Shown one piece after another: positions 1 to 64,000 of a stretch of 64,000 nucleotides of DNA. Numbering within the stretch: the stretch's first letter is position 1; every line of letters begins with the position of its first letter. Source of the DNA: Vibrio spartinae (GTDB taxonomy: Bacteria > Pseudomonadota > Gammaproteobacteria > Enterobacterales > Vibrionaceae); assembly GCF_024347135.1 (NCBI RefSeq), contig NZ_AP024907.1, positions 797,001 through 861,000 of the forward strand, read 5' to 3'. The notes below the pieces were generated by a model that saw only the letters and a list, made by a program, of their open reading frames with translations, was not told the origin of the DNA and did no database searches. Made by a program: the position numbers and the translations under genes.

Positions 1-2017
1 TCTGAGAACGTATTTTCTTCCGGTTACCCCGGTTAACATATCGGTTACTCATCTCTTTGTCTATCCAGCGAGCTTTAACCGTATCGGTAAAGTGGATGTT
101 GATGAGATCAATGATGCGTTTTTTCAGGCGCTTGTCACGAATTGGTGCGGCAACTTCAATTCGGTGATCAATATTTCGCGTCATCCAGTCAGCGGAAGAA
201 ATATACACCTGCGGATCTCCGTCATTGTGAGTAATGATGACGCGAGGATGCTCCAAGAAGCGGTCTACGATACTGATGATCTGAATATTGTCACTAACCC
301 CTTCTATTCCCGGAACCAGAGAACACATGCCACGGATGACCATTTTGATCTGAACACCGGCAGAACTGGCTTCATAAAGTTTGTTATTCAACTCTCGATC
401 AACCAGGTTATTCACTTTCAAGGTAATGGTGGCTTTTTTATTCGCTTTGGCATTGGTGATTTCATTGTCCAACAATTCATTGAGACGAGCGCGGGAGTTC
501 CGGGGCGATACAATCAGATGACGGAATTTCACTGGCCGATATGGATTTTCAATATAGCCAAATACACTGCGTACCTCATTGGTGATTTCCGGATCTGCGG
601 TTAACAGTGAAAAGTCGGTATAAATCCGAGCGGTTTTTTCATGGAAGTTGCCGGTTCCGATGTGTGCATAGCGGATGATTTCATCTTCCTCTTTGCGACT
701 GATCAAGAGCAATTTTGAATGGATCTTGAGCCCCGGGGCACCAAAAATGACGTGTACACCGGCTTCAGTCAGGATTCTGGACCATTCGATATTCGCCTCT
801 TCATCGAAGCGGGCTTGTAGTTCAACCACCACGGTCACTTGTTTACCATTCATCACGGCATGGATCAGTGAATGCATTAACTTTGAATCTTTCGCGACGC
901 GGTAAATATTAATTTTGATGCTCAGGACTTTGGGATCAAATGAAGCTTGCCTGACCAGCTCGGAAATATGTTCGAAAGAGTGATAAGGGTAATACAGCAG
1001 AATATCTTGCTCTTTGATCGCATCAAAACTGTTGTCGAAACCGAGAAAGTCAGCACACTTGAGCGGTGGCATTGGCTTATTTTCCAAGTAGTTCCGCCCG
1101 ACATTCGGAAATGAGATGAAATCTCTGAAGTTATGATACCGACCACCGGGAAGCAGGCTATCATAATTGGAAATTTTGAGCTTATCGCACAGAAAATGTA
1201 ACATCTCTTTCGGCATGGTACTTTCGTAGACAAAGCGTACCGGCATGGCTGTTAAACGCTGACTGAGACCTTCCGACATTTGTTCCAGCAAACTGTGTTC
1301 CACCTCATGGCTGAGATCATATTCGGCATCCCGGGTCATCTTGATAGCGTAACCGTTGAGTTGGTCATACTCGAAAAACCCTCTGAAAATATCATCGAGA
1401 CAATAGCGGATAATATTATCCAGTAGCATAATCGTTTTGCGTTGCTTACCTTTTTGCTCCGGTACCATGATAAACCGAGGCAGATGATTGGTCGGAATTT
1501 CAATCAGTGCATAGTGAGAATGTTCATCGGTGTTCAGTTCGACGGCAATGTAAGCATATTCATCTTTAAGAAATTGCAGCATATCGGCTTCTTCATTGAG
1601 TAGCCAAGGCGTAATATGCTGAATCACTTCACTTTTAAAATACTTTTTGACCCATCTCTCCTGAAATTCGTCCAGTTGGGTTTCATTGACTAAAAAGATT
1701 CTCCGGCGAGCCATCTCCTTGATGAGATCGTTATACAGTTCTTCAAATTCCAGATTGAGTTTGAGCGCCTTACTTTGCATCTTCGAGAGGAGATGTTTGT
1801 AGGTACTGTTGCCGCCATGCTCTCGGTCAATCAGGAGCCGCCGTTTTACATCGGCAAAACGGACTTTGTAAAACTCATCTAAATTATTAGAAAAAATGCC
1901 CAGAAAACGTATTCGTTCAATGAGTGGCACTGACTTATCCGCAGCTTCTTGAAGAACCCGTTCATTAAACGATAACCAGCTTAATTCTTTTTCAATATAT
2001 AACTTCTCAACACTCAT
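1..2017 (-). CDS. ppk: Polyphosphate kinase 1 (3' end cut by window edge)
   Basis: Transfers the gamma-phosphate of ATP to a growing inorganic polyphosphate chain. The minus-strand frame is open from an ATG at 2017 to the window edge (672 codons, so only a short C-terminus is missing if the usual length of about 690-700 aa holds). It begins [21 protein letters not shown], typical of PPK1. The two conserved histidine segments are visible as [13 protein letters not shown] and [20 protein letters not shown], corresponding to the phosphorylated histidine and its neighbour in E. coli Ppk. It is divergent from the pst operon, with a possible Pho box in the shared intergenic region. Assignment is secure; the stop codon is not visible. 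Confidence 0.96.
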
Positions 2018-2500
2018 AAAATCAGACCTTTCATGTAACTCAGGGCGATACATTCAGCGACAGCGAATCAGTCATGGCGACTAATTCGCTGTGAAATAAT
2101 AGTCAGTGAGCCAATGCTTTGTCGATGATATTCACCTCATACAAAGCAAAATATAACTATCAGTAATAACAAAGAAAGTTAGGTGTTTTGTGTTACATTT
2201 TTATTTCAAAGTATATAAGACATTTGCTGATTCGTGGAGCAGGTCGGGAATATTTATTTATCTGGCGGCGGGGGACGCACAGAGAAAAGTGCTGATGAAT
2301 CAAGGATCAAATCAGGCTCATGTGTCACTTGTTATTTCAGGCGGTTAGCGCTTGCTGTAATATAAGTGTCACGTCATTGACATATGCTTATGGGTCGGAG
2401 ATGTCAAAGCTCGGGGCCTCGTGAGTCTGTTGCAGGCTGGGGACGGGTGTTACTCTCTGTCTGTGTCATTGGTATATAGGTCAGATTCATTAGGACAAAC
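2018..2500. other. Divergent ppk/pst intergenic region
   Basis: No gene is seen in these 483 bases between ppk and pstC. The region should hold both promoters. The only motif I can support is a set of 11-base-spaced half-sites resembling a Pho box (listed separately). Confidence 0.6.
2355..2383 (+). promoter_or_regulatory. Possible PhoB-binding (Pho) box
   Basis: Three 7-base half-sites, CTGTAAT, GTGTCAC and TTGACAT, are each separated by 4 bases (ATAA, GTCA), which gives the 11-base period of a Pho box (half-site consensus CTGTCAT). It lies about 120 bases before the pst operon, a classic PhoB target under phosphate starvation. The match is imperfect and was found by eye only. Confidence 0.45.
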
Positions 2501-4690
2501 ATGTCATACCCTCAGTTTTCTCTCAAAGCAGCGGATAAAAAGCGTCTTGTTAAAGATCGGCTGATTCGTTTGACCGTTCGTGCTGGTGGTGTCAGTGTGC
2601 TTGGGGCTTTGATCTTAATTTTTGTGTATCTGATTTGGGTAGCATTTCCCCTGTTCTCCAGCGCTGAAATCAAAATGTCTTCCGTTCATCCTCATGTTGC
2701 AGCCGCTGATCAAATTCCGATCCAACTGGCTGTGGATGAGTATGGTCAGTATGTTTTTATGCTCGACCATATTGGTAAAATGACATTCTGGTCGACTCAA
2801 ACAACAGAGCAATCTCCGGTCTGGCAGCAGCAACTGGGTTTCGAACCCAAGCAGAGTGCAGTCGTTGGGCATTGGTTTGCTGTACTCGGTGCCGATAAAC
2901 AGCTGGTGATTGCTCGACCTCAATTTACCCATCGGCTTCGTGCGGGAGAGAAGATTTTCGTCCCGAATCTTGAACGATTACCATTGCCTTCATCTCTGCG
3001 TACTGTGCTTCCGGAGCAGGTTCAGCGATTAACATTTACTGTGTCTGCACAGGAAGTGACGATCGCATTGGCGGCCCAAGATGGCACGCTGACGGTTTTG
3101 TCTTTTGCTCGGCATTCGGAGCAAGTGCGTGTTTTTCGTTTTCCTGAGCAGATTGCAGCGGACGCGTTATTATTGTCACCGGATGGTCATACGTTGTATA
3201 TCCGCGAAGGTGGCCATCTGGTGATTGCTCAGCGTCATGGTCATGCCTATCCAGTCAGAGAAGTCGTTGATCTGACCCGTGGTGACACACAGCGAATGAT
3301 CGCCCAAATGGTTTTATTGCCGGGTGGTGACTCATTGTTAGTACGTGACCGACAGGGGGTTGTTACCCAATGGTTTGACGTCATCCGGGATCAAAAAAGA
3401 CAGTTTATGCCGATCCGCGCATTCAACACCGGTAAGCAGACCCGTCTGATTGTTGCGGATATTTATCATCAGGGATTTTTCTCATTACATCGCGACGGTC
3501 AAGTGCGCAATTATCAGGCAACGAATCATAAGCTTGTTCTGAGCCAAAAGCTGTTTGATCAAGCGCCTGAGCGAGTGGCGTTGTCTGAAAATGAAAAATA
3601 TCTGGTGGCTTATCATCAGGGACGGCTGAATCTGGCTCATATTGATCTCGGATATCCGGAGATATCATTTTCTGCGCTTTGGCAGAAGATATGGTATGAA
3701 AATTACCCTGAGCCGGACTATGTCTGGCAATCAACATCAGCTTCAGATAGCTTCGAACCGAAGTTTAGTTTGGTTCCCATCGCATTTGGCACCATCAAAG
3801 CTGCGTTGTATGCGATGATTTTTGCGGTGCCGATGGCTATTTTAGCAGCGATTTATACTGCTTATTTCATGTCTGCTCAGATGCGGCGTAAGGTCAAGCC
3901 GACAATCGAACTGATGGAAGCATTACCGACGGTCATTATCGGCTTTTTGGCCGGGTTGTGGCTGGCACCGATTTTAGAGCGGCATCTGGTCGCTGCGGTG
4001 GTCATGATCATTTTATTACCGATATCGACAATTGTGTTCGGCCTGATTTGGCATTTTTCACCGGAACGATGGCGCAGTACGGTGCAGCGTGGCTGGCACG
4101 CAGCGCTTTTGGTGCCGGTACTTGCTGGTGTGATGGTCCTGATGTTGCCCGTTGGCTTCAACCTTGAGACTTGGTTATTTGATGGCGATATCCGAGTGTT
4201 TCTGGCGCAATACGGTATCGACTTTAATCAGCGCAATGCGTTGGTCGTTGGTATCGCCATGGGATTTGCTGTGATTCCGACCATTTTTACCATTGCGGAA
4301 GATGCGATTTTCTCTGTGCCGAAACATCTTTCTGATGGATCGCTTGCATTGGGCGCGACGCCTTGGCAGACCCTGACTCATGTCGTATTGCTAACCGCAA
4401 GTCCGGGCATTTTTTCCGCAATCATGATGGGGCTTGGACGTGCAGTCGGTGAAACCATGATTGTATTAATGGCGACAGGCAATACACCGATTATGGACTG
4501 GAATATCTTTGAAGGAATGCGAACACTGGCTGCGACCATTGCGGTGGAGTTACCGGAAGCGGAAGTGGGGAGTAGTCAGTATCGCTTGTTGTTTTTGGGC
4601 GCATTGCTGCTGTTTGTGTTCACATTTTTAGTGAATGCGTTGGCGGAATGGATTCGATTGCGCCTGCGAGAAAAGTATCGGGCATTGTAA
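2501..4690 (+). CDS. pstC: Phosphate ABC transporter permease PstC, long form with N-terminal soluble domain
   Basis: One of two inner-membrane permease subunits of the high-affinity phosphate importer. At 729 aa it is over twice the length of E. coli PstC. One membrane segment near residues 30-50 is followed by a soluble region of about 350 residues, rich in beta-strand-like repeats, which I read as a propeller-like periplasmic domain. The transmembrane bundle begins near residue 425. The EAA-type loop that contacts the ATPase is seen at SLALGATPWQTLTHVVLLTA, followed by GRAVGETM. It is first in pstCAB-phoU. No pstS is present in this cluster. The long form is, as I recall, common in vibrios and relatives. 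Confidence 0.92.
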   Translation: MSYPQFSLKAADKKRLVKDRLIRLTVRAGGVSVLGALILIFVYLIWVAFPLFSSAEIKMSSVHPHVAAADQIPIQLAVDEYGQYVFMLDHIGKMTFWSTQTTEQSPVWQQQLGFEPKQSAVVGHWFAVLGADKQLVIARPQFTHRLRAGEKIFVPNLERLPLPSSLRTVLPEQVQRLTFTVSAQEVTIALAAQDGTLTVLSFARHSEQVRVFRFPEQIAADALLLSPDGHTLYIREGGHLVIAQRHGHAYPVREVVDLTRGDTQRMIAQMVLLPGGDSLLVRDRQGVVTQWFDVIRDQKRQFMPIRAFNTGKQTRLIVADIYHQGFFSLHRDGQVRNYQATNHKLVLSQKLFDQAPERVALSENEKYLVAYHQGRLNLAHIDLGYPEISFSALWQKIWYENYPEPDYVWQSTSASDSFEPKFSLVPIAFGTIKAALYAMIFAVPMAILAAIYTAYFMSAQMRRKVKPTIELMEALPTVIIGFLAGLWLAPILERHLVAAVVMIILLPISTIVFGLIWHFSPERWRSTVQRGWHAALLVPVLAGVMVLMLPVGFNLETWLFDGDIRVFLAQYGIDFNQRNALVVGIAMGFAVIPTIFTIAEDAIFSVPKHLSDGSLALGATPWQTLTHVVLLTASPGIFSAIMMGLGRAVGETMIVLMATGNTPIMDWNIFEGMRTLAATIAVELPEAEVGSSQYRLLFLGALLLFVFTFLVNALAEWIRLRLREKYRAL

Positions 4691-4707
4691 TGTTAGGACT
4701 GGATTAA

Positions 4708-6348
4708 ATGGTGAATTGGATAAGGTCCGGCTCCCCGTGGATATGGTTGACAGGTGGTGCGGTGAGTTTCAGTTTACTTGCCGTATTAGGGCTGTTGCTG
4801 CTGATTGGCTGGAAAGGGTTAACCTATTTCTGGCCGACACCGTTGTTATCATGGCAGACATTGTCAGGTGAACGTTTGATTGGTCAGCTTTATGACCAGG
4901 ATAAAGTGCTGGCCTCTCATTTGTCCTCGCCAGAGAACGCCAAGACAGTGGAGAAAGGGGATTCGATTACTCGTTTGCATATTAAGATTGCGAACCGGGA
5001 TATTTATCCGTCAGATTTTATATCGGTCCTCAAGCGTCAGCTCTCTGAACCTTCGAAGCCACAAGGATGGGCTGTGATTGATCGGGTACGGGACGGACAG
5101 TTTTTTGGCAAACCAACGGGTTATCAGCTTGCTGACGGCGTGATGACGGATAACATTGATGCTGCCTTGCAGACCGGATTGCGTGAAGCGGCGCAGCGCC
5201 ATCAACGGGTTCAAACCCTGATGCATGACAAAGTGCAGGTTTGGAGCCAACAGCTTGAAAAACTCCGGCTCGAGAAACGTAAGCGGGAATTGAACCATCA
5301 GCTCAATGCTGCTTATCTGGCACAGTATGAACAGCAAAAATCGGTGCTGGAGCAAAAATTGACCACGGTTTCTCAGACCTTGGATACGTTGCGGGAGCAA
5401 CTCAGAATGCAAGCGCTGGTGGTGGTCGATATGCGGGGGGATACCATTCGTATTCCGGTCAGTCAGATCTTGAATATATGGTATCCCAACGATATGTCCT
5501 TGCCGCAAAAAATGGTTCACTGGGCGCAACAGGTATGGCATTTTGTCTCGGATAATCCCAGAGAATCTAATTCGGAAGGTGGGGTTTTCCCTGCGATCTT
5601 CGGCACCATTTTGTTGGTGATTATTATGTCGGTCATCGTGATGCCGCTTGGTGTGGTTGCTGCGATTTATTTACATGAATATGCAGGTGACAATACATTA
5701 ACCCACCTGATCCGTGTCGCGGTTATGAATTTGGCCGGTGTCCCTTCCATTGTCTACGGTGTTTTCGGACTCGGTTTTTTTGTTTATACCATCGGTGGAA
5801 CCATCGATTCGCTCTTTTATGCCGAGCGTTTGCCGGCACCGACTTTCGGTACCCCCGGTCTGTTATGGTCAGCGTTGACGTTGGCTGTTCTCACGTTACC
5901 GGTTGTGATTGTTGCGACAGAGGAAGGATTAAGTCGAATTCCACTCTCTGTACGTCATGGTTCGTTGGCATTGGGAGCGACTCAATTTGAAACCATTTGG
6001 CGGGTGGTTTTACCGATGGCAACGCCTGCTATGATTACAGGGTTGATTCTGGCTGTAGCCAGAGCTGCCGGTGAAGTTGCACCGTTAATGTTGGTCGGGG
6101 TGGTCAAAATGGCATCACGTCTACCGGTCGATAATGAGTTTCCATTTATTCATTTAGAAAGAAAATTTATGCATCTGGGGTTTCATATTTATGATGTCGG
6201 CTTCCAGACCAGCAATATTGAAGCGGCTCGTCCGCTGGTGTTTGCGACATCATTCTTACTCGTGGCTGTGATTGTTGCGCTGAATCTGACAGCCATCAGT
6301 ATCCGGAATAATTTGCGGGAGAAATACAGAACAATGGGACAGGATTAA
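4708..6348 (+). CDS. pstA: Phosphate ABC transporter permease PstA, long form
   Basis: Second permease subunit of the phosphate importer, 546 aa against about 300 in E. coli. There is an N-terminal membrane segment at about residues 10-32, then an extra soluble region with a charged, probably coiled-coil stretch around residues 150-245. The conserved permease core starts near residue 290. The EAA loop is [20 protein letters not shown] followed by [12 protein letters not shown]. It starts 17 bases after pstC and ends 2 bases before pstB, consistent with one operon. Like PstC, it carries a large extra domain whose role is not evident from sequence. Confidence 0.93.
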
Positions 6349-6350
6349 TC

Positions 6351-7169
6351 ATGATGCCGCCGAATCATACGCTTGGGTTCCAGCCATCAATTGATGTGAA
6401 TCACCTCAGTGATTCACAGACAGCGATTGAGATTGATGATCTCAGTCTGTTTTATCAGGGAACCGTCGCGCTCAGCCATATTTCAATGCGGATTCCTAAA
6501 GGGCAAGTGACGGCGTTTATCGGGCCTTCCGGCTGTGGTAAGTCAACGTTATTGCGTTGTATGAACCGGATGAATGATTTGGTTGAAGGCTGTCGTGTCG
6601 AAGGGAAAGTCACCCTGCATGGTCAGGACATTTATGCGCCATCCGTGGATGTTGCGACGCTGCGCCGGCGAGTGGGGATGGTGTTTCAGCGTCCGAATCC
6701 GTTCCCGAAGTCAATCTATGAAAATGTGATTTATGGGCTTCGTTTACAAGGCGTCCGCAATGCGCGGATATTGGATGATGCTGTTGAGCGTTCGTTACGG
6801 GCGGCTGCGCTGTGGGAAGAAGTCAAACATCGTTTACATGACAATGCATTCGGTTTGTCCGGTGGGCAGCAACAGCGTTTGGTCATTGCCCGGGCAATTG
6901 CGATTGAACCGGAGATTTTGTTACTGGATGAACCGACATCAGCGCTTGATCCGATTTCGACCCTGACGATAGAAGAGCTGATTAATGATCTGAAAACCAA
7001 ATATACGGTAGCGATTGTCACGCATAACATGCAACAGGCAGCGCGAGTCAGTGATCATACAGCCTTCATCCATATGGGAAAACTGGTCGAATACGCCGAT
7101 ACCGATACTATTTTTACATCACCCGTGAAAAAACAGACCGAAGATTATATTACGGGACGTTACGGATAA
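6351..7169 (+). CDS. pstB: Phosphate ABC transporter ATP-binding protein PstB
   Basis: ATPase that powers PstCA phosphate import. All ABC hallmarks are present: Walker [10 protein letters not shown] (about residues 58-66), signature LSGGQQQR, Walker [13 protein letters not shown], and the switch histidine in IVTHNMQQ. The [15 protein letters not shown] stretch is typical of PstB. The length of 272 aa is slightly above E. coli (257) because of an extended N-terminus. It starts 2 bases after pstA, so translation is probably coupled. Confidence 0.97.
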
Positions 7170-7208
7170 ACGTTTGTTGTTACGACGATACAATTTAAGA
7201 GAGGTATT

Positions 7209-7922
7209 ATGCAGTTTGGTCGTCATATTTCCGGACAGTTCAACGCTGAGCTTGAAGCGATCCGGACTCATGTCCTGACAATGGGCGGGTTGGTCGAGCA
7301 GCAATTGTCTTATGCAATGCAAGCATTGCATAAGCAAGATTTGGAACTTGCTCGTCAGGTGATCCGCGGTGATCACAAAGTCAATGCAATGGAAGTTTCT
7401 ATTGACGATGCCTGTACCCGGATTATTGCCAAGCGCCAACCGACCGCGAAAGATTTGCGCTTGATTATTGCCATTATCAAAACCATCACTGATTTAGAGC
7501 GAATTGGGGATGTTGCGACCAGAATGGCTCACGTTGCTATCGAGAGCCCGGCTTCGAAAGAGCGGCGGTTTCAAGTGTCTCTGGAGCCGTTGTGTCGCCA
7601 AGCCATTGCCATGTTGCATCAAGTGCTGGATGCTTTCGCTCGTATGGATGTTGAGGCCGCAGCTCAGGTTCACAAACTTGATGATCGGCTTGATTCAGAA
7701 TACGAAGCAGTCATTCGCCAGTTGATGACCTACATGATGGAAGATACCAAGAATATCCCGCATATTCTGCAAGTGATGTGGTCGGCCCGGGCGATTGAAC
7801 GCGTTGGTGATCGCTGCCAGAATATTTGTGAATACATTATCTATTTTGTGAAAGGGAAAGATGTCCGTCATTTAGGCGATCAATCTCTGGATGATGTGTT
7901 AAACATCGATTCTGATCCATAA
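7209..7922 (+). CDS. phoU: Phosphate signalling/transport regulator PhoU
   Basis: Cytoplasmic helical protein that links Pst transporter activity to the PhoR/PhoB two-component system and limits phosphate uptake. At 237 aa it matches the family length, with two tandem PhoU helical repeats and the E/DxxxD-type metal-binding segments (for example [14 protein letters not shown] and [17 protein letters not shown]). An AGAGG ribosome site precedes the ATG. It is last in the pst operon and followed by a short hairpin. Confidence 0.97.
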
Positions 7923-7924
7923 AA

Positions 7925-7949
7925 AAAACCGAAGCAGAGCTCCGGTTTT
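7925..7949 (+). terminator. Terminator-like hairpin after phoU
   Basis: AAAACCG and CGGTTTT form a 7-base-pair stem with an 11-base loop directly after the phoU stop. The flanking A and T tracts let it work in either direction, between convergent phoU and the peroxiredoxin gene. Confidence 0.6.
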
Positions 7950-8037
7950 GTATCGACTTTACTTTTCATGATTGGGGTAAGTCATTCTTTATTTATTATC
8001 CAACCACTGACCAGCGTTGAGAACTGGCAAGTCTGTC

Positions 8038-8649
8038 TTATTTCTTATCTAAATCTGTTGTGTGTTCAGATAGGTAAGCGGCAACACCATCAGGTGATTC
8101 TTTCATGCCTGCTTTGCCCTCTTCCCACTGTGCCGGACAAACTTCACCGTGTTTTTGGTGGAAGTTCAATGCATCAACCATACGCAACATTTCGTCAATG
8201 TTACGACCAAGTGGCAGATCATTTACGACTTGGTGACGAACAAGACCTTCTTCGTCAATCAGGAAAGAGCCACGGAAAGCAACACCCGCATCTGGATGCT
8301 CAACATCGTATGCTTTTACGATTTCATGTTTGACATCAGCGACCAGTGGATATTTCACTTCACCGATACCACCTTTATCAACTGGGGTATTACGCCATGC
8401 GTTGTGTGAGAATTGAGAGTCGATTGATACACCGATCACTTCAACGCCTTTCGCTTTAAAGTCTTCAAAGCGCTTGTCAAATGCGATTAATTCTGATGGG
8501 CAAACGAATGTAAAGTCTAGTGGATAGAAGAAAACAACAGCTTTTTTACCCTTAGTAAACTCTGCAAAGTTGAATGCATCAACAATTTCACCGTTACCTA
8601 AAACAGCAGCAGCAGTAAAATCAGGGGCTTTACGACCAACTAGTACCAT
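8038..8649 (-). CDS. 2-Cys peroxiredoxin (AhpC/Prx1 type)
   Basis: Reduces hydrogen peroxide and organic peroxides with a redox-active cysteine. I chose the ATG at 8649, giving 203 aa: it has an AGGAG ribosome site and starts MVLVGRKAPDFTA, whereas the longer frame adds 28 unlike residues. The peroxidatic Cys50 lies in FTFVCPSEL and the resolving cysteine in GEVCPAQW. A GGIG motif is present, as in peroxiredoxins sensitive to over-oxidation. It is divergent from oxyR, so OxyR control is likely. Confidence 0.93.
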   Translation of the reverse strand: MVLVGRKAPDFTAAAVLGNGEIVDAFNFAEFTKGKKAVVFFYPLDFTFVCPSELIAFDKRFEDFKAKGVEVIGVSIDSQFSHNAWRNTPVDKGGIGEVKYPLVADVKHEIVKAYDVEHPDAGVAFRGSFLIDEEGLVRHQVVNDLPLGRNIDEMLRMVDALNFHQKHGEVCPAQWEEGKAGMKESPDGVAAYLSEHTTDLDKK

Positions 8650-8791
8650 TTTTTTTGCTCCTAATAATATAAAAAGTTCCAGACTGTTAAAAAACGGCCC
8701 GGTCCATGTGTGTTTCCAATCAACTATAGTCAAATCCTTGTATAGGAAAAAGAGAAATAAATAGATTAAGTTTATCGAAAAAAACGATGGA

Positions 8792-8805
8792 CTAGGATAT
8801 CCTAG
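8792..8805. promoter_or_regulatory. Perfect 14-base palindrome between peroxiredoxin and oxyR
   Basis: CTAGGATATCCTAG is a perfect palindrome 36 bases before the oxyR start. An upstream segment, ATAGATTAAGTTTAT (8761-8775), loosely resembles an OxyR half-site pair. An operator role for either is inference from the divergent arrangement. Confidence 0.35.
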
Positions 8806-8841
8806 CGTTTATACAGACTTAACTCATATATAAATGATTTT

Positions 8842-9747
8842 ATGAATAAATGGCCGAGTTTAAAGCAAATTCATTACTTGGTGACCCTGTATGAAACACG
8901 CCATTTCAGCGAAGCGGCTGGACGCTGTTTTGTCAGTCAGTCTACGCTGAGTAAAGGCATTCAGACGCTGGAAGTGCTGATCGGGTGTCCTTTATATGAA
9001 AAAAAGGATAAGAAGAGCCCGCTCGTCTTTACTCATGCCGGAGAGCAGGTCGTTCATCAGGGCAGAGAGTTACTCGCCAAAGGGCAAGATCTGATTGAGA
9101 TGGGGAAACTCTGTCAGGGCGATTTAATGGAAGGCCAGCTCAGAGTCGGTTGTATCCCAACGATTGCTCCGTTTTTATTGGGAGATCTGGTTCAGGAAGT
9201 CAACCTTCGCTTTCCTAAGCTTCATTTATTATTGCGAGAAGATACCACGACCAATTTGCTGCAAGGCCTGCGCCATGGTGAACTGGATGTGCTGGTCTTA
9301 GCTTTACCCGTTGATATCGGTAATATGGAAAGCCGAATTGTCGGTAAAGATCCCTTCCGAATGATTATCAGTAAAAGTCAGGCTGATCGTATTCCGGTTC
9401 CGATTCGTTATGATGACTTGCCTGATGAATCGGTGTTTCTGTTAGAGAATGAACATTGTTTGACAGAGCATGCTGTGTCGGCCTGTCAGTTAACGGAAAA
9501 AGAAAAAATTAATCCCTTCATGGCAACCAGTTTGCACACGCTCGTGCAAATGGTGGCGAATGGGTTGGGCACGACGTTCATTCCGCAAATGGCAATTCAG
9601 CACGGCTTGTTGGATAACCAGAACCTGGTGGTTGTTGAGCCGCCCGGTCAAAGTGCATTTCGTCTGATTGGTTTAGTCTGGCGGCCGAGCTCTTCTCGCA
9701 CTCAGGTTTTTCATCAGTTATCTGAGGTGGTGTCAGAACTCCTTTAG
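8842..9747 (+). CDS. oxyR: Hydrogen peroxide-sensing LysR-type regulator OxyR
   Basis: DNA-binding activator of peroxide defence genes, switched by a disulfide. At 301 aa it has an N-terminal winged HTH (about residues 5-65, ETRHFSEAAGRCFVSQSTLSKGIQTLE). The two redox cysteines are Cys206 and Cys215 in ENEHCLTEHAVSACQ, with the same spacing of nine as E. coli Cys199/Cys208. This distinguishes it from generic LysR proteins. The divergent peroxiredoxin gene is its probable target. Confidence 0.95.
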   Translation: MNKWPSLKQIHYLVTLYETRHFSEAAGRCFVSQSTLSKGIQTLEVLIGCPLYEKKDKKSPLVFTHAGEQVVHQGRELLAKGQDLIEMGKLCQGDLMEGQLRVGCIPTIAPFLLGDLVQEVNLRFPKLHLLLREDTTTNLLQGLRHGELDVLVLALPVDIGNMESRIVGKDPFRMIISKSQADRIPVPIRYDDLPDESVFLLENEHCLTEHAVSACQLTEKEKINPFMATSLHTLVQMVANGLGTTFIPQMAIQHGLLDNQNLVVVEPPGQSAFRLIGLVWRPSSSRTQVFHQLSEVVSELL

Positions 9748-10308
9748 CAATTGGTCGTAACTAGATATTTATACTGTATAAAGTTATTTATACAGTTATT
9801 TATCTTGATTGGTTGCGATTTTTTGTCAAATTTTACAGCACCTATCGATTGAAGCTTTCATAAAATCAAAAATATTCACAATGTCAATTTTACACAAACA
9901 TGCGAGACGGTTGTGGCTGACATGTCGAATGAATTTGAATCAAATCAATTACTCACCAAGCGCGACTGAAAATATAGCGTTTTGTCTCCGGATTTCATGC
10001 GTCATTATTGTAGTAATTTAATTACGAAATTAAATTACTTTTGGTCTTTATTTCTCTCACAGTATGAAACTTCGAATTTTGTTTTTTGCTGTTCAACCAT
10101 CTTTCCATTTATCTATTTATTTCCTAGAGTTTACCTAGCTGATTAAGACTTATGTCTAGTCTGGGAAAGGTTGAAAAATGGATTATTCTGGAACATGGTA
10201 GATGATATCAACATTAAAATATCTCATTTGAATGCTATTTAAATGTTGTTTTAAATTTACAAATGAAAATTTATATATGATGGATGATGATGAAAGAAGA
10301 GGGAAGCA
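9748..10308. other. Long AT-rich gap between oxyR and aceB
   Basis: These 561 bases contain no convincing gene. A 70-codon frame at 9809 lacks recognisable features. The only structure noted is an AT-rich inverted repeat at 10013-10038. The aceBA promoter should be here. Confidence 0.55.
10013..10038. repeat. 11-base inverted repeat upstream of aceB
   Basis: GTAATTTAATT and AATTAAATTAC are perfect inverted copies separated by ACGA, about 270 bases before aceB. It could be an operator for the glyoxylate genes or chance in AT-rich DNA. Confidence 0.4.
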
Positions 10309-11949
10309 ATGATGGAACAACCACTCGCTGATGAACAAAGGCTCTCTTGTGAGCAGCAAAAAGTGCTTGAACGACTCAATATTCACGGCAGCGTGGCTGA
10401 AGCGCAGTCTTATATTATTTCATCGGCGGCCCAGCTCTTTTTGGCTGAACTTTGTGCTCGTTTTGCGCCTCACGTCAAAACCTTATTGCAGCGTCGTATC
10501 GACCGGCAGGAAAGCATTGATCAGGGGACATTGCCTCACTTCTTGCCGGAAACTCAGTCGATTCGGGACGGACAGTGGAAAATTCTAGGTATTCCACAAG
10601 ATTTGCAGGACCGGCGGGTTGAAATTACCGGGCCGACCGACCGAAAGATGGTGATTAATGCGATGAATGCGAATGTAAAAGTGTTTATGGCTGATTTTGA
10701 AGACTCAATGTCTCCTGTCTGGTCAAAGATGCTGGAAGGACAAATTAACCTTCAGGATGCCGTCAATGGCACCATTCGTTATGTACAACCGGAAACCGGC
10801 AAGTCTTATCAGTTATGTGATGACCCTGCGGTGCTGATATGCCGGGTGCGGGGTCTGCATCTATGTGAAAAACATGTCACTTTTGAACAACAGCCTATCC
10901 CCGGTGCATTATTCGATTTTGCACTCTATTTTTTCAACAATTATCAGGCGTTACTGAAAAACGGGAGTGGCCCTTATTTCTATATTCCTAAACTGCAAAG
11001 CCATCAGGAAGCGAAATGGTGGAGCGATGTCTTCCATTTCACCGAAGCGTATTTCGGACTCAATACCGGTACGATCAAAGCAACCGTGTTGATTGAAACC
11101 CTGCCGGCAGTGTTTGAAATGGATGAAATCCTGTTTGCTATGAAAGAGCATATTGTCGGCCTGAATTGTGGCCGCTGGGACTATATTTTCAGCTACATCA
11201 AAACGTTGAAAAACTATCCGGATCGCGTACTGCCTGATCGTCAGGTCGTGACGATGGATAAGCCTTTCCTTAGTGCTTATTCCCGTCTGCTGATTCGGAC
11301 GTGTCACCGACGCGGTGCTTTCGCGATGGGGGGAATGGCTGCTTTCATTCCTGCCAAAGATGCAGCTCAGAACCTTCAGGTTCAGGAAAAAATTCGTCAG
11401 GACAAGTTGTTGGAAGGCACCAATGGTCATGATGGGACTTGGGTGGCTCACCCCGGTCTCGCTGATACCGCCATGGCCGTTTTTAACGAGGTGCTTGGCA
11501 GTCACCCCAATCAATTAAACGTCATGCGCGAGCATGATGCCCCGATCACCGCGGAAGAATTACTCCAGCCTTGTGCAGGGGAGCGAACCGAACAGGGAAT
11601 GCGACATAACATTCGGGTCGCATTGCAATACATCGAGGCTTGGATTTCCGGGAATGGTTGTGTACCGATTTATGGCCTGATGGAAGATGCGGCAACGGCA
11701 GAGATCTCCCGAACGTCTATCTGGCAATGGATTCAGCATCATAAGACATTGGATAACGGGGAGGTTGTGACGAAAGCTTTGTTCGAGCGTTATCTCGCTC
11801 AAGAGCTTGAAGTCGTGCACAAAGAAATCGGCGCCGAACGGTTTGAGCAAGGGCGTTTCAGTGAAGCCGCTCAACTGATGAAACGTCTGACGACCAGTGA
11901 TGAGTTAACGGCATTTTTAACGGTGCCGGGATATGACTACCTGGCGTAA
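10309..11949 (+). CDS. aceB: Malate synthase A
   Basis: Condenses glyoxylate with acetyl-CoA to malate, the second step of the glyoxylate shunt used for growth on acetate or fatty acids. At 546 aa it is close to E. coli AceB (533). Conserved segments include VFMADFEDSMSPVW, the acid/base-rich GLNCGRWDYIFSYIK, and LLEGTNGHDGTWVAHPGL. An AGAGGG ribosome site precedes the ATG. It is followed by aceA on the same strand after about 160 bases, and no aceK is seen next to them. Confidence 0.96.
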   Translation: MMEQPLADEQRLSCEQQKVLERLNIHGSVAEAQSYIISSAAQLFLAELCARFAPHVKTLLQRRIDRQESIDQGTLPHFLPETQSIRDGQWKILGIPQDLQDRRVEITGPTDRKMVINAMNANVKVFMADFEDSMSPVWSKMLEGQINLQDAVNGTIRYVQPETGKSYQLCDDPAVLICRVRGLHLCEKHVTFEQQPIPGALFDFALYFFNNYQALLKNGSGPYFYIPKLQSHQEAKWWSDVFHFTEAYFGLNTGTIKATVLIETLPAVFEMDEILFAMKEHIVGLNCGRWDYIFSYIKTLKNYPDRVLPDRQVVTMDKPFLSAYSRLLIRTCHRRGAFAMGGMAAFIPAKDAAQNLQVQEKIRQDKLLEGTNGHDGTWVAHPGLADTAMAVFNEVLGSHPNQLNVMREHDAPITAEELLQPCAGERTEQGMRHNIRVALQYIEAWISGNGCVPIYGLMEDAATAEISRTSIWQWIQHHKTLDNGEVVTKALFERYLAQELEVVHKEIGAERFEQGRFSEAAQLMKRLTTSDELTAFLTVPGYDYLA

Positions 11950-12107
11950 GCCGATAAAACGGGTGTAAGCCGATAAAAATAAATGAACAAAACGTGAAAC
12001 AAGCTTTTCGATGTCAATTGATCAACGCGGGTTTGATCAACATGGGTTGATAGAGAAAAGGAACAAGGATTACCGATATGATTCGGGATAACATGAAGGA
12101 TAAGACT

Positions 12108-13418
12108 ATGACTCTGACTCGTCGTCAACAAATTGAAGCACTAGAAAAAGACTGGGCAACCAATCCACGCTGGCAACATGTGAAACGGACTTATTCAGCC
12201 GAGGAAGTCGTCGCACTACGGGGATCGGTCATGCCGCAATACACCCTGTCACAGCATGGTGCTGATAAACTTTGGTCTTTGGTCAATGGTCAGGCGAAAA
12301 AAGGCTACGTGAACTGTCTGGGAGCACTGACCGGCGGACAGGCCGTTCAACAAGCCAAAGCCGGCATTGAGGCGATTTATTTGTCGGGGTGGCAAGTGGC
12401 TGCGGATAATAATACCGCTTCAGCCATGTATCCGGATCAATCCCTCTATCCGGTGGACTCTGTGCCGGCGGTAGTCAAAAGAATCAACAGTGCATTCCGG
12501 CGTGCCGATCAAATCCAGTGGTCGAATAACATGACCCCTGAAGATGAGGGCGGTATCGATTATTTTCTGCCGATTGTTGCCGACGCAGAGGCCGGTTTTG
12601 GTGGGATTCTTAACGCTTATGAGCTGATGAAACATATGATTGAAGCCGGAGCGGCTGGGGTTCATTTTGAAGATCAACTGGCATCGGTGAAAAAATGTGG
12701 TCACATGGGCGGTAAAGTGTTGGTGCCGACTCAAGAAGCCGTCCAAAAATTAATTGCAGCCCGCCTTGCTGCCGATGTGGCTGGCACGACGACACTGGTC
12801 ATTGCGCGAACTGATGCAAACGCAGCCGATTTGTTGACCTCCGATTGCGATCCTTATGATCAGGATTTTATTATCGGAGAGCGGACGGCTGAAGGGTTTT
12901 ATCGAGTGAAAGCGGGGATTGAACAGGCTATTTCTCGTGGTCTCGCCTATGCGCCCTATGCTGATTTAGTCTGGTGCGAAACCGCCAAACCTGATCTAGA
13001 AGAAGCGCGGCGTTTTGCGCAGGCGATTCATGAGCAGTATCCGGATCAGCTACTGGCATACAACTGTTCCCCTTCCTTTAACTGGGAGAAAAATCTCGAT
13101 GCGGAAACGATTCGTCACTTCCAACAGTCTCTCGCGGATATGGGATACCGCTATCAATTCATCACCTTAGCGGGGATTCATAACATGTGGTACAACATGT
13201 TCGATTTAGCCCATGCTTACGCACAGGGAGAAGGGATGCGTCATTACGTTGAAAAAGTTCAGCGGCCTGAGTTTGAAGCCGCAGAACAAGGATACACCTT
13301 CGTTGCACACCAGCAAGAAGTCGGAACCGGTTATTTTGACCGGGTGACCAATACGATTCAGGGCGGTTACTCTTCGGTGACAGCATTGACGGGGTCAACG
13401 GAAGAAGATCAGTTCTGA
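12108..13418 (+). CDS. aceA: Isocitrate lyase
   Basis: Cleaves isocitrate to succinate and glyoxylate, the first glyoxylate-shunt step. The catalytic-cysteine segment [13 protein letters not shown] is intact. I chose the ATG at 12108 (436 aa, [16 protein letters not shown]), preceded by AAGGA and aligning with family N-termini; an upstream in-frame ATG at 12078 would add 10 residues. It follows aceB and is closed by a strong terminator. Confidence 0.96.
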
Positions 13419-13490
13419 ATATCGCGAACGAAGCTTTTTACCACTAACCTTGCCATTTTACTTTGCAATTCATCGCGTCTGATTGCAAAG

Positions 13491-13516
13491 AGAGCAGCTT
13501 AGGCTGCTCTTTTTTT
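13491..13516 (+). terminator. Rho-independent terminator after aceA
   Basis: AGAGCAGC and GCTGCTCT form a perfect 8-base-pair stem with a TTAG loop, followed by a T run. Confidence 0.88.
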
Positions 13517-13578
13517 GTGATCACTTTTTGTGATAACGCATCAAATTTGATGGCCGTTACTTATACTAAAGGGATATG

Positions 13579-14040
13579 CTAAAGGGAATCTCTATTTTCG
13601 CCTTCGAGCTCATCGGGTTCGGCTTCTTCTTGTAGTTCGAGTAGGTTAATCGCAATCGCAACAAAGTCGTTGTCGGTGATGATCCCAACCAAACGATCAT
13701 TTTCGATCACGGGGAGACAACCGACCTTATGTTTTTGCATAAACAAGGCACTTTCTTTCAGCCCTGCATCGGGTGAAACCGTGATCATCTGTGTATGCAT
13801 GATTTCAGACAGCGGGTGAGAGAGTAAGATTGTCGAAGGAGAAATATCCCGATTCAGGCAGGAATGCTGAGCTTGTAAGATGTCTCTCTGTGAAACGATA
13901 CCCAGAATTTTCTGATGTTGATCGACCACCGGAATATGGTGAATTTCATACTTCTCCATAAATGCCCGGGCCTCTTCTATGGTATGTGTCGGGGTCAGGG
14001 TATGGGGATGGCGAGTCATCATGTCTTCAATCTTGATCAT
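13579..14040 (-). CDS. Two-CBS-domain protein
   Basis: A 153-aa protein made almost entirely of a tandem CBS pair: domain 1 at about residues 5-60 (MMTRHPHTLTP ... VVDQHQKILGIVSQRDIL) and domain 2 at about 78-135 (MHTQMITVSPDA ... VIENDRLVGIITDNDFV). CBS pairs bind adenosine nucleotides and usually sense energy state. No partner domain is attached, so the regulated target cannot be named. It is divergent from queA. Confidence 0.88.
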   Translation of the reverse strand: MIKIEDMMTRHPHTLTPTHTIEEARAFMEKYEIHHIPVVDQHQKILGIVSQRDILQAQHSCLNRDISPSTILLSHPLSEIMHTQMITVSPDAGLKESALFMQKHKVGCLPVIENDRLVGIITDNDFVAIAINLLELQEEAEPDELEGENRDSL

Positions 14041-14265
14041 AGTGAACTCCTTACTGAAGCGGCAATCATCTGTTGTAGTGAATACAAGAAGGTGAATACC
14101 CTGACTATAGTAATTTCTGCAAGGCAGAGATGAGAGATCGAAACCGATTTCTGGTTTTTGTTAAAAAATTATTCCGGATTTAGCCTGAATCAATGGAATA
14201 CGCTGCCGTCCTCGCTGATTTCCGTATATACTACCGCGCTGCGAATGACTAGACAGAAAAGAGTT

Positions 14266-15327
14266 ATGCAAGTTTCCGATTTTCATTTTGACTTACCTGA
14301 TGAGCTGATAGCCCGATACCCAAAAGCTGAACGGACATCGAGTCGTCTGTTGCAGCTCAACGGCGAGACGGGGGCCGTTGTTGACGGAACCTTCACCGAT
14401 GTTTTGAATCTGGTGCGGCCGGGAGATTTACTGGTGTTCAATAACACGCGAGTCATCCCGGCACGAATGTTTGGTCGAAAGGCTTCGGGTGGCAAGATTG
14501 AAGTGTTGGTTGAGCGAATGCTGGATGAGCACAGCATTCTGGCTCACGTCCGTTCTTCAAAAGCACCACGTGCCGGCAGTGCATTATTGCTGGGCGAAAA
14601 TGACGACTATCCAGCGACCATGGTTGCGCGTCATGATGCCTTGTTCGAGATTCGTCTGGAGACTGAAGTGACAGTGCTGGACGTTTTGAACGCCATCGGG
14701 CACATGCCTTTACCACCTTATATTGACCGGCCTGATGAAGACGCAGATAAAGATCGTTATCAAACCGTCTATAACGAAAAACCGGGTGCAGTTGCCGCAC
14801 CAACGGCAGGGTTACATTTTGATACTGATTTGCTTGAACAAATTGCGGCAAAAGGTGTCGAAATGGCTTATGTTACGCTCCATGTCGGTGCCGGTACATT
14901 TCAGCCTGTCCGGGTTGAACATATTCATGATCACCACATGCACGCTGAATACGTGGAAGTGCCTCCCGCTGTTGTGGATGCAATTACCGCGACTCGTCAA
15001 CGGGGTGGTCGAGTTATTGCGGTCGGAACCACGTCGGTTCGTTCGTTAGAAAGTGCTGCACAGCAGGCGTTGCAAAACGGCACAGCGTTGGCACCTTTCT
15101 TCGGGGATACCGAGATTTTCATTTATCCGGGATATGAATATCAGGTTATTGATTGTCTGATTACCAATTTTCACCTGCCGGAATCAACGTTGATCATGCT
15201 GGTGAGTGCTTTTGCCGGTTATGACAATGTGATGGCAGCGTATCGTCATGCTGTTGAACAAAAATATCGCTTTTTCAGTTATGGTGACGCGATGTTCATT
15301 GAAAAGCGTCAGCATGAAAGCACATAA
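14266..15327 (+). CDS. queA: tRNA preQ1(34) S-adenosylmethionine ribosyltransferase-isomerase QueA
   Basis: Adds a cyclopentene ring, derived from the ribose of S-adenosylmethionine, to preQ1 in tRNA to form epoxyqueuosine. I use the ATG at 14266 (353 aa; E. coli 356), because [19 protein letters not shown] aligns with the family start and 36 upstream codons in the same frame look non-native. Conserved blocks [22 protein letters not shown] and [10 protein letters not shown] are present. It is immediately upstream of tgt, the preceding enzyme in queuosine synthesis. Confidence 0.95.
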
Positions 15328-15397
15328 ACATAGCGTATACAAACGCTAGTCAATGATGTTTGTGAAGCACGAACATCCAAGAGAAAATTTCTCGTAG

Positions 15398-16567
<1,170 letters not shown>

Positions 16568-16677
16568 ACGGATTGCGCCAGCGAGAGATAATCATCAAGT
16601 GGTTGAAATTCCAATGGCGCAACCCAACAATAAGACTAATATGATTTAACAACAATAACCCAAGAGGACGTTTCTCA

Positions 16678-17010
16678 ATGAGTTTAATTTCTGTTGCCCA
16701 CGCGGCGGGCGAAGGCGCACCACAAGGTGGTGGTTTTGAAATGCTGATCATGCTGGCTGTGTTTGCTGTCATCTTCTATTTCATGATTTATCGACCACAA
16801 GCCAAACGTAGCAAAGAACATAAAAATCTGATGTCTTCGATGGCAAAAGGTGATGAAGTATTAACCAGTGGTGGTTTGATTGGCAAAATCATCAAAATTG
16901 CTGATGACCATGATTTCATTACGATCGAATTGAACCCGAATAATCCTGTTGTGATTAAAAAGGATTTCGTTACTGCAGTGTTGCCAAAAGGTACGCTTAA
17001 ATCTCTATAA
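16678..17010 (+). CDS. yajC: Sec translocon accessory protein YajC
   Basis: Small inner-membrane protein associated with SecDF. The 110-aa sequence has one membrane segment (about residues 20-42, EMLIMLAVFAVIFYFMIYRPQ) and a cytoplasmic domain with the conserved GDEVLTSGGLIGKI segment. It lies just upstream of secD, as in most gammaproteobacteria. Confidence 0.95.
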   Translation: MSLISVAHAAGEGAPQGGGFEMLIMLAVFAVIFYFMIYRPQAKRSKEHKNLMSSMAKGDEVLTSGGLIGKIIKIADDHDFITIELNPNNPVVIKKDFVTAVLPKGTLKSL

Positions 17011-17029
17011 CAGCTAGAGGATCCTCGCT

Positions 17030-18886
17030 GTGCTGAACCGTTACCCATTATGGAAGTATCTGATGGTGGCATTGATTATTGCCATCTCTGCATTGTATGC
17101 ACTTCCGAATATTTACGGTGAAGATCCAGCTGTTCAAATAACTGGGGCGCGTGGCGCCTCCGTTGATATGGCAACGCTGGATACTGTCACCCAATCGCTT
17201 GACAAAGCGCACCTTTCTTACAAATCAGCCGCTTTAGAAAACGGCTCTGTTCTTGTCCGGTTCAATAGTACCGATACCCAACTGAGTGCTCGGGATACGA
17301 TTCGGGAAGCGCTTGACCGTAATATGATCGTGGCATTGAACCTTGCACCATTGACACCCCATTGGCTGGAGTCTATCGGTGCGACACCGATGAAGCTGGG
17401 GCTTGATTTACGCGGTGGCGTACATTTCCTGATGGAAGTGGATATGGATGCCGCGATGGACAAATTGCTGACTCAGGAAGAAGATGCCTTCCGAACCGAG
17501 CTTCGGGAAGCAAAAATTCGTTATCGTGCGGTTCATACGGTTGACAATAAGCGTTTGGAAGTTGTGCTACGTAACGAAGAGCAGGCCAATGAGGCTGTGA
17601 ACATTCTTCAACCAAAACACCGGGACATGACCATCTCAGCGACAGAAAACCAAGGTCGCTATGTTCTGAAAGCGGTGTATACCGAAACGCGTCTGCAAGA
17701 AATCCGTAATTATGCTGTTGAGCAGAACATTACGATTTTAAGAAACCGGGTGAATGAACTGGGTGTCGCAGAGCCATTGGTGCAGCGTCAGGGAGCAAGC
17801 CGTATTGTGGTTGAGCTGCCCGGTGTCCAAGATACTGCCCGTGCCAAAGAAATTTTGGGGGCGACGGCAACATTGGAATTCCGTCAAGTTGATACCAGTG
17901 TCGATTTGGCAGCGGCTGCCGCCGGACGTGTCCCACCGGGAACAGAGGTCAAGCTTGATCGTCAAGGTCGTCCGGTTGTGCTGAAAAAACGGGTGATTCT
18001 GGGTGGTTCCAGTATTACCGATGCAAGCTCTAGTGCTGATGAATATGGCCGACCTCAGGTGAATATCTCTCTCGATAGCGAAGGCGGCAGCAAAATGGCT
18101 GCGTTTTCCGAGAAGAATATCGGTAAGTTGATGGCAACTGTTTTTGCGGAGTATAAAGACAGTGGTCGTAAGACACCGAAAGGAAAAATTATCCTGACGA
18201 AGCATGAAGAAGTGATTAACCAAGCGACCATTCAGTCGGCTTTGGGACGTAGTTTCCGGATTACGGGGATCGATTCTTCCGCAGAAGCACATAATCTGGC
18301 ATTGCTGCTTCGTGCCGGTGCTCTGATTGCTCCGATTTCTATTGTTGAAGAGCGGACAATCGGTCCGTCAATGGGACAACAGAATATCGATATGGGGATT
18401 CAGGCATGTCTCTGGGGGATGCTCGCAGTCATGCTGTTTACCGCATTTTACTATCGCAAGTTCGGTTTGATTGCGAATTTGGCGCTGATGGCAAACTTAG
18501 TCTTGATTGTCGGAGTGATGTCGATGATCCCCGGAGCAACAATGACATTGCCGGGCATTGCAGGGATAGTATTGACTGTCGGTATGGCAGTGGATGCGAA
18601 CGTGCTGATCTTTGAGCGGATTCGTGAAGAGCTTGTTGAAGGGCGTAATCCGCAACAGGCGATACATCAGGGATATGCCAACGCATTTAGCACCATTGCT
18701 GATGCCAATATCACAACGTTAATCACTGCGATTATCTTGTTTGCGGTCGGAACCGGTGCAATCAAAGGATTTGCTGTGACGTTGTCCATTGGTATTCTGA
18801 CTTCAATGTTTACTGCCATTATTGGAACACGTTGTGTGGTGAACTTGCTTTATGGCGGCAAGCGGATTAAGAAATTGTCGATCTAA
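17030..18886 (+). CDS. secD: Protein translocase subunit SecD
   Basis: Inner-membrane RND-type subunit that uses proton motive force to help complete Sec-dependent export. At 618 aa it matches E. coli (615). It shows an N-terminal membrane segment, the D1 motif [15 protein letters not shown], a large periplasmic region with the P1 ferredoxin-like domain, and five C-terminal membrane segments with the [18 protein letters not shown] motif. The start is a GTG with an AGAGGATCC site. Confidence 0.97.
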
Positions 18887-18917
18887 TCGTCGTCATGATT
18901 AAAAGCTGGGAATAGAT

Positions 18918-19865
18918 ATGTTTCAAATTCTAAAAGCAAAGCAAGCGATCAACTTTATGCGTTGGTCGAAGTTTGCCTTCGTCCTTTCCGCGTTACTGAT
19001 TGTGGCGTCTATCGTGACAATCTCGACGAAGGGATTTAACTGGGGGCTCGATTTTACCGGTGGTACGCTGATTGAAGTGAGTTTTGAGCAACCGGCTGAT
19101 CTTCAACAGGTCAGGGGCGCGCTTGAAGCGAAAGGTTTTGGTGATGCGACGGTACAAAACTTTGGTTCTGCCAAAGATGTGATGGTTCGCCTCCGTCCGC
19201 GTGATAATGTTGCCGGTGAAGCTTTAGGCAACCAGATCATTAGCGCAATCAATACTGCGACAGGGCAGCATGTTGAAATGCGTCGTATCGAGTTTGTCGG
19301 TCCCAATGTGGGTGATGAACTGACTGAAGCGGGTGGGATGGCAATCCTGATATCGCTTCTCTGTATCCTGATGTATGTATCGATGCGTTTTGAATGGCGT
19401 TTATCTGCCGGGGCGGTTTTAGCTTTGGCGCATGACGTGACCATTACTCTCGGTGTGTTTTCGCTCTTACAGATCGAAGTCGATCTGACGATCGTTGCGG
19501 CATTGCTGACGGTGGTGGGCTACTCACTGAACGATACAATCGTTGTCTTTGACCGGATTCGTGAGAATTTCCGTAAAATGCGGAAAGGAGAATCTGATGA
19601 AGTGATGAATAATTCAATTACACAGACGCTGAGCCGGACTTTAATTACCTCCGCTACGACGTTATTTGTGGTGATTGCTTTGTTTGTTAAAGGTGGGGCG
19701 ATGATTCACGGGTTTGCACTGGCACTGTTACTTGGTATCACTGTCGGGACATACTCTTCAATCTACGTTGCTTCTGCGCTGGCCTTAAAACTAGGGATTA
19801 AACGTGAGCACTTACTTCAACCGCAAGTTGAGAAGGAAGGTGCGGAGTTTGATGAACGCCCTTAG
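18918..19865 (+). CDS. secF: Protein translocase subunit SecF
   Basis: Partner of SecD. The 315-aa protein has six predicted membrane segments, the short periplasmic loop, and motifs GLDFTGGTLIEV and GYSLNDTIVVFDRIREN. It is 31 bases after secD and closed by a strong terminator, so it ends the yajC-secDF operon. Confidence 0.97.
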   Translation: MFQILKAKQAINFMRWSKFAFVLSALLIVASIVTISTKGFNWGLDFTGGTLIEVSFEQPADLQQVRGALEAKGFGDATVQNFGSAKDVMVRLRPRDNVAGEALGNQIISAINTATGQHVEMRRIEFVGPNVGDELTEAGGMAILISLLCILMYVSMRFEWRLSAGAVLALAHDVTITLGVFSLLQIEVDLTIVAALLTVVGYSLNDTIVVFDRIRENFRKMRKGESDEVMNNSITQTLSRTLITSATTLFVVIALFVKGGAMIHGFALALLLGITVGTYSSIYVASALALKLGIKREHLLQPQVEKEGAEFDERP

Positions 19866-19880
19866 CGCGCATTGAGCTAA

Positions 19881-19913
19881 AAAAAACCGCTGATATCAAT
19901 CAGCGGTTTTTTT
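19881..19913. terminator. Bidirectional terminator between secF and suhB
   Basis: CCGCTGAT and ATCAGCGG stem with an ATCA loop, flanked by an A run and a T run, lies between convergent secF and suhB and can serve both. Confidence 0.9.
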
Positions 19914-19937
19914 ATGTTTAGAGCATTCAAGCCATGA

Positions 19938-20741
19938 CTATTTTAGAATCGCATCATTACCCTGTTCACGGATATGCTTCAGGATTGCTTTGACTCCTTT
20001 GGCGCTTGATGCCACGACATTGCCTGACTTCATGTAATTTGTGCCGCCTGCGAAATCTGTCACGATAACCCCGGCTTCACGAGCGATAAGATCGCCTGCT
20101 GCCATATCCCATGGTTTCAATCCCAGTTCAAAGAAACCATCGACACGATTCGCGGCAACGTAGCATAAATCCAATGCGGCAGAGCCGGTTCTGCGGAAGT
20201 CTGCACATTCAGTGAAGAGAGCAGAGACAATTTTTAGGTAAGATTCAGCGTGCTGTTTCTGTTTAAAAGGAAAACCGGTTGCCAGCACAGTACCCTGTAA
20301 ATCTTTGAGCGCATTGACGCGAACTCGGGAACTGTTCAACTGTGCGCCTGAACCACGTTGTGCGGTAAACAGTTCATTCAACATTGGGTCATAAACACAG
20401 GCGACTTCTGTTCTGCCTTTGATACTGACTGCGATAGATACAGAAAAGTGAGGTATTCCTCTGAGGAAGTTGGTTGTGCCATCCAGTGGGTCGATGATCC
20501 ATTGTACGTCTTGATCTTTTCCTTCAATCAGGCCATTTTCTTCAGCAATGATGACATGTTCTGGATAAGAGTTTTTGATCACGTCGATAATAATAGACTC
20601 TGCTTCTTGGTCTACATTCGTTACGAAATCGTTCGTACCTTTTTGAGTAGACTGAATTTTGTCAGTGTTTTCTAGTGATTTAGCAATATGGTTGCCAGCT
20701 TTTCGTGCGGCACGAATAGCGATATTAAGCATTGGATGCAT
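19938..20741 (-). CDS. suhB: Inositol-1-monophosphatase SuhB
   Basis: Mg-dependent inositol monophosphatase family. In E. coli, SuhB also works with Nus factors in rRNA transcription antitermination. The 267-aa protein begins MHPMLNIAIRAARKAGNHIAKS, as in E. coli. The metal-binding motif WIDPLDGTTNFLRGIPHF and the distal GLKPWDMAAGDLIAREAG are intact. It is divergent from trmJ. Confidence 0.96.
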   Translation of the reverse strand: MHPMLNIAIRAARKAGNHIAKSLENTDKIQSTQKGTNDFVTNVDQEAESIIIDVIKNSYPEHVIIAEENGLIEGKDQDVQWIIDPLDGTTNFLRGIPHFSVSIAVSIKGRTEVACVYDPMLNELFTAQRGSGAQLNSSRVRVNALKDLQGTVLATGFPFKQKQHAESYLKIVSALFTECADFRRTGSAALDLCYVAANRVDGFFELGLKPWDMAAGDLIAREAGVIVTDFAGGTNYMKSGNVVASSAKGVKAILKHIREQGNDAILK

Positions 20742-20938
20742 ACGGGTTTCCCAACGGATGTTAAAGAACGAAAAAAGCGGGCTGAAGTATACCAGAGATA
20801 TTCAGAAAAGGAAGTGGTTAAATGATGTTCTATAGGGGATTATTTCACTCAGAACCTGACCATTTTTATCTGCTTTATGATAACATCGACAGCTATCAAT
20901 GATGTCGTCATCCCATAATCAATAAAGTAGAATCACCC

Positions 20939-21661
20939 ATGCTCAGTCAAGTGAAAATCGTGCTCGTCGGCACTTCTCATTCAGGTAATATCGGTTCAGC
21001 GGCTCGGGCTATGAAAGTGATGGGATTCAGCCAGATGGTTTTGGTTGCGCCTCAATGTGAGGTTGATGCTCAGGCTATTGCAATGGCTGCTGGTGCCAGT
21101 GACATTGCGTTAAATGCAATCGTCGTTGATTCCCTCGAAGCCGCTGTTGAAGATTGTCAGTTAGTGGTTGGCAGTAGTGCTCGTTCGAGAACACTGTCTT
21201 GGCCCATGTTGACCCCGAGAGCGTGCGGAGAACGTTTTGTGCAGGAAGGGGAGCAAGCACCGGTTGCATTAGTGTTTGGTCGGGAGAGAACGGGCCTGAC
21301 GAATGAAGAATTACAGAAGTGCCATTATCATGTCGCGATTCCGGCGAATCCGGAATACAGCTCTTTGAATCTGGCGATGGCGGTACAAACGCTTTGTTAT
21401 GAGATTCGTGTCGCCAATTTGGATCGGCAAGCGCAGGCTTTTCCCCAGGAAGCACCGTCAGCGTATCCGCGTCATGATGAGTTAGAACGATTCTATCAGC
21501 ACCTAGAGAAAGTGCTGTATCAGACCCAATTTATTACCGAAGAACAACCCAACCTGGTAATGAATAAATTACGTCGTTTATTTAGTCGTGCCCGCCCGGA
21601 ATCTCAGGAAATCAACATATTAAGAGGTATTTTGACATCGATTGAACGATGCGCGAAATAA
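20939..21661 (+). CDS. trmJ: tRNA (cytidine/uridine-2'-O-)-methyltransferase TrmJ
   Basis: SPOUT-fold methyltransferase acting on the ribose of position 32 in tRNA. The 240-aa protein contains the knot motifs [21 protein letters not shown] (N-terminal) and [15 protein letters not shown] / [19 protein letters not shown], typical of TrmJ. It is directly upstream of iscR, the standard gammaproteobacterial order. Confidence 0.95.
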
Positions 21662-21682
21662 CCGTTTTTATCGAGTGGTTAA

Positions 21683-21732
21683 ATACCCGACTAAATAGGT
21701 CAAATAAATACTTGACCTATTTAGTCGGGTAT
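21683..21732. promoter_or_regulatory. iscR promoter region with 21-base perfect inverted repeat (IscR type 1 sites)
   Basis: Two perfectly inverted 21-base arms (21683-21703 and 21712-21732) are separated by 8 bases. The right arm reads TTGACC-TATT-TAGTCGGGTAT, which fits the type 1 site that Fe-S-loaded IscR uses to repress its own promoter in E. coli; the left arm is a mirror copy. TTGACC may also be the -35 element. The structure begins 22 bases after the trmJ stop, so it could also act as a hairpin in read-through RNA. Confidence 0.8.
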
Positions 21733-21774
21733 GACACACTCCTATCCACATAAACGGTGTGGATACAAGTGATT

Positions 21775-22296
21775 ATGAGATTAACATCAAAAGGAAGATA
21801 TGCAGTAACAGCCATGCTTGATGTGGCTCTGCATTCGCAACAAAATCCAGTGCCGCTGGCTGATATCTCCGAGCGTCAAGGAATTTCTTTGTCCTATCTG
21901 GAGCAGTTGTTCGCAAAACTGCGTAAAGCCGGATTGGTTGCAAGTGTCCGAGGACCGGGAGGCGGATACCGTTTAGGCTCCGAAGCCTATGCGATTTCTA
22001 TCGGACATATTATCGGTGCTGTTGATGAATCCGTCGATGCAACCAAATGTTCAGGGAAAGGCGATTGTCAGGGCGGAACTCGTTGTCTGACACATACACT
22101 TTGGTGCGATCTAAGTTCTCGTATTAGTGATTTTCTCAATAATATCACACTGGGTGATCTGATGAATGATAACGAAGTAATAGAAATTTCAGATCGACAG
22201 AATGTAGACCTTGCAATCAATCAGGGACGCACGCAGCAGAAGCCGCCTTCGGTACAAGCCGAACCCGTGTCTCTTAGAGCGAATGCTCGGTCATAA
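21775..22296 (+). CDS. iscR: Fe-S cluster-responsive regulator IscR
   Basis: Rrf2-family regulator of Fe-S assembly. The ATG at 21775 gives 173 aa starting [20 protein letters not shown], identical in pattern to E. coli; a GTG 18 bases upstream is less likely. Cluster ligands Cys92, Cys98, Cys104 and His107 are all present in [16 protein letters not shown]. The C-terminal tail is about ten residues longer than in E. coli. It leads the isc operon behind the inverted-repeat operator. Confidence 0.97.
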
Positions 22297-22322
22297 TTGC
22301 TAGTTTTACATTGGAGTAGAAA

Positions 22323-23537
22323 ATGAAACTGCCTATTTATTTTGATTATTCAGCGACATGTCCGGTTGATCATCGTGTTGCTGAGAAAATGGTTCAGTAC
22401 ATGACGGTTGATGGTATTTATGGTAATCCGGCATCTCGTTCTCACCGCTATGGCTGGCAGGCAGAAGAAGCTGTGGATACGGCTCGTGAGCAGATCGCAG
22501 CATTGCTGAATGCCGATTCAAGAGAAATTGTTTTCACCTCAGGTGCGACAGAGTCTGATAACCTTGCGATTAAAGGTGCTGCTCATTTTTACGGTAAGAA
22601 AGGCAAGCATGTCATTACCTGTAAGACCGAGCATAAAGCCGTCCTGGATACCTGTCGTCAGCTTGAACGCGAAGGCTTTGAAGTGACGTATCTTGAGCCT
22701 GAGCCAAATGGCTTGATCGATCTCAACAAGCTGAAAGCGGTTATGCGTGATGAAACGGTTCTTGTCTCCATTATGCATGTGAACAATGAAATCGGTGTGA
22801 TTCAGGATATTGAAGCTATCGGTGAGTTATGCCGTGAACATAAAATTGTATTCCATGTGGATGCTGCGCAGTCGGCCGGAAAACTTCCGATTGACGTCCA
22901 ACAAATCAAGGTTGATCTGATTTCTTTATCTGGGCATAAGATGTACGGTCCAAAAGGGATTGGTGCACTCTATGTTCGTCGTAAACCTCGCATTCGTCTT
23001 GAAGCGCAAATGCATGGTGGCGGGCATGAGCGCGGATTCCGTTCAGGAACGCTCCCTACGCATCAGATCGTTGGTATGGGAGAAGCTTGCCGAATCGCCA
23101 AAGAAGAAATGCAACAAGACTATGATCATGCGAAAAAGTTACGTGATCGGATGTTAACTGGCCTTGAAGGGATGGAAGCGGTCACGGTCAACGGTGATCT
23201 TGAACAGCGTCTGCCGAACAACCTGAACATTAGTTTTGCTTATGTCGAAGGTGAGTCGTTACTGATGTCGTTAAAAGACCTTGCCGTCTCGTCTGGTAGT
23301 GCATGTACTTCTGCCAGTTTAGAGCCATCTTATGTATTGCGCGCTCTGGGGATGGACGATGAACTGGCTCATAGCTCAATTCGTTTTTCATTTGGTCGTT
23401 TTTCGACGGAAGAAGAGGTAGACTACGCGGTCGAGCAAATCCGTGTAGCTGTAGATAAATTACGCGACATGTCTCCTCTATGGGATATGTACAAGGAAGG
23501 CGTTGATTTGGGTTCCGTTGAGTGGGCTCAGCATTAA
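22323..23537 (+). CDS. iscS: Cysteine desulfurase IscS
   Basis: PLP enzyme that extracts sulfur from cysteine for Fe-S clusters and tRNA thiolation. The 404-aa length equals E. coli. The PLP lysine is in [14 protein letters not shown] and the persulfide cysteine in [21 protein letters not shown]. Second in the isc operon. Confidence 0.98.
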
Positions 23538-23573
23538 TTTCTTCGCAGCGATAGAGGATATGAGGTAATCATC

Positions 23574-23957
23574 ATGGCATATAGTGATAAAGTAATTGAC
23601 CACTACGAGAATCCACGCAATGTTGGTTCTTTTGACAAAGAAGACCCAAGTATCGGAAGTGGTATGGTAGGTGCGCCTGCGTGCGGTGACGTGATGAAAC
23701 TGCAAATCAAAGTTTCATCGGAAGGCATCATCGAAGATGCGAAATTTAAAACATATGGGTGTGGTAGTGCGATTGCTTCCAGCTCATTAGTTACCGAGTG
23801 GGTGAAAGGCAAGTCGGTTGATGAAGCGGCAGCGATCAAAAATGCTGAAATCGCTGAAGAGCTTGAGTTGCCACCAGTGAAAGTTCATTGCTCGATTCTT
23901 GCAGAAGATGCGATTAAAGCAGCTGTTGCGGATTATAAGAAAAAACACGAGCATTGA
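23574..23957 (+). CDS. iscU: Fe-S cluster scaffold IscU
   Basis: Scaffold on which 2Fe-2S clusters are built. The 127-aa protein has the three ligand cysteines in GAPACGDVMKL, TYGCGSAIAS and KVHCSILAEDA, with the conserved Asp after the first. The HscA recognition segment appears as ELPPVKVHC (LPPVK). Confidence 0.98.
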   Translation: MAYSDKVIDHYENPRNVGSFDKEDPSIGSGMVGAPACGDVMKLQIKVSSEGIIEDAKFKTYGCGSAIASSSLVTEWVKGKSVDEAAAIKNAEIAEELELPPVKVHCSILAEDAIKAAVADYKKKHEH

Positions 23958-24020
23958 TAATCGATTGAGGGAGTCGACGGATTCCCTCTGAAACCCACTT
24001 AGATTTGAGGTTAGAGTTGT

Positions 24021-24347
24021 ATGTCCATCACCTTAACTGAAACGGCAGCTGATCGCGTTCGTTCTTTTTTAGACAATCGTGGAAAAGGGATCGGCTTGCG
24101 TTTGGGTGTTAAAACAACAGGTTGTTCTGGCATGGCGTACGTGCTGGAGTTTGTTGATGATCTCAATGAAGAAGAAGACCAAGTCTTTGAAAATCATGGT
24201 GTGAAAATTATTATTGACGCCAAGAGTCTCGTTTATCTTGACGGCACTCAGTTAGACTATGTGAAGCAAGGATTGAACGAAGGCTTTGAATTCAACAACC
24301 CAAATGTCAAAAGTGAATGTGGTTGTGGTGAAAGCTTTAATGTTTAA
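24021..24347 (+). CDS. iscA: A-type Fe-S carrier IscA
   Basis: Delivers iron or Fe-S clusters to apoproteins. At 108 aa it is the family length, with the three conserved cysteines: [14 protein letters not shown] and the C-terminal SECGCGESF. It sits between iscU and hscB. Confidence 0.97.
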
Positions 24348-24406
24348 GACATCGGAAGTCAGGATTGATGAATGTTGAATTGGATAGCCGATGAATCAGG
24401 ACTGAT

Positions 24407-24928
24407 ATGAACATGAATTATTTTGAATTATTTGGGCTACCAACTCAGTTTGATCTGGATGGTAGCCTTCTTTCTTCTCAGTACCGAGCGTTGCAAAAGA
24501 CTTTTCACCCAGATAACTTTGCCACAGCGTCAGAGCGTGAGCGTTTAGTTGCGGTCCAGAAAGCTTCAGAAATTAATGATGCTTACCAGACGCTGAAAAA
24601 TGAAATCCGTCGAGCTGAGTATCTTTTAATGCTCCATGGCATTGAACTTCGGGGTGAACAACAGACCATGCAGGATCCTGAATTCCTGATGGAACAGATG
24701 TTGTTACGTGAGGAGTTGGAAACGCTTGAAAGTGTGGCAGATGCTCAGGAACAACTGCTCGATTTTGAAGGGAAAGTCAGCAAAATGTACAAAATACAAT
24801 TGACGACCCTGAAAGAACAACTGGCGCAATCCCATTGGGAATCGGCTGCGGACACTGTCCGAAAGCTCAAATTTATTGCCAAACTAAGAAATGAAATCGA
24901 ACGCGCCGAAGAGAAACTTCTCGGCTAG
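24407..24928 (+). CDS. hscB: Fe-S assembly J-domain co-chaperone HscB
   Basis: Brings IscU to HscA and stimulates its ATPase. The 173-aa protein has an N-terminal J domain with the HPD motif (TFHPDNFATASERER) and a C-terminal helical IscU-binding domain. A second in-frame ATG two codons later is an equally plausible start. Confidence 0.96.
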   Translation: MNMNYFELFGLPTQFDLDGSLLSSQYRALQKTFHPDNFATASERERLVAVQKASEINDAYQTLKNEIRRAEYLLMLHGIELRGEQQTMQDPEFLMEQMLLREELETLESVADAQEQLLDFEGKVSKMYKIQLTTLKEQLAQSHWESAADTVRKLKFIAKLRNEIERAEEKLLG

Positions 24929-24949
24929 TTTAGAACAAAGGAAAGCCCT

Positions 24950-26806
24950 ATGGCATTACTGCAAATCGCTGAGCCTGGTCAGAGTGCAACACCTCATCAA
25001 CATAAGCTGGCTGCAGGCATTGATTTAGGTACAACAAACTCACTGGTGGCTTCGGTCCGGAGTGGTACTGCTGAAACGCTCCCCGATCAACATGGACGGT
25101 CTATTGTCCCTTCAGTGGTGAATTATGCCCAGGATGCAGTTATCGTTGGTGTTGATGCACGAAAGAAAGCTCAGCAAGATCCTGAAAATACAGTTATTTC
25201 CGTGAAACGACTGATCGGTCGTTCACTGCATGACGTTCAACAACGTTATCCTCATTTACCTTATCGGTTTAAATCGAGCCAGAATGGCTTACCTGTCATT
25301 CAAACAGAACATGGCGAGAAAAACCCGATTCAGGTGTCTGCCGATATTCTCAGAACTCTGGCACATCGTGCCGAACAATCACTTGGTGGCGAATTAGCGG
25401 GTGTAGTGATTACAGTGCCTGCTTATTTTGATGATGCCCAGCGCGCGGGAACAAAAGAAGCAGCACAGTTAGCCGGGCTCCATGTGTTACGTTTATTGAA
25501 TGAACCAACCGCCGCTGCGATTGCTTATGGTCTGGATTCAGGACGTGAAGGGGTAATCGCGGTTTATGACCTTGGTGGTGGGACATTTGATATCTCTATT
25601 TTGCGTTTGTCAAAAGGGGTGTTTGAAGTTCTGGCGACTGGCGGAGATTCTGCCCTTGGTGGGGATGATTTTGATCATCTGATCGCAGAACATCTCAAAG
25701 AATGCATCGGCATTGAACATCCGCTCAATGCTGAAGAATATCGCACATTGTTAGATGCCGCATCACAGGCAAAAGTAGATTTATCGGACGCTGAATCCGT
25801 TGATATTTCAGTGCTTGGCTGGCATGGGCAATTGAGTCGTGAACAATTTGAAGCTCTGATTCAATCGTTGGTGAAAAAGACGCTGATGTCATGTCGCCGC
25901 GCATTGAAAGATGCCGAGGTCGATACGGATGAAGTGATCGAAGTGGTGATGGTCGGTGGTTCGACCCGAACCCCATTCGTCCGGGAAATGGTTGGTGAAT
26001 TCTTTGGTCGCGAGCCGCTGACCAGTATTGATCCCGATGAAGTTGTGGCGATTGGTGCCGCGACGCAAGCGGATATTCTGGCTGGTAATAAACCGGATTC
26101 GGAAATGTTGTTGTTAGATGTCATTCCACTGTCGTTGGGCATTGAAACCATGGGTGGATTAGTGGAAAAAATAATTCCGCGTAATACAACGATTCCGGTT
26201 GCCCGGGCACAAGAGTTCACGACGTTTAAAGATGGTCAAACTGCAATGATGGTTCATACGGTGCAAGGTGAGCGGGAGATGGTTGCGGATTGTCGCTCTT
26301 TGGCGCGTTTCTCTTTAAAAGGGATCCCACCGATGACGGCTGGTGCTGCACACATCCGGGTTACCTACCAGGTTGATGCTGATGGTTTGCTTTCTGTCAC
26401 CGCCATGGAAAAAAGTACGGGGGTTCAGGCTGAGATTCAGGTGAAACCGTCTTATGGTTTAAGTGATGATGAAGTGGCCTCGATGCTCAAAGATTCAATG
26501 GCTTATGCAGCCGAAGACATGCAGGTCCGGGCGCTGATGGAACAGCGTGTTGAATCGGACCGTGTGATCGAAGGGTTAATTGCAGCAATGCAGGCTGATG
26601 GTGATGAACTATTGGATGAGCAAGAGAAAGCTGAGCTCCTGAGAGCGATTGAAACGCTGATTGCTTTGAGAAATGGTGAGGATGCCAATGCAATTGAACA
26701 GGGCATCAAAGATATTGATAAAGTGAGTCAGCCATTTGCTTCACGCCGTATGGATAAATCAATTCGTGAAGCATTAGCTGGTCAATCTGTAGATGATATT
26801 GAGTAG
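24950..26806 (+). CDS. hscA: Fe-S assembly Hsp70 chaperone HscA
   Basis: Specialised Hsp70 that releases clusters from IscU. At 618 aa it has the ATPase phosphate loops [23 protein letters not shown] and [10 protein letters not shown], and a C-terminal substrate-binding domain. It is placed between hscB and fdx with short gaps. Confidence 0.97.
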
Positions 26807-26819
26807 TTGAGATACAAAC

Positions 26820-27158
26820 ATGCCAAAGATTATTGTTTTACCTCATGAAGAGCTATGTCCTGAAGGTGCTGTCCTTGAGGCAGAAACCGGAGAATCGGTT
26901 CTTGATGTGGCATTGAAAAATGGGATTGAGATTGAGCACGCGTGTGAGAAATCATGTGCGTGTACAACCTGTCATGTTATCGTTCGGGAAGGGTTTGATT
27001 CACTCGGTGAAAGTGATGAACTGGAAGATGATATGCTGGATAAGGCCTGGGGGCTTGAGCCTGAGTCTCGTTTGGGGTGTCAGGCGAAAGTGACCGATGA
27101 AGACTTGGTGATTGAAATCCCTAAATATACATTGAACCATGCAGCGGAAGAGCATTGA
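26820..27158 (+). CDS. fdx: ISC-type 2Fe-2S ferredoxin
   Basis: Electron donor for cluster assembly. The 112-aa adrenodoxin-type sequence has the four cluster ligands in EHACEKSCACTTCHV plus a distal cysteine in RLGCQAKV. Part of the isc operon. Confidence 0.97.
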   Translation: MPKIIVLPHEELCPEGAVLEAETGESVLDVALKNGIEIEHACEKSCACTTCHVIVREGFDSLGESDELEDDMLDKAWGLEPESRLGCQAKVTDEDLVIEIPKYTLNHAAEEH

Positions 27159-27190
27159 TTTGACTGTTGCACCGTAGCTGATAGGAACGA

Positions 27191-27388
27191 ATGATGAAGT
27201 GGATTGATTCACGGGATATTGCTATCGAACTATGCGACCTTTATCCTGATGTTGACCCGAAAAATGTACGCTTTACCGATTTACATCAATGGGTCATGGA
27301 TTTGGATGATTTTGATGATGATCCAAATCATTCGAATGAAAAAATTCTGGAAGCAATTATTCTGTGTTGGATGGACGAAGTCGATTAA
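27191..27388 (+). CDS. iscX: Fe-S assembly protein IscX
   Basis: Small acidic protein that binds IscS and iron and modulates the rate of cluster assembly. The 65-aa sequence ([20 protein letters not shown], then a DLDDFDDDP acidic stretch) matches E. coli IscX closely. It is the last isc gene, followed by a strong terminator. Confidence 0.96.
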
Positions 27389-27433
27389 TGTTGCCATCCT
27401 TGCATGAAGCGTGCTTGTAAAATAAATCTCGTC

Positions 27434-27462
27434 AAAAGCGGATCTTTACAGATCCGCTTTTT
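27434..27462 (+). terminator. Rho-independent terminator after iscX
   Basis: AAAAGCGGATCT and AGATCCGCTTTT form a 12-base-pair stem with a TTAC loop and a T tail, closing the isc operon. Confidence 0.92.
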
Positions 27463-27555
27463 ATCAATTTGACATGTTTGCCAGATATAATGGTAAATTG
27501 TCTGAGTGAACCAGAAAAATAAGTGGCAAGAAGTGAAGAAAGACAAGGAGAGGCC

Positions 27556-28842
27556 ATGTCTGTAAATATGTCAGTATCAATTAGCCAAGAGAAAGCCCCT
27601 GAACAGTGGGGAGAAAAGGCGACAGTTTCTTATTCCGAATCCGGTGTGACGATTCATATCGATCCATTCTCTACCCCGCTAGCGACGATTCAGAAAGCCG
27701 CCCGAAAAATGGATGGGCAAGGCTTATGCAATATTTCATTAATTGGCAGTGATTGGGATTTAGAGCGAATCTGGGCTTTTTATCAAGGATATCGTGATCC
27801 GAAAAAATTAAACACATTAACATGGGAAGCGCTTGCTGAAGACGATCAGCGAGAACTAGAAGCTCGGATCAAAACATCTGACTGGGCAAGAAATGTCATT
27901 AATAAAAGTGCTGAAGAGGTTGCCCCTCGGCAGTTGGCAACGGTGGCTGCTGAGTTTGTGAAGTCTCTCGCGCCTGAATTGGTTTCTTATCGTATTGTGA
28001 AAGATAAAGATTTACTTTCTGATGGTTGGGAAGGCATTTTTGCTGTCGGGCGCGGCTCTGAACGGACTTCAGCGATGCTGCAGTTAGATTTCAATCCAAC
28101 GGGTGATGAGAATGCCCCTGTGTATGCCTGCCTTGTCGGCAAAGGTATTACATTTGATTCGGGTGGTTATAGCCTGAAACCTTCGAACTTCATGGCATCA
28201 ATGAAGTCAGATATGGGTGGGGCTGCGTTGGCCACCAGTGGCTTAGGGCTCGCGATTTTACGCGGCTTGAATAAACGGGTGAAACTGATTCTGTGCTGTG
28301 CAGAAAACATGGTGTCCGGACGCGCACTGAAATTGGGCGATATCATTACCTATAAGAATGGTAAAACGGTTGAGATCATGAACACCGATGCGGAAGGGCG
28401 TTTAGTGTTGGCCGATGGTTTGATTTATGCGAGTGAACAAAAGCCAGAGATGATCATTGACTGTGCAACATTGACCGGGGCTGCGAAGACCGCATTAGGT
28501 GTTGACTATCATGCTCTGATGAGTTTTGACGAAACCTTAAGTCATCAGGCTCTTTCTGTTGCAAAAATGGAAGGTGAACGTTTATGGCCACTGCCATTGG
28601 AATCATTCCATCGTGACATGTTGCCTTCTAGTTTTGCCGATCTATCGAATATCAGCTCCTCTGATTATACGCCGGGAGCCAGTACCGCAGCTGCATTTTT
28701 GTCGCATTTTGTTGAAGATTACCGCAAAGGCTGGTTACATTTCGATTGTGCCGCGACTTACCGTAAATCAGCCACGGATAAGTGGGCAGCGGGTGCGACT
28801 GGTATTGGTATTCGTACTTTGGCTCGTTTATTGATTGACTAA
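27556..28842 (+). CDS. pepB: Aminopeptidase PepB (M17 leucyl aminopeptidase family)
   Basis: Manganese-dependent cytosolic aminopeptidase, probably acting on small peptides with acidic N-termini. The ATG at 27556 has an AAGGAG site and gives 428 aa (E. coli 427); an upstream GTG adds 11 codons. Metal and catalytic segments [25 protein letters not shown] and the family signature [14 protein letters not shown] are intact. Confidence 0.95.
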
Positions 28843-28897
28843 AATAAAATTCAGATCTTGATATTTGAATAACAATAGAGAAAGAAAGGACAATTTT

Positions 28898-29335
28898 ATG
28901 GCGTTAGAGAGAACGTTTTCTATCATAAAGCCCGATGCTGTAGAGCGTAATCTGATTGGTGAAATTTATCATCGTATTGAAAAATCCGGATTGCAGATTG
29001 TTGCAGCGAAGATGGTGCATCTGACTGAAGAGCAGGCGAGTGGTTTCTACGCTGAGCATCAAGGCAAACCATTTTTTGAGTCGCTAAAAGAGTTTATGAT
29101 TTCCGGACCAATCATGGTCCAGGTGCTTGAAGGTGAAAACGCTATTGCTCGCTATCGTGAGCTGATGGGAAAAACTAACCCGGAAGAAGCCGCTTGTGGC
29201 ACACTTCGCGCGGATTACGCACTGAATATGCGTCTGAATTCTGTTCATGGTAGTGATAGTGACGATTCTGCTGCTCGGGAAATCGCTTTTTTCTTCCCTG
29301 ATTCAGAAATCTGTCCAAGAGTATCTCTGTCGTAA
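28898..29335 (+). CDS. ndk: Nucleoside diphosphate kinase
   Basis: Balances nucleoside triphosphate pools by transferring gamma-phosphates through a phosphohistidine. The ATG at 28898 follows AAAGGA and gives 145 aa, the family length. The active-site histidine is in [13 protein letters not shown]. It begins [18 protein letters not shown]. Confidence 0.97.
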
Positions 29336-29368
29336 TTGAACCTTGTTTATGACTGAAATGTGTAATGA

Positions 29369-29396
29369 AAAACCCCGCTTTAAGCGGGGTTTTGTT
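29369..29396 (+). terminator. Rho-independent terminator after ndk
   Basis: AAAACCCCGCTT and AAGCGGGGTTTT form a very GC-rich stem with a short T-containing loop. Confidence 0.9.
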
Positions 29397-29481
29397 GCTT
29401 ATTCATAGGGCTTGTTGTCAGTGCTCAAAGGCTGTACAATTCGCGCCCTGAATTTGATGTACGGTTTTTCTGAGAGGCGCC

Positions 29482-30606
29482 ATGACCACACAAAAAATTA
29501 ATCTGCTTGATTTTGATCGTACAGCTTTACGTCAGTTTTTTACTGAAGAGCTGAACGAAAAAGCATTTCGTGCTGATCAAATCATGAAGTGGATTTATCA
29601 CTTTGGTTGTGATGACTTCGAACTGATGACCAACATTAATAAAAAGCTGAGAGAAAAGCTGAAAAACCGCTGTGAGATTAAAGCGCCACTGGTTTCAGAA
29701 GCTCAGCATTCATCGGATGGTACGATCAAATGGGCGATGCGGGTCGGTGACCAAGATGTTGAAACCGTTTATATCCCGGAAGATGATCGGGCCACATTAT
29801 GTGTGTCATCTCAGGTTGGTTGTGCGCTGGAATGTAAATTCTGTTCTACAGCGCAACAAGGGTTCAACCGTAACTTACGCGTTTCTGAAATTATCGGGCA
29901 AGTCTGGCGTGCTGCACGTGAAGTCGGTATGGAAAAAGAGACCGGCCGGCGTCCTATCACTAACGTTGTGATGATGGGCATGGGTGAACCCTTGCTCAAT
30001 ATGAAAAACCTGCTTCCGGCATTGGAGATTATGCTGGATGACTTCGGATTCGGGTTATCCAAGCGTCGGGTGACGGTGTCCACATCTGGTGTGGTTTCCG
30101 GACTGGAACAAATGACCGGACGGATTGATGTTGCGCTGGCGATTTCTCTTCATGCACCGAATGATAAGTTACGAAGTGACATCATGCCGATCAATGATCG
30201 GTGGGATATTCAGGATTTTCTGTCCTCTGTGCGTCGCTATATCGCCTCGTCAAATGCGAACCGTGGCAAAGTGACGGTTGAATATATTCTGCTTGACCAT
30301 GTTAATGACGGGACTGAGCATGCTCACGAACTGGCGGAATTAATGAAAGATACGCCATGTAAGATTAACCTGATTCCATTCAATCCTTATCCGGGATCGC
30401 CATATCAGAAACCAAGCAATTCCCGTATTGATCGATTCATGAAGACCTTAATGGGACATGAATACACCGTAACGGTCCGTAAAACGCGCGGGGATGATAT
30501 TGACGCAGCCTGCGGTCAGCTTGTCGGAGATGTCATTGATCGGACCAAACGGACTCGGTTATTAACTGAGCAGGACAATGCAATTCCGATTAAAGCGGTT
30601 CTCTGA
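29482..30606 (+). CDS. rlmN: Dual-specificity 23S rRNA/tRNA adenine C2-methyltransferase RlmN
   Basis: Radical SAM enzyme that methylates A2503 of 23S rRNA and A37 of some tRNAs. The 374-aa protein has the CxxxCxxC cluster motif ([15 protein letters not shown]), the MGMGEPLLN segment, and the distal methyl-carrying cysteine in [17 protein letters not shown] site precedes the ATG. Confidence 0.97.
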
Positions 30607-31058
30607 TTGCTATGACTGATGATTTTCTCTGACGCAGGCGTTTATTTTTTATGATTAAAACGGCTCTGCGTCGAAATATCCGTCATTTTATATGCTTAAC
30701 TTCCTTTCTTGATGTTTTCTGAGCGTATATTTGTTCTCTGCTCAAGAAGTGCGATGAGTTGATAAAAGTCGTCTTCTTGCCTGTTTCACCCAGCGTTTAG
30801 CCCTATTTTGTGTCAATTTTCCGAAAAACTTAGATTTGACCGAGTCTTCTTCCTTAATTCATTGTTGTTTCAGTTTTAATATCCTTTAGAATGACACTGT
30901 GCGTATCAAAATCATTTGAGTTACTGATAATTTTGACGCTAAGATAAACTTTATTTTGTGCTGGAACGGAAATAAGCTATCCCAAAAGAACTAAAATCAA
31001 TAAAGCGCAATGCTTATTATAGGGTTACAGCAAAGAGACAAGAGATAGACGCTACGTG
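30607..31058. other. 450-base gap between rlmN and rodZ
   Basis: No gene-like frame is seen on either strand. In many gammaproteobacteria with type IV pili, a pilF/pilW lipoprotein gene occupies this place; none is here. The rodZ-ispG-hisS promoter is presumably within this region. Confidence 0.6.
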
Positions 31059-32039
31059 ATGACAGAATCAGAAATAGTAAAAGAAGAAGATAACCAGATA
31101 GGCCCCGGCACACTTCTGAAACAGAAGCGCGAATCGCTAGGGCTGACTCAAAAGCAGATCGCGGACAAGCTTCGGCTACGTCTGACGATTATACAGTCGC
31201 TCGAGGAAAATAATTTTGATATCGACAAGGTATCAACATTTACAAGAGGTTATGTTCGTTCTTATGCCAAACTGGTTGGGATTGATGAGCCGGAAATACT
31301 CGCAGCGTATGATCATTACTGTGGTGTGACTGCCCCTGACTTATTGATGACTAGCTTTTCAAGAAAAACGACCCGAGAGCAGCATAACAGCCGGATTAAT
31401 CTGATTACGGTTGGTATTGTTGCCATTGTGATCGGTATTTCATCGGTCTGGTGGTATCAAAACCAAAAACAGGACACACTGATTCCGCCTAAGACCGAGA
31501 CATCATCACAACAGGATCAAGTCGCGGGTTCGTCGGGAGAGAAGAAAAGTGATGACTTTACGACGGTACGTGATCTGACTCAGTCATCCGATGCTGAGAA
31601 TGCCGTCTCACCTGTAGAGCCAGAAGCAAACGTAGCCGATGACACTGCCGCTGATGATACTGCCGCCACTGAATCTGAACCGGCACAACCTCCGCAAGAC
31701 GAACAGAAAGGGGGGACTGATCAAACCGATACCGCATCAGCTGAATCGGTTGCTTCCGATTCAGCAACTCCTCCCGCAGATGAACCACAATCGTCAGTTG
31801 CATTGACGGCTTTGACCATGAATTTTGAGAATGACTGTTGGGTTCGCGTCACGGATACAAACGGTAAAACGTTAGCGATTGGATTGAAAAAAGCGAATCA
31901 ATCGGTTCAGCTTCAGGGAGAAGCGCCATTTAAGGTTATTTTAGGGGCTCCAGAAAGTGTTTCTATGACATTTGCAGGTGAACCTGTTGACCTTTCTGGG
32001 TATACTTCAGGCAAAGTAGCCAGATTTAGCTTACCTTAG
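31059..32039 (+). CDS. rodZ: Cytoskeletal cell-shape protein RodZ
   Basis: Membrane protein that links MreB filaments to the elongation machinery. From ATG 31059 (GTG at 31056 also in frame) it is 326 aa: an N-terminal Xre-like HTH (about residues 16-85), one membrane segment (about 113-135, [18 protein letters not shown]), a low-complexity acidic, Ala/Thr-rich periplasmic linker, and a C-terminal DUF4115-type beta domain. It sits upstream of ispG, as in E. coli. Confidence 0.95.
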
Positions 32040-32047
32040 ACAAAAAT

Positions 32048-33175
32048 ATGCAATATGAGTCTCCAATAAAGCGTCGCCGTTCGACACGTATCTACGTTGG
32101 CGATGTTCCTATCGGCGATGGTGCTCCCATCGCAGTTCAGTCGATGACAAATACGAGAACGACCGATGTTGAGGCAACGGTTGCTCAAATCCATTCACTG
32201 GAAAAAGTCGGTGCAGATATTGTTCGGGTTTCAGTTCCGACCATGGATGCAGCCGAAGCATTCCGAGAAATTAAGAAACGCGTATCGATTCCTTTGGTCG
32301 CCGATATCCATTTTGATTACCGCATTGCACTTCAAGTTGCTGAATACGGTGTCGATTGTTTACGGATCAATCCTGGAAATATCGGACGTGAAGAGCGAAT
32401 TCGTGCTGTTGTAGATTGTGCTCGGGATAAAGGCATTCCGATCCGAATTGGTGTCAATGGTGGATCATTAGAAAAAGAGATTCAGCAGAAATATGGCGAG
32501 CCAACAGCCGAAGCGCTGGTGGAATCCGCAATGCGTCATGTTGATATTCTTGACCGACTCAATTTTGACCAATTTAAAGTAAGTGTGAAAGCCTCCGATG
32601 TTTTTCTGGCCGTTGATTCCTATCGTTTGTTGGCTCAGAAAATCGATCAACCTTTACATTTAGGGATCACCGAAGCCGGTGGTGCACGCGCGGGTGCAGT
32701 TAAATCATCCGTTGGACTGGGCATGTTGCTTGCTGCGGGGATTGGCGATACGTTGCGCATTTCTTTGGCAGCCAATCCGGTAGAAGAAATTAAAGTCGGA
32801 TTTGATATCCTCAAATCTCTGCGGATTCGTTCCCGGGGAATCAATTTTATTGCCTGTCCGAGTTGTTCTCGTCAAGAGTTTGATGTCATCAGCACCGTCA
32901 ATGCACTGGAAGAGCGTCTTGAAGATATCCTCACACCAATGGATGTCTCGATTATTGGCTGTGTCGTCAATGGCCCCGGAGAAGCAGAAGCTTCACATTT
33001 GGGAATTGCGGGTAGCAACCGCAAAAGTGCATTTTATGAAGATGGGATCCGCCAGAAAGAACGGTTCGACAATGATGATTTAATTCATCAGCTTGAAGCA
33101 AAAATTCGGGCAAAAGCGTCAATGCTCGACCAGCAAAATCGCATTCAGGTCACTCAAGTCGAAGACAACAATTAA
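32048..33175 (+). CDS. ispG: 4-hydroxy-3-methylbut-2-enyl diphosphate synthase IspG
   Basis: 4Fe-4S enzyme converting methylerythritol cyclodiphosphate to HMBPP in the MEP isoprenoid pathway. The 375-aa protein has the cluster cysteines in [13 protein letters not shown] and [11 protein letters not shown]. It lies 8 bases after rodZ. Confidence 0.97.
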
Positions 33176-33200
33176 TATCAATGAATTTACGGTAATCCTT

Positions 33201-34478
33201 GTGACAAAAACAATTCAAGCAATTCGAGGCATGAACGACTGTCTCCCGACACAATCACCGCTCTGGCAAAAGGTTGAGGGCAAGGTAAAACAAGTCATCA
33301 ATGCATACGGCTATAGTGAAATCCGTATGCCGATCATTGAAATGACGCCTCTGTTCAGTCGCGCGATCGGTGAAGTTACCGATGTGGTTGAAAAAGAAAT
33401 GTACACTTTCGAAGATCGTAACGGTGATAGCCTAACCTTGCGTCCTGAAGGTACGGCTGGTTGTGTCCGAGCCGGTATTCAAAATGGTCTGCTATATAAT
33501 CAGGAACAGCGTTTGTGGTATATGGGGCCGATGTTCCGCCATGAGCGACCACAGAAAGGACGATATCGCCAATTCCATCAGTGTGGTGTCGAGGTGTTTG
33601 GTCTTGATGGACCAGATGTTGATGCAGAGTTAATCATGATGACTGCCCGGATGTGGCAGGCGTTGGGAATCGCACCCTATGTCAAACTCGAACTCAATTC
33701 AATCGGGTCACCAGAGGCGCGTGCTGAGTACCGGACCGCGTTAATTGCCTTTCTGGAGCAGCATGAATCCGTGCTGGATGAAGACAGCAAACGTCGTATG
33801 TATACTAACCCGCTGCGGGTGCTGGATACCAAAAATCCCGAAATTCAGGCGATTTTGGGTGAGGCGCCTAAATTGTCAGAGTATCTTGATAGTGATTCTC
33901 GGATTCATTTTGCCGGTTTATGTGAACTTCTTGACGCAGCAGGCATCGAATACACGGTCAATGAGCGCTTAGTTCGCGGGCTGGATTACTACAATCGTAC
34001 CGTTTTCGAATGGGTAACTGAAAGTCTCGGGGCTCAGGGCACGGTTTGTGGTGGTGGTCGCTATGATGGTCTTGTCGAACAGATGGGCGGTAAAGCGACA
34101 TCTGCGGTTGGTTTCGCGATGGGATTGGAGCGCCTGGTCCTGATGGTTGAAGCGCTGGAACTGACCGATGATATTGCACGCCAAGTCGATGTCTATATCG
34201 TAACGGCTGGCGAAGGCACATTATCGGCAGGCATGACACTGGCGGAGTCGGTGCGGGAATCATTGCCGACGTTGCGTATTATGAACCACTTTGGTGGTGG
34301 GAATTTCAAGAAACAGTTTAAGCGGGCTGATAAAGTCGGCGCCTCTGTTGCATTAGTTCTCGGAGAGGATGAAATGGCACAACAGATGGTTGTCTTTAAA
34401 GATCTGAATGGTGGAACTCAGGAAACGGTTTTACAGTCAGATATCATTGAAAAACTGGCTTATTTTTTCAAGTGCTGA
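33201..34478 (+). CDS. hisS: Histidyl-tRNA synthetase
   Basis: Class II aminoacyl-tRNA synthetase. The GTG at 33201 gives 425 aa starting [18 protein letters not shown], aligning with E. coli HisS; the upstream open frame overlaps ispG and is a shadow. Motif 2 is [16 protein letters not shown], and the histidine-specific segments [15 protein letters not shown] and GGGRYDGL are intact. Confidence 0.97.
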
Positions 34479-34522
34479 TGGTTGGAAGTTCAGCTGAGAA
34501 GCTTAATTAAAGAGGGAAAAAC

Positions 34523-35137
34523 GTGGAACTCTACGATACCGAAGAACAACAAGTTGAAGCGATTAAGAATTGGTGGCAAGAGAATGGCAAAGCCGTCATT
34601 GTCGGCACTGTTGTCGGCTTAGCTGCGATTCTAGGCTGGAATTATTATCAGTCATCAGTGAAAGATGCTCAGGTGGCTGCCTCTCATCAGTATTCTGATG
34701 TGGTTGCTTCACTTTCTCAGCAAGGACTCGACGCAGAAAAAACTGTTCAGAGTTTCATTGAACAACATTCAGACAGTAACTATGCCGTGTTGGCAGCCAT
34801 GCAGTTAGCGAAATCTCAGATTGATGCCAAGCATCTGGATGAAGCGCTTGATCAGCTTGAGTGGGCCAAAGCGCATACCGATGATAAAGCATTGGATACG
34901 TTAATTGATTACCGAATTGCCCGGATTCAGGCTGAACAAGGCAATTATGAGAGTGCTGAAGCCTCTTTGAAACAGATTACGGACTCAGGCTGGGTTGGTC
35001 GTGTTGCCGAACTGAAAGGTGATATTGCGCTGCGTCAGGGCAATAAGGAAGCCGCTTATGTTGCTTATACAGAAGCTCAGCAGGCTGAAGATGCCAGCCA
35101 GACATTACAAATGAAGTTAGATGATCTTGCCAAATAA
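34523..35137 (+). CDS. yfgM: YfgM family tetratricopeptide protein, SecYEG ancillary subunit
   Basis: Inner-membrane protein with a single N-terminal membrane segment (about residues 22-43, AVIVGTVVGLAAILGWNYY) and a periplasmic TPR-like domain. In E. coli it associates with PpiD at the Sec translocon. The start is a GTG with an AGAGGGA site; 204 aa. It lies between hisS and bamB. Confidence 0.94.
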   Translation: MELYDTEEQQVEAIKNWWQENGKAVIVGTVVGLAAILGWNYYQSSVKDAQVAASHQYSDVVASLSQQGLDAEKTVQSFIEQHSDSNYAVLAAMQLAKSQIDAKHLDEALDQLEWAKAHTDDKALDTLIDYRIARIQAEQGNYESAEASLKQITDSGWVGRVAELKGDIALRQGNKEAAYVAYTEAQQAEDASQTLQMKLDDLAK

Positions 35138-35149
35138 GGGCGTGAGTGA

Positions 35150-36310
35150 ATGAAAAAGTGGTTTGGCAACTTATTTTTAATGGCTGTAATGACGAGCGGG
35201 TTGGTTGGATGTTCCGGAGAAGAAGAGTCGGTCGTTATGGCGCCGGTTCCTGTCGTCAAAAGTCAGTTTACGCCACATTCGGATTGGCATGCTTCCGTTG
35301 GCAGTGGGGTCGGTCATTATTTCTCAAAACTCAAGCCGAAATATGCCTATGACACCATTTTTGTTGCAGACCGCGATGGTTTAGTCAAAGCGCTGAATCC
35401 TGAAAATGGTAAAGAGCTCTGGCATCATGATCTTGAAGTTGATGACCCTATTCGTTTGGCCGGCGGCATTGAGTCTGGATTTAACCAGATTTATGTTGGT
35501 AGTGAAAATGGGGTGGTTTACGCGCTGGATGCGAAAAGCGGTGAACTGAAGTGGAAGCAGAACATTGGTGGTGAAGTTCTGGCTCCCCCGACAACTGACA
35601 GTAATCTATTAATCATCAATACCAGCAATGGCAATTTGACGGCACTGGATCAAAGCAGTGGTAAAGAACAATGGGTGATTAGTACCGAAGTACCGAACCT
35701 GACACTGCGCGGTGTGAGTGAACCGGTGGCTGTCTCTGGCGGTGTATTCTGGGGAACGGCCAGCGGACGGCTGGCTGCCGCGATTACGTCCCGGGGACAA
35801 ATGATTTGGCAACAACCGATCGGGATACCGAAAGGGGCAACAGAGATTGATCGGCTCGTTGATGTTGATTCGTCACCACTGGTCATCGGTAATTCTCTCT
35901 ATACTATCGGCTATAATGGTCAACTGGTTGATATTGATCTTCGTTCTGGAAAGCCAGTCTGGAAACGGACTTATTCTTCAGCAAAAAATATCGCAACTGA
36001 TGGCGGACACTTGTTTATCGCGACAGATGAAGACCATATTGTCGCGGTTGATGCGCGTAGCGGAACAGAGTTGTGGAGTAACAGTAAACTCGAACATCGC
36101 TTGGTGACTGCGCCCGTCGTGATCAGTAACTATGTTGTTGTTGGCGATAGTGAAGGTTACCTCTACTGGATTGACCGGAATAGTGGTGAGTTTGTTGCTC
36201 AGCAGTTTGTTGATAGCAGTGGATTTGCTGTTTCTCCGATTGCTTTGCCAGACAGTAGTTATCTGTCGATCACTCGAAATGGCGATCTGAAGAAACTGAC
36301 GATCCGCTAA
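35150..36310 (+). CDS. bamB: Outer-membrane assembly lipoprotein BamB
   Basis: Subunit of the BAM complex that inserts beta-barrel proteins. The 386-aa protein has a lipoprotein signal (LVGC lipobox at about residues 18-21) and an eight-bladed propeller with repeating ALDAKSGELKWK-type PQQ-like blades. Order yfgM-bamB-der is conserved. Confidence 0.96.
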   Translation: MKKWFGNLFLMAVMTSGLVGCSGEEESVVMAPVPVVKSQFTPHSDWHASVGSGVGHYFSKLKPKYAYDTIFVADRDGLVKALNPENGKELWHHDLEVDDPIRLAGGIESGFNQIYVGSENGVVYALDAKSGELKWKQNIGGEVLAPPTTDSNLLIINTSNGNLTALDQSSGKEQWVISTEVPNLTLRGVSEPVAVSGGVFWGTASGRLAAAITSRGQMIWQQPIGIPKGATEIDRLVDVDSSPLVIGNSLYTIGYNGQLVDIDLRSGKPVWKRTYSSAKNIATDGGHLFIATDEDHIVAVDARSGTELWSNSKLEHRLVTAPVVISNYVVVGDSEGYLYWIDRNSGEFVAQQFVDSSGFAVSPIALPDSSYLSITRNGDLKKLTIR

Positions 36311-36335
36311 GAATTCGTGATATAATTTTATAATC

Positions 36336-36410
36336 GGCTCCTGGCTGGAAACAGTTAGGAGCCATTTTATTGTGGTTTTGAAAAACTGCTTTTTCCAAGC
36401 AGTTTTGCTT
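36336..36410 (+). terminator. Two tandem terminator hairpins after bamB
   Basis: GGCTCCT/AGGAGCC (36336-36363) is followed by ATTTTATT, then AAAACTGCTT/AAGCAGTTTT (36382-36406) follows with a short loop. Together they separate bamB from der. Confidence 0.75.
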
Positions 36411-36494
36411 TGTGTGATACCGACTGAATTCATCAAAATGAATTGACGCCGTCATGTGGTCATGCACAGAGCATTGAACGATTTAGAGGTTGTT

Positions 36495-37979
36495 ATGGTT
36501 CCTGTTGTTGCGCTGGTTGGGCGTCCGAATGTCGGTAAATCTACATTATTCAACCGATTAACCCGTACTCGCGATGCATTGGTTGCAGACTTTCCCGGTC
36601 TGACCCGAGACCGTAAGTATGGTCATGCCAAAATAGGCGAGCAAGAGTTCATCGTGATTGATACCGGTGGTATTGATGGTGGTGAAGAGGGTGTAGAAAG
36701 CAAAATGGCACAACAATCTCTGGCTGCAATTGAAGAAGCAGATGTTGTGCTATTTATGGTCGATGGCCGTGCCGGATTAACGCCAGCAGATGACGGTATT
36801 GCATCGCATTTGCGTAAAATTGAAAAGACGTCATTTCTGGTTGTGAATAAAGTCGATGGCATTGATGCCGATGCTGCCAGCGCTGAATTCTGGCAGTTGG
36901 GGATGACGCAGATGTTCCAAATTGCGGCAGCCCACGGACGAGGTGTCAGTGCACTGATTGAACGGGTTTTGACACCAACGATTGAATCGTTAAAAGCACA
37001 GGCTGAAATCGAAGACCTGACCGACATCGAAACCGTTGAGCCCCCTGCAATCCAGGATTATACCGAAGAAGATGCAGAAGCTGAGTATCAGCGCTTGCAA
37101 GAGCAGCCGATCAAGCTGGCTATTATCGGTCGTCCCAATGTCGGTAAGTCAACACTCACTAACCGTATTCTGGGTGAAGAGCGCGTCGTTGTTTATGACA
37201 TGCCCGGAACCACCCGCGATTCGATCTATATTCCGATGCAACGTCACGAGCGTGAATATGTCTTGATTGATACGGCAGGAGTGCGGCGTCGTAAACGCAT
37301 TAATGAGACCGTAGAAAAATTCTCTGTCGTTAAGACACTGAAAGCGATTGAAGATGCAAACGTTGTATTGCTGTTGATCGATGCACGGGAAAATATCTCT
37401 GATCAGGATTTGAGCTTGCTTGGCTTTGCCTTGAATGCCGGACGTTCTATTGTTCTCGCTGTGAACAAGTGGGATGGATTGGATATTGATGTTAAAGATC
37501 GAGTGAAAAAAGAGCTCGATCGTCGGCTGGGATTTGTGGATTTTGCCCGTATTCACTTTATTTCAGCATTGCATGGCACTGGTGTTGGTCATTTGTTTGA
37601 GTCTGTTGAAGAGGCCTACAAATCAGCGACAACGCGAGTGAGCACATCGATATTGACTCGTATTATGAAAATGGCAACGGAAGATCATCAGGCACCGATG
37701 GTACGTGGTCGACGCGTCAAATTAAAGTATGCCCATGCCGGTGGTTATAACCCGCCGATTATTGTCATTCACGGAAACTTGGTCAATGAGTTGCCTGACT
37801 CTTACAAACGTTATTTAATGAATTACTATCGTAAGTCTCTGGAGATTATGGGTACACCGATCCGGATCCAGTTCCAGAGCAGTGAGAACCCGTATGAGAA
37901 TAAGTCTTCTAAGTTAACCATGTCTCAAGAGAGACAGAAAAAACGGTTGATGTCGATGATGAAGCATCGCAAGAAATAG
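36495..37979 (+). CDS. der: Ribosome-assembly GTPase Der (EngA)
   Basis: Essential GTPase with two tandem G domains needed for 50S maturation. The ATG at 36495 has an AGAGGT site and starts [17 protein letters not shown], giving 494 aa (E. coli 490); the longer frame adds 13 codons. The two P-loops are both GRPNVGKST, with DTGGID and DTAGVRRR as G3 motifs, then a C-terminal KH-like domain. Confidence 0.96.
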
Positions 37980-38007
37980 TTTTTCGTTATATCAGACGTA
38001 TCGAGAG

Positions 38008-38030
38008 CCCGGCAATCAAGCCGGGTTTTT
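38008..38030 (+). terminator. Rho-independent terminator after der
   Basis: CCCGGC and GCCGGG pair around a 6-base loop, followed by TTTTT. Confidence 0.82.
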
Positions 38031-38040
38031 CATGTCCGGG

Positions 38041-38477
38041 GTTTGGTCTCTGTCACCAACAATTTTTTACAAACAACAGGCAATGTAAGGTGTATGATCT
38101 TTTTATGAAATCCTTTATGTGGGTTTTTAATACGGTTATTAATTTATAATATATCGTTTAAAATTCAAAAACAGAACATGTAACTTATGCTTTCGGTGTG
38201 TGGTTATATAAATGTTCTTTTTGGTATTGATCGCTGATCAGTGTGAATAAAGCATGAGATCAAGCAAAGATCTTATTCTTTGTTGCCTGGATCTACGTTA
38301 TCATCTTTTTTACCAATACAGGCAAATACTTATATGTGTCTGTTTCACGGAGTATACAATCAACCGACGGTTTTCAGATCTGATCTTTTTCCATATACGA
38401 TCCGGTATACAAATCTGAGATGCAGAGCAGATCGACAGTGAGTGAAATCGTTCTATTCCAGAAAAGAGAGAGAAAGG
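38041..38477. other. AT-rich gap before the zinc-ribbon gene
   Basis: No convincing gene or strong structure is seen in this 437-base stretch beyond probable promoter sequence for the downstream gene. Confidence 0.5.
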
Positions 38478-38723
38478 ATGAGCCTGAATCAATGTCCAGC
38501 GTGTGATGAAGAACTTGAATGGGATGGACAGTATTATTGCCCGGTATGTGCGATACATTACCGTAAAGTCGCTTATTGTCCTGATTGCCAAACTGAGTTG
38601 GAGCGGCTGCAAGCCTGTGGCGCGGTCAGCTATTTTTGTGCACAGTGTCATGAGCAGAAGTCAAAACGAAATCCTAAACTGCGATTGATATTTCAACCGA
38701 TAGGACAAGACGCTGAGGGATAG
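38478..38723 (+). CDS. yfgJ: Zinc-ribbon protein, YfgJ family
   Basis: An 81-aa protein with paired CxxC motifs: QCPACDEEL, YYCPVCAIHY, YCPDCQTEL and YFCAQCHEQ, and the LQACGAVSYFC block seen in E. coli YfgJ. Function is unknown; the zinc ribbons suggest structural zinc binding. I chose the ATG at 38478, which starts at the conserved region. It converges on xseA with a 3-base gap and no terminator between them. Confidence 0.85.
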   Translation: MSLNQCPACDEELEWDGQYYCPVCAIHYRKVAYCPDCQTELERLQACGAVSYFCAQCHEQKSKRNPKLRLIFQPIGQDAEG

Positions 38724-38726
38724 AAC

Positions 38727-40067
38727 CTACTCAGACTGAATGACGGTTGAGCGAATCGTGCCATCAGTGAGGCGGGTGGTGATGCATTCACCGAGTTTGA
38801 CATCGTTCAGACTCCGGACAATCTGACCGGACTGGTTTTGAGTGACGGAGTAACCTCGTCTCAACGTCGAAAGCGGGCTGACAGCATCCAATGTCTCGGC
38901 TGCGAGTGCCAGTTGATGGCGTGAGCTGAGCAATCTTCTTTCTATCGCATCAATATAGCGCTGTTCATATTTTTTCAGCAGATAATGCTGTTGCTGGATC
39001 TGTTGTTGTGGAGAGTGGTATCTGAGTTGATTAGTGGTTCGCTCTACCATTTGCGAATGTCTGGTTAAGTAATGCTGCATGGCTTGTTGCAGGCGAATAC
39101 TCAACTCATCTATCTGCTGAATTTGTCGTTCCAGACGATAACTTGGGTGTTGTTTTTCCAAGGCATGCTGATGCGTCTGGCTTTTCTGACGTTGTGCTGC
39201 CAGATAGTAACGCATCGCTTGGTTCAGACGGTGATGATAATTGAGCAGACCGGTCCGTTTATCACTACTGTCGCGGCTCACTAGCTCGGCTGCGGCTGAA
39301 GGTGTCGGAGCTCGCACGTCGGCAACAAAATCTGCAATAGTTATATCAATTTCATGGCCGACTGCACTGACAATCGGGATTTGGCTGGCTGCGATTGTTC
39401 GGGCGACAATCTCATGGTTAAAACACCACAAGTCTTCCAGAGAGCCGCCTCCGCGTCCAACGATTAACACATCACACTCTTGGCGGGCGTTGGCTCGGCC
39501 AATCGCTTGGGCGATTCGAATTGCAGCATCTTCTCCCTGCACCATCGTCGGATAGATAATCACAGGCAGTGTCGGATCACGGCGTTTCAATACATCGAGA
39601 ATATCAAACAGTGCGGCACCGGTTTTGGATGTAATGATACCGATACATTGTGGATGCTCAGGCAAAGGTTGCTTATTGCCGGGAGCAAATAGTCCTTCCG
39701 CGGTGAGCTTTTGCTTCAATTGCTCGAATTCTTGTTGTAGCCGTCCATCACCTTCGGCTTGCATACTTTCAATAATTAACTGATAGTCGCCTCGCGGCTC
39801 GTATAACGACAGACGTGCTCTGACCAAAACCTGCTGTCCGTTTTGGGGCTTAAAGGAGACAAAACGATTATTGCCTTTAAACATCGCACACTTGACCTGT
39901 GCCCGAGCGTCTTTCAGCGATAAGTACCAATGCCCTGAAACAGGCGCGGAAAAATTAGATACTTCACCGAGTAGCCAGATGATGCCCATCTCATGTTCGA
40001 GGAGCAGACGAACTTCTGCATTAAGGCGGGATACCGTATAAATGTTTTGGTTGTTTGCTGATAGCAC
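38727..40067 (-). CDS. xseA: Exodeoxyribonuclease VII large subunit
   Basis: Large subunit of the single-strand exonuclease used in mismatch repair and DNA clean-up. The 446-aa protein has an N-terminal OB fold ([22 protein letters not shown]), the catalytic region with [29 protein letters not shown] and [18 protein letters not shown], and a C-terminal coiled coil. It is divergent from guaB, the usual arrangement. Confidence 0.96.
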
Positions 40068-40156
40068 AGGAGAATGTCGTGGCCGTAGGAATGGAAATTA
40101 GCCGCAATATAATACATATCAAGGGGGTAATTGCAAATAAAAATTGAATAAATGTG

Positions 40157-40185
40157 TAGTAAAACGATTCATCGCTCGGTATAAT
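40157..40185 (+). promoter_or_regulatory. Probable guaBA promoter
   Basis: A perfect -10 TATAAT (40180-40185) is preceded 17 bases upstream by a weak -35 (TAGTAA) and followed by a GC-rich CCCTCC discriminator. Such discriminators are typical of promoters inhibited by ppGpp, fitting E. coli guaB regulation. Confidence 0.55.
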
Positions 40186-40276
40186 CCCTCCGCAATATCA
40201 AATCCAATTCACTTTGATAAAAACATTTGAGGGATTGGGTTATTTCTTTTAACACCCTAGCTGTGAGATATTGCAA

Positions 40277-41743
40277 ATGCTACGAATCGCCAAAGAAGCC
40301 CTGACTTTTGATGACGTATTGCTCGTCCCCGCCCATTCAACTGTTCTTCCGAATACTGCTGAACTGAAAACTCGGCTAACCAAAAATATCACGCTGAACA
40401 TTCCAATGATTTCTGCGTCCATGGATACAGTCACTGAGGCTCGTCTTGCGATTGCTTTGGCTCAGGAAGGTGGGCTCGGCTTTATCCATAAGAATATGTC
40501 AATCGAGCAACAAGCTGCTCAGGTTCGTCAGGTCAAAATCTACGAAGCCGGGGTTGTGACTTCTCCTGTTACTGTTCAGCCAGATCAAACTATCGCCGAT
40601 GTTATGGCTCTGACTGAAAAACATGGCTTTGCCGGATTCCCTGTCGTGACAGAAAATAATGAGCTGGTTGGTATTATCACTGGCCGTGATGTTCGTTTCG
40701 TGACGGATTTGACCAAAAAAGTCTCTGTGGTGATGACGCCAAAAGAACGTCTGGCAGCAGTAAAAGAGGGGACGGATCGTGCAGATGTTCAGGAAAAAAT
40801 GCACCGAGCCCGTGTTGAAAAAGTTCTGGTTGTGAATGATGAATTCCAACTGACAGGGATGATCACCGCGAAAGATTTCCATAAAGCAGAAATTGCGCCG
40901 AATGCGTGTAAAGATGAGTTGGGACGTTTGCGTGTCGGTGCTGCTATCGGTGCTGGTGCTGGCAATGAAGAGCGTGTCAAAGCATTGGTTGAAGCTGGTG
41001 TCGATGTGTTGTTGATTGATTCTTCTCACGGTCATTCCGAAGGGGTTTTGCAACGGATTCGTGAAACTCGCGCGACATTCCCTGATTTAGATATTATCGG
41101 TGGCAACGTTGCAACAGCTGAAGGTGCTCGTGCACTGATTGAAGCTGGTGTGAGTGCGGTAAAAGTTGGGATCGGCCCAGGTTCTATCTGTACCACTCGT
41201 ATTGTCACTGGTGTTGGGGTTCCACAAATTTCAGCCATCGGTGATGCAGCATCAGTTGCCAATGAATATGATATTCCGGTGATTGGGGATGGTGGTATCC
41301 GCTTCTCAGGTGATATCTGTAAAGCAATCGCAGCCGGCGCATCTTGCGTGATGGTTGGTTCGATGCTTGCCGGTACAGAAGAATCTCCGGGAGAAGTGGT
41401 TCTTTATCAAGGTCGTTCTTATAAAGCTTATCGTGGTATGGGCTCACTGGGCGCGATGTCAAAAGGCTCTTCAGATCGTTACTTTCAGTCGGATAATGCG
41501 GCCGATAAGTTAGTTCCTGAAGGCATTGAAGGGCGTATTGCATACAAAGGTCTGCTGAAAGAAATCGTTCATCAACAAATGGGCGGACTACGCTCTTGTA
41601 TGGGATTGACAGGCTCTGCAACCATTGAAGATCTGCGTACCAAGGCTCAATTTGTACGAATTTCTGGTGCTGGTATTCAAGAATCCCACGTCCACGATGT
41701 TCAAATTACCAAAGAAGCACCAAACTATCGTTTAGGGTCATAA
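40277..41743 (+). CDS. guaB: Inosine-5'-monophosphate dehydrogenase
   Basis: NAD-dependent oxidation of IMP to XMP, the committed step to GMP. The ATG at 40277 gives 488 aa, the E. coli length; a TTG two codons upstream is less likely. It carries an inserted CBS pair (about residues 95-200), the catalytic cysteine in [15 protein letters not shown] and the flap region. It forms an operon with guaA. Confidence 0.98.
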
Positions 41744-41787
41744 TCCCGCAACGAAAACGTTTGCTTTTTGCTTGATGATGACATGAG

Positions 41788-41807
41788 AGGCGAGTAAACT
41801 CGCCTCC
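41788..41807 (+). other. Intercistronic hairpin between guaB and guaA
   Basis: GAGGCGAG and CTCGCCTC form a perfect 8-base-pair stem with a TAAA loop. No T run follows, so it is more likely an RNA-stability or processing element than a terminator. Confidence 0.55.
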
Positions 41808-41840
41808 GTTCTATAAACTTTTCTTTGAAGACGACTCAAC

Positions 41841-43418
41841 ATGACCAAAAACATTCATGACCAACGGATCCTTATCCTAGATTTTGGTTCACAATACACG
41901 CAGCTTGTCGCACGTCGTGTTCGTGAAATTGGCGTATATTGCGAACTATGGAGCTGGGATGTCGATGAAGCCGACATTCGAGAATTTAATCCGAACGGCA
42001 TCATATTATCAGGTGGCCCTGAAAGTGTGACCGAGGACAACTCTCCTCGCGCACCACAATATGTCTTTGATTGTGGCGTGCCTGTTTTGGGCGTTTGCTA
42101 CGGTATGCAGACCATGGCAGAACAATTGGGCGGAAGAGTCTCCGGTTCGACCGAGCGTGAATTTGGCTATGCTCAGGTTCAGGTGGTTCAGGAATCGAAG
42201 CTGTTTGAAGGCCTGCGTGATAGCGTCACTGAAGATAACAGTGCGCTGTTAGATGTTTGGATGAGCCATGGTGATAAAGTCATCGAGATTCCAATGGGAT
42301 TCACCCAAGTTGCACAAACGGATACTTGTCCGTACGCAGCAATGGCAAATGAAGAGAAAAAATACTACGGCGTGCAGTTCCATCCTGAAGTGACCCACAC
42401 CAAGCAAGGGCTGAAAATGCTGGAGAACTTCGTGTTTGGTGCCTGTGGTTGTGAACGTTTGTGGACGCCGAGCTCAATTATTGAAGATGCGGTTGCCCGA
42501 ATTAAAGAAACTGTCGGTGACGATGAAGTCCTTCTGGCGCTGTCCGGTGGTGTCGATTCATCGGTTGTTGCGATGTTGGTTCAGCGTGCTATCGGTGACA
42601 AGCTGACCTGTGTTTTCGTTGATAACGGCTTGTTGCGTCTTAACGAAGGCCAGCAGGTGATGGATATGTTCGGTGACCATTTTGGACTGAATATTATCAA
42701 AGTTGATGCTGAAGAGCGTTTTCTTAATGCATTGACTGGCAAGTCAGATCCAGAAGAGAAACGAAAAGTAATCGGGCACGAGTTCATTGAAGTCTTTGAT
42801 GAAGAAGCCAGTAAATTGAAAAATGCCAAATGGCTTGCGCAGGGGACCATCTATCCGGATGTCATCGAATCTGCCGCTTCTAAGACGGGTAAAGCACATG
42901 TGATTAAATCTCACCACAATGTGGGTGGATTACCAGAAGATATGGAAATGGGCTTGGTTGAACCGTTACGTGAGTTATTTAAAGATGAAGTGCGTAAAAT
43001 TGGTTTAGAGCTCGGCCTGCCATACGACATGCTATATCGTCATCCATTCCCCGGTCCGGGTCTGGGTGTCCGGGTTTTAGGTGAAATCAAGAAAGAATAT
43101 TGTGATTTACTGCGCCGCGCTGATGCAATCTTCATTGAAGAATTACACGCTGCTGATTTGTATAACCAAGTCTCGCAAGCGTTCACGGTCTTCCTTCCTG
43201 TTCGCTCGGTTGGCGTAATGGGTGATGGTCGTAAATACGATTGGGTTGTCTCGCTACGTGCCGTAGAAACGATCGACTTTATGACCGCGCATTGGGCACA
43301 CTTACCATACGAATTCCTAGGTAAGGTATCTAATCGCATCATCAATGAAGTGAATGGCATTTCCCGCGTTGTTTACGATATCTCAGGTAAGCCACCGGCA
43401 ACAATTGAGTGGGAATAA
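41841..43418 (+). CDS. guaA: GMP synthase (glutamine-hydrolysing)
   Basis: Converts XMP to GMP. The 525-aa protein has an N-terminal glutamine amidotransferase (GVCYGMQTM nucleophile cysteine, FHPEVTHT histidine/glutamate), an ATP-pyrophosphatase P-loop (LSGGVDSSV) and the dimerisation domain ending [10 protein letters not shown]. Its last 14 bases are the left attachment core of the mobile element, so the integrated element leaves the coding sequence intact. Confidence 0.98.
43405..43418 (+). repeat. attL core (end of guaA)
   Basis: TTGAGTGGGAATAA, covering the final Glu-Trp-Glu codons and stop of guaA. It is identical to the copy at 60317-60330. The exact crossover point within it is not resolvable. 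Confidence 0.85.
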
Positions 43419-43465
43419 TCCTCCTTTAAGAAAGGTCTGGCATTAACAGGCACTAAATCATACTT

Positions 43466-43492
43466 AAGTCCGCGTAATTGCGGACTTTTTTT
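43466..43492 (+). terminator. Terminator at left end of the element
   Basis: AAGTCCGC and GCGGACTT pair around GTAATT, followed by a long T run. Placed just inside attL, it would end guaBA transcripts before the integrase. Confidence 0.88.
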
Positions 43493-43597
43493 GTTTTTGG
43501 CTTAGTCATTTTTGGCAATGTCTGGCAACGCCAAGCACGGTTTGACCGTGGTATTTTGATGGGTATGATGCATCGGTAATGCCATGGATTACGTCCG

Positions 43598-43706
43598 ATA
43601 CCATGCTGAGTGTTTTTGATGGGACATGGTATTAAATTTTTATATCTATCTGTTTTGTAAAGATTAATCTCTAGTTTTTTAGAGGTGTTTCAGCATGGTA
43701 TTAAAT
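43598..43706. repeat. Direct and inverted repeats upstream of the integrase
   Basis: The 13-base sequence CATGGTATTAAAT occurs at 43625-43637 and 43694-43706, with an inverted 8-base copy ATACCATG at 43598-43605. Position between attL and the integrase suggests integrase arm sites or an autoregulatory operator; this is inference. Confidence 0.55.
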
Positions 43707-43725
43707 AAGAATAATAGGTCGAAAC

Positions 43726-44913
43726 ATGCTGACTGATACCAAGCTACGCAATCTCAAACCCAAAGATAAACTATACAAAGTCAATGACCGTGATGGCCTC
43801 TATGTTGCTGTCACCAAAGCGGGATCTATTTCTTTTCGCTACAACTACTCGATCAATGGCAGGCAAGAAACCATCACCTTTGGCCGCTACGGAGTAGGGG
43901 GTATCACGTTAGCAGAAGCGCGCGAGCGTCTCAATGAAGCGAAGAGAATGGTTATTGATGGAAAGTCACCGGCCAAAGAGAAAGCCCGTGCGAAGGCGAG
44001 AACGAAAGATGCTGAAACATTTGGTGCCTGGGCTATAAAATGGCTGCGTGGCTATCAGATGGCTGATTCTACCCGGGATATGCGTCGTTCAGTCTATGCC
44101 CGAGAACTTAAAGAAAAATTTGGTAACTGGAAGCTTACAGAAATTACCCATGAAGATCTGCGAGCACTGACTGACGCAATAGTAGAGCGTGGCGCGCCCG
44201 CAACGGCTGTACACACGCGTGACATTGTACTCCAGGTGTATCGGTGGGCAATTGAACGGGGCCAGAAAGTTGAGAACCCGGCAGACTTGGTGAGGCCCGC
44301 AAGTATCGCTCGATTTGAGCCAAGAGACCGAACGTTAACACCGGCTGAAATCGGTTTGATGTATCGTTATATGGAAAAAGTTGGAACCACACCTTCGATT
44401 CGTGCTGCGGTAAAATTGCTATTGCTGACTATGGTACGTAAAAGCGAATTAACCAATGCAACTTGGAGTGAAATTAACTTTAGCGAAGCGCTGTGGACGA
44501 TTCCGAAAGAAAGAATGAAACGACGAAAACCTCACTTGGTGTTTTTGTCACGCCAGGCGATGGACATTCTTATTGCCTTGAAGACATTTGCCGGTGGGTC
44601 TGATTACATTCTTCCTTCCCGTTATGACTCTGATGCTCCCATGAGTAGTGCGACGATGAACCGAGTTATGGATTTGACATACAAGGCCGCTCAAAAGGAC
44701 GGTCAGTCACTAAGTAAGTTTGGGCCGCATGACCTGCGTCGAACAGCGAGTACCTTATTGCATGAAGCTGGATACAACACGGATTGGATAGAAAAATGCC
44801 TTGCGCACGAACAGAAAGGGGTGAGGGCAGTTTATAACAAAGCCGAGTACCGAGAACAGCGCGCGGCCATGTTGCAGGATTGGGCTGACATGATTGATGA
44901 GTGGACTCGTTAA
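43726..44913 (+). CDS. int: P4-type tyrosine recombinase (integrase)
   Basis: Site-specific recombinase that would insert and excise the element at guaA. The 395-aa protein has an N-terminal arm-binding DUF4102-type domain (about residues 1-90), a core-binding SAM-like domain (about 100-190) and a C-terminal catalytic domain. The visible catalytic residues are Arg in LLLTMVRKSELTNA, the HxxR box GPHDLRRTAS, His in CLAHEQKG and Tyr in YNKAEYREQR. It points inward from attL and converges on the reverse transcriptase gene 26 bases away. Confidence 0.95.
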   Translation: MLTDTKLRNLKPKDKLYKVNDRDGLYVAVTKAGSISFRYNYSINGRQETITFGRYGVGGITLAEARERLNEAKRMVIDGKSPAKEKARAKARTKDAETFGAWAIKWLRGYQMADSTRDMRRSVYARELKEKFGNWKLTEITHEDLRALTDAIVERGAPATAVHTRDIVLQVYRWAIERGQKVENPADLVRPASIARFEPRDRTLTPAEIGLMYRYMEKVGTTPSIRAAVKLLLLTMVRKSELTNATWSEINFSEALWTIPKERMKRRKPHLVFLSRQAMDILIALKTFAGGSDYILPSRYDSDAPMSSATMNRVMDLTYKAAQKDGQSLSKFGPHDLRRTASTLLHEAGYNTDWIEKCLAHEQKGVRAVYNKAEYREQRAAMLQDWADMIDEWTR

Positions 44914-44939
44914 AGCTCAATTACGCTAGTTAATGTTGA

Positions 44940-46079
44940 TTATATATTTCTATTACGAGATAGCTTTTTCTTAATTTTATCATTTGCAGATTTTTTTTCT
45001 GAGTTTATAACCATAGCTACTCTGCCACTAATTCTTTTTAGAATATATACTTTTGAACTAAATTGGGTTAGCTCTTTCTTTGACTTAACTTTCCGATATT
45101 TTCTAGCGTATTTTTTTGCCTCAGACTCGCTTATTCTACAAGTTATCAAGGATAATTGTTCTTTTAATTTTCCTGCTTTTGAGTAACCTTGTTGCTGAAG
45201 AGTGTTTATGTGCCCGAGAATTGAACGGTATTTTTTTATAATGTCTTCTATATTAAAGTTATTATCTACCATATGTTCATATGTGAATAGTAACTTCCTC
45301 ACTTGAGATATTCTCTTATGGGAAGGATTAGTCTTTTTTGAGTTAACAGTGACATCGTGTACAGAAAGCCGAGATGAACACGAACTAAAATGGCTTTTTT
45401 TCTTAGATCTATGAGGTTTTACCCCAGATTTTCCGAATATTCGATAGATTTCTGATTTTAGATGAGGAATTAACTCATTGAATTCTTTCTCATCAGAGCT
45501 AATATGAATATCATCGTAGTAACGTGTATATCTTAGTCCCTGAACTTGGCAATATTTAACAAGTTCTGGCTCATCTCGGTAGAATACTAGATTGGCTATT
45601 TCACCACTTAAGGGACTGCCTTGAACTAAATAGCCTTCTTTTGTACTTAGCTCGCTAAGTGCATTTGATACTTTAGGAGGAAAGCAGAAAAAGTGTTGAA
45701 AAATACGGTTGACTTCTTTGATACTAATTGACGGGAAAAAATTTCTTATATCCTCAGACATTAACATGCGTGAATTAATATGAACTTTTGCATTGTCGAT
45801 ATAACTTTTTCCTATTTGTCCTGCTGTTATATAGTCAGGATGCTCAACCTTATCAAAAATTCTTGATTTTATGGAATCTAAAACGGCACGAAGTTTTGGT
45901 TTTGCTTTGTATGTAACTCTTAGACTGCCATCATCTTTCTCAATTTTATTAGCTACGATATAGTCATCGTTTGATGATACTATGAGCTTCTCAAGATCTT
46001 GTAACGATAAATTCAATAAATTAGCTAAAGCTTCGATACTACCAATTGGTTTCTGTGTGTATTTAGGCTGTAGATTCAC
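44940..46079 (-). CDS. Retron-type reverse transcriptase
   Basis: RNA-dependent DNA polymerase of the retron/group II-related family, 379 aa from a GTG at 46079. Retron-specific NAxxH is present as NAKVH (residues 96-100). Palm motifs follow: DIRNFFPSIS (Asp110), QGSPLSGEIAN (153-163) and the catalytic YYDD (187-190; YADD in most retrons). The region usually holding VTG reads VTV (243-245), followed by basic RNA-binding-like sequence. It overlaps the HTH gene by 17 bases, indicating coupled translation. The gene is clearly AT-richer than the core. Retron RTs copy an adjacent ncRNA into multicopy DNA; anti-phage function is inferred. Confidence 0.88.
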   Translation of the reverse strand: MNLQPKYTQKPIGSIEALANLLNLSLQDLEKLIVSSNDDYIVANKIEKDDGSLRVTYKAKPKLRAVLDSIKSRIFDKVEHPDYITAGQIGKSYIDNAKVHINSRMLMSEDIRNFFPSISIKEVNRIFQHFFCFPPKVSNALSELSTKEGYLVQGSPLSGEIANLVFYRDEPELVKYCQVQGLRYTRYYDDIHISSDEKEFNELIPHLKSEIYRIFGKSGVKPHRSKKKSHFSSCSSRLSVHDVTVNSKKTNPSHKRISQVRKLLFTYEHMVDNNFNIEDIIKKYRSILGHINTLQQQGYSKAGKLKEQLSLITCRISESEAKKYARKYRKVKSKKELTQFSSKVYILKRISGRVAMVINSEKKSANDKIKKKLSRNRNI

Positions 46080-46350
46080 TTTTTACGATTTCTCTCGCTA
46101 TTGATTTTAGACTTTCTGTAAATTCGGAGAAAGGACTATCAGAGGGCTCTTCACACATCAAAATAAGTATATTTAAAGGAACATTAAGTGCTTTACTGAT
46201 TCGAGATAATGATGATAAAGAAGGATCTCGCTTTTCATTTTCTATTTTGGATAGATAAGATTTATCCATATTAGCTTCTTCAGCCACCTGATTTAAAGAT
46301 AGTCCACGTAGTTGCCTGAATTCTTTAATAGTTTTACCGATCGCTAACAT
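46063..46350 (-). CDS. Xre-family HTH protein of the retron-like cassette
   Basis: A 95-aa protein with a Cro/CI-type HTH at about residues 6-60 (IKEFRQLRGLSLNQVAEEAN, then YLSKIENEKRDPSL) and a short helical tail. Its 3' end overlaps the reverse transcriptase start by 17 bases. In published retron classifications some types pair the RT with a small HTH protein (type VI, as I recall). It could repress the cassette promoter or act with the RT; no direct evidence separates these. Confidence 0.82.
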   Translation of the reverse strand: MLAIGKTIKEFRQLRGLSLNQVAEEANMDKSYLSKIENEKRDPSLSSLSRISKALNVPLNILILMCEEPSDSPFSEFTESLKSIAREIVKSESTA

Positions 46351-46413
46351 AATTATATCTCTTAAATATTGGAGGATTTATTTGGCTGGTTGCACAGATC
46401 TAGTGAGCTTTTG

Positions 46414-46632
46414 TTACTCCAAGTCAATGAAACCAGCCGCCAATTTTATCAAGCTCAATACCTGAACAACCACTGACAACCACTTCATTTTGTTGGCCCT
46501 ACTTGCCACTTTACTCATATTCTCAAGCTCTTCGATAGAATTATCGATTTTCTCAAGTGTGCTTTTATCTACTGTATTAACGCATTTTTCACGAGCCTCT
46601 TTAAGACGCTCGATCGATTCTTTCAAATTCAT
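46414..46632 (-). CDS. Small coiled-coil/membrane-helix protein of the retron-like cassette
   Basis: A 72-aa protein that I do not recognise. Residues 1-45 are charged and helical, likely coiled coil (MNLKESIERLKEAREKC). Residues 49-71 form one hydrophobic segment (KWLSVVVQVLSLIKLAAGF), long enough to span or dock on the membrane. An AGGT site lies 8 bases before the ATG. It is the first gene after the structured region and is followed by the HTH and RT genes on the same strand. A role as membrane-damaging effector is inference from size, hydrophobicity and position. Confidence 0.65.
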   Translation of the reverse strand: MNLKESIERLKEAREKCVNTVDKSTLEKIDNSIEELENMSKVASRANKMKWLSVVVQVLSLIKLAAGFIDLE

Positions 46633-46637
46633 ATAAT

Positions 46638-46982
46638 ATTACCTTATCTAAGTTGCACTAATCGGATACAGGATGTACCCCCTGCCAATTTGCACATCGT
46701 GGCCGAATAGAAATACAGTAGACAAACCAACCAATACCCCCAGAGAAGTGTATCTCTGGTTCTCCCCCTGCCTTCATCAAAGTTATTCAACTAAGCGATA
46801 AGGACCATCGACGTTCGATTTGAGATTTGGCTCATCACGACCGCGTGCCGATAAGAATCCTTATGTGGGCTGGAAAGATAGTTCATTTTGAATTACTACA
46901 AATGAACGGCTGTTAGGCCATATGTCAGGCTCACAATTAAGGTAATTTTTGAAAGAGCGTTACAGATGATTTCATCTGCACT
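46638..46982 (-). ncRNA. Candidate retron msr-msd non-coding RNA region
   Basis: No gene occupies this stretch, but five inverted repeats do: CAGATGA/TCATCTG (46963-46978), GTTCATTT/AAATGAAC (46881-46907), ATAAGGA/TCCTTAT (46798-46864) enclosing smaller hairpins, CCAGAGA/TCTCTGG (46740-46759), and a 7-pair stem at 46664-46680. A longer-range 9-base match, TAAGGTAAT (46938-46946) with ATTACCTTA (46638-46646), could be the a1/a2 pair, though it overlaps the next gene's ribosome site. The location 5' of the RT operon fits a retron RNA. Boundaries are approximate. Confidence 0.6.
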
Positions 46983-46988
46983 ATGGAT

Positions 46989-47017
46989 AGAATAAATGGG
47001 GGTGGACTATTTGTCAA
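46989..47017 (-). promoter_or_regulatory. Strong sigma-70 promoter of the retron-like cassette
   Basis: On the minus strand, a perfect -35 TTGACA (47012-47017) and -10 TATTCT (46989-46994) are separated by exactly 17 bases. Transcription would begin near 46982, just before the first hairpin of the structured region. Confidence 0.75.
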
Positions 47018-47038
47018 CCCTTAATTGATCAATAGTCC
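47004..47038. promoter_or_regulatory. Dyad over the cassette promoter
   Basis: GGACTATT and AATAGTCC form a perfect 8-base inverted repeat with 19 bases between, enclosing the -35 element. It could be an operator for the cassette's HTH protein, or a hairpin ending the upstream gene. Confidence 0.5.
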
Positions 47039-47056
47039 TGAATGAAATTTTAGCGG

Positions 47057-48130
47057 CTAAATTTTCTCATTAGTTTTGGACGTTGGTAGCTGAAATTCTT
47101 CTCGAATCGTTCCCAAGGCCTTAGACACTGCCTGGTTTGACAAAGGCTTACCTGTGATTTCACCCAGCAATATACCAATTTTTTCATTAGAACGGTTTTG
47201 TTTACGAAGAACCAACATGCGTTTTTTATTGTCGGTTAGTCGATAATCTACCATCTTGCGTGCTAAGTTGCGCAGCTCGGGTACATTAGTTGGATTCAGT
47301 GAAGAGTCCAGCATGTAGTGGTAAAAGTACTCATCAATTAATTTATCTCCGGACTTAGCGTTATGACGGTCTGGATGTGCGATTTGGCGTCGTAGTCTCA
47401 AGACTTCTTGCTCAAATTGTTCTGAAGAGCGTTTGGCTTGCTTATATAGAGAATTCCAAGAACCATCATGAAGCTTGGGGCGATGGGTTAGACAGTAATT
47501 CGTACTCAGATCCGGTCGCTTTTTCTTTCCTGCTTTTTCATCATTGTCACGATCATTGTTTTCTCTCTCAATATATCCGTGTTTTGTCCATGTGTGCATG
47601 AACTGTGAAAACTCTGTTGGGTTTCCACACAGGGCGCATAGTCGTGTTTTTTTATCCGCTTTTAAACTGATATCAGGCGCTAGCTTTGATCTGTTGGTTT
47701 TTTTTCCTTCACAAATCATAAGCAATGATTTGAGCATATCTTGAGTCGATATGAATAGTATGTCTTGCTCTGTGTGGGAGCTCTTATCAACAAAGTCGCG
47801 TAAATAAAAGTGAATTTGGTCGGCCGTATAACGAAAACCTCTCAACTTGATGAGGTCACTATAGTTACACTTTTCTCTTGAGATAGGGCAAAAGGACAAA
47901 TACTGGTTTGGAAGGCTACTTAAGTATTCCGATACCACGGGATCAATCACCTGTTTAATCAAGTTTATGATGTTGTGGCTTTTAGACTCTTCCGAGTATG
48001 AATGCCATTTCTCTCTAAAAATGCGAATGGCATTTGCCACAGAGTTGTCAGAATTCTCCCATACAGGGATATAAAACTGACCTAGTCGTTCTAACGCATC
48101 CATCTCAGTTTCAAATATTTTCATGTCCAA
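47057..48130 (-). CDS. Hypothetical zinc-finger protein with C-terminal HTH-like region
   Basis: A 357-aa protein of unknown function. A putative metal site is LCALCGNPTEF around residue 170 and YCLTHRP about 45 residues later, separated by a Lys/Asp-rich linker. The C-terminal 60 residues (RSNEKIGILLGEITGKPLSN onward) look like a DNA-binding HTH. It is upstream of the retron-like cassette on the same strand and divergent from the alpA-like gene. It may be a regulator of the element; I cannot name a family. Confidence 0.7.
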   Translation of the reverse strand: MDMKIFETEMDALERLGQFYIPVWENSDNSVANAIRIFREKWHSYSEESKSHNIINLIKQVIDPVVSEYLSSLPNQYLSFCPISREKCNYSDLIKLRGFRYTADQIHFYLRDFVDKSSHTEQDILFISTQDMLKSLLMICEGKKTNRSKLAPDISLKADKKTRLCALCGNPTEFSQFMHTWTKHGYIERENNDRDNDEKAGKKKRPDLSTNYCLTHRPKLHDGSWNSLYKQAKRSSEQFEQEVLRLRRQIAHPDRHNAKSGDKLIDEYFYHYMLDSSLNPTNVPELRNLARKMVDYRLTDNKKRMLVLRKQNRSNEKIGILLGEITGKPLSNQAVSKALGTIREEFQLPTSKTNEKI

Positions 48131-48209
48131 CTTTTTTGTCCAATGATTAGCCTAATCTACAGGCAACTCCTGGCATTATCAACTCAAGAATGTTGAAAAG
48201 GAGAGGGTT

Positions 48210-48437
48210 ATGAATCCATCAATGACAAACAAAACGCTGATAAATCGCAAGACCTTACTCAGCATGATCCCTTTGTCTGATCGAACCATCTATAACCTGG
48301 AACAGCGTGGTGAGTTTCCTCGTCGTATTGTTCTGACCAGCCGAAGTGTTGCTTGGGACCTAGCTGAGGTTGAGAACTGGATAGAAGAAAAGCGCAGGTC
48401 TGCGTTAAAAGCCGCAAGACCCGGTTTTATTTGGTAA
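48210..48437 (+). CDS. AlpA-family transcriptional regulator
   Basis: A 75-aa MerR-like HTH protein (LINRKTLLSMIPLSDRTIYN, then RGEFPRRI and WDLAEVENWIEEKR), typical of AlpA/excisionase-like regulators of P4-type islands. It follows AGGAGAGG-like sequence and is 12 bases before repA. It may control repA, the integrase or excision. Confidence 0.88.
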   Translation: MNPSMTNKTLINRKTLLSMIPLSDRTIYNLEQRGEFPRRIVLTSRSVAWDLAEVENWIEEKRRSALKAARPGFIW

Positions 48438-48449
48438 GTCTGAGTTCAC

Positions 48450-49445
48450 ATGACGCTTAAAGATGTAACGGATGTTCAGGCTAGGGGAACCACTCGGCAA
48501 AAAAGTGCCTCGGGTGCCAGCGATAAACTAGAGCTAAGCACGAAATATATAGACAACATCATAGCAATCCAGGAGTGCAGTGCTCAGGAGGCTAATGAAC
48601 TCGGTTTTATTGCACGGCTTTTGATTCAAGCAACCATACCGCATAGCAAACCCAAATCGAGTGAGTGGAGTCGCAAGAATGGTAATTTCACAATGCACAT
48701 GATGGCCCCCTCATCGGTAGGTTTGCCTTACGGTTGCTATGCACGTTTGCTTCTGGTTTGGATGACCACTCAAGCAGTAAGAAATAAGTCCAGATTGGAT
48801 AAAGGTTATATCGATGAGACAGAGGCACGCAGGCTTGAATTAGGAAATTCTCAGAGAAGTTTTATGGCCGAACTAGGGTTATCGGGAACTGGGGGGAAAG
48901 ATGGTTCTATTCCTCGTTTGCGTGAGCAGATGAGCAAACTTTTTAAAACCACCATTAGCGTTATGTTTACGGAACATAATGAAGGTGATGAATATATTTC
49001 TGAGGATGAGATTGGTGCCAGAGTAGCGGATGTTTCACATATATGGTGGAGCACAAAGCACCCAGATCAAAATTCATTATGGGGCTCTTGGGTAGAACTG
49101 TCGCCAAAGTTTTTTCAACTGATAACCGATAAACCAGTTCCTCTAGATATGAGGGTTTTGCGGTTGATTAAGCGCTCTCCTATGGCTCTCGATATATATT
49201 GCTGGGCAACATATCGAGTCAGCTATTTAAAACGTTCAACAGTCATTCCTTGGGAAGGGCTAATGGACCAAATAGGTGCCAATTATCCTAATACTGCTCA
49301 GGGGCATCGAGATTTCAGAAAACGGTTTCTCGATGGGCTTAAAAAAGTTCAATATGCATGGCCAGAGCTAGATGCTACTTCAACCGAAAAAGGATTGCTT
49401 TTGAAACCAAGTGCTCCACAAGTACCTCGACGGACAAAGCGATAG
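48450..49445 (+). CDS. repA: Plasmid RepA-type replication initiator
   Basis: A 331-aa protein resembling the plasmid-encoded RepA family (Pfam Plasmid_RepA-like). Central features are GLPYGCYARLLLVWMTTQAV, then SMRVLRLIKRSPMALDIYCW-type sequence and the winged-helix-like C-terminal region. It would bind the iterons directly downstream to start replication of the excised element. It follows the alpA-like gene closely. Confidence 0.82.
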   Translation: MTLKDVTDVQARGTTRQKSASGASDKLELSTKYIDNIIAIQECSAQEANELGFIARLLIQATIPHSKPKSSEWSRKNGNFTMHMMAPSSVGLPYGCYARLLLVWMTTQAVRNKSRLDKGYIDETEARRLELGNSQRSFMAELGLSGTGGKDGSIPRLREQMSKLFKTTISVMFTEHNEGDEYISEDEIGARVADVSHIWWSTKHPDQNSLWGSWVELSPKFFQLITDKPVPLDMRVLRLIKRSPMALDIYCWATYRVSYLKRSTVIPWEGLMDQIGANYPNTAQGHRDFRKRFLDGLKKVQYAWPELDATSTEKGLLLKPSAPQVPRRTKR

Positions 49446-49511
49446 AGTGGGTGGAATGAAACAGTATGTAAGCCCCATTCTTGATGTTATTAAGCTTGGG
49501 TATTTAGAAAG

Positions 49512-49611
49512 TTATCCACGCATGTTCTGTCCCGCTTTAAAGGGGGTATTTTGCGCATGTTCTGTCCCGGCTTACGCATGTTTTGTCCCGGAGTGCGCAT
49601 GTTCTGTCCCG
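49512..49611 (+). repeat. Iteron array with DnaA box (candidate oriV)
   Basis: Four direct repeats of CGCATGTTCTGTCCCG lie at 49519-49534, 49554-49569, 49575-49590 (one mismatch) and 49596-49611; the last three are spaced 21 bases, two helical turns. A DnaA-box-like TTATCCACG (49512-49520; consensus TTATCCACA) abuts the first. AT-rich DNA follows. This is the layout of an iteron-controlled plasmid origin. A short open frame across it is not a gene. Confidence 0.82.
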
Positions 49612-50135
49612 CGAAGTGCCAAAAAGTTTTTTAATAACAGGTGGTTGTAGAACTCCCTATAGTACTTTCCTGTAGGTATACCTATATAAAAATTAACCTG
49701 TAGTTAAGCAAACAAATATTGTGGATAAGATTTATAAAAATAAATTGCTTAAAACTGTCAATGAAATCATTTTTTGGGAAGTTATGTATTTTTAACTTCA
49801 TGAAAATAAAATGTTTTTTATTCTTTTTTTCTTGGCGTCTAAACATTCATTGACACTTGAGGGGCAGTTAAACACGAAGGCTTTGAATTTAGCCTAGAGC
49901 TGAAAGTGTTAGGAAAGCTGTGTTTTTCGGTGTCGTGATATTGAGTAAAGCCAACACACATAAATCGCTGTAAGACCGTTATTTTAGCGCTATTCAGTCG
50001 CTATAAGTGCGCTGTCATACCGCTATAAGTGTCGGACTTATTGAGTAAACATAGTTTACACAGGAATAAACAGTTAAATGCAGAGAAATGCACACGGGCA
50101 TGCATAACTTTCCGTGATAAAACCAAAGTTGAAAT
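49612..50135. other. AT-rich stretch between iterons and oriT
   Basis: No gene is seen. It contains an AT-rich segment (49680-49860), fitting an origin unwinding region, then two copies of CGCTATAAGTG (49999-50009 and 50021-50031) and a GTAAAC/GTTTAC dyad (50045-50059). Confidence 0.55.
49999..50059. repeat. Phased repeats and dyad before oriT
   Basis: CGCTATAAGTG occurs twice, 22 bases apart, followed by GTAAAC-ATA-GTTTAC. The helical phasing suggests a protein-binding site, perhaps controlling the tra genes. Confidence 0.45.
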
Positions 50136-50245
50136 GCGGGCAGGATGTGTGAAGTAGGCACACCATGCAAGCATGGCGAAGCCTCTTCACTTTGGACTTA
50201 TTCGCACCTTCGGAGCTCAACGTTAATCCTGCCCTGCGGGGCCAG
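50136..50245 (-). other. oriT: IncP/RP4-type origin of transfer (oriT)
   Basis: The order of elements matches RP4 oriT as I recall it: GCGGGCAGGATGTGTGAAGT at the nic end, a GAAGTAGG block, a CCATGC/GCATGG hairpin (50163-50176), TTCACT...CTTATTCGCACC, GAGCTCAACG, and AATCCTGCCCTGCGGGGCC. The complement reads ATCCTG/CCC, so nicking would fall near 50140/50141 on the minus strand. traJ and traI follow at once, as in RP4. Confidence 0.85.
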
Positions 50246-50261
50246 AGAGAGGAGACAAAGC

Positions 50262-50636
50262 ATGGCGAACAACACGAACAAGAGCACTAGAAAGAACAGC
50301 CCACCGATTAAGGTTTACTGTCTGCCAGAGGAGCGTGCGTTGATTGAATCGCTGTCCGCGCAAGCCGGTCTTAGTATTTCTACTTATCTACGTGAAGTCG
50401 GCCAAGGTTATCGCATTCAAGGTGTTACCGATGTTGAACAGGTACGCGAACTGGTAAGAGTGAATGGTGACTTAGGGCGTTTGGGTGGTTTGCTTAAGTT
50501 ATGGCTTAGTAATGATACCAAGGTAGCGAATGTGGGAGTCAATACAATCTTAGCGGTGCTTAATCGTATTGAAGCGACGCAAGATCAAATGAGCACGCTT
50601 ATGGAGTCTATTCTTCGGCCGAGGGCGGACCAATGA
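50262..50636 (+). CDS. traJ: Relaxosome oriT-binding protein TraJ (IncP type)
   Basis: Ribbon-helix-helix-type protein that binds oriT and recruits the relaxase. The ATG at 50262 with a GAGAGGAG site gives 124 aa (RP4 TraJ 123); the longer frame reads through oriT. The sequence PPIKVYCLPEERALIE and ...VNGDLGRLGGLLKLWL match RP4 TraJ strongly. Its stop overlaps the traI start by 4 bases (ATGA). Confidence 0.93.
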   Translation: MANNTNKSTRKNSPPIKVYCLPEERALIESLSAQAGLSISTYLREVGQGYRIQGVTDVEQVRELVRVNGDLGRLGGLLKLWLSNDTKVANVGVNTILAVLNRIEATQDQMSTLMESILRPRADQ

Positions 50637-52393
50637 TCGCCAAGCATGTACCGATGCGTTCACAGGGCAAATCTGACTTTGCTGGCCTGGTGAATTACAT
50701 CACCGATCACCAGAGTAAAGCACATCGACTTGGTAGTGTTCGTTTAAATAACTGTGAAGCGGAAACCGTGCGCGATGCGATCAGTGAGGTGTTGGCGACT
50801 CAGTTTAAGAACACCCGAGCGAAGAGTGATAAAACCTATCACCTGATAGTGAGCTTCCCGAGTGGTGAGTGGTTAGAAGCGAATACCTTGGCTGCGATAG
50901 AAGAGCGCATTTGTCAGGGGGTGGGCTATGGGGAGCATCAGCGTGTCAGTGCGGTACACAACGATACGGACAATCAACATATCCATATCGCCATCAATAA
51001 GATTCATCCTACACGCAACACAATCCATGAACCGTATTACCCGCATAAGAAGCTAGCGGAAATGTGCGAGGCCATCGAGCAGGACTTTGGTTTGCAGCCG
51101 GATAATCATATACCGCGCAAGCGAGGGGCCGAATCACGGGCGATGGATATGGAGCGGCATTCGGGTATTGAAAGCTTAGTGGGTTGGGTGAAGCGCGAAT
51201 GTATGAACGAGATCAAATCAGCCAATAGCTGGCAGGCGTTGCATCGGGTCATGCAGGACAATGGTTTGCAGTTAAGAACCAGAGGAAATGGGCTAGTGAT
51301 CGTTGCCGATGGTGAAGCGATCATCAAAGCGAGCACCTTGGGGCGTGAGTTTTCTAAACCCAAACTCGAAGCGCGCCTTGGTCCCTTTGAAGTAGCTGAG
51401 ACGGATTCAGTTAAGCCGAGCCGCCAATACACACATCGACCGGTTCGCTTGAAGGTGAATACCACCGAGCTATATGCCCGTTATCAAGCTGAGCAGAAAC
51501 GTGCCGCAGCGAGTAAGTCGCAAGCCCTTGAACAGGCCCGCCGTGATAAAGATCGACAGGTTGAAAACGCCAAGAGAAAAGGGCGAGGCCGTCGTGCGGC
51601 GATTAAGTTAACTGGCAGCAATAAGCTTACTAAGAAGCTTTTGTACAAACAGGCCAGTGATGCATTGAAAAGCGATCTTGAACGCATCCACAAACGTTAC
51701 CAAGAGCAACGGCAAACGATATATCAAAGCAATAAACGCCAAGCCTGGGCGGATTGGTTAAAAAGCCAAGCATTGCAGGGAGATAGCGAAGCCCTCAAAG
51801 CGCTACGTAGCCGAGAAGCGGCACAAAAGCTTAAAGGCAACACGCTAAAAGGGGATGCAGTTCAGACCGAGCCCAAAGCAACGGTCGATACGATTACGAA
51901 AAAAGGCATCATTATTTATCGAGCAGGTAACAGTGCTGTGCGTGATGATGGTGAGCGTCTACAAGTGTCGACGGCTTCCAACCAAACCAGTGTTTTAGCT
52001 GCGCTAAAGGTAGCAATGGAGCGTTACGGTGATCGTATTACCGTGAATGGCTCGCCTGAGTTCAAGGCGCGAGTGATCAAGGCGGCAGTAGATGGCAACC
52101 TGTCTATAAAGTTTGCCGACCCAGGGCTAGAGCGTCGCCGTCAGGCATTAATAGCCCAGAGCAAAAAGGCCAAACGGTCAGATAAGCCTGGTGTGTTACC
52201 GATTGGCAAAGTGCCACCTTCACGCCGTGGCCGGTTGCAGAATCTATCTCAGTTAGAGGTTTTAGCTATTCAGTCAGCCCCTGTAACTGAAAAAGCGGTG
52301 GTCATGCCAGCATTAGAGCAGCGTAAAGCCAAGCTGCAAGCTGAGCAGGCAGCTAAAAAAGCGAAACGACAACATAAGAGCCGATCACGTTGA
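50633..52393 (+). CDS. traI: MOBP relaxase TraI (IncP type)
   Basis: Nicks oriT and pilots the strand into the recipient. The 586-aa protein begins MIAKHVPMRSQGKSDFAGLV, nearly RP4 TraI, with the nicking tyrosine at residue 22 and the metal-binding histidine triad region HNDTDNQHIHIAINKIHPTR. The C-terminal third is basic and less conserved. It is shorter than RP4 TraI (732 aa). Translation is probably coupled to traJ. Confidence 0.95.
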   Translation: MIAKHVPMRSQGKSDFAGLVNYITDHQSKAHRLGSVRLNNCEAETVRDAISEVLATQFKNTRAKSDKTYHLIVSFPSGEWLEANTLAAIEERICQGVGYGEHQRVSAVHNDTDNQHIHIAINKIHPTRNTIHEPYYPHKKLAEMCEAIEQDFGLQPDNHIPRKRGAESRAMDMERHSGIESLVGWVKRECMNEIKSANSWQALHRVMQDNGLQLRTRGNGLVIVADGEAIIKASTLGREFSKPKLEARLGPFEVAETDSVKPSRQYTHRPVRLKVNTTELYARYQAEQKRAAASKSQALEQARRDKDRQVENAKRKGRGRRAAIKLTGSNKLTKKLLYKQASDALKSDLERIHKRYQEQRQTIYQSNKRQAWADWLKSQALQGDSEALKALRSREAAQKLKGNTLKGDAVQTEPKATVDTITKKGIIIYRAGNSAVRDDGERLQVSTASNQTSVLAALKVAMERYGDRITVNGSPEFKARVIKAAVDGNLSIKFADPGLERRRQALIAQSKKAKRSDKPGVLPIGKVPPSRRGRLQNLSQLEVLAIQSAPVTEKAVVMPALEQRKAKLQAEQAAKKAKRQHKSRSR

Positions 52394-52630
52394 TGTGATG
52401 GCAAAGGAATCGACGGAAGCCCTAACCGCTTCGGTTGGTAATGACACCGATGTTTAACCCTATTTGACCGCGCGTTTAACGGTGTCGCGCTGGTCGGGCG
52501 CCGAGATAGTAAGTGGCGAGCTAGCTCTGTACAGGCCCACATTCACCGCTGGTAACGGCAGGAGTAGAGATCAAGTTTCTACAGGTTGGTGAATGCAACT
52601 TTTAGTCATAACAACTAAGAGTAATTAACC

Positions 52631-53394
52631 ATGCTAAAACGAAAAATTTTAGCGGCTAAAATTCCCGTGCTTGCCATCTCCTTGGCGTTAAACCTTTCTA
52701 ATCCTGTATATGCGGGGATTCCGGTTGCTGATGGTACGAATCTAGTTCAGAACATCATGTCGGCAATGGAAGCTGTTACACAGACTGCTAAACAAATTCA
52801 GCAGTATCAAACCCAGTTGCAGCAGTACGAAAATATGCTGCAAAACTCGATGGCCCCGGCTTCTTATATTTGGGATCAGGCACAGCGCACCATCAACGAT
52901 TTGAACCAGGCGACCAACACGCTCGCCTATTATCAAAACCAGATCGGTAGCCTCGATGCGTACCTAGGAAAATTTCAGGACGTGGCTTATTACCGCAGTT
53001 CGCCTTGTTTCTCGGCGGTGGGATGCAGCGATGCCGAACGCGCCGCAATGACCGAGAACCGACGCTTGGCGTCCGAATCGCAGAAGAAGGCCAACGACGC
53101 ACTGTTTAAGAGTCTGGAGCAGCAGCAAGATAACCTGGAAGCCGATGCCCGCCAGCTCAATCGCCTGCAATCTGGTGCTCAGAGCGCGGACGGCCAACTG
53201 GCTGCGATTGGTTACGCTAATCAGCTTGCTAGCAACCAGGCCAACCAGCTCCTGCAAATCCGAAGCCTGTTGATTGCTCAGCAGAATGCCGTTGGCACTC
53301 GAATGCTGATCGCGAAGCTCAATATCAAGCGTCCCGTGAAAGGTTGTTTGATATGGGCGAGCCAACCAACCGTTCGGAAAACAAGGGGTTTTAA
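52631..53394 (+). pseudogene. trbJ: Conjugal transfer protein TrbJ, frameshifted near the C-terminus
   Basis: Periplasmic mating-pair protein (VirB5-like) with a signal peptide ending at about residue 28 (NPVYA) and a long helical coiled-coil body. The frame runs to about 53305, then continues out of frame to 53428 with unlike sequence. Shifting one base near 53301-53310 restores a family-like end, DREAQYQASRERLFDMGEP and stop at 53392-53394, just before trbK. One missing base is the simplest explanation; it could be a real mutation or a sequencing error. Confidence 0.78.
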
Positions 53395-53396
53395 TC

Positions 53397-53594
53397 ATGA
53401 AGAATATCCCCCGAGTTTTTATCGTTAGTGCGTTGGCCTCTTTTGTCCTGGTAGGATGCGGTGAAGATGACGGGCCAAAGCCTGCAACGATCAACTGTAA
53501 CAACCCGAACCTGACGAAAGAGCAGAAGGAAAAAGGGAACTGTCTTTGGAATATGGGCGAACCCACGGTTCGCTCCAAGAACAAGGGGTTCTAA
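53397..53594 (+). CDS. trbK: TrbK-like entry-exclusion lipoprotein
   Basis: A 65-aa lipoprotein with signal and lipobox LVGC (cysteine about residue 21), and the position between trbJ and trbL where IncP elements carry trbK. RP4 TrbK blocks entry of related plasmids. Its last 13 residues, MGEPTVRSKNKGF, nearly duplicate the restored TrbJ end MGEPTNRSENKGF, which is odd. Sequence identity to TrbK outside the signal is weak. Confidence 0.7.
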   Translation: MKNIPRVFIVSALASFVLVGCGEDDGPKPATINCNNPNLTKEQKEKGNCLWNMGEPTVRSKNKGF

Positions 53595-53596
53595 TC

Positions 53597-55142
53597 ATGA
53601 GCAAGATATTCATTCGACTTATGATGACTCTGAGCATTTTACTGACTTCGCAAACAGCATCAGCGGCCATTGAGCCTAATGGTGTCCTAGATGAAGTGGC
53701 CGTGCGTTTCATGACGGCAAGTGCTACTTGGGGTACGGTAATTACAAACTATGCCGCCTGGCTATTCTGGACGCTGGGTACGATATCCCTTGTTTGGACT
53801 GGAGGGACCTTAATCCTTAAGCAAGCGGATATAAGAGAGTTTTTTGCCGAGTTCGTGCGCTTCATTTTGACGTTTGGTTTCTTTCTATGGCTACTCAGAA
53901 ACGGCCCAGAGTTTGCCACGTCAATTATCGACTCATTGAGAATGATCGGTGCTCAAGCCGGTGGCCTTTCGAGAGATCTAACCCCGTCAGAGCCTATTAG
54001 TATTGCGTTCGACATTATTGTGAAAGCTGGTGAGTCCTACAGCATCACAAGTCCGATAGATAACTTGTCTATCTTCTTAATCACGCTGGCAATTTTGGCG
54101 TGTATGGCGGTAGTGGCGGCCAATGTGTTGTTGGCCTTGGTGACGGCTTGGATATTAGTCTATGCCGGTGTTTTCGTGCTGGGGTTTGGTGGTTCGCGTT
54201 GGACTTCAGATATAGCAATCAACTACTTCAGAAGCGTATTGGGTGTTGCTTTGAAGTTGATGACAATGACGTTGCTTATTGGCATTGCCATGTCGATCAT
54301 GGACGGTTTCTATGCCGATCTATCCAATGATGCCCCCATGCGTGAACTGCTGGTGATCTTTGTCGTTTCACTGGTTCTCGTGATGCTCATTCACTCTGTT
54401 CCCAATGTGATCGCCAGCCTGGTTCCTGGAGGCGGTGCAGCAGCAGGTGCTGGCAGTATCAGTGCCGGGGCCATGGCCGGAGCGGCTGTTGCTACTGGTG
54501 GTATGGCTGCCGGTGCCGCAATGGCTACCACCGGCGGTGCGTCTGCTATTCAGGCTGCATTTGCAAAAGCGGGTGAGAACGTAGCGAATAATACGGACGT
54601 TATGTCGAGCCTGGGCGGTGCATTTAATAGCGGTGGTGATTCTGACGAGGCTGGCTCCTTCTCCCAAGCTTCCGGTCAATCTTCTAGCGGTGGCGAATCC
54701 TCTGGCGGCTTTAAAGGTAGCGCTGTAAAAGCGGGGCGTATTGCTGCGGATACCAGTGCGAATTTGATAAAGGGAATGGGTGATATGGCCGGGGATAGAA
54801 TCAGCGGCACTACCGGAGGTCGTCTAGCTAGTTCGATCCGAAACAATATGAAAGATAACGCGGATGATGACGATAAGGAGGGGGACTGATGAGGCTTCCC
54901 CTGCATTTGACAACGATAGCTTAGGCGGTGGCGGCACTGGCTGGATGAATCAAACTGGCGGCTTTGATGGCCTATCCAGTGAGGATCAAGAAGAAGCCCG
55001 CCAAGCACACGCAGAATGGCAAGAGCGCGATCCGGAAAAGCACACCTTCGACATTGAATACTACGTTTCATACGCTCAGGAACGCCAGCAGGAGCGCAAC
55101 GAAGAGGTTGCCAGTTTTGTTAAAAAAGGCCGCACGACCTAA
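53597..55142 (+). pseudogene. trbL: Conjugal transfer membrane protein TrbL, frameshifted in a G run
   Basis: Polytopic inner-membrane component of the mating pore (VirB6-like). A signal-like N-terminus and about six membrane segments (to residue 280) are followed by a Gly/Ala/Ser-rich tail. The frame stops at 54887-54889 after a GGGGG run (54880-54884). Removing one G makes it continue in the frame of 54864-55142 through GTDEASPAFDNDSLGGGG to EEVASFVKKGRTT, a typical TrbL tail. The membrane core is intact, so partial function is possible. Confidence 0.78.
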
Positions 55143-55162
55143 CTAGATAAGGATTACTGATT

Positions 55163-55417
55163 ATGGAGTTTAGCTTTCCACCTCAAAACCTTGCGGAGGT
55201 ATTTGGTTTCTTTGCAGTGATGTTCATTGTGATGCTGGCCTTCTACTTTTTGGGGCAGTGGCTGCACAACACCGGACACGGTCCGAAGATGAAAGCTATT
55301 GCCGACAAAATGGAGGTTTTCCAAAACAGGTTGGCCGGGCGTGCCTACAAGGATATGACGAGATCGGTTGATCAAATCGACAAAATGAGACGCTGGCCGT
55401 TTGGTCGACGCAAGTAG
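55163..55417 (+). CDS. Small membrane protein after trbL
   Basis: An 84-aa protein with one strong membrane segment (about residues 13-33, FGFFAVMFIVMLAFYFLGQWL) and a basic C-terminal tail. It follows trbL by 20 bases and is probably co-transcribed. I do not recognise the family; position suggests a transfer-associated role. Confidence 0.65.
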   Translation: MEFSFPPQNLAEVFGFFAVMFIVMLAFYFLGQWLHNTGHGPKMKAIADKMEVFQNRLAGRAYKDMTRSVDQIDKMRRWPFGRRK

Positions 55418-55429
55418 TTAGAAAGCACA

Positions 55430-55455
55430 CGGGCCGGTGATGGTGCACCGGCCCG
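55430..55455 (+). terminator. GC-rich hairpin after the trb remnant
   Basis: CGGGCCGGTG and CACCGGCCCG form a perfect 10-base-pair stem with a 6-base loop, followed by a short T-containing tail (CATTTTC). Confidence 0.65.
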
Positions 55456-55489
55456 CATTTTCACATACCACCTGTCAGAGAGGTGACAC

Positions 55490-55717
55490 ATGACAATCAC
55501 ACATAATATCGAAATTCAGCACGCAATTCATCAGGCAGCAATCAAGCTGGCCTCCCTGGAATTCATCGATCAGGAAACCGCACAGCAGATTTCGCCTGTC
55601 GCAGAAGCGGTCGCCAATATGTTTACGATACTCTACTACCAAGCTGAAACTGGCCGAGCGACGCCGGAGGACTTCGAGCAGGCGCTGGTCACTATTCGAC
55701 AAGTGACTATGAACTAA
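55490..55717 (+). CDS. Hypothetical 75-aa protein
   Basis: A soluble, helical 75-aa protein (MTITHNIEIQHAIHQAAIKL...) preceded by a GAGAGGTG site. It lies between the trb remnant and a traJ remnant. No family recognised; base usage resembles the transfer genes rather than the AT-rich cargo. Confidence 0.6.
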   Translation: MTITHNIEIQHAIHQAAIKLASLEFIDQETAQQISPVAEAVANMFTILYYQAETGRATPEDFEQALVTIRQVTMN

Positions 55718-55734
55718 GGCAAACGACGTGGATG

Positions 55735-55962
55735 ATAAGACTAAGCGCATAACTTACAACGAGGAAGAGCAGTACAGCTATTAAGATTTACTGCTTAGTG
55801 AGGAAAATGAACATATCGAGTCGCAAGCAAAGCGAGTAGGTATGAATGCTGCAGGTTACCTGCGTGAGGTTGGTTAGGGTTACAAGAATACGGGATAGTA
55901 AATTGTGATAAGGCCTGGGAGTTGATTTGAATCAACTCCCAGGCCTTGGCCGTTTAGGGGGC
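55735..55962 (+). pseudogene. Degraded second traJ-like gene
   Basis: Translated pieces IKIYCLVSEENEHIESQAKR, GYLREVG(stop)GYKNTG and GLGRLGGLL, in different frames and with stops, match successive parts of TraJ upstream in the same element (IKVYCLPEERALIE, YLREVGQGYRIQG, LGRLGGLL). No relaxase follows. This is a broken relic of another transfer module, next to the cargo ATPase. Confidence 0.72.
55910..55947. repeat. Near-perfect 38-base palindrome in the traJ relic
   Basis: Two 18-base arms, AAGGCCTGGGAGTTGATT and its exact complement, flank a 2-base centre. No T run follows. It lies within the broken traJ, and may have arisen by template switching during decay. Confidence 0.8.
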
Positions 55963-56161
55963 TATTGAATCGATGATAGGACTATGATCTATCTATTTTT
56001 ATGTCGTCGGCCAGTTCTTCCTTTGCCCTTTCATATCTATGCATGGTTTACTCTTAGGTTACGCTGGAATGCAACATCAGCCGAGGAAAAATTTCAAGAA
56101 TATACTATAACTACCCAATCAGTAAATTTTATATGGATTGAATCAGGGAAGGGGTTTTATT

Positions 56162-58261
56162 GTGCGGACTATAAAAATAGAAAACTGCAACAGCATAGAG
56201 AGCGCTGAAATAAAAATAACTGAAGGTGTGTTGAATATTAAGTATGGCCCAAATGGACTAGGAAAAAGCACGATTGCACGTTCAATTATCTCCTCGGTAG
56301 CTAATGATGGTTCGTTGCAAGGTTTAAAGCCTTTTAAGTATCGAGGTGTTCCTGGAGAACACGAACCATCAGTGCAAGGCGTTGAAGATATAGGTTCTGT
56401 TTTGGTTTTTGATGATACTTATGTTTCCCAGTTTGTTTTTCAGAGAGACGAGGTTCTTAAAAATAGTTTTGATATTTTTATTAAAAACGATGCTTTTTTG
56501 GGCGCCATGCAGGAAATTGAAGAACTTTTCTCTGGAATAAAGTCCGCATTTGACAATAACGAAGAGCTCGAAAGTGCTATCTCCGACTTGAAAGAACTGC
56601 GTGATGCTTTTGGGGTGACTAAAAAGGGGGAACTCTCAAAATCTAGTAAAGGATATAAGGCTTTTGGCTCTGGCAATAAAATTGAAAATATTCCAGATGA
56701 ATTAAAGCCATTCGAAGATTTCCTCAAATGTGAGCAACCTGCTAGTTGGATATCATGGCAGGCAAAAGGCAATGCCTTTTTAGAATTGTCAGATAATTGC
56801 CCTTACTGTGCTTCAAGTATTCAAGAGCCTGGAAAAAAAGACACTGCAAAGCAGGTATCCAAAGAATATGACTCTAAAGCTGTAGAGCATCTAAACAACC
56901 TAAGGACAATCATTGATAGGCTTGGTAAATACTTCGAACAGACATGTCGAGAAAAGCTAGAATCCGTTACCAAGTCCAAGATTGAACTGTCCCCTGAAGA
57001 AATAAATTTCTTGGCTTCTTTGCGTGGGGATGTTGAAACACTGCTATCAAAGCTAGAAGGTTTACGCTCAATTTCTTTTTTCTCGTTAAGAGATGTGGAA
57101 AAAATAGAGGATGAGGTTGAAAAACTGAAGGTCGATCTGAGTTTGTTGGAAAAGCTTAACTCACCTGAAACTACATCAGTTGTAGAACCAATTAATACCA
57201 AACTTCAGGAGCTAATAGAAAGAGTTGGTGAGCTGAAGGGAAAAATCAACAAACATAAGCGGCTGATTGAGAAATCTATCATAGATAACCAAAGCAGTAT
57301 TAATGATTTCCTAAGTTCTGCTGGCTATAAATATAGTGTGACAATCCAGGCTGAAGCTGATTCTTACAAGATGAAGCTGGTCCATCAGGATTTCGATGAA
57401 CACATAGAAACTGCTTCCCAGCACCTAAGCTATGGTGAAAAGAATGCTTTTGCTCTTGTTCTTTTTATGCACCAGGTTCTTAGTGAAAAGCCTGATCTTG
57501 CAATTTTAGATGACCCTGTCTCTAGCTTTGATAAGACGAAAAAGTTTGCAATTTTGAATGAGCTTTTTAGAGGGAAGGCGAGTTTACGTGATTCTACAGT
57601 TTTAATGCTCACACACGACATTGAGCCTGCTATTGATGTTATACGAAGTGTAAAAAGGTTGTTCCAACACTCCAAGCCAACTGCTTGTTTTTTATCCTCT
57701 ATAGCGGGAGTTGTTTCTGAAGCTGAGATCAACGAATGTGATATACAGACATTTGCACAAATATGCGAAACGAACGTTCGTGATTTGTCGGATGAGGTCA
57801 TTAAATGCATATATCTTAGGCGCCATTTTGAGATTCTTAATGACCTTGGTGAGGAGTATAATTATCTTGCAAACCTTCTGCATGGTCGAGCGACCCCAAT
57901 TAGGAAGACTGATGCGGGCGATGTAGATATGTTGCCTGAAGAAGTAGAGAAGGCTCAGGCCAGAATAGAAGAATTTATTCCAGGATTTGATTATGGTGAA
58001 CTGCTTAAAATCCTTACCGATAAAGAAGAGATGGAGAGAAGGTTTTTTGATTCAACTATAGGGTACGACAAGCTTCAACTCTTCAGAGTTTACAAAGCAA
58101 TGCATATTCCTAAAGGTAAGGAAGATGGTGTATTACAAAAGTTTGTTAATGAAACCTTCCATATCGAGAACGAATATGTCATGCAATTGAATCCGCATAA
58201 ATTTGATAATGTTCCCGAGTATGTTGTTCTTGAGTGTGAGAGGGCCCTTGCTGGTGACTAA
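56162..58261 (+). CDS. AAA_13-type ATPase with CxxC hook, candidate defence protein
   Basis: A 699-aa SMC/ABC-like ATPase. GTG 56162 with a GGGAAGGGG site fits MRTIKIENCNSIES; a TTG eight codons earlier is also in frame. Walker A is GPNGLGKST (residues 29-37), ABC-type signature LSYGEKNAFAL near 425, Walker B LAILDDPVSSFDK near 445. A CPYC motif near residue 215 lies beside coiled coil, like a zinc hook. The C-terminus HIENEYVMQLNPHKFDNVPEYV resembles the PrrC/RloC-related group, but I could not confirm the anticodon-nuclease triad. AT-rich cargo; defence role is inferred. Confidence 0.78.
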   Translation: MRTIKIENCNSIESAEIKITEGVLNIKYGPNGLGKSTIARSIISSVANDGSLQGLKPFKYRGVPGEHEPSVQGVEDIGSVLVFDDTYVSQFVFQRDEVLKNSFDIFIKNDAFLGAMQEIEELFSGIKSAFDNNEELESAISDLKELRDAFGVTKKGELSKSSKGYKAFGSGNKIENIPDELKPFEDFLKCEQPASWISWQAKGNAFLELSDNCPYCASSIQEPGKKDTAKQVSKEYDSKAVEHLNNLRTIIDRLGKYFEQTCREKLESVTKSKIELSPEEINFLASLRGDVETLLSKLEGLRSISFFSLRDVEKIEDEVEKLKVDLSLLEKLNSPETTSVVEPINTKLQELIERVGELKGKINKHKRLIEKSIIDNQSSINDFLSSAGYKYSVTIQAEADSYKMKLVHQDFDEHIETASQHLSYGEKNAFALVLFMHQVLSEKPDLAILDDPVSSFDKTKKFAILNELFRGKASLRDSTVLMLTHDIEPAIDVIRSVKRLFQHSKPTACFLSSIAGVVSEAEINECDIQTFAQICETNVRDLSDEVIKCIYLRRHFEILNDLGEEYNYLANLLHGRATPIRKTDAGDVDMLPEEVEKAQARIEEFIPGFDYGELLKILTDKEEMERRFFDSTIGYDKLQLFRVYKAMHIPKGKEDGVLQKFVNETFHIENEYVMQLNPHKFDNVPEYVVLECERALAGD

Positions 58262-58292
58262 TTCATAATCCTAAAAATTTAATCATGGTATG

Positions 58293-58341
58293 AATGTAAA
58301 CCTTCCCTTATATGTAACTAATTAGGTGGGAGGTTTACATT
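58293..58341. terminator. Large hairpin after the ATPase gene
   Basis: AATGTAAACCT and AGGTTTACATT are perfect 11-base inverted copies, extended by CCC/GGG with a one-base bulge, around a roughly 20-base loop. It probably ends the ATPase transcript, though no T run follows. Confidence 0.5.
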
Positions 58342-58451
58342 AGCAAACAATGGGGCATAACCTTATTAGATCATTAGTTCTAATTTGCAGGTTTAAGATT
58401 GAAACTTCTATGGATTAGTACCCGCACAAGAGGAAGCAAACATAGTAGTGA

Positions 58452-58691
58452 TTAGTATAAAATTTGCGAAGTAGCAAAATTAAATTGCTGTGTAGTTTTG
58501 ATGTCCCAGCGAGTCTGTGATCGACTTGATGGATTTGTAAAAAGAATTATTGAGAAGGCTAAAAAACTGGAAAACTCTTTGGAGTAAGAAACCCCAAACA
58601 ATCGAAAGTGAACACCCACAACAAAAAGATCTAAACAGTTAACAATGATTAAGCTCATAAAGCCGAGTATCGTGCAAAGATTTCCTACCAT
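58452..58691 (-). CDS. Possible small membrane protein
   Basis: A 79-aa frame with a strong GAGGGGG ribosome-site-like sequence before its ATG and two hydrophobic segments (about residues 5-28 and 42-55). It is unrecognised. The gene call rests mostly on the ribosome site and hydrophobic pattern. Confidence 0.4.
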   Translation of the reverse strand: MVGNLCTILGFMSLIIVNCLDLFVVGVHFRLFGVSYSKEFSSFLAFSIILFTNPSSRSQTRWDIKTTQQFNFATSQILY

Positions 58692-58788
58692 AGTCACCCC
58701 CTCTCGAATGCCAGTTATTGAATCGAGTCCCCGTTAATCTCCTTAACTTTTCAATCTTTCGATTGAATGGGGCGGGACAAGTAATAAA

Positions 58789-59439
58789 TTAAACGGAGCG
58801 GGAAGCTCTGTCAATAGCGTTACATAGGCCATTTGCTGTAACTACTCGATAAGGCAGATCTCCATCTAATTTTTTCAAACCTACTTTTAGCCTGATGATC
58901 CCTAGACGATCAATGAGACTATGCATTGTTAGTCCATTAATTTTTCCCCCCTTTAAATGCAGAACCCTACTATTTTGTAGCTTGGGGTTAAACCTTAGGG
59001 CATTGACTAAAGTTTGTAACTCATCATCTAAAACAGGTGACGGGTGGTGAGTTAGAACGATATTGGAGCTGTCAAGAACTATATTTTTGGCATCTTCTAA
59101 GTTGGTATTTACAAAAGTACACTTTTCGAAGCGACAATTTGAAAAATTAGTCTTTTTCATCAACGTACCTGAAAACACACAATACTTGAAACTCGCACCT
59201 TTGAAGTTTGACTTTTTTAGATTTGTTCCGAGGAACTCAACTTGAGAAAAGGATGCATTTTTGAAGCTACAACTGGTTAATATCGCACCCTTAAAGTTTA
59301 CGTTAGTAAAATAAGTACTTGAGAAGTCTGCTTTAAAGCACTGTGCCTTGGAGTAAAACTTATTACGAATCTGCTTAAATTTTGTTTTTCTATAGAACAC
59401 AGATAGTCGAGATAACCCTTTTCTTCTTTTCGGAAGCAC
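58789..59439 (-). CDS. Pentapeptide-repeat protein
   Basis: A 216-aa protein from GTG 59439. Residues 35-120 contain repeated A(N/S)F-type pentapeptides (for example FKNASFSQVEFLGTNLKKSN and FSNCRFEKCTFVNTNLEDA) that should form a right-handed quadrilateral beta-helix. The C-terminal 90 residues are a separate unrecognised region. Some pentapeptide proteins mimic DNA and protect gyrase; nothing here shows that specifically. Element cargo. Confidence 0.8.
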   Translation of the reverse strand: MLPKRRKGLSRLSVFYRKTKFKQIRNKFYSKAQCFKADFSSTYFTNVNFKGAILTSCSFKNASFSQVEFLGTNLKKSNFKGASFKYCVFSGTLMKKTNFSNCRFEKCTFVNTNLEDAKNIVLDSSNIVLTHHPSPVLDDELQTLVNALRFNPKLQNSRVLHLKGGKINGLTMHSLIDRLGIIRLKVGLKKLDGDLPYRVVTANGLCNAIDRASRSV

Positions 59440-59572
59440 CGTAAACCTCTTAAGTCTTCAAATTTTCATAACATTTTATTAGTGCGCGTGCGCATTTGTC
59501 TGGTAAAACGCGTATGCACATTTAATAAATCCATTACCTCAGCCATATTTAGTAAAGATATTGATCAATAAG

Positions 59573-59618
59573 CACTTTATCAGAGTGTTACTGAAAGGGC
59601 TAACACTCTGATAAAGTG
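59573..59618. repeat. Perfect 18-base inverted repeat
   Basis: CACTTTATCAGAGTGTTA and its exact complement flank a 10-base loop, between the pentapeptide gene and the small basic protein gene. It lacks integron attC core motifs and a clear T run. It could be a terminator or a structured RNA element. Confidence 0.75.
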
Positions 59619-59793
59619 TGCATTGGTACCAAGACCTTGCTGAAAGTAATCAGCTAGTGACTTTCATGAATAAAAAAATAGGCCAAATAGCCTGTTGGTT
59701 ACCTGTACTGTAACTCACTTAGGGTAAAAATGTGTTTTAGGTTTTGGTAACAAGAGTCAGTACCGCTTACTCTGACTCGATATTGAGGTAGCG

Positions 59794-59922
59794 TTACTTG
59801 GTCGAGGATTTGCTCGGTTTTAGGCCTGGAGTGTTGCCTGGCGTTTTTTTGTTATCACGTCGACGTTGATCTGGCTTGCCGGTCGACTTGGCTATTGGTT
59901 TTGGTCCTGGTTTCAAACCCAT
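59794..59922 (-). CDS. Small highly basic 42-aa protein
   Basis: A short frame, MGLKPGPKPIAKSTGKPDQR onward, ending KPSKSSTK and rich in Lys, Pro and Gly, with an AGGAT site 8 bases before the ATG. Likely disordered and nucleic-acid binding if expressed. No family recognised. Confidence 0.5.
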   Translation of the reverse strand: MGLKPGPKPIAKSTGKPDQRRRDNKKTPGNTPGLKPSKSSTK

Positions 59923-60096
59923 AATTTTATCCTTATTTATGATGAGGTCATTCCTCGCTGTACACTATTTGGTCAATGCTAATGGTTTTCAAGATGTGTA
60001 TGAAAAATAATCTAAAAATACGCTTAAGGTTTCTTGCTGATAACTCATGTTTTGATACGCTATCTAAAATGTACAGCGACAAGTTGGAGATACAAG

Positions 60097-60330
60097 GTGG
60101 ATAGAGTTACATCAGGACCGCGAATACTTACTACTGGAGAGAAACAAGAGCTTCGTCGTGATATGCAAGAATCCTCCGCTTGGGCCAAAGCCGAACTAAA
60201 ACGCCGACGAGACGCAAAAAATCAAAAAAATTCTGAGCATGGTATCGATGATGGTATTGAGAAAGGTATCCCTTCTAACTGGCTGTTATTTATATGTATT
60301 TTCTGCTCGTTAATATTTGAGTGGGAATAA
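60097..60330 (+). CDS. Small protein whose C-terminus is encoded by attR
   Basis: From GTG 60097 with a GGAGA site, 77 aa: a charged helical body (EKQELRRDMQESSAWAKAEL, KRRRDAKNQK) and a hydrophobic C-terminal segment (WLLFICIFCSLIFEWE). The final codons TTTGAGTGGGAATAA are the right attachment core, so the last residues mimic the GuaA end. In the excised circle the C-terminus would be unchanged only if the same core is rejoined. Function unknown. Confidence 0.6.
   Translation: MDRVTSGPRILTTGEKQELRRDMQESSAWAKAELKRRRDAKNQKNSEHGIDDGIEKGIPSNWLLFICIFCSLIFEWE
60317..60330 (+). repeat. attR core
   Basis: TTGAGTGGGAATAA, identical to the guaA end at 43405-43418. Chromosomal sequence resumes immediately after it. 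Confidence 0.85.
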
Positions 60331-60367
60331 GCTGAATAATATTGAGTTATTCGTTTTATAAATAACG

Positions 60368-60400
60368 AAATGCCAGTCAGTCGTACTGACTGGCATTTTT
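60368..60400 (+). terminator. Probable original guaA terminator
   Basis: AAATGCCAGTCAG and CTGACTGGCATTT form a 13-base-pair stem with a TCGTA loop and a T tail, 37 bases after attR. It is at the expected distance from the guaA stop in the uninterrupted chromosome. Confidence 0.88.
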
Positions 60401-60520
60401 AATCCAACATTATCGGTAAGTCTGAGTCTGTGTTGTTGGCTAGCGAGTATGCCGCAGTTTTAGCAGCGTCTACTTTTAAATCAATAGATAAAAAGTTATA
60501 TCGCAAATGCTTTGACGGCC

Positions 60521-60811
60521 TTATTCGAACCCTTCAATAAGAACAAACGTGCCGGTAGCCGCCTTGGCGCGTAACTTCTTCGCGGCTTGATAGCTGTCAC
60601 TGTCATAAAAGCGTTTAGCCTCGGTAAAAGAGGAGAATTCAAAAATCATATGCTGTTGGTGAGCCTCCCCTTCCAGATTTTCATATTGCCCAGTCCAAGC
60701 CACAATCTTGGGGTTGAATGGTTTTACTGCTTCTTCAGCTGCTTTGCCGTATTCTGCATATAAATCGGCATTAATGACGGTAAGATGTGCGATAAGGTAC
60801 CCTTTAGGCAT
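60521..60811 (-). CDS. DUF1330 family protein
   Basis: A 96-aa dimeric alpha/beta-barrel-type small protein (MPKGYLIAHLTVINADLYAE ... FEFSSFTEAKRFYDSDSYQAA), matching DUF1330. The family function is unknown. It follows AGGAG and lies downstream of the aldo/keto reductase on the same strand, with an IS element between. Confidence 0.88.
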   Translation of the reverse strand: MPKGYLIAHLTVINADLYAEYGKAAEEAVKPFNPKIVAWTGQYENLEGEAHQQHMIFEFSSFTEAKRFYDSDSYQAAKKLRAKAATGTFVLIEGFE

Positions 60812-60843
60812 GTTATTTCTCCTAACTATTTTCAGTGTTTATC

Positions 60844-60867
60844 GGGTTCTACCCCGTTTTCACGGAC
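60844..60867 (+). repeat. IS terminal inverted repeat (left)
   Basis: Begins GGGTTCTACCCC and ends ACGGAC; partner at 62042-62065. The OrfB stop lies inside it. Confidence 0.8.
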
Positions 60868-61684
60868 GGTTTAGTAAAGACGTAAACTTGCTGTCTTGAT
60901 TCGCCAGTCTACGTCGCATTCTTGGATTATGGAACCGTTCGATATAATCAAAAATATCTGCTCTGGCTTCATTTCTTGTCCGGTATTGTCGATAATTGAT
61001 TCGTTCCCGTTTCATCACACCGAAGAACCCTTCACAAGCCGCGTTATCTGCACAATGGCCTACAGCACTCATGCTGCTGGTTAGGTTCTTTTGCTTGAGA
61101 AAGCGCTGATAATCTCCGCTGGTAAATTGTGTGCCACGATCTGAATGTAAGATAACATGATGTCTTTCCTGTCGCTGCCAAACCGCCATTTCGACGGCTC
61201 GAATCACCATATGACGGTCTTGTCGATGATGCATCGACCAGCCAACGATGAGCTTGTTAAACAGGTCAAGCACCACACACAGATAAAGCTTCCCTTCAAG
61301 TGTCCCAATTTCTGTAATGTCTGTGACCCATTTGGTTTCCGGCTCCAAAGCATGAAAGTCCCGCTCAAGATGATTCTTTAAACCGTCAGGACGTGCGGAC
61401 TGTCGCTTTGCCCCTCGACCTTTTTTACGCGGCCTGCCATAAAGTCCATTCGCTGACATCAGCCTGGCGACACGATTTAAGCTCGCTTGCAACCCTTCGG
61501 CTTGCAGATCTTCGTGCATACGTGGTGCGCCGATAATACCACCGCTATCATCATGGATCTCGCGCATTCGTTTTAATAACGTTGCGTTAGCAAGAGCACG
61601 CGCACTTGGCTGACGTTCCACCCAAGCGTAATAACCACTAGGAGAGACGCGCAAACAACGGCACATGAGGCGAATAGAAAACAC
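60860..61684 (-). CDS. IS3-family transposase OrfB (DDE integrase core)
   Basis: The 274-aa catalytic product, with an N-terminal HTH_21-like region ([14 protein letters not shown]) and rve core. DDE residues are in [20 protein letters not shown] and [12 protein letters not shown]. It is expressed as OrfAB by -1 frameshift from OrfA in this family; the true coupling point lies upstream of the displayed ATG. Looks intact. Confidence 0.92.
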
Positions 61685-61713
61685 ATCGCGGCAACGCGAT
61701 ATCGCAAGATACC

Positions 61714-62007
61714 TTACGGTAACTCTTTGGCGAAGAACGTTGCCGCTTCTCGCAAAAAATCTCGTTCCTTTTTCACTTTCGCTAATTCGCGTTTTAGCCT
61801 CGCCATTTCTTCATCACGAGGAGAGCCACTGCCTTGAAATGCTTTATCTTGTGACTGCTCCGCCTCTCGTTTCCAACGGTTTAATAAGTTAGGATTGATG
61901 CCGATATCTAATGCTATCTGACGACAACTCACACCCGGTTGCTGAGTCAGCGCAACGGCTTCGCGTTTGAATTCTGCAGAATATTTTCTTCGCTTGGTCA
62001 TAGACAC
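61714..62007 (-). CDS. IS3-family transposase OrfA
   Basis: The 97-aa HTH protein ([20 protein letters not shown] ... [11 protein letters not shown]) with a leucine-zipper-like tail, typical of IS3 OrfA. It precedes OrfB in a different frame. Confidence 0.92.
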
Positions 62008-62041
62008 TCCTTTTAGGCATAGTATGCCTCTTTATAGATGT

Positions 62042-62065
62042 GTCCGTAAAATATGGGTAGAACCC
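62042..62065 (-). repeat. IS terminal inverted repeat (right)
   Basis: Complement begins GGGTTCTACCCAT and ends ACGGAC, matching the left end at 20 of 24 positions. The sequence ATC flanks both ends. Confidence 0.8.
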
Positions 62066-62103
62066 ATCACTGTAAAAAGAGACATGAGTTAATATCCTCT
62101 TGA

Positions 62104-63153
62104 TCAAACTTGGATCTCTGATGATGGCGGTTGACGGTACTCATTTTGCAGGGTAATCATCCAATCGGGGTAGTAAGGCGGTAGCGAACTGACGTTGTCA
62201 AGACGCTCTAACTCGTCGGCACTTAACACAACGTCACAAGCTCCCAGATTGTCTTCGAGTTGCTCCATACGTTTCACACCGATAATGACGCTAGTTACCG
62301 CCGGACGGCTTAATAGCCAAGCCAAGGCAATACGACTAACAGAAACCCCTTTAGCCTGTGCAATGGCTCGCATCTCTCTAACACATTGCCAAGCTCGGTC
62401 TAATTCCACTGGAGGAAAATCGAAGTTGTTGCGCCTCGCGCCTTCTTCCGTTGGTGCACCAGGCCCAAATTTTCCAGACAATAAACCGCCAGCGAGTGGT
62501 GACCAAACCAGCAAGCCCAATTTCTCTTCACTGACCAGAGGCAACAATTCTCGTTCAAGGTCGCGTCCGGCAATAGAGTAATAAGCCTGCAGGGTCTGAA
62601 TTCGGTTGGTATGAAGCGCTTGGCTTAGGCCTAGTGCTTTACCGATACGGCCTGCGTTCCAGTTTGAAACGCCGACATAGCGCACCAAGCCTTGACGCGT
62701 TAGATCATCTAATGCCCGCAGTGTTTCTTCAACTGGCGTGATGGGATCACTGGCGTGAATTTGATATAGGTCGATATAATCTAACTGCAAACGTTCCAAA
62801 CTTCGTTGAACCGAGTCCATAATATGGCCGCGTGACGCGCCTTTCTGATTGGGTTTAGGCCCCATCGGCCCACCGGTTTTCGTAGCAAGAATAACTTCAT
62901 CGCGGGGGACACTGAGTTCTTTCAGTGCTTGCCCAACGATACGCTCTGACTGACCGTGAGAATATATGTCAGCGGTATCAATAAAGTTAATTCCGGCTTC
63001 TAAAGCGCGCTCTATTAACTGATTAGCTTCTTTTTGCTTTACGGCACCTATATTTGACCACTTACCTGCATCACTATTGCCACCTAAGGTCATGGTGCCA
63101 AGACAAAGCTCTGAAACATAAAGGCCGGTTTGGCCAAGTTGGTTGTACTTCAT
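62104..63153 (-). CDS. Aldo/keto reductase
   Basis: NADPH-dependent oxidoreductase of the AKR superfamily, 349 aa. The catalytic tetrad is visible: Asp and Tyr in FIDTADIYSHGQSE, Lys in LATKTGGPMG, His in YQIHASDP. The substrate is not predictable. An AGGAGAG site precedes the ATG. It is divergent from a LysR regulator that probably controls it. Confidence 0.93.
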   Translation of the reverse strand: MKYNQLGQTGLYVSELCLGTMTLGGNSDAGKWSNIGAVKQKEANQLIERALEAGINFIDTADIYSHGQSERIVGQALKELSVPRDEVILATKTGGPMGPKPNQKGASRGHIMDSVQRSLERLQLDYIDLYQIHASDPITPVEETLRALDDLTRQGLVRYVGVSNWNAGRIGKALGLSQALHTNRIQTLQAYYSIAGRDLERELLPLVSEEKLGLLVWSPLAGGLLSGKFGPGAPTEEGARRNNFDFPPVELDRAWQCVREMRAIAQAKGVSVSRIALAWLLSRPAVTSVIIGVKRMEQLEDNLGACDVVLSADELERLDNVSSLPPYYPDWMITLQNEYRQPPSSEIQV

Positions 63154-63302
63154 ACTCTCTCCTCACGCTAGAATTGTGTTCTTTCACTACTATGTGCTTC
63201 GGTGGAAATTATTTATAGACGACAGATGAGGCTAGGTTATTGGTTTAATTAATGCGAATAAAGTATTATAAAAATAACTAACTGTTATAGATTTTGGTAA
63301 CA

Positions 63303-64000
63303 ATGAAAAGTCTCAATATCTTAACTATTTTTTGCCGAGTGGCAGAAATGGCCAGTTTTACCCGCGCAGCTGAAGCGCTGGGTATCCCCAAAGGGCGGGC
63401 CTCCGTATCAGTTCGCGATTTAGAAAAAGAATTGGGGGTTGCATTATTTCACCGCACCACGCGTAACGTTCAATTGACAGAGGATGGGCAAGCATTTTAT
63501 AAGCGCGCGGCAGATCTTTTGGCTGAGGCGCAAGAATTGGAAATGATGTTTGTTACCAAAGAATCGGCTTTGGCAGGCAAGCTAAGAGTCGATATGTCAA
63601 CCGAAATGGCACGAAGTGTCGTAATCCCTGCGCTCCCTCAATTACTTTCTACTCATCCGGAACTTGAACTGGAGCTTTCCAGTACTGATCGGCGGGTCGA
63701 TCTGGCACGTGAAGGCTTTGACTGCGCGATTCGTTATGGCCCTATCGTTGATGAGACTCTAGTGGCAATACCGTTGGGGCGACTGCGGATGATTAATGCT
63801 GCCAGTCCCGACTATTTACGCAGTCATGGCACACCACACACACTAAATGACCTCACCACCCAGAGGCATAAAATGGTTCATTACAGCCCAATTCTTGGTG
63901 GTGAACAAGATGGTTGGGAATATCCTGACAAAGACGGTTATAAGTCGCTTGCCTTGCCGGGCGCGGTACAGGTAAACAATGTTCAAGCTTATCATGAATG
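63303..64000 (+). CDS. LysR-family transcriptional regulator (3' end cut by window edge)
   Basis: Open from ATG 63303 to the window end, 232 codons. It has an N-terminal winged HTH (ILTIFCRVAEMASFTRAAEA, then SVSVRDLEKELGVALFHRTT) and a ligand-binding domain (GKLRVDMSTEMARSVVIPALP...). The usual length is about 300 aa. Divergent from the aldo/keto reductase, its likely target. Confidence 0.93.
   Translation, partial: MKSLNILTIFCRVAEMASFTRAAEALGIPKGRASVSVRDLEKELGVALFHRTTRNVQLTEDGQAFYKRAADLLAEAQELEMMFVTKESALAGKLRVDMSTEMARSVVIPALPQLLSTHPELELELSSTDRRVDLAREGFDCAIRYGPIVDETLVAIPLGRLRMINAASPDYLRSHGTPHTLNDLTTQRHKMVHYSPILGGEQDGWEYPDKDGYKSLALPGAVQVNNVQAYHE

Follow-up and report, generated by a model that had tools for sequence, protein, structure and literature searches.

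Type VI retron of Vibrio spartinae with conserved complementarity between its leader RNA and the start region of a predicted toxin gene

Gene content and classification

The cassette occupies positions 44940..47038, on the minus strand, of the window, which is the whole 64,000-nucleotide stretch of V. spartinae DNA analysed. It comprises a promoter, a structured leader and genes for a small protein (SP), an HTH protein and a reverse transcriptase (RT), located as follows.

46989..47017, minus strand: sigma70-type promoter TTGACA-17-TATTCT, with the −35 at 47012-47017 and TATTCT at 46989-46994
47003..47017, minus strand: operator-like palindrome TTGACAAATAGTCCA overlapping the −35, with 5 of 7 palindromic pairs; putative HTH site
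46635..46981, minus strand: leader RNA of 347 nt, folding at −102 kcal/mol
46414..46632, minus strand: SP (SP_VI), 72 aa, predicted toxin; profile match, three predicted helices, hydrophobic C-terminal helix
46063..46350, minus strand: HTH_VI, Xre family, 95 aa; profile match and structure model
44940..46079, minus strand: RT_VI, retron-type RT, 379 aa, GTG start; profile match, with NAKVH, YYDD and VHD

An earlier note on this DNA had described a four-part retron cassette with a near-consensus promoter, a structured RNA ahead of a 72-aa gene, and an Xre HTH gene overlapped by the RT gene. All of these elements were recovered on the minus strand, the RT and HTH genes overlapping by 17 nt. Type VI is reportedly a class of the Mestre 2020 classification. 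A search with PADLOC profiles placed RT_VI (E 1.6e-69), HTH_VI (E 2.3e-25) and SP_VI (E 5.1e-8) in the cassette, the three members of the type VI gene set being present together. Since all three profiles were matched, and since type VI is characterized in the available text of its published description by an RT, a DNA-binding protein and a small auxiliary protein (PMC8541194), the cassette represents no new kind of system; judged by its sequence it is a further copy of a described element, a type VI retron, with no difference in gene content from those known. The proposal that the small protein was absent from described systems is contradicted by the same SP_VI matches and by that description as far as it is available (PMC8541194), and the SP gene was thus ruled out as a novel addition. 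The cassette likely serves in anti-phage defence; our search of open-licence PubMed Central found no anti-phage activity data for type VI retrons.

When the RT was compared with PADLOC profiles, RT_VI ranked first with 232 bits, followed by other retron RTs. The NAKVH sequence in region X fits the NAxxH retron signature recognized earlier, and the active site reads YYDD, not YADD. The RT has VHD and YYDD in place of VTG and YADD, and among 63 RT homologues VHD was found in 36, VHG in 7, VTG in 5 and YYDD in 47. In the available text of PMC6868368, VTG stands at the start of region Y in 14 of 16 validated retron RTs; T is replaced by H in the validated retron Ec48 as well, and the core of Ec107 is YCDD. 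Since Ec48 and Ec107 also deviate, VTG and YADD are a usual feature and no strict criterion.

The 19-locus set used below was selected for carrying all three genes and is therefore no test of gene order. Conservation of SP beside the RT, on which the earlier idea depended, was instead checked on loci retrieved through the RT only, in which SP and HTH preceded the RT in 6/6 contig loci and 3/3 plasmid loci; in all six of the former the HTH gene sat between SP and RT. The phage retrons L015-L018 and locus L102 carry SP and RT without an intervening HTH gene.

The small protein

The SP_VI profile was matched by 16 of the 17 aligned SPs. Hydrophobicity was modest, with a 19-residue mean of 1.95 for the SP of the window and 0.77 for that of L010, and charge spanned −6 to +4 across loci. 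A Pfam search with the window SP gave no match above cut-off and a PDB fold search no match at E 0.001 or better. A predicted transmembrane segment is reported for one type VI case in the available text of PMC8541194. Five further loci (L096-L098, L122 and L124) encode at the SP position short, lysine/arginine-rich hydrophobic peptides which look like membrane-acting toxins. The variable charge, modest hydrophobicity and lack of a PDB fold match would suit an SP whose role is structural or regulatory; the effector would then be the HTH protein or lie elsewhere. We consider this quite improbable, given the toxin-like peptides in the same position and an operon which, by the open reading frames of the window, includes no additional gene.

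Promoter palindrome and HTH protein

The best palindrome per locus scored at least 5 in 15 of the 19 loci, compared with 2.35% of 1148 background 15-mers starting TT[GC]AC, and lay ∼20 bp farther upstream in six loci than in the rest. The structure model of the HTH protein (pLDDT 90) matched the DNA-binding regulators C.AhdI, C.BclI and SinR. The palindrome is thus likely the HTH binding site, and the HTH protein is likely an autorepressor of the cassette promoter.

Leader RNA layout

Only 1 of 100 dinucleotide shuffles folded as well as the window leader (z −2.44). The following elements were assigned.

46963..46978, minus strand: 5' hairpin CAGATGA-AA-TCATCTG, boxB-like by position; leader folds and compared loci
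46947..46958, minus strand: boxA-like GCTCTTTCAAAA; likeness to rRNA leader boxA
46938..46946, minus strand: ASD segment AUUACCUUA, complementary to the SP ribosome-binding site
46926..46934, minus strand: a1-like segment GUGAGCCUG, pairing with a2, bulged, in the window leader fold
46881..46919, minus strand: two msr-like hairpins, HP2 (46908-46919) and HP3 (46881-46907); folds, by eye
46762..46877, minus strand: msd-like long stem-loop, conserved at its base and variable at its top; folds, by eye
46740..46759, minus strand: hairpin HP4, CCAGAG..CUCUGG; folds
46725..46734, minus strand: HB5 UUGGUUGGUU, leader strand of a helix bracketing SP; complementarity to HB3
46699..46705, minus strand: a2-like segment CGGCCAC, in the 5' strand region of HP5 (46660-46708); folds
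46638..46646, minus strand: SP ribosome-binding region UAAGGUAAU, the ASD partner; paired in the leader fold with a probability of up to 0.93
46382..46391, minus strand: HB3 AACCAGCCAA, 3' of the SP stop codon, the HB5 partner; complementarity

The structured upstream leader of the earlier note therefore stands, with the addition of a second conserved RNA element between SP and HTH at 46382-46391. The order was constant across the set: operator and promoter, hairpin, boxA, ASD-a1, two hairpins, variable stem-loop, HB5, a2 and SP ribosome-binding site. The stem of the 5' hairpin varied in sequence among loci with pairing maintained, and GYTCTTT, positioned by eye, was present in 17 of 19 loci, so that, close to the RNA 5' end, a hairpin precedes boxA as in the boxB-boxA layout of rRNA leaders. 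BoxA was missing in the five shorter-SP loci, of which L096-L098 were read and scanned for it outside the scored set. The fold of L122 left the SD open (0.83); a stretch 424 nt ahead of SP in this locus was complementary to the SD region, with 1 of 500 shuffles as good. We infer that HP2 and HP3 form msr and that the variable stem-loop is msd. No retron RNA family was found with Rfam in the window stretch or in eight related loci.

Complementarity of the ASD segment to the SP start region

The idea of an ASD arose from a scan of the linker against 150 nt, in which positions were mixed and most loci were individually non-significant; RNAduplex, used in the first duplex test, was uninformative owing to large internal loops. 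Duplicates (L012, L028, L029, L057 and L003) were dropped before counting, RT_VI hits with longer frames (L104-L114) and L121, L123, L125 and L126 were kept outside the counts, and the pairing windows were picked after inspection. Permutations used 15 representatives, that is the 19 loci minus L009, L088, L093 and L095. The cognate ASD x SD sum was 256.5 compared with 199.4±10.0 for permuted partners, with 0 of 20000 permutations as high and 0 of 1500 composition-matched shuffles of the representatives as good. In the window 3 of 300 shuffles were as good, and numbers as high as 103 (L010 and L058), 72 (L060), 63 (L083), 54 (L085) and 50 (L014) per 300 were obtained for other single loci. In most loci the best match lay at the SD or the start codon despite differing sequence; in L091 and L095 the pairing covered the start codon instead of the SD. 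These results show that, for the set taken together, complementarity between the ASD sequence and the SP start region is maintained.

Leader folds of 17 of the 19 loci (all except L010 and L060) gave maximum ASD:SD probabilities of 0.62-1.00. On average the SD region paired with the ASD window at 0.49, compared with 0.08 once the ASD window was shuffled, and in 14 of 19 loci none of 20 such shuffles reached the observed value. Predicted SD accessibility was 0.33 as observed and 0.36 with the ASD shuffled; since shuffling hardly alters accessibility, the pairing is specific while a net block of the SD is unsupported.

Eight hold-out loci were scored separately (L015-L018, L102 and L022-L024, with L015/L018 and L023/L024 as close pairs). 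The ASD x start-region match was kept at the 5% level in five, namely L015-L018, in which the best match covers the AUG, and L102, all without an HTH gene between SP and RT; it failed in L022, L023 and L024, with 95, 543 and 662 of 1000 shuffles as good.

A helix bracketing the SP gene and a candidate a1:a2 pairing

The cognate HB5 x HB3 sum was 361.5 compared with 258.6±16.3 permuted, with 0 of 20000 permutations as high and 0 of 1500 composition-matched shuffles as good. In a 260-nt leader the best HB match began 88-109 nt ahead of the SP start in 19/19 loci. Single loci gave 20 (window), 132 (L011) and 194 (L013) of 300 shuffles as good, and in the wide leader 61 for the window and 91-176 for its five closest relatives. 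The bracket helix was kept at the 5% level in six of the eight hold-outs, L102, L016 and L017 among them, and failed in L015 and L018 (22 and 28 of 300 shuffles as good). The comparison shows a covarying helix linking the leader to sequence 3' of the SP stop, with complementarity kept over the set. For both the ASD and HB pairings significance is a property of the set, many loci alone being non-significant. A nested fold of leader, SP and intergenic region gave probabilities of 0.0 for ASD:SD and 0.70 for HB; since this fold favours HB, the two helices compete unless a pseudoknot forms.

The a1 x a2 match was weaker than either, with 35 of 20000 permutations as high, 0 and 1 of 1500 shuffles as good, and 108 (window) and 296 (L086) of 300 single-locus shuffles as good; the a1-like segment of the window is not the top match of the ungapped scorer and pairs with a2 only with a bulge. 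Complementarity of a1 to a2 over the set thus appears only weakly kept. Taking HB5:HB3 as the canonical a1/a2, with the RT copying the SP gene, was rejected as the main reading and is taken as less likely: msr-like hairpins and a variable stem-loop lie upstream with an a1:a2 candidate of their own.

The helices could also serve only in RNA processing or RT initiation. In that case a1:a2 and HB would define the retron RNA ends or be cut by RNase III, and the overlap with the SP start would simply follow from the position of a2. HB5 adjoins a2, the expected start of reverse transcription if a1:a2 is canonical, and shuffling of the ASD raised predicted SD accessibility little on average, as this explanation would have it. 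We regard it as improbable, since the best ASD match, although its sequence varies, lies at the SD or start codon in the majority of loci, and over the AUG in hold-outs L015-L018 as well.

Proposed mechanism

The reading we favour, tentatively and at somewhat less than even confidence, is a type VI retron whose RNA keeps the predicted toxin SP untranslated until phage disturbs the reverse-transcribed complex. Transcription would be repressed by the HTH protein at the palindrome, and boxA would recruit Nus factors, keeping transcription of the long untranslated RNA from ending prematurely. Pairing of the retron RNA with the SP start region would hold off translation, with a1:a2 extended by ASD:SD as one stem serving both to prime reverse transcription and to occlude the SP start. 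HB5:HB3 may be an alternative or pseudoknotted state sensing SP translation, because ribosomes reaching the SP stop codon would melt the helix. On infection, disturbance of the reverse-transcribed complex would allow SP to be made, and SP, likely by acting on the membrane of the cell that makes it, would abort the infection. Against this RNA-lock model count the many single loci without significance of their own, the hold-outs that failed, the preference of the leader-SP-intergenic fold for HB, the small effect of ASD shuffling on SD accessibility, the lack of boxA in five loci, the open SD of L122 and the modest SP hydrophobicity. A further point against it is Retron-Sda1, an HTH-containing locus in which, according to the available text of PMC12548924, defence derives from a HipA kinase and not from the HTH protein, ncRNA or RT.

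Alternatively, SP could be produced constitutively and be held inactive by a complex of RT, msDNA and HTH protein, with binding or breakage of the msDNA by a phage factor as the release signal. Type IX retron-Kva2 operates in this way, its winged-helix protein gripping the msDNA stem-loop (PMC13405049, available text), sequestration of a toxic effector by the RT, ncRNA and RT-DNA complex is described in the available part of PMC12548924, and the position of the HTH gene between SP and RT in 6/6 loci retrieved through the RT is in agreement. However, the HTH protein resembles a classical DNA-binding regulator whose presence the promoter palindrome would suffice to explain, and complementarity of a leader segment to the SP start region persists over the set. 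The five loci with no HTH gene between SP and RT (L015-L018 and L102) all pass the ASD test, and three of them (L102, L016 and L017) pass that for the bracket helix as well. Sequestration at the protein level is accordingly rather unlikely as the explanation. The comparative evidence points to control of SP translation by RNA together with transcriptional autorepression by the HTH protein, rather than or besides protein sequestration. No account of how a type VI retron effector is held and released was found in open-licence PubMed Central.

More generally, and somewhat doubtfully, the retron RNA itself may be the antitoxin in type VI and related HTH-less phage retrons. The a1:a2 stem would extend over the effector ribosome-binding site, so that the effector is no longer translated once the RT-RNA complex assembles, and a second helix, spanning the effector gene, would report its translation; phage damage would then flip a translational riboswitch instead of freeing a stored protein, with the rRNA-type boxA shielding the RNA from Rho. 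The RNA lock, if true, would make type VI a retron class acting through control of effector translation. The RNA map (boxA, ASD, a1, msr, msd, HB5 and a2) indicates what to clone for msDNA and activity, and a site for the HTH operator is predicted with it.

Comparison with known systems

Leaders of rRNA operons are antiterminated through boxB-boxA. The retron shares with them a promoter, a hairpin and a GCTCTTT boxA opening a long untranslated structured RNA; the retron sequence is GCTCTTTCAAAA and that in rRNA operons of the same genome GCTCTTTAACAA, the function of the former being predicted. The restriction-modification controller proteins C.AhdI and C.BclI, and SinR, are small regulators acting at sites near promoters, with which the HTH protein shares its fold at 28-41% identity over the matched part, whereas the partner genes differ. 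In type I toxin-antitoxin systems translation of a small hydrophobic toxin is blocked by an RNA. A small hydrophobic protein and a start region complementary to RNA are shared; here, in contrast, the complementary segment belongs to the retron RNA and, being carried by the leader of the SP transcript itself, would act in cis.

With type VI retrons, as far as the available text of PMC8541194 describes them, the cassette shares the three protein families, the SP-HTH-RT order and NAxxH. Apparently new from the 19 loci are the promoter palindrome, the hairpin with rRNA-type boxA, the ASD segment and the SP-bracketing helix; descriptions of a boxA, ASD:SD pairing, SP-bracketing helix or operator of type VI retrons were not found in open-licence PubMed Central. 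Type IX retron-Kva2 has in common an operon with RT, ncRNA, a small protein of DNA-binding fold and a separate effector, but differs, by the available text of PMC13405049, in that its effector is a HEPN RNase, its DNA-binding-fold protein a winged-helix protein and its control protein sequestration.

Identity and distribution of the cassette

The cassette lies on the minus strand and comprises the following features:

44940-46079, minus strand: reverse transcriptase (RT), 379 aa
46063-46350, minus strand: Xre-family HTH protein, 95 aa
46382-46391, minus strand: HB3, behind the SP stop codon
46414-46632, minus strand: small protein (SP), 72 aa
46638-46646, minus strand: SD, the SP ribosome-binding region
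46660-46708, minus strand: hairpin HP5
46699-46705 and 46926-46934, minus strand: candidate inverted-repeat segments a2 and a1
46725-46734, minus strand: HB5, pairing with HB3 in a bracket helix around the SP gene
46938-46946, minus strand: ASD, complementary to SD
46947-46958, minus strand: boxA-like sequence

All five elements of the retron-type defence cassette proposed in an earlier note (promoter, structured leader, SP, HTH protein and RT) were found in place. The RT carries NAKVH, and its gene overlaps that for HTH by 17 nt. The leader (46635-46981) folds more stably than shuffled sequences, one shuffle in 100 equalling it (z -2.44). Comparison with retron RT profiles in PADLOC returned RT_VI as the top match (E 1.6e-69; next profile RT_V, 2.3e-53), and the HTH protein and SP matched HTH_VI (2.3e-25) and SP_VI (5.1e-8), the latter profile also matching 16 of 17 aligned SP homologues. 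Since PADLOC assigns SP, HTH and RT alike to type VI retrons, and PMC8541194 describes this type as combining an RT, a DNA-binding protein and a small auxiliary protein, the gene content is already known and the small protein is not the undescribed addition that had been supposed. The cassette is a type VI retron, a known kind.

A protein search yielded 63 RT homologues; of those with a species name, the closest belong to Vibrio parahaemolyticus, the V. harveyi group, V. alginolyticus and Oceanimonas baumannii. Conservation of SP beside the RT was confirmed on loci found by RT alone, with SP and HTH genes ahead of the RT in six of six genome contig loci and also in three plasmid loci. Sampling 360 genomes of the class gave type VI RT profile matches (E 1e-45 or better) in 20, 11 of the matches (L104-L114) having longer frames and standing outside the locus comparisons; the SP profile matched in 5 of 369 genomes. 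Both counts include the window's own genome. The L011 locus, which belongs to a MAG called Halobacteriovorax, has a close copy (L029) in a genome from the same order as the window; the RT match of L029 is reported to contain one in-frame TAA.

The leader RNA and its predicted long-range helices

Nineteen loci selected for having SP, HTH and RT were compared (the window, L009, L010, L011, L013, L014 of V. furnissii CIP 102972, L033, L058, L060, L061, L083, L085, L086, L088, L091, L093, L094, L095 and L103), among them plasmids of Alteromonas, Pseudomonas and Psychrobacter. By eye, the leader folds share one plan: hairpin, boxA-like sequence, linker, two small hairpins, long variable stem-loop, mostly a further hairpin, HB5, a2, HP5 and SP. 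By analogy, the two small hairpins may represent msr and the long stem-loop msd. Tandem repeats are visible by eye within the variable stem-loop, some ten units of 16 bp in L088 and several of 8 bp in L061; the length of this stem-loop can therefore change with repeat number.

Helices were scored as ungapped complementarity between fixed windows, chosen after inspection of the loci, and cognate pairings were compared with non-cognate ones in 15 representatives (20000 permutations) and with 1500 composition-matched shuffles. For ASD and the SP start region the cognate sum was 256.5 versus 199.4±10.0 permuted (0/20000; shuffles 0/1500), and for HB5 and HB3 361.5 versus 258.6±16.3 (0/20000; shuffles 0/1500). 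For a1 and a2 it was 263.0 versus 229.5±10.6 (35/20000; shuffles 0 and 1 of 1500). When one strand was reversed as a control, the sums were 183.0, 276.5 and 228.5, respectively. Pairing was kept despite changed sequence in HB (L085 GUUUGC/GCAAAC; L103 GUUCGC/GCGAAC) and in ASD (window AUUACCUUA/UAAGGUAAU; L094 GUGCUCUU/AGGAGCAC; L103 CUUUCCG/CGGAAAG). Single loci were often not significant: of 300 shuffles, those as good numbered 103, 103, 72, 63, 54 and 50 for ASD with SD in L010, L058, L060, L083, L085 and L014, 132 and 194 for HB in L011 and L013, and 108 and 296 for a1 with a2 in the window and L086. Against the whole 260-nt leader, HB was equalled by 61 of 300 shuffles in the window and by 91-176 in its five closest relatives; the striking feature here is that 19 of 19 loci have it at much the same place, 88-109 nt ahead of the SP start.

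Folding the leaders of 17 loci (all but L010 and L060) gave maximum ASD:SD pair probabilities of 0.62-1.00, and mean pairing of the SD region with the ASD window over 19 loci was 0.49 versus 0.08 with that window shuffled. The observed pairing was reached by none of 20 shuffles in 14 of the 19 loci and by 1-3 in L009, L011 and L058; L091 and L095 showed no SD-ASD pairing in the folds because theirs falls on the start codon. Two results count against an RNA lock on SP: mean SD accessibility barely differs between true and shuffled ASD (0.33 vs 0.36), and the nested fold of the window's full transcript gives ASD:SD 0.0 and HB 0.70. The two helices cross, which implies a pseudoknot or two states. 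Control of effector translation by the retron RNA, for which the loci make a comparative case, is a possible mechanism, somewhat short of probable.

Eight further loci, with L015/L018 and L023/L024 as close pairs, served as a later test of the helices. Shuffles equalling or exceeding the observed ASD pairing with the start region numbered, per 1000, 43 in L102, 5 in L015, 23 in L016, 30 in L017 and 6 in L018, and 95, 543 and 662 in L022, L023 and L024. For the bracket helix the counts per 300 were, for L102, L015-L018 and L022-L024 in order, 0, 22, 10, 2, 28, 7, 1 and 0. At 5%, five of eight passed for the former and six of eight for the latter. The viral-contig phage retrons L015-L018 and L022-L024 have no HTH gene between SP and RT and carry the same hairpin-boxA leader; the helix bracketing SP is as long as 19 nt in L023 and L024, while in L015 and L016 a terminator-like hairpin stands directly behind it. 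Five loci (L096-L098, L122, L124) encode short lysine/arginine-rich hydrophobic peptides at the SP position. GYTCTTT is absent from the 450-500 nt before SP in these five, the SD partner lies in a local hairpin in several (by eye), the L122 fold leaves SD open (0.83), and the bracket helix is not significant in L122 and L124. The predicted RNA-lock architecture is therefore proposed for the group to which the window belongs and, partly, for phage retrons such as L015-L018.

SP, the HTH protein and a candidate operator

AlphaFold2 modelled SP as helices 3-17, 23-42 and 45-67 (mean pLDDT 76); a fold search of the PDB gave nothing at E ≤ 0.001. The last of these helices is hydrophobic: its mean over 19 residues is 1.95 in the window, and the maxima in the 19 loci run from 0.77 to 2.15. 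SP is a predicted toxin.

A 15-bp palindrome around TT[G/C]ACT-N3-AGT.AA scores at least 5 of 7 in 15 of 19 loci, taking the best of one or two sites per locus; the background is 2.35% of 1148 TT[GC]AC 15-mers from the fetched loci, the 19 included. It lies 77-81 bp before boxA in L033, L058, L060, L093, L094 and L103 and 56-61 bp otherwise. Given this shift, and because L060, L094 and L103 have another TTGAC at the regular position, the palindrome is not merely a -35 box. The exact 15-mer occurs once in the window's genome, at the retron promoter. The predicted HTH structure (pLDDT 90) matches the controller proteins C.AhdI and C.BclI, and SinR; together with the palindrome, this suggests that HTH is an autorepressor.

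The surrounding element

The retron resides in an integrated element behind guaA (window 43400-60330), flanked at the guaA 3' end (43400-43418) by the direct repeat AACAATTGAGTGGGAATAA and at 60312-60330 by a second copy in which 17 of 19 bases match. Between the repeats are genes for an integrase, the retron, a RepA_C protein, a relaxase, TrbL and a T4SS protein. A 707-aa AAA_13 protein (56138-58261; Pfam E 3e-17) is a possible second defence gene; the domain occurs in anticodon-nuclease-like defence proteins. Four 21-nt copies of CGCATGTTCTGTCCCG... lie downstream of the RepA_C gene at 49519-49616, with the final three arranged head to tail; they may be replication iterons. Pfam, NCBIfam and PADLOC gave no match for a 357-aa ORF (47057-48130) that lies upstream of the promoter of the retron.

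Comparison with known systems

In rRNA leaders boxA has a Nus role. The rRNA-type boxA GCTCTTTAACAA has 14 copies in the window's genome. Three of these were checked and all belong to rRNA operons: L115 and L117 precede 16S, and L119 sits between tRNA genes and 23S. The single rRNA leader read, L117, has a hairpin ahead of boxA (by eye); the retron leader has GCTCTTTCAAAA downstream of its hairpin. Apart from L091 and L095, every locus of the 19 contains GYTCTTT (17 of 19), and among 16 further retron loci scanned boxA was present in the phage retrons L015-L018 and L022-L024, with no match in nine. By analogy, Nus factors may act at the retron boxA.

The window RT has YYDD and VHD at the positions of YADD and VTG, the usual retron RT motifs as described in PMC6868368. 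Among the 63 RT homologues the core motif is YYDD in 47, YADD in 5, YVDD in 3 and YLDD in 1 (missed by the pattern in 7); at the VTG position are VHD in 36, VHG in 7, VTG in 5, VHN and ITG in 2 each, and IHD and LHN in 1 each (9 not found). Ec48 likewise has H for the T of VTG, according to the same source (PMC6868368).
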